Shown piece after piece: positions 1 to 27,759 of a stretch of DNA of 27,759 nt. The notes under the pieces are model-generated. The model saw only the letters and a list, made by a program, of their open reading frames with translations. It did not search any database and had not been told where the DNA came from. The position numbers and the translations under genes were made by a program. The DNA is taken from the IMG/VR virus record IMGVR_UViG_3300030382_002058, positions 1 through 27,759 of that record; one strand, written 5' to 3'. The stretch's first letter is position 1; the number at the start of each line of letters is the position of its first letter. The stretch is from a virus.

Positions 1-12
1 TCAGAAGTTTTA

Positions 13-20
13 TACATTTG
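13..20 (+). promoter_or_regulatory. -7 element of the left-end rightward promoter
   Basis: TACATTTG matches the Bacteroidota -7 consensus TAnnTTTG. It sits about 50 bp before the first ATG, so it probably drives the rightward replication block. The -33 element would lie left of base 1, outside the window, so only half of the promoter can be seen. Confidence 0.5.
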
Positions 21-72
21 TTGAAAGTGAAAGCAAAATAACTAATCTAATCTCAAAAAAACAAAAACAGTT

Positions 73-339
73 ATGGAAGAACATTTAGCTAAATCAGTAA
101 AGCCATTTATAATTAGTGGTTGGAATTTAAACAACGATGAAAAATGTATAGATGCTAATGTATCGTTTGCATATTTCCCTAAAGAATTTAAAAAAGAAAC
201 ACCGCCAAGAGTAAGGTTTGAATTAATCTTTTGGAATGGCAGGATTCAGAATCGTTTAAATTGCAGTAAACCATTTGTAGAAATGGTAGATTGTATAACA
301 GAACAACTATATTTAAAAGCGTTATCAGCTAATATATAG
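73..339 (+). CDS. hypothetical protein, first gene of early block
   Basis: This 88-aa protein is not recognised. It has a mixed alpha/beta look, with aromatic-rich strands in the middle (FELIFWNG at about residues 49-56) and no membrane segment. The ATG follows an A-rich leader (AAACAAAAACAGTT) without a Shine-Dalgarno site, as is usual in Bacteroidota. It is the first gene after the promoter at 13-20 and precedes a 150-bp gap and the recombination/replication genes, so a role in early takeover or replication is likely only by position. Confidence 0.6.
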   Translation: MEEHLAKSVKPFIISGWNLNNDEKCIDANVSFAYFPKEFKKETPPRVRFELIFWNGRIQNRLNCSKPFVEMVDCITEQLYLKALSANI

Positions 340-489
340 GTAACAAAAACAAACTCAAACACTCAAAATAGCCTTATATGACTATACGTGGGTTAAGGTT
401 GGGTCAATAGTGAAAGTTCCATTTTGGGCGGTCTAGGTATTAGGAAAACATACCACCCCACCCCTTTAACAAGTAAATTAAAACAAATT
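340..489 (+). other. 150-bp intergenic leader
   Basis: No convincing gene is present. An in-frame TTG at 424 would extend the next gene, but the ATG at 490 is preferred because the extension is G/C-rich and has no leader. Small dyads can be drawn: CCTTA (372-376) with TAAGG (394-398), and GGTAT (436-440) with ATACC (450-454), within a stretch that is G-rich on the left and C-rich on the right. This could be a structured 5' leader of the 490 gene, but the evidence is weak. Confidence 0.3.
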
Positions 490-981
490 ATGAAAGGACA
501 TTGGAAAAAACAATTTAACTACGATTATCTAGGGTCTTACTCTTTAGATGGTAAGAAAGAAGCTGTAGTGACTATCACTAAGCTAGATAACGACAAGGTA
601 ATAGGTCAGAAAGGTAGAGAAGAAGATTGCTTTGTGGTACACTTTAAGGAGTTTGACAAGCCGATGATATTAAATAGGACTAATTCTAAAGCTATTGAAA
701 AGGTAGCAGGTAGTGGATTGGTTCAGGATTGGCAAGGCACACAGGTTACCCTATATGTAGAGAAGGGTGTTAAGGCTTTCGGTGATGTTGTAGATGCTTT
801 AAGGATTAGAGATAAGAAGCCTAGTAAAGTAAAGATGGATGAAGAAATCTTTAAGCAGATGGAACACGCTATAGGTATTGGTAAGCACGTTCAGGTAGAA
901 AACGCTATGTCAAAGTATTATATGACTAAAGAGCAACAAGGGTCTTTAGAAGGTTTAATCTTTAAGAAAAAGAAAAAATGA
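490..981 (+). CDS. conserved-looking phage early protein, possibly recombination-associated
   Basis: The 163-aa protein starts with MKGHWKKQF at ATG 490; a longer TTG-started reading from 424 is less likely. The N-terminal two thirds look beta-rich (SYSLDGKKEAVVTITKL near residues 15-31, later QGTQVTLYVEKGVKAFGDV). The last 50 residues look helical and end in a lysine run. I do not recognise a named family. Its place directly upstream of a RecE-like exonuclease is where a recombination partner or single-strand-binding protein would be expected, but no motif confirms that. Its stop overlaps the start of the next small ORF (ATGA). Confidence 0.7.
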   Translation: MKGHWKKQFNYDYLGSYSLDGKKEAVVTITKLDNDKVIGQKGREEDCFVVHFKEFDKPMILNRTNSKAIEKVAGSGLVQDWQGTQVTLYVEKGVKAFGDVVDALRIRDKKPSKVKMDEEIFKQMEHAIGIGKHVQVENAMSKYYMTKEQQGSLEGLIFKKKKK

Positions 982-1133
982 TAGAAATTATTTTGTTTTG
1001 GATTTTAAGTAAAGCACAAGCACCTTGGTATTTTACGGTGTTATTAGCAATACAGTTCATATACAAGTATGTACCTGCAACATTATCATTCTTAGCTTTA
1101 GTTGTAAAAAGGCTAGAAGAAAAAAAACTATAA
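978..1133 (+). CDS. small membrane protein (51 aa)
   Basis: This ORF begins in an ATGA overlap with the preceding gene, which suggests translational coupling, and it ends 3 bp before the exonuclease gene. The protein has a hydrophobic N-terminus (MIEIILFWIL) and a longer hydrophobic stretch at about residues 16-43 containing WYFTVLLAIQF and SFLALVV, followed by a basic/acidic tail (KRLEEKKL). One or two membrane helices are likely. No family is recognised. Tight packing between two clear genes supports it being real despite its size. Confidence 0.6.
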   Translation: MIEIILFWILSKAQAPWYFTVLLAIQFIYKYVPATLSFLALVVKRLEEKKL

Positions 1134-1136
1134 GTT

Positions 1137-1913
1137 ATGGAGCAGTTTAAATCAGATGAAGAATACTACGGTGATTGGGAATACACTACTAACTCTCAGT
1201 TAGGATATGTAAAGAAGTCACCTGCTTACTATTGGAAGATGCGTAATGGTGGTAAGTTAGATACACCTGCTTTAAGGTTTGGGGCATTGGTACATACATT
1301 GATATTAGAACCTGAAAAGTTTTCTGAATTATTCTTTGTGTTTGACCCTGATAAAAGACCTGATAAAGATAAGGGTATGACAGCTAAAGTAAATAAGGAG
1401 TGGAAGATAGCCTTAGAGAAAGATTGTAAGGAAGGGAAAAAATACCTTATGGCTTTGAAGGATTACGAATTAGCTTTATCTTTGAAACGTAAGTTGGAAT
1501 CATATCCTGAGATTAAAAACATCTTAGATAACTCAGAAAAGGAAGTCGCTAAGACTTGGATAGACTTCAACACTATGTCAAAGTGTAAAGGTAAAGCTGA
1601 TATGGTGGTATCGGGGGGTGATATGCTAGTAGATATTAAGACTACGGGTAAAGATGTTGCCGACTTCAAGAAAAGTGCTTACAGGTACGCTTATCATCGT
1701 CAAGCTGCATTCTATATGGATGGGTTTGGGGCAAAAGAGTTTGTATTTATTGTAATAGAAACAAACTCGCCATATCAGGTAGGAATCTTTAGATGTGGCG
1801 AACTATTCTTAGAGCAAGGTAGGCAAGAGTACATTGAATTATTAGAGAAAAGACAAAGGTATTGTGATACTTTTGAGAAAGCGAATAACCACATAATAAA
1901 CGAAGAATTATGA
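1137..1913 (+). CDS. PD-(D/E)XK exonuclease, RecE/DUF3799-like
   Basis: The 258-aa protein resembles the phage PD-(D/E)XK exonuclease group (DUF3799, RecE/lambda-exonuclease-like), which resects double-stranded ends for single-strand annealing recombination. Visible motifs are the N-terminal FGALVHTLILEPE (residues 48-60, with conserved H53), an acidic residue before the core (E136), D155 in KGKADMVV, the catalytic D-I-K at 166-168 (MLVDIKTTG), and the Q-motif helix YAYHRQAAFYMDG (about 185-196). Length is normal for the family. The ATG follows AACTATAAGTT. It overlaps the DnaA-like gene by ATGA, so recombination and replication functions appear to be one operon. Confidence 0.85.
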   Translation: MEQFKSDEEYYGDWEYTTNSQLGYVKKSPAYYWKMRNGGKLDTPALRFGALVHTLILEPEKFSELFFVFDPDKRPDKDKGMTAKVNKEWKIALEKDCKEGKKYLMALKDYELALSLKRKLESYPEIKNILDNSEKEVAKTWIDFNTMSKCKGKADMVVSGGDMLVDIKTTGKDVADFKKSAYRYAYHRQAAFYMDGFGAKEFVFIVIETNSPYQVGIFRCGELFLEQGRQEYIELLEKRQRYCDTFEKANNHIINEEL

Positions 1914-2326
1914 AAAGCAAATTTGTAACCCAATATGGGAAAGATAGATTAAGTAAGGGATTAACTTTGTGCGCAGAATATTGGAACGTGCCTAAAGAGT
2001 TGATATTAACAACATCTAGGTCAAGGCATATAATGAACGCTAGGCACTCTGTAAGATATTACTTATGTATGGGGAATGATTTAAATCTGTGTGAAATTGG
2101 CACATTAACTAACGGTGACCATACATCTGTTATACATTCACGTAAAGCGTTTGAGCAATACTGTGAGTACGAAGAAAATTTTAGAGCGTTGAGGCGAATA
2201 ATGAAGGGTGAGGTTGCTCACTTGACAGAAGTAAAAGAACGAAAAGATGTATCAGAAATCTTAAAGTTAGAAACTACAAATAAATCAAAAGCTAACCTAA
2301 TAATTGCGTATTATGGAAATAAATAG
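1910..2326 (+). CDS. DnaA domain IV-like DNA-binding protein
   Basis: The 138-aa protein carries the signature of the DNA-binding domain of DnaA. RSRHIMNARHSVRYYL (about residues 37-52) matches the sR.r.i..aRh...YL helix, and EIGTLTNGDHTSVIHSRKA (about 64-82) matches the eIG..fgg.DHtTVihs signature helix that contacts the DnaA box. The AAA+ ATPase domain of true DnaA is absent. The ORF is coupled to the exonuclease gene by ATGA and lies upstream of the helicase genes. It may mark the phage origin, compete with host DnaA, or act as a regulator; which one cannot be told from sequence. Confidence 0.8.
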   Translation: MKSKFVTQYGKDRLSKGLTLCAEYWNVPKELILTTSRSRHIMNARHSVRYYLCMGNDLNLCEIGTLTNGDHTSVIHSRKAFEQYCEYEENFRALRRIMKGEVAHLTEVKERKDVSEILKLETTNKSKANLIIAYYGNK

Positions 2327-2549
2327 AGTAGATGTAGCACACGAAGAAATTATGGAGCAATGCCAAGAGTATTTCTTGGTTTCCGCTGAGTTTCAGGGTG
2401 ATGATAGGTACATAACAAGGGCATTTGCAAACACCAATGGCGAACTTCTTAAAGAAATTTTATTAGAAGAAATGTTTAATTCGGAAATTTTTGCTACATT
2501 TGTCCTAGAAGTTGCAAACGATTATGAACAATTAAATTCAAAAAAATGA
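2313..2549 (+). CDS. hypothetical protein (78 aa)
   Basis: ATG 2313 (MEINRVDVAHEEIMEQ) lies inside the end of the DnaA-like gene and is preferred over a TTG at 2304. The protein is acidic, probably helical at both ends with a short central strand region (YITRAFANTNGELLKEI). No family is recognised. It ends in an ATGA overlap with the SSB-like gene, so the two are likely translated together. Confidence 0.6.
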   Translation: MEINRVDVAHEEIMEQCQEYFLVSAEFQGDDRYITRAFANTNGELLKEILLEEMFNSEIFATFVLEVANDYEQLNSKK

Positions 2550-2926
2550 GTAACAGTTTAGTATTACAAGGAGTTATCACTAAAATTAGTGAAGTACAAA
2601 CAGGAGAATCAAAAGCAGGTAAGTCTTGGAAAAAGATGGGGTTTGCTATAGAAACTTTAGGTGAGTACAACAAGACCGTTTATTTTACCGTTTTCGGTGA
2701 AGAAAAAGTAAACAACTTTCAGAAGTATAACAAGGTTGGTCAAGAAGTTGAAGTTAGCTTTAACGCAGAATCAAGAGAATACAATGAAAGATTTTATACA
2801 GACCTACAGGCTTGGAAAGTATATGTTCAGACAAGTTCTAGTGAATATGCTGAACAAGCAGAAACCTACCACGAAGTAGTGTCAGGTGAACAAAAAGCTG
2901 CTGCCGATGATGGTATGCCATTCTAA
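2546..2926 (+). CDS. DUF3127 family, SSB-like protein
   Basis: The 126-aa protein matches the Bacteroidota DUF3127 pattern: a strand with LVLQGVITKISEVQTGESKAGKSWKK (quoted in parts: residues about 5-17 and 18-30), then a YNKTVYFTVFGEE strand, then EVSFNAESREYNERFYTDLQAWKV, consistent with an OB-fold. The C-terminus is acidic and ends DDGMPF, resembling the DDIPF tip by which bacterial single-stranded DNA-binding proteins recruit partners. It probably coats single-stranded DNA in phage replication. The tip likeness is seen in sequence; the function is inferred from this and from the neighbouring replication genes. Confidence 0.75.
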   Translation: MSNSLVLQGVITKISEVQTGESKAGKSWKKMGFAIETLGEYNKTVYFTVFGEEKVNNFQKYNKVGQEVEVSFNAESREYNERFYTDLQAWKVYVQTSSSEYAEQAETYHEVVSGEQKAAADDGMPF

Positions 2927-2928
2927 AT

Positions 2929-2952
2929 TGATGGGGGCTTAGTCCCCCTTCA
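2929..2952 (+). terminator. hairpin after the SSB-like gene (weak terminator/attenuator)
   Basis: GGGGG (2933-2937) pairs with CCCCC (2944-2948) across a 6-nt loop just after the stop codon. The following bases TTCATTTACT are not a proper U-run, so this is more likely an mRNA-stabilising or attenuating hairpin than a strong terminator. No promoter is evident before the next gene at 2991. Confidence 0.4.
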
Positions 2953-2990
2953 TTTACTCTCTCTCTCAATTACAAATTAAATTAACTCAA

Positions 2991-3614
2991 ATGATGGCTA
3001 AAAGATTTACAGACACAGAAAAGTGGAACGAAGATTGGTTTTTAGACCTACCTACTAACCACAAATTGTTTTGGATTTATATATGTGATAACTGCAACCA
3101 CGCAGGTATATTCAAGCCAAATAAAAGAATGTTTGAATTATTAATCGGTGAAAAGATTAATTCTGATAACTTCATCAAAGACTTAAATTCAGATAAAGAT
3201 AGAATTATCGTGTTACCAAATGGTAGATGGTATCTAACAGGGTTCATTAAATTTCAATACGGTGAAACCTTAAACCCTAACAACAGGGTTCACAACTCTA
3301 TCTTAAATTTACTTCAACAGAACGATATTACATTCAATAACACCGTTCAATTAGAGTTAGGAGAAACATCTAAACCAACTCAAAAACCTACACCTGAATC
3401 ATTAGAAGAAGCACAAGAGTATTTTGTGTCAAAAGGTAGCAACAAAAAAGAGGCTGAGAAATTCTACAACTTTTACGGTTCTAAGGGTTGGAAAGTTGGC
3501 AAGTCCCCAATGAAAAACTGGAAGATGTCAGCATCTAATTGGATTTCTCGTAACACCCAACATATCCCTGATTCTAACTACTTAGGTAGCCAACTTAAAC
3601 AAATGGGTAAGTAG
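2991..3614 (+). CDS. phage replication protein / helicase-loader-like
   Basis: The 207-aa protein has the layout of phage replication initiators or helicase loaders. The N-terminal region looks like a winged helix (RFTDTEKWNEDWFLDLPTNH near residues 5-24; then TGFIKFQYG near 83-91). A low-complexity linker rich in T, P and Q follows near 125-137. A C-terminal domain with EAEKFYNFYGSKGWKVG and MKNWKMSASNWISR resembles the DnaT/DnaD-type tail that often binds DNA-helicase complexes. It is followed 2 bp later by the DnaB-like helicase, which supports a loader role. Either of two adjacent ATG codons (2991 or 2994) may be used. Confidence 0.65.
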   Translation: MMAKRFTDTEKWNEDWFLDLPTNHKLFWIYICDNCNHAGIFKPNKRMFELLIGEKINSDNFIKDLNSDKDRIIVLPNGRWYLTGFIKFQYGETLNPNNRVHNSILNLLQQNDITFNNTVQLELGETSKPTQKPTPESLEEAQEYFVSKGSNKKEAEKFYNFYGSKGWKVGKSPMKNWKMSASNWISRNTQHIPDSNYLGSQLKQMGK

Positions 3615-3616
3615 TT

Positions 3617-4552
3617 ATGAGTGGCTATAGAATTACATCACAGCAAGAGGTAGTTGACTACTGCAAAGGTATTTATCGTGATGGGTACACTAAGGGTCAA
3701 ACTACAGGAATCGAAGTATTAGATAAGCACTACACTTTTAGAAAGGGTGAATTAGATGTTATCACAGGTTTTGCTAATATCGGTAAGACTACAGCACAGT
3801 TGTTCTTTATGGTAATGTCAGCCAAATTATACGGTTGGAAATGGCTAATGTATTGCCCTGAGAACGAACCTGTAGGTGATTTAATGATTGATATTGCTGA
3901 AATGTATTGTGGTAAGACAGCAGACAAAGATTTCTCTAACCGAGTAGATGGTGATAGATACTTGGCTGCTATTAAATGGGCTTACGAGCATTTTACTGTG
4001 CTTACGTTTGATGAAACACCAACTGTTGAAGAAGTTTTATCAGCTTTTGATGACTATATGCAAGTTGCTCAGATAGATGGTTGCTCAATAGACCCTTTGA
4101 ATGACCTTAAATCAGGCAATTCTAAGCAGTCTAAATACGATTACTATTATGAGAGCCTAAGTAACATAAGAAGGTTCATTAAAAAGCACAAGGTTAAGTT
4201 CTACCTAGTCGTTCACCCTGCAACTGCAGCTACACGAAAACGAAATGAAGATGGTAGCCGACCTGCACCCAATATGAGTGATGTTGAATACGGTGGTATG
4301 TTCGGTAACAGGGCGGATAACTTCATTGTGTTTCACAGGAATCCACAAAGCGAAAATTGGAATCTAACAGAGGTACACATTCAGAAGGTTAAGTTTCAAA
4401 AGCTAGTAGGATTACCTACACCTGAATTAGAGCCAATAGGATTATTTTATAACTATTCTAAGCGAAGGTTTCAATACCTGAATCAAAACGGTAGTCTAAT
4501 AGACCCCATAGAGCAAGTAGATAATAAAGTTAAACCACATAATATTTTTTAG
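3617..4552 (+). CDS. DnaB-like replicative helicase (RecA-fold ATPase)
   Basis: The 311-aa protein is a RecA-fold ATPase of the DnaB C-terminal type. GFANIGKTT (residues 51-59) is the Walker A motif, MYCPENEP (about 78-85) supplies the post-Walker-A glutamate, CSIDPLNDL (about 155-163) is Walker B, and LVVHPATA is the sensor strand. A later segment with HIQKVKFQKLVGLPT matches the DnaB arginine-finger region. It lacks the N-terminal primase-binding domain of cellular DnaB, as many phage helicases do. Together with the loader-like gene just upstream it should unwind the phage replication fork. Confidence 0.8.
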   Translation: MSGYRITSQQEVVDYCKGIYRDGYTKGQTTGIEVLDKHYTFRKGELDVITGFANIGKTTAQLFFMVMSAKLYGWKWLMYCPENEPVGDLMIDIAEMYCGKTADKDFSNRVDGDRYLAAIKWAYEHFTVLTFDETPTVEEVLSAFDDYMQVAQIDGCSIDPLNDLKSGNSKQSKYDYYYESLSNIRRFIKKHKVKFYLVVHPATAATRKRNEDGSRPAPNMSDVEYGGMFGNRADNFIVFHRNPQSENWNLTEVHIQKVKFQKLVGLPTPELEPIGLFYNYSKRRFQYLNQNGSLIDPIEQVDNKVKPHNIF

Positions 4553-4554
4553 AT

Positions 4555-4890
4555 ATGGCAGATGAAATTACAATGAAAGCGATTCACCTACTTAGGGATG
4601 CAGACCCTAATATGGATGAAATTAATAGTATGGATAAGTTTTTAGCACATCAGAAGGAGATTGCTAAAATGACTGAACAATATGCTACATACGCTGACCA
4701 TCCACAAGCAGAACAGCTTAAAGAAAGGTTGAATGTTCTTACAGAATCAATGATGGCATTCACGTATATATATACTCAAATGATGGCATATAAACGTGAG
4801 AAACTATTAGCTGATGCAAGGGAATTAGAAATGGCAAATGCTGTTATAGAGTTGAAAAGTGAATTGGATATACTAACTAAAATTAAGTAA
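4555..4890 (+). CDS. hypothetical helical protein (111 aa)
   Basis: The protein is acidic and looks almost all helical, with heptad-like spacing over the second half (AYKREKLLADARELEMANA then VIELKSELDILTKIK). It starts 2 bp after the helicase stop. Its last residues (DILTKIK) resemble the end of the next protein (RILTKNK), and the matching DNA is a near-perfect 28-bp repeat at both gene junctions. No named family is recognised. Confidence 0.65.
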   Translation: MADEITMKAIHLLRDADPNMDEINSMDKFLAHQKEIAKMTEQYATYADHPQAEQLKERLNVLTESMMAFTYIYTQMMAYKREKLLADARELEMANAVIELKSELDILTKIK

Positions 4891-4897
4891 AAATGAA
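4870..4897 (+). repeat. direct repeat copy 1 at gene junction
   Basis: A 28-bp segment beginning ATACTAACTAAAA and running through the stop codon, the spacer AAAA and the next ATG is repeated at 5064-5091 with 27 of 28 bases identical. Each copy spans the end of one small gene and the start of the next. Confidence 0.8.
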
Positions 4898-5084
4898 CGA
4901 ACTAGAACGCATTTCAAATGAATTAGAATTAGCTACTAGAATTAGAAATATCGAAAGTAAGATGGGAGAGGTTACTCCATTACTAGACCAGTTAGCAGAT
5001 ATGATCGATGCTAAAGATGTTAATGTAACTAAACTAATAGCTATCGTAGATGAGTATAAGCGAATACTAACTAAAAATAAGTAA
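4893..5084 (+). CDS. hypothetical small coiled-coil protein (63 aa)
   Basis: The protein is short, acidic and helical (LERISNELELATRIRNIE; VNVTKLIAIVDEYKRILT). It lies between two genes with 2-bp gaps. The start region and end region sit in the two copies of a 28-bp direct repeat, suggesting that this gene or its neighbour arose by a local duplication. It shares only short terminal similarity with the preceding protein, so function is unknown. Confidence 0.6.
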   Translation: MNELERISNELELATRIRNIESKMGEVTPLLDQLADMIDAKDVNVTKLIAIVDEYKRILTKNK

Positions 5085-5091
5085 AAATGAA
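5064..5091 (+). repeat. direct repeat copy 2 at gene junction
   Basis: Second copy of the 28-bp repeat described at 4870-4897, 194 bp downstream, again covering a stop codon and the next ATG. Confidence 0.8.
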
Positions 5092-5521
5092 TGCAAGGGA
5101 ACTTGAATTAATGGAAAAATTCGCATCGGCATATAGCATTAAATGTATTCCTGCTGATGGTATGCACTCTAATTGGGATTTCGTAGCTGAACGCAAGGAT
5201 GGTGTAAAGTTTTATTGTGAAATGAAAAGTAGGAATTTTTGCTTTGACTTTGCACAAGAAAAATACCCCGAAGGTTTAATACTTGAAATGCACAAGTATG
5301 AAAGAATACTGAGAAGAAGTAAAAACGAGAAAGGGTCACAGGCTTTGTATATAAACTTCTTTATTGATGGTACTGTATTGGTACACAATTTGAATAAAAT
5401 AAAGATAGATAAGTGGTTTTGGAAAACACTACCTGAAACTACTGATTTTAATAAAAGGAGATTTGTTTACAAGTACATTACCTTTGTTAATTATGATAAG
5501 GGGAAACTTGTTTATATTTGA
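5087..5521 (+). CDS. putative PD-(D/E)XK nuclease-like protein
   Basis: The 144-aa protein has the spacing of a small PD-(D/E)XK fold: an N-terminal helix (ELELMEKFASAYS), then D31 in NWDFVA, then the E-x-K pair at about 45-47 (YCEMKSRN), followed by a helix (GLILEMHKYERILRRS) and strands (QALYINFFIDG). This order is typical of restriction-type and phage repair nucleases. I cannot name the family, and the call rests on the D...E-x-K pattern alone. It is the last gene before a strong terminator and closes the replication block. Confidence 0.55.
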   Translation: MNARELELMEKFASAYSIKCIPADGMHSNWDFVAERKDGVKFYCEMKSRNFCFDFAQEKYPEGLILEMHKYERILRRSKNEKGSQALYINFFIDGTVLVHNLNKIKIDKWFWKTLPETTDFNKRRFVYKYITFVNYDKGKLVYI

Positions 5522-5579
5522 ACATCGTTGTGATTTTTGAGAGTAATCATAGCTTTTGTTTTTCATTTGGTTAATTGGG

Positions 5580-5613
5580 AAAGGGGGAATCATTTTGATT
5601 CTTCCTTTTTTTT
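5580..5613 (+). terminator. Rho-independent terminator of replication operon
   Basis: GAATCA (5587-5592) pairs with TGATTC (5596-5601) over a TTT loop. The stem is extended outward by GGGG with TTCC and AAA with TTT, followed by a T-run ending at 5613. It is a strong intrinsic terminator 60 bp after the nuclease-like gene. Confidence 0.85.
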
Positions 5614-5624
5614 ATTTACATTTG
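5592..5624 (+). promoter_or_regulatory. rightward promoter overlapping the terminator
   Basis: ATTTTG (5592-5597) as -33, a 19-bp spacer and TACATTTG (5617-5624) as -7 fit the Bacteroidota promoter layout. The -33 element lies in the loop of the upstream terminator, so termination and re-initiation are packed into about 45 bp. It should drive the genes at 5649 and 5804. Confidence 0.65.
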
Positions 5625-5648
5625 TTTTTATTAACTAACTAAAACATT

Positions 5649-5807
5649 ATGACTAAGGAAAAAGCATTAGAAGAATGTATGAGTCAATATGTTAACCAAA
5701 AAATAATAGAGGAATTAAAAAACCTTCAAATTGGACTACCAACAGGTGTAGATGGTATGCATATGTATATTAGAATAAACAGGAGAATCAAAGAACTAAA
5801 ATTATGA
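5649..5807 (+). CDS. hypothetical protein (52 aa)
   Basis: MTKEKALEECMSQYV begins 25 bp after the promoter -7 element. The protein is helical and charged, with a C-terminal basic stretch (YIRINRRIKELKL). Its stop codon overlaps the next start (ATGA), so it is coupled to the MazG-like gene. No family is recognised. Confidence 0.55.
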   Translation: MTKEKALEECMSQYVNQKIIEELKNLQIGLPTGVDGMHMYIRINRRIKELKL

Positions 5808-6034
5808 GTAAGATAGAAGAAGAAGTTTGTTTTAAGATTTTAAAGCGTTCTGAGGTAGGTAAGGCTAAATATGGTACTACGATGGAGCGAAACGATTTAA
5901 GTCGCTTAGAGTGGCTAAAACACGCACAGGAAGAAGCAATGGATTTGTGTGTGTATTTAGAGAAGTTAATTAACGAAGAAGAAAGTAAGCCATTCACATA
6001 CGAATGGAACATAACGAAAGAAGGGGACAATTAG
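5804..6034 (+). CDS. small MazG-like / all-alpha NTP pyrophosphohydrolase-like protein
   Basis: The 76-aa protein contains the pattern KYGTTMERNDLSRLEWLKHAQEE (in parts: residues 22-33 and 34-44) followed by AMDLCVYLEKLI. This arrangement (KYG, R.DLS, EWL.HA.EE, MDL..YL) recurs in short phage proteins related to all-alpha NTP pyrophosphohydrolases, where the E-E-x-x-D residues bind metal. It may trim the nucleotide pool. The protein is shorter than a complete MazG domain, so activity is uncertain. A terminator hairpin begins within its last codons. Confidence 0.5.
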   Translation: MSKIEEEVCFKILKRSEVGKAKYGTTMERNDLSRLEWLKHAQEEAMDLCVYLEKLINEEESKPFTYEWNITKEGDN

Positions 6035-6050
6035 TCCCCCTTTTCATTTT
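6018..6050 (+). terminator. terminator between convergent operons
   Basis: GGGGAC (6023-6028) pairs with GTCCCC (6034-6039) over loop AATTA, followed by TTTTCATTTT. The stem covers the stop codon of the MazG-like gene. The complement also folds, and a leftward gene ends at 6073, so it may act in both directions. Confidence 0.75.
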
Positions 6051-6072
6051 AACCCCCTAAAATTTAATGTGA

Positions 6073-6345
6073 TTAGTTGTTAGAAATCCACAACTCTTTT
6101 CCTTCAAATCTAATTGACTTGATACTTGAAAGTTTAATAGTTCTGTAGCCCTTTTGTTGGGTGTCCCAAACAATGATGTTACCCTTTTTCTTAGGGTTAT
6201 ACTTTAACCCTTTTCCGTTTGTATGCTTTTGAACTCCAATACGACAATTCATAAATCGAATTGAACCGTTTGCCTTTCTGAAAGTAACTCCAAAGAATTT
6301 ACCCTTTGTTGATTCGATGATTGTGCTTAATAATGTTTCTTGCAT
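6073..6345 (-). CDS. SH3-like beta-barrel phage protein
   Basis: The 90-aa protein is beta-rich and basic. GKFFGVTFRKANGSIRFMNC (residues about 15-34) followed by a KYNPKKKGNIIVWD segment and KLSSIKSIRFEGKELWISNN resembles short phage proteins described as SH3 beta-barrel fold proteins, in which a 'kadGs.R.mnc' stretch recurs. Its biochemical role is unknown. Unlike its leftward neighbours it is alone between a terminator (6415-6445) and the convergent terminator, with its own promoter at 6374-6406, so it is probably an early gene and not part of the late operon. Confidence 0.6.
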   Translation of the reverse strand: MQETLLSTIIESTKGKFFGVTFRKANGSIRFMNCRIGVQKHTNGKGLKYNPKKKGNIIVWDTQQKGYRTIKLSSIKSIRFEGKELWISNN

Positions 6346-6373
6346 AATTATGAGTGTTTTGGTTAATTATACT

Positions 6374-6406
6374 CAAATATAAGTAAACATTTGTTAATAA
6401 CCTAAT
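6374..6406 (-). promoter_or_regulatory. leftward promoter with palindrome in spacer
   Basis: On the minus strand ATTAGG (6401-6406), a 19-bp spacer and TATATTTG (6374-6381) form a Bacteroidota-type promoter 29 bp before the ATG at 6345. Spacer positions 5-16 read TAACA-AA-TGTTT, nearly the same palindrome found at the same place in the promoter at 24640-24672. Confidence 0.7.
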
Positions 6407-6414
6407 CCTAGGAC

Positions 6415-6445
6415 AAAAAAAAAGGATAAAATTAATTATCCCTTT
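6415..6445 (-). terminator. terminator of the leftward late operon
   Basis: On the minus strand AAAGGGATAA pairs with TTATCCTTT over a 6-nt loop, with one G-U pair, and runs straight into nine Ts. It follows the 45-aa ORF ending at 6452 and ends transcription of the lysis/nuclease genes just before the SH3-like gene promoter. Confidence 0.85.
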
Positions 6446-6451
6446 GATACT

Positions 6452-6589
6452 CTAACTTCCACAAGCCTCACAATCTTCATCTTCAATGCCACAGGTTTCA
6501 GGTTGCTCTTGTTCTGTTAAGTCTTGAATCCAACTACCAAACACATCTTCGGCTATTTCTTCGGGTGTTTTGTCTTTTCTTTTATCCAT
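6452..6589 (-). CDS. small acidic cysteine-containing protein (45 aa)
   Basis: MDKRKDKTPEEIAEDVFGSW starts inside the end of the endonuclease I gene (37-bp overlap) and is very acidic, ending TCGIEDEDCEACGS with three cysteines in the last 13 residues. The overlap and the terminator placed 7 bp after its stop support expression. The C-x6-C-x2-C cluster could bind a metal. No family is recognised. Confidence 0.5.
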   Translation of the reverse strand: MDKRKDKTPEEIAEDVFGSWIQDLTEQEQPETCGIEDEDCEACGS

Positions 6590-6954
6590 TCTATAGGGAT
6601 TGTTTTAGATGCCCATTTGATATTGTGCTTGTCACACCATTCAGAATAGGTCGTTTTACTTCCTTTAAATAACTTATTTGTATGTCTTTGAAACACCATA
6701 CGAATATCTAGTGTAGGGTGTTGATGTATAACTAGCAGCATTTTCTTCCTATCGGCTGCTGAAAACCGACCCTTTAACTCCAAAATGATTCCGTTTGGTA
6801 ATATAACATCGGGAGTATATTTACGTTGTTCTGAAACCTCGTAGTATAAATTCTTAGTCTCGTATTCAAAGTCAACCCCAAGGTTATCCAATTCACCACA
6901 AACCTCTCTTTCATAACCACTTCTAAATCTATTAATCTTCTTCTTCTTTACCAT
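6553..6954 (-). CDS. T7-type endonuclease I (Holliday junction resolvase)
   Basis: The 133-aa protein is a clear relative of phage T7 gene 3 endonuclease I, which cuts branched DNA and four-way junctions as a dimer before packaging. The catalytic set is intact: E15 in FRSGYERE, D49 in RKYTPDVILPNG, and E59 and K61 in IILELKG. Also conserved are the DRKKMLLVIHQHPTLDIRMVF stretch (residues about 68-88, quoted in part), TKLYKGS-like NKLFKGSKT, the segment EWCDKHNIKWASK, and a final IPIEWIKE. Length is close to that of T7 (149 aa). It overlaps the HNH gene upstream by 23 bp. Confidence 0.93.
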   Translation of the reverse strand: MVKKKKINRFRSGYEREVCGELDNLGVDFEYETKNLYYEVSEQRKYTPDVILPNGIILELKGRFSAADRKKMLLVIHQHPTLDIRMVFQRHTNKLFKGSKTTYSEWCDKHNIKWASKTIPIEWIKEKTKHPKK

Positions 6955-7249
6955 ATATACCTTTATTTTCTTCGTAAGTTTTCCTGTTGTGACACGAGTG
7001 GCAAAGTGATTGTAGGTTATTCATATCGTACATACCACCACCTTGTTTAATAGGTTTAATGTGGTCTACTACATCTGCTGCAACAGTTCTACCTTCTTTT
7101 TCGCACTCTACGCATAATGGGCTTCCGTTTATCCAAAAAGCCCTTAGTTGTCTCCACTTCTTTTTTCTATACACCGAGGTGTCACCACCCCAAGATTTGT
7201 TCTTATCAACAGGCTTAACCCTACCTCTACCTTTTGGTAAACTAGGCAT
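6932..7249 (-). CDS. HNH endonuclease
   Basis: The 105-aa protein has a full HNH module: zinc ligands C46-x2-C49 (PLCVECE), catalytic D62-H63 (VVDHIKPIKQGG), the NNLQSL turn at about 77-82, and the second zinc pair C83-x2-C86 followed by H87-N88 (LCHSCHNRKT). The N-terminus is basic and rich in G, R and K. In HK97-type phages a free-standing HNH nuclease often works with the terminase in packaging; here it sits beside endonuclease I at the far end of the late operon, so it could instead be a mobile nuclease or take part in DNA processing. Confidence 0.88.
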   Translation of the reverse strand: MPSLPKGRGRVKPVDKNKSWGGDTSVYRKKKWRQLRAFWINGSPLCVECEKEGRTVAADVVDHIKPIKQGGGMYDMNNLQSLCHSCHNRKTYEENKGIYGKEEED

Positions 7250-7253
7250 ACAC

Positions 7254-7661
7254 CTATGATATTGTTAATTCAAATCCTTCTCCATCGGTGGCAAATAAGA
7301 GTTCAGATGTAGCCCTTCGTGATGCTGTAATATCCAACAAAGAGTCTTGGTTGATTTTTCTAAAGCTAGTACCAAGCAAAATACACCCTTCGGTGTCGGA
7401 ATTAAAGTTTCCTGAGTGAATAAGTATGAATTTTCTATTGGGAACATCCTCTAATATAAAGTGTTGTGTATATTTATCCGAGTATCGTGGGGTAACCTTG
7501 TAAGTACCCTTTGGAATACAGGAAACATTAGTTTCATTATCTTTCCAAGCTAATTCTAACGTTACGCAATCAAAGATTAGGTTAACCCCTTCGTATAAAG
7601 AGAAATACCCTAAAGTCTGATGGTCGTCACCTTGAACCCTGTTTAAAAATGCCCTATACAT
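7254..7661 (-). CDS. DUF5675 family protein
   Basis: The 135-aa protein matches the DUF5675 layout: LELAWKDNETNVSCIPKGTY (about residues 35-54), then YKVTPRYSDKY, then FILEDVPNRKFILIHSGNF, and DTEGCILLGTSF. Conserved H81, N84, D88 and C92 lie in a pattern recalling a peptidase active site, and genes of this family often occupy the lysis region of phages. It may be the endolysin or an accessory lysis enzyme. No other cell-wall hydrolase was seen in the window. The family assignment is firmer than the role. Confidence 0.75.
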   Translation of the reverse strand: MYRAFLNRVQGDDHQTLGYFSLYEGVNLIFDCVTLELAWKDNETNVSCIPKGTYKVTPRYSDKYTQHFILEDVPNRKFILIHSGNFNSDTEGCILLGTSFRKINQDSLLDITASRRATSELLFATDGEGFELTIS

Positions 7662-7958
7662 TCAGTTCTTCTTGTTAAAGATTTTTGTGAGTTTCGATTT
7701 GTCACACTTATTGCATTTCTCGTCACCCAAAAAGCACAAAGGTAAAACAGCTATTAAAGCTAAACAGAGAATTTGCCAAGACAAACCATCTGCCTCTATT
7801 TGGGCTACTGCTGCCACAGCTAATACACCCGATACAGTTCGCTTTGATGACCACTTACCCTTGTTGTCTTTAAACATCTCAGGAACTAACGCTAATATGC
7901 CTTTTAAGGCTATCTTAGTGAATACACCCGACATTTTATTTTGTTTCTTTTTTGCCAT
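7662..7958 (-). CDS. putative holin or membrane lysis protein (98 aa)
   Basis: ATG 7958 (MAKKKQNKMSGVF) is preferred over an upstream in-frame TTG. The basic N-terminus is followed by a hydrophobic stretch (TVSGVLAVAAVAQIEA), a short gap, and a second hydrophobic helix (WQILCLALIAVLPLCFLG), then a basic tail with C-x2-C (EKCNKCDKSK). Two membrane helices beside a DUF5675 gene suggest a holin, but no holin family is recognised. It overlaps the preceding small membrane gene by 23 bp. Confidence 0.6.
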   Translation of the reverse strand: MAKKKQNKMSGVFTKIALKGILALVPEMFKDNKGKWSSKRTVSGVLAVAAVAQIEADGLSWQILCLALIAVLPLCFLGDEKCNKCDKSKLTKIFNKKN

Positions 7959-8115
7959 TGTCCTTAATGAAGAAACCAATTAAATCATCTATATAACCAA
8001 ATACCTTATTGTCTTTAATAGAAGGTGTTAGCTTTACGATAATCTTGACTACAGCTAAAATCGCAATAAGCAATTCAGCACCGTTAGCCATTAAAAAGTC
8101 TATAACTTGACCCAT
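7936..8115 (-). CDS. small single-span membrane protein (59 aa), holin-like
   Basis: MGQVIDFLMANGAELLIAIL starts at ATG 8115. One hydrophobic helix (about residues 12-29, ending KIIVKL) precedes a C-terminal charged segment that ends DNGKKETK. The ORF overlaps the start of the next membrane protein by 23 bp, an arrangement common for holin pairs. No family is recognised. Confidence 0.6.
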   Translation of the reverse strand: MGQVIDFLMANGAELLIAILAVVKIIVKLTPSIKDNKVFGYIDDLIGFFIKDNGKKETK

Positions 8116-8154
8116 AATATAAATTTTAGTTGTTAATAATGTAGTAAAGGTAAT

Positions 8155-8199
8155 GAAAAAATAGGGGAAAAGGTAGCTAAAACCTACTTTTTCACCCCT
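8155..8199 (-). terminator. hairpin terminator after the 59-aa membrane gene at 8184
   Basis: On the minus strand AGGGGTGAAAAAGTAG pairs imperfectly with CTACCTTTTCCCCT over a 7-nt loop and is followed by ATTTTTTC. The stem starts within the last codons of the gene. It would limit read-through from the tail genes into the lysis genes. Confidence 0.7.
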
Positions 8200-8363
8200 T
8201 TACTATTTTTTATGTTCTTTATCTCTCTGTACCATTTGTAAATACCAAATGATACGGCTAGTATTAGTGATGCCATTTGTAGCCATCCTTCGACAGCTGA
8301 CATACTTATTGAGATTGCAGCTACTTGTGCTATAGCTACTTCTGTTGCGTTCTTATCCATCAT
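8184..8363 (-). CDS. small single-span membrane protein (59 aa)
   Basis: MMDKNATEVAIAQVAAISIS begins 9 bp after the stop of the 1450-aa tail gene; either of two adjacent ATGs may start it. A hydrophobic helix at about residues 28-44 (MASLILAVSFGIYKWY) is followed by a basic tail (KNIKNSKGVKK). The topology resembles small class III holins or tail-associated membrane peptides. No named family is recognised. Confidence 0.6.
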   Translation of the reverse strand: MMDKNATEVAIAQVAAISISMSAVEGWLQMASLILAVSFGIYKWYREIKNIKNSKGVKK

Positions 8364-8372
8364 TATATTATA

Positions 8373-11300
8373 CTATTCTTCTTCTAAAGTTATTTTTGCA
8401 CCCATAAGTAAATCAGATGAATATTGGGGGTTAAAAGAAACCGACCAATATCTACCTGCCACCGCCTCTAAAGGGGTTGGTGTTCCTACGTTGTTCGTTA
8501 TTTCCTCTTCCGAATTTACATCATAAGTTCCGTGAGGTAAATAACTAGTTGTGTCCCAATCAAATTGAGTTATACTATAAGTCCTAGTAGTACCTAACGT
8601 AGTGGATGATTGCACCTCTATATGGGTGGCTATATAACCAAGAGGTACTACAAACCCTGCTGTAAGATAATCTGATGTAGAAAAACTCTTTGCGGTAGCC
8701 CCTGCTATATATATGTATGGTTTTGCGTAGGCATCGCTATTAGATTGAAAATCAAAAGGGGTTAAGTATATTGCATCGGCTGTAATAGTACCGATGTTAG
8801 ACCCCCTAAAATAACTACCTGCTGTAATCCAATCTGAGGTTGTAACATAATCACCACTAAACGTAGTTGAGTGTAGCGTTTGGTTACCTGTAGTGTATGT
8901 TAGATGTTCTGACGCACCAAAAGAACCATCATCATTAAATTGAACTTCTGTATCTGCACCATCAGGTGTACCACCACCACCACCTGCAGTTACAGCATCA
9001 TCTACATACTTTGTAGTTGCTACTTTAGTGCTATCATCTAATGCTGATTGTGTGGTCGCAGTTACAGACGAGTCTATAGTACCCTCTAAAGCACCTATAA
9101 AAGCTGTTGCTGTTACTTTCCCCGTACCATCGTTATAAGTGAAATCACTATCACCTGCAAAAACACCATTATCATTATACTGAACTTGTGTATTTGCTCC
9201 ACCTGCACTTGCACCAATTAAAGAGCCTGATGTTACCATTAAAGGTGTATCAATATTAAAGGGGTGTGTAGGTGTGAAAGATGTAATAGTTAGCGATTCA
9301 TCTCCCTCATCGTGGTCACCATCTAGAGTTACTGTAAACCAACTAGCTGACAAATCAGATGATTGCATTTGAATCACCGTACCACTAACTAAATCATAAG
9401 GTAACGCTGTACAAGATATAGATACTATAGCACCTGCTGATGGTGAAATTGCTACTGTGGTTACTACTAATTGGTTGTTAGTATTCTGAGTTATAGCACC
9501 TGTTATTGCTGGTGATACTGACGATGTTATAGTGCCTGATTGGTCTGTTGCTACGCTTGAAACTACAGTCGGGGGTGTAAGGGCTATCTTTCTTCCTTTA
9601 AAAGACCATTCACCTTTATTTGGGTTAAAGGTTAAAGATAGAAAAGCGTAATCTTCATATACACCAACATCATCGGTATCTGTAAAATACCGTTTAAATC
9701 CCATTTCAGGTCTTACTCTATACGTTGTAGTTAGATAATTTGTTGGGAATAATATTTTAGCCTGTAGAACTTCTGCTGATAAATAATTATTATTTAATAT
9801 ATCATCTGTAATGAACTTATGTACTGTACCACTTGTGCCTGTAAAATCCTTTTGCCAACTGTTTGATTGAGTAGTGCTATCTACTGCTGTACCTATGTTA
9901 ATAGACTTGATTGGCATAACAGGGTCACCACTTGTACTGTCACCCCACATAATATCATTTATTTCTAATGCTTGTGGGTTATTTTGATTGCCATCAATAA
10001 ACGCACCAACATAACTTTGGGTTGTAGTATTAAGGTAGGGTTCACCGTTTGAAAATACTTTTAAACTTATCTCATTACAAGTAATGGAAGTGTGATAACC
10101 TTCCCAATTCTCTGTTTGATAGACATCTCCTGCTCCTGCCCCAATCTGTGTTTCTAATCCCCAAAAAGCGTTTACTCCACCACTTATACCACTACACGAA
10201 CCACTAACGCAAGGTTTCCAAGGGCTTATCCCATCACAATACAAGTACAACCCTTCAAAGTCGTGGTCGTTTGCTAGTGTTGTTGTAAAAGTAACCTCTA
10301 TAGTGTCCTGAACATTTGCCCCTGCACCTGCTGCATTACTTATAAATATAGAATCTGATTTAATTATAACTGCAGAATCAACTTCCTCTGCCCCAACCTC
10401 TACCCAATCACCTTCTATTGATGTTGGGTTTGATGGGCTTAAAGCAATAGCATTACCCGAATCGTCTTGTGGCTGCCAAAATTTATCAGTTTCACCATCA
10501 ACAGCTTCTGCTTTTAACCATATAGGTAAGTATAACTTTGCATTCATATCATTATACGGATCGGGTGTGTCTTTTGTAATACCGTATTGTGCTAATGATA
10601 AGAGGTTAAATTTAATTGTAAATTCAAAGCTAATATTATCACCATCTTCCCATCCACCTAATAAGTCTTGCCCTATATGTACAACCCCCGGACCGCCAAA
10701 ACCGCCACCTACAGACCCCCAATCAGGGAAAACATTACTTGAAGGTAATACGTTTCCAAAATCTGTTGCAGCGTTAAAAGGTATCTTTACGTTAGTTATT
10801 TTTTTTCCAAAAGTTTTAGTTCTACTAAAGAACCCCATCTTAGCAGCAATAGAATCATTATGTATAGAAAACAATGAAGTTTCACCGAAAACATAGTTCT
10901 CAGTAATTGTAAATCCACCACCTGAACCCGTTGGTGCAGGAAAAGAACCTGACGAACTACCTAATGTGGTGTAAAGGAAAGTTTTGACGCTTCCTTCTTC
11001 AAGGGTGTTGAATTGTACAAAACACAATCTTCCATCAGACAGTAAGAACCTACATTGGAATAACCTACAAATAGCATTCAATACATCGTAGTATGATGAA
11101 AACTGTACCTTGTTATCGTTATTTAGGGTGGTAAATTGGTCAACAAAAAGCCAAGCCTCATTACAAGGGTCTATAAATTCACTTGTCATACTATTTTCAA
11201 ACCAATTTACTCTTGTAAGTATGGCTTGGTCGTATTCAGAATCAAAAACACCTTGTACATCTAGTTTTGTAACTATCTGACTTAAAATACCTAATATTGA

Positions 11301-12725
11301 CTTTTTGCCAAAGAAGTTATTACCATCATCATCCTTGTAGTCTTTTTTCTTTAAATCTAACAAACCATCTACAGCAGCTATATTTAAGTCATAAGGAAAG
11401 GGTAAGTCTTGTATAGACATAACTCTTTTATTAATATAACCAAACCACATCAATTCATATTGTGCAGTTTTATCGGGCATATAAGCACTATACCTATCAG
11501 CCCTGTAAATCCTAACACCAAATCTTTCAGGCTCACTACTAGTAATATCAGAAGCTAAACTTGCTATTGATTCATTATCCACGTTCATAGTGAAGTTTAC
11601 GGTGGATGGCTTGATTAAATCGTAAGTCGTTTCACCCCCTGTATAAGATAGTTTGAACCCATCGTTTCCCCTTAGTGTAAAATCAACAACAGGAGTTAAA
11701 ACCTCTCTAACTCTAATATCTTTATAGGTGGTTGTACCACCACTTACAGCATTATTGTTTGCTCTAAAATACACACTTATTACCTCTGTTGATGTGGCTT
11801 CTATAGATATTCTGTTTTCACCCTCTAAATTGCTCTGATTAGCATAAACAGTAGTGCTTGTAACCCCTTGAACATATATACTTCCTGCATCATTACTCAC
11901 ACTAAGTTCTAATTCATAAGTTTTAGTGTCTGTTGCGTTGAAGTCAAACCTAACACCTTCATCGGATGAGTTTGTTGTTAGAGATAAGTAAGAATATTGA
12001 TTCTTCAATTCGTCTTGGGTAACTACTTCTATTGTAGCATTAGTAGGTGTTCCATAGGTTATAAACGGTCCAAATGGCTTTTCTGTTACTCTAATTGCTC
12101 TTACTTTAAGTGTACCACTTTTCCCATCATCTGATACTGTACCATCAAGAAAGTCTATATTGGTAGCTGATGTATCAGGCTCAGATGGGTTTTGAGAAGA
12201 AGTCCAATAAGGAACGTGCGACATATCATCAAAGCCTACTGCTGCCTCTAAAGCTGTTAAATTAGAGTAAACTTCATCTAATTCATCTTTAGATGGTAAA
12301 AACCAATCTGAATAACCGTTATCAGTCCATTGTGTTGATGTTGCTGCTGTAGGTGTTGAGGCGCACCCTGCTAAAATAGCTGTTGTATTAGCTTGACCTG
12401 TACCTATTGCTGTACCATCGGCACTTACATCTGTACCACTACAACCCCACTCAAACGATGTCGTGGATGGAACTAAGATTAGTGTATCTCTCAAAGCACA
12501 AATGTAAACCTTATTATTTACATCATCAATATGAAAGATTACACCACCCTCGTGTAAATCACCTACAGCAAGGGGACTAATAGCCTCAGTACCATCAGCC
12601 ACACCATTAAAATTAGGGTTGGCGAACAAATCGCTACCATAAGTTTCTGTTTCGGTATCGTGTATTTCTACTTTATAGTAGGTGTCTTGTAATGTACTAA
12701 ACTCTGAACGAAATCTTAAACCCAT
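8373..12725 (-). CDS. tail hub/fibre protein with inserted lectin-like and jelly-roll domains
   Basis: The 1450-aa protein is the largest in the window and follows the tape measure gene, the place of the distal tail/host-contact protein. Residues 1-28 (MGLRFRSEFSTLQDTYYKVE...) and those from about 344 (VVDFTLRGNDGFKLSYTGG) look like one domain split by an insertion. The insert holds an Lcl/DUF1566 C-type-lectin-like domain at about 52-213 (GGVIFHID, GYSDWFLPSKDEL, YWTSSQNP, LKVRAIRV), flanked by a jelly-roll-like start (GSDLFANPNFNG) and a beta-rich segment at 214-343. The C-terminal third is fibre-like, with the repeated pattern NTQVQYNDNGVFAG and DTEVQFNDDGSFGA. It probably binds the host surface. 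Confidence 0.75.
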   Translation of the reverse strand: MGLRFRSEFSTLQDTYYKVEIHDTETETYGSDLFANPNFNGVADGTEAISPLAVGDLHEGGVIFHIDDVNNKVYICALRDTLILVPSTTSFEWGCSGTDVSADGTAIGTGQANTTAILAGCASTPTAATSTQWTDNGYSDWFLPSKDELDEVYSNLTALEAAVGFDDMSHVPYWTSSQNPSEPDTSATNIDFLDGTVSDDGKSGTLKVRAIRVTEKPFGPFITYGTPTNATIEVVTQDELKNQYSYLSLTTNSSDEGVRFDFNATDTKTYELELSVSNDAGSIYVQGVTSTTVYANQSNLEGENRISIEATSTEVISVYFRANNNAVSGGTTTYKDIRVREVLTPVVDFTLRGNDGFKLSYTGGETTYDLIKPSTVNFTMNVDNESIASLASDITSSEPERFGVRIYRADRYSAYMPDKTAQYELMWFGYINKRVMSIQDLPFPYDLNIAAVDGLLDLKKKDYKDDDGNNFFGKKSILGILSQIVTKLDVQGVFDSEYDQAILTRVNWFENSMTSEFIDPCNEAWLFVDQFTTLNNDNKVQFSSYYDVLNAICRLFQCRFLLSDGRLCFVQFNTLEEGSVKTFLYTTLGSSSGSFPAPTGSGGGFTITENYVFGETSLFSIHNDSIAAKMGFFSRTKTFGKKITNVKIPFNAATDFGNVLPSSNVFPDWGSVGGGFGGPGVVHIGQDLLGGWEDGDNISFEFTIKFNLLSLAQYGITKDTPDPYNDMNAKLYLPIWLKAEAVDGETDKFWQPQDDSGNAIALSPSNPTSIEGDWVEVGAEEVDSAVIIKSDSIFISNAAGAGANVQDTIEVTFTTTLANDHDFEGLYLYCDGISPWKPCVSGSCSGISGGVNAFWGLETQIGAGAGDVYQTENWEGYHTSITCNEISLKVFSNGEPYLNTTTQSYVGAFIDGNQNNPQALEINDIMWGDSTSGDPVMPIKSINIGTAVDSTTQSNSWQKDFTGTSGTVHKFITDDILNNNYLSAEVLQAKILFPTNYLTTTYRVRPEMGFKRYFTDTDDVGVYEDYAFLSLTFNPNKGEWSFKGRKIALTPPTVVSSVATDQSGTITSSVSPAITGAITQNTNNQLVVTTVAISPSAGAIVSISCTALPYDLVSGTVIQMQSSDLSASWFTVTLDGDHDEGDESLTITSFTPTHPFNIDTPLMVTSGSLIGASAGGANTQVQYNDNGVFAGDSDFTYNDGTGKVTATAFIGALEGTIDSSVTATTQSALDDSTKVATTKYVDDAVTAGGGGGTPDGADTEVQFNDDGSFGASEHLTYTTGNQTLHSTTFSGDYVTTSDWITAGSYFRGSNIGTITADAIYLTPFDFQSNSDAYAKPYIYIAGATAKSFSTSDYLTAGFVVPLGYIATHIEVQSSTTLGTTRTYSITQFDWDTTSYLPHGTYDVNSEEEITNNVGTPTPLEAVAGRYWSVSFNPQYSSDLLMGAKITLEEE

Positions 12726-12745
12726 TTTCCTTTATTTTTAGCCTG

Positions 12746-15295
12746 TTATAATACAGTATTACCCTTTTGTTTTGCTATCTCGTTACCTTGTACCGTAGCG
12801 ATTTGAATACCCTCTGCGTCCAATGTACCATAAACTTGTACGCTTACGTTTTGACCCCCACCGAATCCACTCAATGCCTCGTTAGGTATAATTGTGCCTC
12901 TTGACTTAGGTACAAACAATTCAGGTCCTCGTTCACCAACCAATGACACACGACCTACAGGTGGCTCACCACCATCTGCAAAGGCAGGTATTGGTTGTGC
13001 TGCTATGGATGCTACCTGAACAGCCCCTAAACCTGCTACAATAGCTGCTAAGATTGGATTTGCTATTACCTTGGTTACTGCTACTGCTGTATTAACCGTA
13101 GCGTTAAATATAGCAGCCCTCTTGTCAGCTTTAGCTTGTTTCTTTTTTAAAGCTGCTGTTTTAATTGCCATATCTTTATCAAGGGCTAGTATATCTTCTG
13201 CCTTTTCTTCCTCAGATTTTAGGGAATCATCAATTAATTTCTTTTCTCTCTTGTACCAATTTTCATTCTCTATCTGTCTGTTAGCCATAAACTGAGATGA
13301 AATATCTCCCATCATTGAGAATGTTTGTCCCCAAGTTTCAGCAAATGTTGCCAATTTCCCACTCCATTTTTGTAAGCCCTCGCTAAAGTTATCCCAAGCA
13401 CTAGGTGTAAGCGTAATTTCGGGTAATTGAGTAGAGGATGGGTCAATTATAACCACTTCCTCAGCAATCCCTGTTAATTCTTCTAAATTCTTTTTTAATA
13501 AATCTACCTCATTCGACGTTAGGTTAAACTCGTTTTCAGCATCCGTAAGTAAACCAATTAGAGTGTTTAACTCTTGGTCTAAGTCACTAGAAACTTCTAC
13601 TTGCTCACCCATAGCGTTAGTCAGCTTAGTTACTTCAATCGACCCTGCTGAACCACTAAACATACCCCCACCTGCTACTAGCTTTAAGCTAGTTTCTAGT
13701 GCATCGTTTACTGTTATTAAATTCTCTGTAGCGGTATATTCATCGTTTAATTTAGCATTATAATCATCTTTTAATCCTAATAATTTTTTAGTAGCAGTTA
13801 TCTCTAACTTATCTAATTTATCTTTAGCTGCTTTTTGATTTTTTAATGCCTCTGTAACTTCTTCCTCCCGAATTTGTAATTGTAGCTTTTTAAAATAAGC
13901 CTTATTAGCCCCATCTAATGCTGTTTTTAAATCTTCATTAGTTGTTTTTTCTGTATCTAAATTAGATAAAAAGTCAGGGTATTGAGTGGCTAAGTCCTCT
14001 AATAACTCTTTTCTTTTCTCACTACCTTTGTTAGCTGCTAATGTTCTTGTAACTAATACATTTAAGGCTTCGTTTTCCTTCTGTAACGGTGATAAAGCAT
14101 TTTTTGATGCCCCTGTTAATGCTACTAGCCCCCCTGTTACAGCTACAAGCCCTAGTGATATTGGATTACATAATGATAATAAAGCACCTAAAGCAAGTAG
14201 AGCAGGACCGATTACACCTGCAATAAAACCAACCGAAATTATCATATCTTTAGTGGAATCATCTAAAGCTGAAAACTCTCGTGCTAAATCAGTAACCCAA
14301 GTAATTAATGGTTCTATAGCGTCAGCAATTAAAGCACCAAACTCTATTTTTAACCCTTCGATGGCAGACTCCATCTTTTTAATCTTCGCCTTGCTAGTTT
14401 TACCCATCAAGTCGGTCATTTCTCCCAAACGACCTGTATTTGTCTTGTATTCCTCTGTTAACTCGGCTACTTTCTTTTTGTTTTTAGCCAATATAAGTAA
14501 TTGGTTAGCCGATGTTACACCTGCTAACTTCATAGCCCTTTGCAGACCTATTTCTCCCTGAGTGGCTAAATCTAATACTCTTGTGAAGTCAGTACCATCT
14601 TTAGCTAACTTCATAAATATCTTACGAAGTCCTGTACCTGCTTTAGAAGCCTTAATACCGTTATCCATCAAGACACCCATCATTGCTGATAGTTCCTCTA
14701 AATCTACTCCTACAGCGTTTGCAGAAGCCCCTGCGTGACCGAATGCAGTTGAGAAGGTGCTAAGTTGTATTGATGAATTTGCTGCTGCTGATGCAAGTGT
14801 ATTCGCTACTCTTGCTGCATCGCCAGATTCTAATTGAAAAGCGTTAATTGAAGTTGATACGGTTTCTGCTGCAAGGTTTAAATCTTCACCTGTAGCAAGA
14901 GCTAAGTCTAATATGGATTGCTCCATATTTTTAATAGCTGTAGGGTCAAAACCTTTTCGACCTAAAACTAATTGTAAATTAGCTACCTGTGATGCTGTAA
15001 ATTGAGTTGTTGCACCTAACCGTTTAGCTTCCTCTGTAAGCATCTTAATCTCGCCCACAGATGCCCCTGTAACGGTTCTAACCCTAGTCATACCATCCTC
15101 AAACTGAGAGAACGTATCAAAAGCTGCTTTACCCATTGCAGCTAGTGGGGCTGTGACACCAAATGACATCATCGAACCTAACCTAGCTGATGATGATGCG
15201 AATTTAGATAGTGATTTATTTGCTTTACCAAGACCTGACTCTAAGCCTTTGATATTGGCAGCAACAATTATCGAAATAGTCTTTAATCCACCCAT
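12746..15295 (-). CDS. tail tape measure protein
   Basis: The 849-aa protein is a tape measure protein of the TP901-1 core type. Residues about 60-330 carry the conserved region (FEDGMTRVRTVTGAS, AKRLGATTQFTASQVANL, LMDNGIKASKAGTGLRKIF). Hydrophobic membrane-like segments follow near 350-400 (IISVGFIAGVIGPALLALGA), then long coiled-coil stretches, and a C-terminal AFADGG...LVGERGPELFVP motif typical of these proteins. It sets tail length; by the usual rule of about 1.5 Å per residue the tail would be near 130 nm. Its ATG overlaps the stop of the G-T chaperone frame by one base. Confidence 0.93.
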   Translation of the reverse strand: MGGLKTISIIVAANIKGLESGLGKANKSLSKFASSSARLGSMMSFGVTAPLAAMGKAAFDTFSQFEDGMTRVRTVTGASVGEIKMLTEEAKRLGATTQFTASQVANLQLVLGRKGFDPTAIKNMEQSILDLALATGEDLNLAAETVSTSINAFQLESGDAARVANTLASAAANSSIQLSTFSTAFGHAGASANAVGVDLEELSAMMGVLMDNGIKASKAGTGLRKIFMKLAKDGTDFTRVLDLATQGEIGLQRAMKLAGVTSANQLLILAKNKKKVAELTEEYKTNTGRLGEMTDLMGKTSKAKIKKMESAIEGLKIEFGALIADAIEPLITWVTDLAREFSALDDSTKDMIISVGFIAGVIGPALLALGALLSLCNPISLGLVAVTGGLVALTGASKNALSPLQKENEALNVLVTRTLAANKGSEKRKELLEDLATQYPDFLSNLDTEKTTNEDLKTALDGANKAYFKKLQLQIREEEVTEALKNQKAAKDKLDKLEITATKKLLGLKDDYNAKLNDEYTATENLITVNDALETSLKLVAGGGMFSGSAGSIEVTKLTNAMGEQVEVSSDLDQELNTLIGLLTDAENEFNLTSNEVDLLKKNLEELTGIAEEVVIIDPSSTQLPEITLTPSAWDNFSEGLQKWSGKLATFAETWGQTFSMMGDISSQFMANRQIENENWYKREKKLIDDSLKSEEEKAEDILALDKDMAIKTAALKKKQAKADKRAAIFNATVNTAVAVTKVIANPILAAIVAGLGAVQVASIAAQPIPAFADGGEPPVGRVSLVGERGPELFVPKSRGTIIPNEALSGFGGGQNVSVQVYGTLDAEGIQIATVQGNEIAKQKGNTVL

Positions 15296-15582
15296 TATTT
15301 ATTTAATTTTTTTAGTATCTCTTGGTGTCTTTTAACAACCTCGGCAATTTCTTCTTTTGAGGCTATTAATTTTTCAGTCTTTTTATCCCAAGGGAAAGGT
15401 AACAACTCTTTGAGTTTTAAAGCCTTTTTAGAGTGTGGTGATAGGCAAGAGTGTATAATCAACCTAGTTTGTTCCCAAGTGTTTTGCGTTTGTCGTTCAC
15501 TATACTCTCTAAATCCAATTAACTTGTTTTGGAAGGAGCGTGGGGTCATATCGTATAAATTATCAAACGATAGCCCCAACAT
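15295..15582 (-). CDS. T-part reading frame of the tail assembly chaperone, probably made by frameshift
   Basis: From ATG 15582 the frame reads MLGLSFDNLYDMTPRSFQNK and is rich in helices, matching the second tail-chaperone ORF placed before tape measure genes. The frame is open further upstream to 15663, and the open part (VVEGEEQEKVEEF and NWDKLEEIGLG) looks like coding sequence joined to this domain. It is therefore best read as the T extension of the G protein, made by -1 frameshifting at 15654-15660; independent initiation at 15582 remains possible. Confidence 0.75.
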   Translation of the reverse strand: MLGLSFDNLYDMTPRSFQNKLIGFREYSERQTQNTWEQTRLIIHSCLSPHSKKALKLKELLPFPWDKKTEKLIASKEEIAEVVKRHQEILKKLNK

Positions 15583-15950
15583 TCCTAATCCAATTTCTTC
15601 AAGTTTGTCCCAATTAAATTCCTCTACTTTTTCTTGCTCCTCTCCCTCTACTACTTTCCCTCGCTAGAAGGTTGGTCTAGTTGGAAAGCCTCAAAAATCT
15701 CATTAATCTTAGAGAAATCTTCATTGTCTAACCACTCTTCTATATCTTTAATTTTATAGTCGAATGGTTCACCGATTTTTTTTGCACCGTACTTTAGCCC
15801 AAAGAACGCAATAATCCCTACGTGGTCTATTTCTGTACCTAGTTTATGTAATTCGCTTAGTTTTAAACCACTCTTTTTACAAACCTCTTTAATACATAAA
15901 TACGAAAACCTTACAGGTCTTTCTTTACCACCAATTTCTACCTTATTCAT
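15295..15950 (-). CDS. G-T tail assembly chaperone (frameshift fusion, 218 aa)
   Basis: Predicted product of a -1 shift: residues 1-99 are the G protein (15950 to 15654), then translation slips back one base at GGGAAAG and continues VVEGEEQEKVEEF in the T frame to 15295. In lambda and many siphoviruses the minor G-T protein binds both the tape measure and the tail tube protein during tail assembly, while G alone coats the tape measure. Gene order (tail tube, G, T, tape measure) is exactly that expected. Confidence 0.75.
15651..15950 (-). CDS. tail assembly chaperone G
   Basis: The 99-aa protein (MNKVEIGGKERPVRFSYLCI) sits between the tail tube protein and the tape measure gene. It has the small alpha/beta layout of tail chaperones: an N-terminal strand pair, then helices (EVCKKSGLKLSELHKLG; IEEWLDNEDFSKINEIFEAF). 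Its C-terminal codons form the slippery heptamer, followed directly by two TAG codons. Most ribosomes should stop here, giving an excess of G over G-T. Confidence 0.8.
   Translation of the reverse strand: MNKVEIGGKERPVRFSYLCIKEVCKKSGLKLSELHKLGTEIDHVGIIAFFGLKYGAKKIGEPFDYKIKDIEEWLDNEDFSKINEIFEAFQLDQPSSEGK
15654..15660 (-). promoter_or_regulatory. -1 programmed frameshift site GGGAAAG
   Basis: In the G frame the codons read GAG GGA AAG TAG, so the heptamer is G-GGA-AAG, of the form X-XXY-YYZ, and identical to the slippery sequence of the lambda G-T site. A shift back one base moves the ribosome into the open T frame. The T frame is closed by a TAG only at 15664-15666, just before the heptamer. 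Confidence 0.85.
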
Positions 15951-15975
15951 TACCTTTTAAATTTAAGTTAGATTA

Positions 15976-16362
15976 CTATGCTCTTACCAAACTGTCTGAA
16001 CCTGTCAAAGAAACGGAGTATGTAGCGTTTTCTTCTACACCACCATCTATAGATACGCTTGTTACGAAAGCTGTACCTGTATAGGTTTCAGAATCTACGT
16101 TAAATATACAAGTTACCGCTGCTCCTGCGATAAGTACATCAAACATATCTGAAACACCCTTACCTGCTGCTGCTAAATCTACGAAAGCATCACCACTCAT
16201 TTCCCAAGACTTTAATCCCCCAAGAGAATCTGACCATCCACCTGAATCTTTAGTGGTTGCATCTCTAAGTTCAATATTTACGTTCAAAGATGCAGAAGTA
16301 CAATGTGATATTGCACCACCATCTACGCTTAGAGTTACCTCTGTTGCATTTAAAATTGCCAT
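15976..16362 (-). CDS. major tail (tube) protein
   Basis: The 128-aa protein is beta-rich and neutral to acidic, with the pattern of TP901-1/gp17-type tail tube proteins: MAILNATEVTLSVDGGAISH at the start, then SASLNVNIELRDATTKDSGGW, SWEMSGDAFVD, and SVSIDGGVEENATYSVSLTG near the end (quoted in short parts). It polymerises into the tail tube. Position just upstream of the chaperone pair supports the call. It is followed after 25 bp by the G gene. Confidence 0.85.
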   Translation of the reverse strand: MAILNATEVTLSVDGGAISHCTSASLNVNIELRDATTKDSGGWSDSLGGLKSWEMSGDAFVDLAAAGKGVSDMFDVLIAGAAVTCIFNVDSETYTGTAFVTSVSIDGGVEENATYSVSLTGSDSLVRA

Positions 16363-16367
16363 TATTT

Positions 16368-17195
16368 TTAGTTTTTAGTTATTAAACAGTTAAAAATTAA
16401 GTTTTTGTAGAACTTTTCGGGTAACTTATAGTAATCATCATCTAGGCTTACAAACCTAAACTTTGCTGTATAAGAAACACCACCCTCGGTATATGTTACC
16501 GAATAATAATCTAAAGCCTCTACGATTGCCTTAGATTGGTTGTATGTTGTATTGTAGTCATCTGCGAAACAAGCGATGCGTAAAGACACATCACACGATG
16601 CTAGTGAACTACTCTTTGTTATAAAATTATCTACATTTGCTATTTCAAATGTCGTTGCAGGATAAGCTGTTCCTTGTGGTATAATTACAGGGGAAACTTT
16701 AAGTCCTGATATTCTTTTTACAGTTATGCTTTCAAGATAACCCCCACTTCCGTAAGTTGTTGCCCAATTATTAAAAGTTAAAAACATAGAACCCGATGCA
16801 TCAGGTGTAAAGCAAAAGTTTGCTGTACCCGTACCTGCTACGTTCTTCACACCTTCATATATGTTGTTTGTATTGTATTCAGAGCCTATATCTACACTTG
16901 TTTCGTCTGCTGACTCATAAGTGTATTCAACAGCGTATGTTGAACCTGCTACTAAATCAATTACGCAGTATGCTGCTCCTGCATAAGTTCCCTGTGTAGA
17001 AACAAACATTCTCTCGTTTGACTCGTCCCACAAGTAACCTCTTGGGGGTTGTGGCGATGCCCACCAATTACCTATACCTGATTCAAATGTTCCGTTATAA
17101 ACTAACTCAGAACCAAAAGTAGAATCATTAGCTACGTTAAAGTCATAACTTCCGCATAATTTGTCAAATATTTTTTTACCTATAACTGCAAACAT
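16368..17195 (-). CDS. tail terminator-like (DUF3168-type) protein with inserted jelly-roll domain
   Basis: The 275-aa protein is about twice the usual length of its family. Residues 1-15 (MFAVIGKKIFDKLCG) and 163-275 (KVSPVIIPQGTAYPATTFEI, DVSLRIACFADDYNTTYNQS, KAIVEALDYYSV) together resemble a DUF3168-type tail terminator/completion protein, in which a first helix is followed by a PQG.a.P strand. Between them, residues about 27-162 form a carbohydrate-binding-module-like jelly roll (TFGSELVYNGTFESGIGNW, LVAGSTYAVEYTYES, DASGSMFLTFNN, GGYLESITVKRI). The order gp10-like, terminator, tail tube is standard. Confidence 0.7.
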   Translation of the reverse strand: MFAVIGKKIFDKLCGSYDFNVANDSTFGSELVYNGTFESGIGNWWASPQPPRGYLWDESNERMFVSTQGTYAGAAYCVIDLVAGSTYAVEYTYESADETSVDIGSEYNTNNIYEGVKNVAGTGTANFCFTPDASGSMFLTFNNWATTYGSGGYLESITVKRISGLKVSPVIIPQGTAYPATTFEIANVDNFITKSSSLASCDVSLRIACFADDYNTTYNQSKAIVEALDYYSVTYTEGGVSYTAKFRFVSLDDDYYKLPEKFYKNLIFNCLITKN

Positions 17196-17197
17196 AT

Positions 17198-17680
17198 CTA
17201 AAATCCTGCTTTTTTAATAAGTTTGTTTAACATCTTATCTAAATCCCTTTCAGCACTTAAATAAATTGTTGATTCCATTTTCTTTGCTGTTGCCTCAAAT
17301 ATATTTTTTCTAGGGGCTTGAATTGCGTTACCCTTTATTTGCATAGCAGCTAAATTGTAACTATCCTTACCCTTGACTCTGATTGGGGTTGTTCTCTTTT
17401 TAAGAGGTCCAACAAACAAACCTGCCTCTCTTGACCTTTTTGCTGTTTTAATGCCTATGGTTTCCCAAGTTGGTGTTCTTCTACCATCACGCTTTTTATT
17501 ATGAGTATTAAACTCTTTTCGATATGCTTGTTGCATACCCTTTACAAGTTTAGTTGCTGCAGGTCTAAGAGCCTTATTTATTTGTGTACGAGATTGTTTA
17601 GCTGAATAACCAAGTCTTTTTAAACCTTGCTTAATATCATCAACTCCCCTAACAACAATTCTCGTATTTTTTGCAGCCAT
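17198..17680 (-). CDS. HK97 gp10-like tail/neck protein
   Basis: The 160-aa basic protein starts with IVVRGVDDIKQGLKRLGYSA, a helix-strand start typical of the HK97-gp10-like family, and continues with NKALRPAATKLVKGMQQAYR and a long arginine/lysine-rich middle. It lies between head closure and tail terminator genes, the canonical place. The role in the connector or tail is inferred from family and order. Confidence 0.85.
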   Translation of the reverse strand: MAAKNTRIVVRGVDDIKQGLKRLGYSAKQSRTQINKALRPAATKLVKGMQQAYRKEFNTHNKKRDGRRTPTWETIGIKTAKRSREAGLFVGPLKKRTTPIRVKGKDSYNLAAMQIKGNAIQAPRKNIFEATAKKMESTIYLSAERDLDKMLNKLIKKAGF

Positions 17681-17682
17681 AA

Positions 17683-18051
17683 CTAAACAGGTGAATCAGT
17701 TGGTAAATCTTGTTTTACAAAAACCTCAATAAACTCTTTTCGTGGGTCTATTACATACCCTATAATCTCGTATTCATCCCCTGAATCAACAAGAGTCCAA
17801 TCCGATTTTATTACCTTAGTTTCGCTGCTATACCTAACTGTATAAACAAACCGACCATAAGACTGTAATTCTTCTCCTTCAAACTTTTCCTCAATATCTC
17901 TAAGCGACTTAACATTCTTGTTAGCCCAAACCGTGACTACTGTTGAATCGGCACTTGTAATACCACCGAATCCATCCTGAGTGTAAGTTTTCTCCTTAAA
18001 GGTAATTCTTGTGTTAAATTCCCCTGCCTTTATTTTTGCAATGAAAGCCAT
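17683..18051 (-). CDS. head closure / head-tail joining protein
   Basis: The 122-aa protein matches the phage head-tail joining family (SPP1 gp16-like): GEFNTRITFKEKTYTQDGFG near the N-terminus, then TVVTVWANKNVKSLRD, FVYTVRYSSETKVIKSDWTL, and a final EYEIIGYVIDPRKEFIEVFV. The pattern 'dgfGG....w..vwA' and 'i...y.I.gv.dp' is characteristic. It seals the portal after DNA packaging. Length is typical. Confidence 0.88.
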   Translation of the reverse strand: MAFIAKIKAGEFNTRITFKEKTYTQDGFGGITSADSTVVTVWANKNVKSLRDIEEKFEGEELQSYGRFVYTVRYSSETKVIKSDWTLVDSGDEYEIIGYVIDPRKEFIEVFVKQDLPTDSPV

Positions 18052-18054
18052 ATC

Positions 18055-18639
18055 TTAATGGAAACATTTATAAGGTTGTAGTAATATTTCAGATGCCATT
18101 GGGAATCTTCGTTTCCTGTCCTCTCTAAAGTAATACATATCAGACACAATCAACTTAATCGCTTGTTGTATAGCCTGTGGCACATCGCTTTGTGTAGCAC
18201 CAAACCCTGTTTTAAACTCTATCCAAAATGTGTTTGCATTTTCACTCTCTAATGTTGGTGTGCCTAAAGCAGTTTTTGTGTAACATATAGATGGATTTGA
18301 ATAAGCATCTATATAAGCCTCTGACGATGTTATTTCATCCCCATCACTATCTATGTAATGAATAGGTGTTGTTAATAAGGTACAATCAGGAAATATTAAT
18401 GATGCAGCAGATACGGGGGAATTAAAATATAACTTATACTCGTGTTCAATAAAATGCCTTGAACAATAATGCTCTGCCATTTCTGTTGCAGCATCTATAT
18501 ATAGACCTAACAAAGTATCTTCATCATCAGTATCAATACGAAGGTGTGACTTAATTTCATCAACTGTAACGACCTTTGTTGAAGGGTCGGTTTTAACAAC
18601 CAAGTCCCCTTGTGTGTATGTGTTGGGGTTAAGATACAT
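18055..18639 (-). CDS. head-tail connector protein, gp6-like
   Basis: The 194-aa protein contains VTVDEIKSHLRIDTDDEDTL followed by LGLYIDAATEMAEHYCSRHF, the hallmark of the phage gp6-like connector family that rings the portal beneath the neck. A beta-rich middle and a helical region (AIQQAIKLIVSDMYYFREDR) complete it. The start follows a leader hairpin/terminator after the capsid gene, so its expression may be lower than that of the capsid protein. Confidence 0.9.
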   Translation of the reverse strand: MYLNPNTYTQGDLVVKTDPSTKVVTVDEIKSHLRIDTDDEDTLLGLYIDAATEMAEHYCSRHFIEHEYKLYFNSPVSAASLIFPDCTLLTTPIHYIDSDGDEITSSEAYIDAYSNPSICYTKTALGTPTLESENANTFWIEFKTGFGATQSDVPQAIQQAIKLIVSDMYYFREDRKRRFPMASEILLQPYKCFH

Positions 18640-18663
18640 AGATTTTTATTGTAAGAGTTAAGT

Positions 18664-18697
18664 TTAATAAAGGGGGAGTTCCGAAGAACCCCCACTT
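18664..18697 (-). terminator. hairpin terminator/attenuator after the capsid gene
   Basis: On the minus strand AAGTGGGGGTTC pairs with GAACTCCCCCTT across a TTCG tetraloop, with one G-U pair and one mismatch, followed by TTATTAAAC. C(UUCG)G loops are unusually stable. The U-run is short, so partial termination or mRNA protection is more likely than full stop; genes downstream lack a separate clear promoter. Confidence 0.7.
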
Positions 18698-18716
18698 AAT
18701 TATTTATAGTGTAATA

Positions 18717-19958
18717 CTACTCAATCAAAGATTGCATTACAGACGCATTCTGCGCACAAAGACCATCTACAAGACCTGTAGCGACCATTCTAGCACCACC
18801 TTTACCTGCAAGGGTATAAGGGTCAAAAAGAATGTCTAAACCACCGAAAATACCTAAATGTACTTTACTAAAGTCACCACAAAGCACTTTATCGTTAGTT
18901 GTAGTACCATCAGCACCTAAAGCACTTGTAATTTGATAAGGAGTATTGTTAATACGCTTATCTTTCAAGTCTAAGTAACCATCTGTAAAGGTAGCACCTG
19001 CTAAACCTGCGATAGTTTTCCAAGCTGCGGGATTGAAGATGTAACCTGTCTTAGCATCTAATCCAACACCTGCTGCAATCAATTCAGCTTCTAATTCTGC
19101 AATTAAAGCAATAGTAGCTCCTGCACCTGTAGATGCACCTGCTGCTTGATAGAAGATAGATTCAGGAGCATTCGTTACATTAGCTTCTGCTAATAACGCT
19201 GCTTCCATTTTAGACATCATAGAGTTTGCAATATTTCGTCTTAATGCACCCTCTAAACCTGCATTCTGAACCAAAGATTCAGGAGACATCTCAACTACAG
19301 AAATAACTTTGTTTGGAGACAATGTCGCTGCTGCAATAGACCCTGCTGCTGTTACATCAGAACCCGCAGTTGCTTCTGCTGCCCAAGTAGATGTAATACC
19401 TTGTACGATAGGGAATTTACGGTCTGCTGATAATCCTGAGTAAAAGTTAGAACCTGCCTTTACTAATACAGAATTAGCTTGAAGTTGGTCAATGAAACTT
19501 GCAACTTCGGTAGCCTTTACGTTTCCTGCTGTTACAGCACGTTGTTCAGTTTCACCATTCAATACAGAATAAGGAATACCAATACCTTTAAATGCTTGTT
19601 GAGGGTTCTCATTACGAGCCTCTTGGTCCATTTCTTTAACCAATCCTTCCATACGACCTGAGTATGCTGCTCTAGCTGCATCAACGAAAGAGTAAGTTCT
19701 AATCTCTTTTGCATCTGATGCTTTTTGTGTACCGAAAGAAACAGGTGCTTGTGCTGCGATCTCAGCGTTTAACTTCTCTTGTCGCTCAACAGTTTCAATG
19801 TTTTTAGCTAATTTGTCAATAGCTGTCATTTTCTCGTCATAAGAAACTTGCTCAGTTTCGTTAAAGTCACGAGATTCAGTTTTGCAAGATTCAAGCATCA
19901 CATTCGCATCTGCGATTAACGCTGCTCTATCTTGTCTTAATTCTACGGAATTTTTCAT
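18717..19958 (-). CDS. major capsid protein, HK97 fold
   Basis: The 413-aa protein has an N-terminal helical delta/scaffold region (residues about 1-75, e.g. ESCKTESRDFNETEQVSYDE), normally removed by the prohead protease. The HK97 core follows, including FPIVQGITSTWAAEATAG, LSPNKVISVVEMSPESLVQN (E-loop to spine-helix region) and IANSMMSKMEAALL. Later KVHLGIFGGLDILFDPYTLA and a C-terminal MVATGLVDGLC are also family-typical. Its start overlaps the protease stop by ATGA. Confidence 0.93.
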   Translation of the reverse strand: MKNSVELRQDRAALIADANVMLESCKTESRDFNETEQVSYDEKMTAIDKLAKNIETVERQEKLNAEIAAQAPVSFGTQKASDAKEIRTYSFVDAARAAYSGRMEGLVKEMDQEARNENPQQAFKGIGIPYSVLNGETEQRAVTAGNVKATEVASFIDQLQANSVLVKAGSNFYSGLSADRKFPIVQGITSTWAAEATAGSDVTAAGSIAAATLSPNKVISVVEMSPESLVQNAGLEGALRRNIANSMMSKMEAALLAEANVTNAPESIFYQAAGASTGAGATIALIAELEAELIAAGVGLDAKTGYIFNPAAWKTIAGLAGATFTDGYLDLKDKRINNTPYQITSALGADGTTTNDKVLCGDFSKVHLGIFGGLDILFDPYTLAGKGGARMVATGLVDGLCAQNASVMQSLIE

Positions 19959-20605
19959 ATCCTTCTTTTTAGATTTAATTCGTTAGTTAATAAATTGATT
20001 TGCGAACCAACTGATTGAGGGGTTTCCTCATCGTTATCCTGTCGTACCTCGGTTGGTTCTTCTTTCGTTTCCTCACTAGCCTTTGGGGAAGTAGATTCCT
20101 CAAATTCTTGCTTAGAACGAAGTGCGACATCTGTGTTAGCGTAAGCACCAACACCTACTATGGAAACATCTACTAATCTACCTATTTTATTAATAGTTCG
20201 TCTAGTAATATCACCATCTTTTGACCAATCATCATCTTCTACTGTGAAAGCAAAAGAAGATTCATATAATAAGCCTCTACGCATTAACTCAGCAACATCG
20301 TTTCCAGTTGTTGTGTTTGGCAAAGTAGCCTCATAAATCAAACCTCTTTCATCTACAGATAGGTTTAAAGTACCACCGACATTTCTATCTAAAATTAGGT
20401 TAGGGTCGTGATTGAATGTTAAAATAACATTGTCCTCTAATCGACCATCAAAAGCCCTTGTAGATATTGTTTCTCGGAATCCTAAATCCCTGCTATCTGT
20501 ATCGAATAACGCTGCGTAACCACGTACCTTAGTTTCGTCAGAACCTTCATCTAAACGAACCTCGTAGTTACCGTTATATATCCTTATTTCCTTATTTTCT
20601 TTCAT
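19955..20605 (-). CDS. prohead protease, HK97 family (U35)
   Basis: The 216-aa serine protease cleaves the capsid delta domain during head maturation. Visible are VRGYAALFDTDS (about residues 27-38), the histidine H66 in ILTFNHDPNLILDRN, the serine in LYESSFAFTVEDD (S116/S117), and LVDVSIVGVGAYANTDV near the end of the domain, all standard for the family. A low-complexity acidic C-terminal tail (STSPKASEETKEEPTEV) follows. It is ATGA-coupled to both portal and capsid genes. Confidence 0.92.
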   Translation of the reverse strand: MKENKEIRIYNGNYEVRLDEGSDETKVRGYAALFDTDSRDLGFRETISTRAFDGRLEDNVILTFNHDPNLILDRNVGGTLNLSVDERGLIYEATLPNTTTGNDVAELMRRGLLYESSFAFTVEDDDWSKDGDITRRTINKIGRLVDVSIVGVGAYANTDVALRSKQEFEESTSPKASEETKEEPTEVRQDNDEETPQSVGSQINLLTNELNLKRRI

Positions 20606-21846
20606 TGTGTTATCCTTTTAGTATCTTCACCTAATTTATCTAAAGGCATCATATTAGATTGCATATATACCTTTGCACTTTCATCACCCATAGGATTTAA
20701 GTCCTCTAAAGAACGAACCTCATCAGGAGAAAGCACCCCGATGTTTACTAATGTTCTATAATAATCAGCACGACTTTTTGAATCACCTCTAAGAATAGCG
20801 TTTAGGTTGAATTTGAAGTATTCTGTACCTCTTTTGTTTGAAGGAATTAATTTTTGGTTTAATTCACTTTCAATTCTCTTAATCCAAGGTGTTATAGTAT
20901 GCACCACAAAGTCGATTTGCTGTGCTTCGATATTACTATAAGTTGCAGAAGATAGGTCATTCACTAGGTGATTAGGTACTCTGAAAATGCGACAAATGTC
21001 GCTTATTTGATATTCCCTAGACTCAATGAATTGTGCTTGGTTGTTAGGAACAGTCCTCGCAACCCAATCCATACCTTCTTCTAATATCGCTGTTTTTCCT
21101 GTATTCGCTACACCTGAATAGTTGCTATTCCACGATTCTCTTAATCGTTTAGCTGTATCAGGCTTTAATGTAGCAGGGTGTTTAAGAATACCACCTAACT
21201 GTGAACCGTTTTTAAACCAATTACCTGCGTGCTTATCTAAAGATATAGATATACCTAATGTTTCGGCAGCTGCCTCTATTGGTGATTTACCTGTGATACC
21301 ATCAAAGGAAAGCCCTTTAACGTGAATCATATTTATGGCTTGTACCTTACCTGTTATTGGGTAAACACTACCCTCAGACTGAGATACTTCGTAATAAACT
21401 TCCCTACCATCAGGAGAAACGAAAACATTAACATCTTTATATTGTATAGGGTGAATGCCTATTGGTAGACCACCTCGGTTTCTCTCTATGTAAGCACAGA
21501 AATTTCCATCAAAACTTAGGTCTATTAAAGCACGTTCAAAGAACATAAAGGAATTATATATCCCTGATGGCTGTTCCCCCACTAATTTATTTAATGGGTT
21601 ATTATTTAATTTAATCTTATTATTGTTTTTGTCTTTCTCGTAAAGCGAGATGGGTAGGGAAGCTATAGTTTCAGACAAAACCCGAACACAAGACCAAACC
21701 GCTGCTACTCGCAAAGCTTGTTCTTTTGATACACCATTATTGTTTGACCCAAATATTGTACCACCAAGTATAGTAGAACCAAAGATAGAACGTGATTCTT
21801 CTTTAGTAGTGGATTTTTTTCTTTTAAAAACGTCGAATATACCCAA
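20602..21846 (-). CDS. portal protein, HK97 family
   Basis: The 414-aa protein shows the HK97 portal pattern: SKEQALRVAAVWSCVRVLSE, SLPISLYEKDK, LNKLVGEQPSG, the middle MIHVKGLSFDGITGKSPIEA, and ISDICRIFRVPNHLVNDLSS with YSNIEAQQIDFVVHTITPWI. It forms the dodecameric ring for DNA entry and exit. The only usable start is TTG at 21846 (MGIFDVFKRKK), because an in-frame TAA lies three codons upstream and the next ATG is deep in the protein. Confidence 0.93.
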   Translation of the reverse strand: MGIFDVFKRKKSTTKEESRSIFGSTILGGTIFGSNNNGVSKEQALRVAAVWSCVRVLSETIASLPISLYEKDKNNNKIKLNNNPLNKLVGEQPSGIYNSFMFFERALIDLSFDGNFCAYIERNRGGLPIGIHPIQYKDVNVFVSPDGREVYYEVSQSEGSVYPITGKVQAINMIHVKGLSFDGITGKSPIEAAAETLGISISLDKHAGNWFKNGSQLGGILKHPATLKPDTAKRLRESWNSNYSGVANTGKTAILEEGMDWVARTVPNNQAQFIESREYQISDICRIFRVPNHLVNDLSSATYSNIEAQQIDFVVHTITPWIKRIESELNQKLIPSNKRGTEYFKFNLNAILRGDSKSRADYYRTLVNIGVLSPDEVRSLEDLNPMGDESAKVYMQSNMMPLDKLGEDTKRITQ

Positions 21847-21869
21847 AGCTGCTTAAATAGTTGTACAAG

Positions 21870-21914
21870 TGTAAATAGTGAAAAGTGCTAAAATGTGAAC
21901 AACTTTTCAGTAGT
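21870..21914 (-). other. intergenic hairpin before portal gene
   Basis: TGAAAAGT and ACTTTTCA form an 8-bp inverted repeat with a 15-nt loop at the end of the sigma-like gene. No U-run follows on the minus strand and no clear promoter was seen in this 60-bp gap, so its role is unknown. Confidence 0.4.
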
Positions 21915-22422
21915 TTTTTCTTAATTCTTTCAAAGCATTCGCTAATACCCTGTGAACATACCTAGTTGATATACCTTGAATTAAGGCTATTTCTCTAATT
22001 TTAAACGAATATTCATACCTTAAAACAACTATCTCCCTTAACATCCTGTTGTCTGATTTTACGACTTTTTCCCAAATCTTATCTGCTAAATTATCATAAT
22101 CACCCTCTGTAACGCATTTTAAGGTGTCTCTAAGGCGATAAGTCTTGTGAAAGGGTGATGATGTAGATAATACTTGATTGGTGACCACACGAGCTACGAA
22201 ATAGCGTAATTGATTCGTTTCGTATAAAGATTGTATCGTTTCCTCTAATTGAGTAAGTAGAATTACGTTTATATCTTGCACCAAGTCATCTAACAGGTGT
22301 AAATCCCTGTTGTTACCTAGTACAGATGCACATATATCTCTTATTGTTAGTTGCTCCTGTGCAACTATTTCGTTCTTAGATAAAGAATATTTCTTTGTCA
22401 TCATATCCTGAATTTCCACCAT
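21907..22422 (-). CDS. sigma-70/ECF-like regulatory protein
   Basis: The 171-aa protein has a two-part sigma layout. At residues about 27-90, LHLLDDLVQDINVILLTQLE with LRYFVARVVTNQVL recalls sigma region 2 (eDLvQevfl). At 126-170, LREIVVLRYEYSFKIREIAL followed by ISTRYVHRVLANALKELRKN matches the region 4 helix-turn-helix. It is embedded in the packaging operon between terminase and portal, overlapping the terminase gene by 47 bp. It may be a phage late sigma factor or a helix-turn-helix protein with a packaging role. Confidence 0.65.
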   Translation of the reverse strand: MVEIQDMMTKKYSLSKNEIVAQEQLTIRDICASVLGNNRDLHLLDDLVQDINVILLTQLEETIQSLYETNQLRYFVARVVTNQVLSTSSPFHKTYRLRDTLKCVTEGDYDNLADKIWEKVVKSDNRMLREIVVLRYEYSFKIREIALIQGISTRYVHRVLANALKELRKNY

Positions 22423-23959
22423 TTTTATTTTGCATAGCCTCTGATAAGCCCATCAACGTAGATACCACACCATCAATCTTGTCATTACTGCGACTTTTGT
22501 CGGGTTTCACATTCCCTGCAGGGTCTAATTTTAGGACCACATTAGACATCATCCACCTTAAAGTAGGATTACCATCGTGCCTAATACTACCCCCTAAAAC
22601 TAAAGTTTCATATTCCTTAGTCGCAGGTGACATTGTTCTGTAACCCTGACCTACAGGTATCATAGGACAACCTTCTTCTGTTAAGTCAATAACAATCTGT
22701 GATGCGTTCCACCTATCATAAGCTATCATTCTAATATCGTATAATTCTGATAAGTCTCTAATCTTTTGTTTTATGTAATTGTAGTCGCAAACATCGCCCT
22801 CTGTAAATGTAACCCATCCCTCTCTTTGCCATTTAACGTAATCAACCTTATCCCTTTCAGACCTTTTATGAGCGTTATCAGAAGGTATAAAGGAGTGTAA
22901 GAAAACATCGTACCCATTGTCATTATCTGGGAATAATAAGCTGAGACAGGTAATATCTCGTGTGGATGCTAAATCCAATCCCACATAACAAGGTTTACCT
23001 ACAAAGTTAGATTCTTTTATATCATCATAGCAATCCATCCATTTTTCATCAGAAATCCACTTAGTTTCATTTGCAACCCATTGATTTAGGTGTAGTCTAC
23101 GAAAAGTGTTTTCATAAGATGGTTCGTTTTTAGCCTTTACAGCTTGTTGTTTCATATATTCTTCGGTGATAATAGTCCCAAATCCCGGATTTGCTTTTCT
23201 CCAAACCTGTTCATCAAAGATGTCATCGTCTTTATCAGCCTCATAAACAATACCCAAGAATGAATCGTCTTGAATAGCACCACTAATCAACTTCTTAGCA
23301 TAGTCATAAAGTTCTTTACAAATATGGTCTTTTTGGTGTCCTGCTCCTGCTGTGGTAATACCAAGCATTAAAGGCTCTTTCCTAGCCCCCATACTCGTGA
23401 GTAACACATCGTATAGGTCACGATTTTTATGTGAATGAATTTCATCTAACAAACAACAAGATAGGTTTAAACCGTGTTTAGTGTCTGCGTCTGCTGAAAT
23501 TACTTTGTAGTATGAACCTACCTTATCGTACGTAATGGAATCCCTGTAAGTGTTTGAGCGTTTAATCAACTCAGGCTCTTGTAGAACCATTTGTTTAGCA
23601 ATAGAAAACGATAAACGTGCTTGTTCTTTATCTGCTGCTGCTGATACAATTTCAGCACCTTTCTCACCATCTGAGAATAGCATATAAAGGGCTATGCCTA
23701 CCATTAAATTTGTCTTACCATTCTTACGTGGTATGAAAACAAAACATTGCCTGAATTTCCTTAAATTGGTAGTTTTTGACTTCCAACCGAACAATGGTCT
23801 TATAATATCATCCTTTTGCCAATCTTCAAGGATAAACCTTTTACCTGCTAAATCACCTTTAACGTGCTGACAAAACATCTCTATGAAATCAACAGCCCTA
23901 CTCGCTGCTTTTTCATCGAAGTAATATCTATCTTCATCTATGTGATGTAGGTTATTCAT
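22376..23959 (-). CDS. terL: terminase large subunit
   Basis: The 527-aa packaging motor has the ATPase Walker A PRKNGKT (residues 77-83), Walker B LLDEIHSH (D172, E173), the coupling motif region with LGITTAGAGHQKD, and the RNase H-like nuclease domain with VGLDLASTRDI (D329) and a distal acidic residue in NDKIDGVVS. Length and motif order fit the P27-partnered (HK97-type) large terminase. It starts in an 8-bp overlap with the small subunit. Confidence 0.95.
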   Translation of the reverse strand: MNNLHHIDEDRYYFDEKAASRAVDFIEMFCQHVKGDLAGKRFILEDWQKDDIIRPLFGWKSKTTNLRKFRQCFVFIPRKNGKTNLMVGIALYMLFSDGEKGAEIVSAAADKEQARLSFSIAKQMVLQEPELIKRSNTYRDSITYDKVGSYYKVISADADTKHGLNLSCCLLDEIHSHKNRDLYDVLLTSMGARKEPLMLGITTAGAGHQKDHICKELYDYAKKLISGAIQDDSFLGIVYEADKDDDIFDEQVWRKANPGFGTIITEEYMKQQAVKAKNEPSYENTFRRLHLNQWVANETKWISDEKWMDCYDDIKESNFVGKPCYVGLDLASTRDITCLSLLFPDNDNGYDVFLHSFIPSDNAHKRSERDKVDYVKWQREGWVTFTEGDVCDYNYIKQKIRDLSELYDIRMIAYDRWNASQIVIDLTEEGCPMIPVGQGYRTMSPATKEYETLVLGGSIRHDGNPTLRWMMSNVVLKLDPAGNVKPDKSRSNDKIDGVVSTLMGLSEAMQNKNGGNSGYDDKEIFFI

Positions 23960-24425
23960 CGTTATTAAAGAAATTTTCTATTTTAATATCAGGTGTTTGT
24001 GATGCGTGTTCTATTGCGTTTACCTTTGCCCTACTTGAAGGTGTTAATCCAAATTCTTTAAGTAAAGCAAAAACTCTAACAAAGGCTTGATTGGCTATTA
24101 AGACTTCGGGTCGTTGTATAGACTTTGTGTGACCCTCTCTTGATGTTACCTCTTGTGATGCACCTAATTCGTTTATAACCTCTTTAGCGTTCTTATAATC
24201 GGCATAAGAATCACAAAGGATGGTTAAGGACATCTCGTCTGCTAAAGTGAGAACAGACATATCGTGTAGTAAGGTGCTTAGTTCTACAAAAGACTTTTGC
24301 CCTTCTTCTGATAGCCAAGTAGGTATTGGTGGAATTTCACTAGGTAGTTTAGGTTCATTTTTATTCATCCTATCATTCCTTAGTGTTCCCCTTTGTTTTT
24401 TAATCTCTGTAGGTAAACGTTTCAT
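23952..24425 (-). CDS. terS: terminase small subunit, P27 family
   Basis: The 157-aa protein (from ATG 24425, MKRLPTEIKKQRGTLRND) matches the P27 small terminase: the start 'K...eik..rGt..', the PKLPSEIPPIPTWLSEEGQK segment, and helices LLHDMSVLTLADEMSLTILC and YADYKNAKEVINEL. It recognises phage DNA for packaging. An in-frame ATG at 24455 would add ten residues (MYIYRNDCLI) but would overlap the presumed promoter, so the shorter start is chosen. Confidence 0.88.
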   Translation of the reverse strand: MKRLPTEIKKQRGTLRNDRMNKNEPKLPSEIPPIPTWLSEEGQKSFVELSTLLHDMSVLTLADEMSLTILCDSYADYKNAKEVINELGASQEVTSREGHTKSIQRPEVLIANQAFVRVFALLKEFGLTPSSRAKVNAIEHASQTPDIKIENFFNNDE

Positions 24426-24503
24426 AATTAAACAATCATTTCTGTAAATATACAATTATTTATTTATAAAGAAAGAAAAAGTAACATAAAAAGAAAGAAA
24501 TAA

Positions 24504-24572
24504 CTTTATCCTTTATCCTTGTCCTATAGGTCTATCGTTGACCTCAATTAGACCTCATTTAGACCCCTAATT
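24504..24572 (+). repeat. iteron-like repeats
   Basis: Two exact 7-bp units CTTTATC (24504-24510, 24511-24517) and a related CTTGTCC follow one another. Then three 11-bp units follow: GACCTCAATTA (24540-24550), GACCTCATTTA (24551-24561) and GACCCCTAATT (24562-24572). AGGTC at 24528-24532 is an inverted copy of the unit start. The 11-bp period is close to one helical turn, as in protein-binding iterons. Confidence 0.65.
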
Positions 24573-24639
24573 TACTAAGTACTGATTTTCAGTGAGTTAA
24601 TAAAAAAAAGGGTGTTTAAGTGAAGTTTTTTAGTATAAA

Positions 24640-24672
24640 ATTAGGAAGTTAACATTTGTTAGCATATATTTG
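24640..24672 (+). promoter_or_regulatory. rightward promoter with palindromic operator candidate
   Basis: ATTAGG (24640-24645), a 19-bp spacer and TATATTTG (24665-24672) form the promoter 26 bp before ATG 24699. The spacer contains the perfect palindrome TAACA-TT-TGTTA (24650-24661) at spacer positions 5-16. The same positions in the promoter at 6374-6406 hold TAACA-AA-TGTTT, so a common regulator is plausible. Confidence 0.75.
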
Positions 24673-24698
24673 TAGAACAATTAATCAATCTCTCAGTT

Positions 24699-24932
24699 AT
24701 GGACAACTTACTAGCAGTTATTTGCGACTTACACGAATTAGCAAGAACGACAACGGATGAAAAGACAAGAACTAAACTACTTAACCTTTGGGTAAATTTG
24801 GGTCGCATTAAAAGAGCAAACGAAGCACTAAGGGTTGGTTCACTTCATTCAGAAGAAACATTAAGAATATCAGAAGATGAACTAAACAGACTATTAAGTG
24901 CTGAAAGTTTATGTGAAAAATTAATAGACTAA
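24699..24932 (+). CDS. hypothetical helical protein (77 aa)
   Basis: MDNLLAVICDLHELARTTTD is the first gene of the rightward right-end operon. The protein appears all-helical and charged, with NLWVNLGRIKRANEALRV in the middle and SEDELNRLLSAESLCEKLID at the end. No family is recognised. Its own promoter with an operator-like palindrome suggests a regulated early gene. Confidence 0.6.
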   Translation: MDNLLAVICDLHELARTTTDEKTRTKLLNLWVNLGRIKRANEALRVGSLHSEETLRISEDELNRLLSAESLCEKLID

Positions 24933-24937
24933 AGGTT

Positions 24938-25135
24938 ATGAATACAGATAAAGTAGTATCTTTGCAAGGCAATAAAAGAAAGGTTAAAGGTAAGAGTTTG
25001 ACTGAGTACAGTAGAGGTAGAAGGTTAAACAAACAAGCTGCTGTAGCCTTAGCTAAGAGTAAAGGGTTTGTAACAGAAACGATTTGGGAACTTGTAGTTG
25101 GTAAATCAATGGCAGGTAACAAACAGAATAGATAA
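24938..25135 (+). CDS. hypothetical small basic protein (65 aa)
   Basis: MNTDKVVSLQGNKRKVKGKS follows the previous stop by 5 bp. The protein is strongly basic, and LNKQAAVALAKSKGFVTETI could be a helix-turn-helix-like element, but it is too short to call. The stop is at the edge of the putative structured RNA region. Confidence 0.5.
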   Translation: MNTDKVVSLQGNKRKVKGKSLTEYSRGRRLNKQAAVALAKSKGFVTETIWELVVGKSMAGNKQNR

Positions 25136-25140
25136 TATTA

Positions 25141-25490
25141 CAAGGGGTGTTACGAACTAACACTTAAATTATAACAAGTCGGTTATATCCCTAGGCTACT
25201 CGTAGCACGTGATGCTACATTAAAATTATCGTTTAGCCGACTTACTAAGTACACTAACTAACCGTTAGATACCGATTTCGTCTCAACTTAGTAAGATAAT
25301 ACGTGAGTAAGCTACGTGAGTGCTACACCTCATACGAGAGTACCAAGCGTGAGTTGGGCATACAAGTCCTATCGTTAAACTAATACAACGGTTTTATTTC
25401 AGTCGGTAGGCAAATTTTCTAAATTGGAGTTTAGAAATCAGCATAGTTGAAACAAAGTAGGGTAGTGTGGGAACTACTCTACGTTTCAGC
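25141..25490 (+). ncRNA. putative large structured noncoding RNA
   Basis: No ORF of note is present, but many long helices can be drawn: 25145-25152 with 25158-25165; 25176-25185 with 25234-25243 (10 bp); 25202-25207 with 25213-25218; 25241-25250 with 25286-25295 (10 bp, perfect); 25254-25258 with 25264-25268; 25416-25423 with 25430-25437 (8 bp, perfect); and an 18-bp hairpin 25446-25490 with an AAA bulge. Short motifs recur (ACGTGAG near 25301, 25315 and, as GCGTGAG, 25348). The tRNA at 25622 follows. No known RNA family was recognised. Extent and strand are inferred from neighbours. Confidence 0.55.
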
Positions 25491-25533
25491 TAAATTTGGA
25501 AACATAGTATAAGCAATCTTTAAAACAAGTGTT

Positions 25534-25617
25534 ATGTATAAGTATATTTTATTAACTATGGTTATTTTTGCGGTTTATTTATCTTACAAAGAATATCAAG
25601 ATAAAAATAAGTCTTAA
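25534..25617 (+). CDS. micro membrane peptide (27 aa)
   Basis: MYKYILLTMVIFAVYLSYKE followed by a short charged tail. One hydrophobic helix spans nearly the whole N-terminal half. The ATG follows GTGTT, like other starts in this region (for example GGTT-ATG and AGTT-ATG). It lies between the structured RNA and the tRNA. Similar micro-ORFs occur at 26062, 27340 and 27422. Confidence 0.4.
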   Translation: MYKYILLTMVIFAVYLSYKEYQDKNKS

Positions 25618-25621
25618 TATT

Positions 25622-25740
25622 TGTGAGGTGGTGAAATTGGAAAACACGACCAACTGTCTATTGGTTAGGGATAAGAAATAAAGTGATGGTACGCATCCAC
25701 ACCTAATCGCCCTTTGTAGGTTCGAATCCTGCCCTCACAG
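25622..25740 (+). tRNA. aberrant tRNA, anticodon GTC by position, 50-nt variable region
   Basis: The acceptor stem TGTGAGG (25622-25628) pairs perfectly with CCTCACA (25733-25739), leaving G25740 as discriminator. The D arm is GTG/CAC around a Leu-like loop AAATTGGAAAA. The anticodon arm is ACCAA-CTGTCTA-TTGGT, giving anticodon GTC at 25656-25658. The T arm is GTAGG-TTCGAAT-CCTGC. The variable region (25666-25715) is 50 nt, far longer than in Leu/Ser tRNAs; AGGG (25667-25670) pairs with CCCT (25710-25713), enclosing a second hairpin (25683-25700). No encoded CCA. Amino-acid identity is uncertain: Asp by anticodon, Leu/Ser by shape. Confidence 0.7.
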
Positions 25741-25773
25741 CTAAATGTCCAGTTTTTACATCAAAAAACTTAA

Positions 25774-25816
25774 GGCTATAACCTTATTTTTATATGTAGA
25801 TTGTCAGGTTATAACC
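25774..25816. promoter_or_regulatory. paired GGYTATAACC dyads
   Basis: GGCTATAACC (25774-25783) and the perfect palindrome GGTTATAACC (25807-25816) lie 33 bp apart, about three helical turns, just upstream of the gene at 25839. The first is within a small hairpin TAAGG/CCTTA followed by TTTTTA, which could also end the tRNA transcript. An operator is possible. Confidence 0.4.
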
Positions 25817-25838
25817 ATACTAACTAAATACTAATGAT

Positions 25839-26069
25839 ATGAGAACAATTCTTGAATGGAAATGTGGGTATTGTGACAGCGTACAAAAGTCTGATAGTGG
25901 GGAAAGGTGGAAGATGGATTTTTGCTCCTGTGGCAAATCAGGTGTGGACCTAGAGGAATTTTATCAAAGGGCTTGTGGTGAAGTTGTAATACTTAATACT
26001 ACTGCCTTTGGTGAATTAAAGGGTGAGGGAATAAATGAGGGATTAAATGAGGGAATAAAAGATGATTAA
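25839..26069 (+). CDS. small zinc-ribbon-like protein (76 aa)
   Basis: MRTILEWKCGYCDSVQKSDS holds C9-x2-C12, and FCSCGKSG supplies a second C-x-C, giving a four-cysteine zinc-ribbon-like arrangement. The C-terminus is a tandem repeat, GEGINEGLNEGIKDD, encoded by three 12-bp units. It overlaps the next micro-ORF by 8 bp. Short zinc-ribbon proteins of this type are common in phage accessory regions; function unknown. Confidence 0.6.
   Translation: MRTILEWKCGYCDSVQKSDSGERWKMDFCSCGKSGVDLEEFYQRACGEVVILNTTAFGELKGEGINEGLNEGIKDD
26025..26060 (+). repeat. 12-bp tandem repeat, three units
   Basis: GAGGGAATAAAT, GAGGGATTAAAT and GAGGGAATAAAA follow one another and encode the end of the zinc-ribbon-like protein. 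The unit number could vary between strains. Confidence 0.8.
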
Positions 26070-26145
26070 AGGATTCTTAATAACAATGCTTATTGTTGGT
26101 ATTACTTTAACTTTAGCAGACTTAATTACTGACATTAGAGAGTAA
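26062..26145 (+). CDS. micro membrane peptide (27 aa)
   Basis: MIKGFLITMLIVGITLTLAD followed by LITDIRE. The peptide is almost entirely one hydrophobic helix. The start overlaps the end of the zinc-ribbon-like gene by 8 bp (GATGATTAA), the same junction style as at 27421-27429, which supports translation coupling. Confidence 0.45.
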   Translation: MIKGFLITMLIVGITLTLADLITDIRE

Positions 26146-26580
26146 TTCGCAATTCGCGTATCACGAACTGTCCCAATTATGTGAGAAAAATGGGTGCAAT
26201 ACACAAAAAGTAAGCGCACATTACGTACTGGTTAGTCGGAAATCCCGACATACCACTATACGTTTCTAAATATAAATACTACCAAAATCACATTATTGTA
26301 TGATTTCTCATACAAAAACGATTATTTTAGGTGATAATGACTTAAAATTCATACTATATTGTGAATTGCGTGTAACAAAACAAGGGTAAATGTGTTTAAT
26401 ATGAGCCACAAATATCAACGTACTGAGCTAAAATACTGAAAAACAAAAAGTTTTAAGTATATTTATTTGGATAAGTAAACAAGATTGCTTACATTTATCC
26501 CCAAGAGTTAACCATTTTGTTGACGTTAACAAAAACGGAAACCTATATATGTTAAGTAGAATCAATTAACTAACCTTATT
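26146..26580. other. 435-bp gene-poor stretch rich in dyads
   Basis: No ORF above 30 codons is convincing. Dyads are TGGT-TA-GTCGG-AAATC-CCGAC-AT-ACCA (26230-26257), TTGTATGA-TTTC-TCATACAA (26296-26315, 8-bp arms, perfect), AATTCA/TGAATT (26346-26367) and TTGTTGACGTTAACAA (26517-26532, 7 of 8 pairs). A promoter candidate is at 26465-26497. The stretch may be regulatory, may encode another small RNA, or both. Confidence 0.45.
26465..26497 (+). promoter_or_regulatory. candidate rightward promoter
   Basis: ATTTGG (26465-26470), a 19-bp spacer and TACATTTA (26490-26497) fit the layout of the other promoters here with one change in the -7. The gene at 26581 follows after 83 bp. A second, weaker -7 (TATATATG, 26544-26551) lies closer to the ATG. 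Confidence 0.45.
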
Positions 26581-26967
26581 ATGGCAAAGATTAAAAAGAG
26601 TAAGTGTAAATTCTGTCAAAGCGAAACAGAGTATTTATTATCGTCAGAAACGAATGCAGAACGATTATTATCGGCAGCAGAAAAACTAGGCTTTATAGGT
26701 ACTAAACCTATTACACCTCAGGGGTTAATGGATTTAGGGTTTGAAGAAGAATACCAAGAACCCGAAGATGGTAAAGCAGGATTCTTGTATTATTACATTA
26801 ATGAAGAAGAATGCGGTGTTGATATTCTATCTAACGAGGGTGGAACAGAAGTAGAAATAGGTGGTATTCTGAAAGTAAAAGACCTTAACTTGCTTGGGGA
26901 GTTTGTAGCTGCTTTACTTAACATTAAGGAACGGGCTTATTCAGAGGGGTCGTGGGACGAAGAATAA
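26581..26967 (+). CDS. hypothetical protein with N-terminal CxxC (128 aa)
   Basis: The N-terminus MAKIKKSKCKFCQSETEYLL has one C-x2-C pair (C9, C12), and a single further cysteine lies near residue 78 (EEECGVD), so a complete zinc site is not obvious. The rest is acidic with mixed helices and strands (ERLLSAAEKLGFI; EVEIGGILKVKDLNLLGEFV). No family is recognised. It follows a promoter-like region and is the longest protein of the right-end block. Confidence 0.6.
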   Translation: MAKIKKSKCKFCQSETEYLLSSETNAERLLSAAEKLGFIGTKPITPQGLMDLGFEEEYQEPEDGKAGFLYYYINEEECGVDILSNEGGTEVEIGGILKVKDLNLLGEFVAALLNIKERAYSEGSWDEE

Positions 26968-27143
26968 GCATAGACAGGGATTTATTGGTTGAGGCATTCC
27001 CTTATATGAAGGATTATTACAAGTTGCCTCGTAAGAAAAAAAAGGCTATGAAAATAAAAGTAACAAGGGGCATTAAGAAAGCCATACTTTTATATATAGA
27101 TGCTCATACATCAGGAAAAGGAATTTGTAATTTAACCCTATAG
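26952..27143 (+). CDS. hypothetical small basic protein (63 aa)
   Basis: The frame opens with GTG at 26952, overlapping the previous gene by 16 bp, or with an internal ATG at 27006 (MKDYYKLPRKKKKAM). The protein is very lysine-rich (PRKKKKAMKIKVTRGIKKAI) and could bind nucleic acid. No family is recognised. The start is uncertain. Confidence 0.45.
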   Translation: MGRRISIDRDLLVEAFPYMKDYYKLPRKKKKAMKIKVTRGIKKAILLYIDAHTSGKGICNLTL

Positions 27144-27145
27144 TT

Positions 27146-27337
27146 ATGTCAAAGTTTAAGTGTAAAGAATGTGACAAGGAATTGGTATTAGCCAAACACA
27201 CTATGAAGGTTGTGAATGGTAAGGTAGTGTCTGATGATGCTATTTGTTGTGACAACTATATGGAGTCTATAAAAGAAAGTAAAGGATTTGGTGGAATAAT
27301 AAAAAAACCAAACGGAACAGTAAGCGGAAAATTCTAG
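27146..27337 (+). CDS. small zinc-binding-like phage protein (63 aa)
   Basis: MSKFKCKECDKELVLAKHTM carries C6-x2-C9, and DDAICCDNYM supplies a second pair of cysteines, giving a rubredoxin/zinc-ribbon-like knuckle. The C-terminus is G/K-rich (GFGGIIKKPNGTVSGKF). Short proteins with this arrangement occur in Bacteroidota phages; no function is known. It begins 2 bp after the preceding stop. Confidence 0.6.
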   Translation: MSKFKCKECDKELVLAKHTMKVVNGKVVSDDAICCDNYMESIKESKGFGGIIKKPNGTVSGKF

Positions 27338-27339
27338 GT

Positions 27340-27429
27340 ATGTCTAAAGATGAGTGGATTCTATTTGCTATTATACAAACAGTATTATTAATACCTGTAT
27401 TATTTTTTAAAGTCAAAGAAGATGATTAG
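27340..27429 (+). CDS. micro membrane peptide (29 aa)
   Basis: MSKDEWILFAIIQTVLLIPV then LFFKVKEDD. There is one clear hydrophobic helix with charged ends. It starts 2 bp after the previous stop and overlaps the next micro-ORF by 8 bp. Confidence 0.45.
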   Translation: MSKDEWILFAIIQTVLLIPVLFFKVKEDD

Positions 27430-27502
27430 TACAACATTAGCCACAGCAATCTGTTTAGTAGTAGGAATAGTATGTTACATAGCAGGCTCACAAGAAGATT
27501 AG
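27422..27502 (+). CDS. micro membrane peptide (26 aa)
   Basis: MISTTLATAICLVVGIVCYI then AGSQED. There is a single hydrophobic helix. The start overlaps the preceding micro-ORF (GATGATTAG), and the stop codon TAG shares its last base with the first base of the tRNA-Glu gene. Confidence 0.45.
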   Translation: MISTTLATAICLVVGIVCYIAGSQED

Positions 27503-27573
27503 CAGCGTTCATCTAACGGTTAGGATATTAGGTTTTCATCCTAAAAATAGGGGTTCGATTCCCCTACGCTGTA
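27502..27573 (+). tRNA. tRNA-Glu (anticodon TTC)
   Basis: The acceptor GCAGCGT (27502-27508) pairs with ACGCTGT (27566-27572) with one G-U pair, and the discriminator is A27573. The D arm is ATCT-AACGGTT-AGGA, the anticodon arm TTAGG-TTTTCAT-CCTAA has anticodon TTC at 27535-27537, and the T arm is AGGGG-TTCGATT-CCCCT. It has normal length and a short variable loop. CCA is not encoded. Confidence 0.92.
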
Positions 27574-27587
27574 CGTATAGTAGCAGA

Positions 27588-27639
27588 GAAGTTCGGGGGG
27601 ACTTCGGAAAAGCATCAACTTAGGTTGGTGTTTTTTTTT
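27588..27639 (+). terminator. terminator after tRNA-Glu
   Basis: A first hairpin GAAGT/ACTTC encloses TCGGGGGG (27588-27605). A second, CATCAAC (27613-27619) with GTTGGTG (27624-27630) over loop TTAG, runs into nine Ts (27631-27639). It is a textbook intrinsic terminator for the right-end operon. Confidence 0.85.
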
Positions 27640-27759
27640 GGTTTGAACTAAGTAGATAAACTACAAAATAGTAAACCCTTTTTTGCGTAATGCCTCTTCC
27701 CTCTAGGGTGGGGGAGTACCCCAAACCAGTTCAGTATATTGACAGGGTGGGAAAGAAGG
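27640..27759. other. right-end 120 bp without a gene
   Basis: No gene was seen. Small dyads are GTAG-ATAAA-CTAC (27652-27664) and GGGG-AGTA-CCCC (27711-27722), and GGTTTG (27640-27645) is complementary to CAAACC (27722-27727). The region may be the start of another structured RNA or a packaging-related site; the window ends too soon to tell. Confidence 0.3.

What the first reader, a model, noticed from the sequence alone, without database searches (positions are those of the whole stretch)
25141..25490. Probable new large structured RNA beside the tRNAs
A 350-nt stretch without ORFs holds at least seven helices of 5 to 18 bp, several of them perfect 8-10-bp pairings, which is much more than expected in AT-rich intergenic DNA. 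Two 10-bp helices share the bases 25241-25243, so they must stack or compete. The location beside a tRNA gene in a phage recalls large phage RNAs such as GOLLD and ROOL, but I recognise none of their sequence motifs.
Basis: partly seen in the sequence, partly recalled or inferred. Interest (0 to 1): 0.8.

Follow-up and report, generated by a model that had tools for sequence, protein, structure and literature searches.

The report
New pseudoknotted phage RNA family
Uncultured phages, probably of marine Bacteroidota bacteria, carry a previously undescribed family of large folded RNAs built from repeated small knots, often with tRNA genes embedded in them; its structure is backed by evolution, but its job is unknown.

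Summary
The 350-nt region (window 25143-25491, + strand) belongs to a family found in well over 100 viral contigs. It is modular. A three-way junction (D1) comes first, then a hairpin domain (D2, or an embedded tRNA gene in some relatives). One to four copies follow of a 26-nt H-type pseudoknot (ACG[A/U]GAG-N6-RCGUGAGU), then an AGUCC...GGC stem, and usually two 3' hairpins. Compensatory changes support D1 (9 of 14 pairs), D2 (8 of 11), and the pseudoknots plus AGUCC stem (9 of 15). All 34 three-prime tails fold with z<-2. D1, searched independently, is followed by a pseudoknot in 20 of 20 cases. No Rfam family matches, including GOLLD and ROOL, and no cultured phage does by blastn. The locus occurs about once per genome, always on the early/replication strand, next to 36 different downstream gene families, with tRNAs often abutting the last pseudoknot. 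Best guess: a trans-acting structured RNA processed from the early transcript, analogous to GOLLD/ROOL but unrelated. A cis-acting early-operon element is the main rival. No transcript has been seen.

The parts
25144..25191 (+). D1, three-way junction: P1 25144-25146/25189-25191, P2 25147-25152/25158-25163 (loop CGANC), P3 25171-25175/25182-25186 (loop AAGUCG)
   Evidence: 16 gapless homologues, 99% of cells paired, 9 of 14 pairs with changes on both sides, 0/500 shuffles reach the covariation score; model R2 hits window 25143-25192 at 74.9 bits; followed by a pseudoknot in 20/20 distinct occurrences
25194..25238 (+). D2: P4 GGCUA/UAGCC enclosing hairpin P5 25202-25218 (loop CGUGA)
   Evidence: 9 homologues, 100% of cells paired, 8 of 11 pairs with changes on both sides; this place is taken by a tRNA gene in L009, L010, L012, L013, L019, L020, L163, L174
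25241..25295 (+). P6 CUUACUAAGU/ACUUAGUAAG with inner hairpin 25254-25268
   Evidence: perfect 10-bp pairing; replaced by CCUUGC/GCAAGG in L004 and L007 and by AACUUACUA/UAGUAAGUU in L018; not counted formally
25301..25326 (+). Pseudoknot module 1, ACGU-GAG-UAAGCU-ACGU-GAGU-GCUAC: S1 25301-25304/25314-25317, S2 GUAGC/GCUAC with a bulged A
   Evidence: stringent matcher: 150 modules in 1.66 Mb of viral loci, 1 after shuffling; S1 ACG/CGU and AAG/CUU exchange, GG/CC in L022
25334..25359 (+). Pseudoknot module 2, ACGA-GAG-UACCAA-GCGU-GAGU-UGGGC
   Evidence: R1 hit window 25328-25414 at 65.5 bits; S2 pairs 16-30, 17-29, 18-28 change on both sides in 34-54 of 90 sequences
25364..25412 (+). AGUCC stem: CCUAUCG/CGGUAGG, loop of variable length in the family
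   Evidence: 5 of 6 pairs with changes on both sides
25416..25437 (+). 3' hairpin UUUCUAAA/UUUAGAAA, followed by the conserved AUCAGC
   Evidence: absent in some members (for example L130, L187)
25445..25491 (+). Terminal long hairpin, loop GUGGGA in the window
   Evidence: 34 of 34 homologous 3' tails fold with z<-2, mean -4.5; no run of T follows it in the window
25534..25617 (+). 27-aa hydrophobic ORF (MYKYILLTMVIFAVYLSYKEYQDKNKS), next after the RNA; link to the RNA uncertain
   Evidence: its best 17-residue hydropathy is 1.64, just under the cut-off of 1.9 that 27 of 60 short next ORFs pass against 44 of 396 controls
25622..25740 (+). tRNA-like gene with anticodon-loop GUC and an oversized variable arm
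   Evidence: Rfam tRNA 44 bits; missed by ARAGORN; compact GUC relatives in L007 and L020

Best explanation
A new family of modular, pseudoknotted noncoding RNA made by uncultured phages, with hosts probably Bacteroidota. It is transcribed as part of the early/replication transcript and probably released from it by RNA processing; where a tRNA abuts the last pseudoknot, by the tRNA maturation enzymes. It then probably acts in trans: the repeated pseudoknots, with their near-invariant GAG and GAG(U) loops, would be docking sites for one host or phage partner (a protein or the ribosome), and D1, the AGUCC stem and the 3' hairpins form the scaffold. Shown: the structure, its conservation, its modularity, early-strand location, about one locus per genome, embedded tRNAs, no fixed neighbouring gene. 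Inferred: transcription, processing, action in trans, the partner. I put the existence of the structured RNA family at about 0.97; the stated confidence is for the trans-acting mechanism.
For: Covariation in D1, D2, the pseudoknots and the AGUCC stem, and sense-strand G-U pairs such as UG 46/90 at pair 14-32, which would be C-A mismatches on the other strand. 150 modules against 1 in shuffled DNA. All 90 distinct clusters intergenic. Records of 20-90 kb hold about one locus. Same strand as the replication genes and opposite to terminase, portal, capsid and tape measure in every locus where those were found. 36 downstream and 33 upstream gene families, which is hard for a gene-specific cis element. 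D1 linked to a pseudoknot in 20/20. tRNA ends 0-5 nt before the last module in several lineages with different tRNAs. GOLLD shows tRNAs in its linker and GOLLD/ROOL lie near tRNA islands (PMC12286853).
Against: No transcript data. Most members lack an intrinsic terminator after the last hairpin, and 19 of 113 modules start within 16 nt of an upstream stop codon, so at least these have no promoter of their own: also what a cis element would look like. The next start codon is usually about 75-140 nt after the last module. A transmembrane micropeptide follows more often than expected, which hints at a cis link in part of the family.
Confidence: 0.5

Rival explanations
1. A cis-acting operon element: folded in the nascent or intercistronic early mRNA, it acts on the whole early operon by antitermination (as HK022 put RNA does), mRNA stabilisation or ribosome access, whichever gene follows.
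For: Always on the early strand, about one per genome, squeezed between stop and start codons, usually no terminator after it. In L090 a TATATTTG promoter-like site lies 3 nt before the module.
Against: Position in the operon differs: before the early genes, between SSB and the replication initiator, after the helicase. Embedded tRNAs would be cut out and split it. A terminator-like T run follows the last hairpin in L072.
Confidence: 0.3
2. An RNA decoy or antitoxin: tandem pseudoknots of about 33-nt period mimic the RNA antitoxin of a type III toxin-antitoxin system or another defence RNA and inactivate a host defence nuclease.
For: Tandem H-type pseudoknots with 33-nt spacing; early genes of phages often counter defence (general knowledge). 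Type III antitoxins are repeats of RNA (PMC8860590).
Against: No defence-related protein among the window's early ORFs (PADLOC; Pfam). Repeats are few, not identical, and part of a larger conserved fold with D1, D2 and hairpins.
Confidence: 0.1
3. A structured leader controlling the small membrane peptide that follows, as in type I toxin-antitoxin or attenuated small-protein genes.
For: 27 of 60 short next ORFs have a transmembrane-like stretch against 44 of 396 controls, P=3e-9 before allowing for relatedness.
Against: More than half of the loci have other genes there; in L185 the peptide has a promoter-like TATCTTTG after the RNA.
Confidence: 0.06
4. A DNA-level element (origin, packaging or recombination site) whose inverted repeats merely look like RNA.
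For: Intergenic, inverted repeats, near TerS in the window's clade.
Against: Pseudoknot covariation, strand-specific G-U pairs and fixed orientation; found far from terminase in other phages.
Confidence: 0.03

Closest known systems
GOLLD RNA
   Same: Phage-borne, large, several domains with a conserved 3' part, near tRNA genes, and tRNAs sometimes in its linker (PMC12286853)
   Different: No covariance-model match; about 350 nt against >800; built from repeated 26-nt pseudoknots not described for GOLLD in the passages read
ROOL RNA
   Same: Phage and prophage RNA of unknown function, often near tRNA islands, several pseudoknots (PMC12286853)
   Different: No covariance-model match; about half the size; found here only in viral contigs
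Type III antitoxin RNAs (ToxI and others)
   Same: Tandem short pseudoknots of similar period
   Different: No toxin gene recognised nearby; modules not identical repeats; embedded in a larger fold
HK022 put RNA (from memory)
   Same: Structured RNA in a phage early transcript
   Different: put sites are two plain stem-loops in leaders of both early operons; this is one much larger pseudoknotted element per genome
T4 stable RNAs species 1 and 2 (from memory)
   Same: Stable phage RNAs of unknown function made with tRNAs from a polycistronic transcript
   Different: No sequence or structure comparison was made here

Membership tests
GOLLD | Match to the Rfam GOLLD covariance model | tested here: not met
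   No hit at gathering score in the window or 13 relatives, none at E<=10 for 24450-26600
GOLLD | tRNA genes beside it or in a variable linker | tested here: met
   tRNA between D1 and the module or between modules in L009, L012, L019, L020, L118, L140 and others
GOLLD | Homo-oligomeric cage | not testable with these tools
   needs cryo-EM or mass photometry
ROOL | Match to the Rfam ROOL covariance model | tested here: not met
Type III toxin-antitoxin | Adjacent endoribonuclease toxin gene | tested here: not met
   No Pfam or PADLOC toxin among the window's neighbouring ORFs; relatives' neighbours were only clustered
Type III toxin-antitoxin | Tandem pseudoknot repeats | tested here: inconclusive
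   1-4 modules, 33-nt spacing, but non-identical and in a larger fold
Phage structured ncRNAs in general | Covariation-supported secondary structure | tested here: met
Phage structured ncRNAs in general | Discrete transcript | not testable with these tools
   no expression data at hand
HK022 put-type antiterminator | Suppresses termination of the RNA polymerase that made it | not testable with these tools
   needs a reporter assay

The most novel reading that the evidence does not exclude
The RNA is an RNA-built particle or RNP made early in infection, in which repeated pseudoknot modules bind a common partner and the exchangeable linker carries phage tRNAs as cargo or as processing handles: a third, unrelated solution beside GOLLD and ROOL to the same unknown phage need.
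Probability: 0.2. Interest if true: 0.9.

Novelty: new variant of a known kind. Interest (0 to 1): 0.72.

Why it matters
GOLLD and ROOL are phage RNAs whose purpose is an open question. An independent family with the same habits (phage, early operon, tRNAs inside or beside) but small repeated modules and over 100 divergent members gives a compact, testable object. A 26-nt pseudoknot can be synthesised, solved and used as bait to find the partner.

Tried and rejected
Helix 25176-25185/25234-25243 (used by the MFE fold): not conserved, excludes P3 and P4. Rfam at relaxed threshold: only the tRNA and chance hits. blastn against cultured phages with three family members: chance matches only. Pattern scan of bacterial genomes: at most 24 bits, chance level. 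Covariance search of 395 Bacteroidota genomes: no hit, but only 11 candidates per genome were scored, so a weak negative. A many-copy 5'UTR element (suggested by promoter-like sites before modules in L090 and L140): about one locus per genome speaks against it. MAFFT alignment of the terminal hairpin is too poor for covariation counts, so tails were folded one by one. First D1 scan failed through a one-base error in my pattern, corrected.

Full report
Observation. The stretch is intergenic, between an ORF ending at 25135 and a 27-aa ORF at 25534. The inverted repeats and the two 10-nt helices sharing 25241-25243 are exact. The + strand folds at -90.7 kcal/mol, z=-2.6, with 1 of 100 shuffles as good; the - strand gives z=-1.6. 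Alone this would be modest; most of it comes from the 3' hairpins.

Homologues. The terminase gene upstream brought 80 viral contigs without any use of the RNA sequence. In about 25 of them the same place holds a diverged copy. Alignment showed a repeated motif, ACG[A/U]GAG-N6-RCGUGAGU. A covariance model (R1) of the module plus the AGUCC stem gave most viral members 25-75 bits, while matches in the pattern-selected bacterial loci reached 24 bits at most. Two more viral scans, one for an AAG/CUU form of stem 1 and one for D1, added about 45 contigs.

The pseudoknot. Stem 1 (positions 7-9 with 21-23) is ACG/CGU in most, AAG/CUU in others, and GG/CC in L022. Position pair 10/20 goes U with A and A with G (P=0.0006). 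Stem 2 (13-18 with 28-32, one bulge) takes CG, GC, AU, UA and GU in turn. The order of strands, S1-S2-S1'-S2', makes it an H-type pseudoknot, with 2-nt and 4-nt loops that fit the usual geometry (inference). The two scans selected for one stem-1 form each, so counts of stem-1 types are biased; but L022, L028, L030, L033, L036 and L038 came in through terminase and show the alternatives. A stringent matcher finds 150 modules in 1.66 Mb of viral loci (near-duplicate contigs included), 1 after shuffling and 1 in 0.9 Mb of bacterial loci.

The other domains. D1 is a gapless 48-nt three-way junction with 9 of 14 pairs changed on both sides. D2 is a stem enclosing a CGUGA hairpin, 8 of 11. In a MAFFT alignment not fitted to the structure, the module and AGUCC stem show 6 of 15 such pairs and 0 of 500 shuffles reach the covariation score; in the model-fitted set of 90 it is 9 of 15. 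Sequence relatedness is not removed by these shuffles, so the slid controls in the same calls matter: there the cells paired fall from 91-100% to 19-54%. The 3' tails, which align poorly, each fold into the same one- or two-hairpin form, all 34 with z<-2, mean -4.5. D1 searched on its own is followed by a pseudoknot within 45-150 nt in 20 of 20 distinct cases, so D1 and the modules are one unit.

Context. All 90 distinct clusters lie outside ORFs. The records searched whole have about one locus each, some with several modules. In every locus where they were recognised, replication-type genes (DUF3799 nuclease, DUF3127 SSB, replication initiator, helicase) run with the RNA, and terminase, portal, capsid and tape-measure genes run against it. 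The RNA sits at several different points of this early operon, beside 36 downstream and 33 upstream gene families. 19 of 113 modules start within 16 nt of an upstream stop codon. tRNA genes are embedded: between D1 and the module (L009-L020 group), between modules (L118, L140, L350, L352), or directly before the module (L131), with the tRNA end 0-5 nt from the module. In the window a tRNA-like gene follows at 25622-25740. The host is inferred to be Bacteroidota from DUF3127 and TAnnTTTG-type sites; this was not proved.

Known families. Apart from tRNA, no Rfam family reaches its threshold in the window or in 13 relatives, and at E<=10 only two chance-level hits outside the RNA appear. blastn with three members finds nothing in 50,697 cultured-phage records. 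The text searches found no description, but the two original papers that described GOLLD and ROOL are not held. The habits resemble GOLLD and ROOL as described in PMC12286853; membership is not met.

Mechanism. That the RNA is folded on the + strand is as good as shown. That it acts in trans is my preferred inference, because position and neighbours change while the fold stays, and because embedded tRNAs would cut it free. The cis-operon rival is strong because most copies seem to lack their own promoter and terminator. The small membrane peptide next to it is a recurring companion that may be a clue or only a shared niche.

Noticed in passing
window 25622-25740; L007 933-1026; L020 383-477: tRNA-like gene with a GUC (Asp) anticodon loop on a body with a long variable arm and Leu-like D arm, discriminator G; in the window the variable arm is swollen to about 50 nt and ARAGORN misses it. 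The same GUC tRNA recurs 150-600 nt downstream of the RNA in other lineages.
   Followed up: partly
L012, L013, L163, L174, L362 (AGUC) and L019 (AAUA), tRNA abutting the pseudoknot module: Embedded tRNAs that ARAGORN reads with four-base anticodons (8-nt anticodon loops).
   Followed up: no
window 25534-25617 and the ORF after the RNA in about 27 other loci: Tiny single-transmembrane peptides (24-34 aa or somewhat longer) follow the RNA more often than control short ORFs, in several unrelated sequence families.
   Followed up: partly
L072, L108, L133, L099: A subfamily whose terminal hairpin loop reads UUGGUCGUC; in L108 GGUCGU could pair with ACGACC in the D1 loop. L072, L133 and L140 have another 5' domain (GTTAAACYCTAATAAT...) in place of D1.
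   Followed up: no
L090 near 7284 (-) and L140 near 6980 (-): Promoter-like TATATTTG or TACCTTTA a few bases before an AAG-type module, so the module may be the 5' end of a transcript there.
   Followed up: partly
L007 1304-1544 (-): A relative of the window with the two-module unit duplicated (four modules), and no AGUCC stem of the usual kind.
   Followed up: no
window 73-6034 (+), 6073-24455 (-), 24699-27337 (+): Early/replication genes on + and structural genes on -, so the two + blocks are probably one early operon across the record ends.
   Followed up: no
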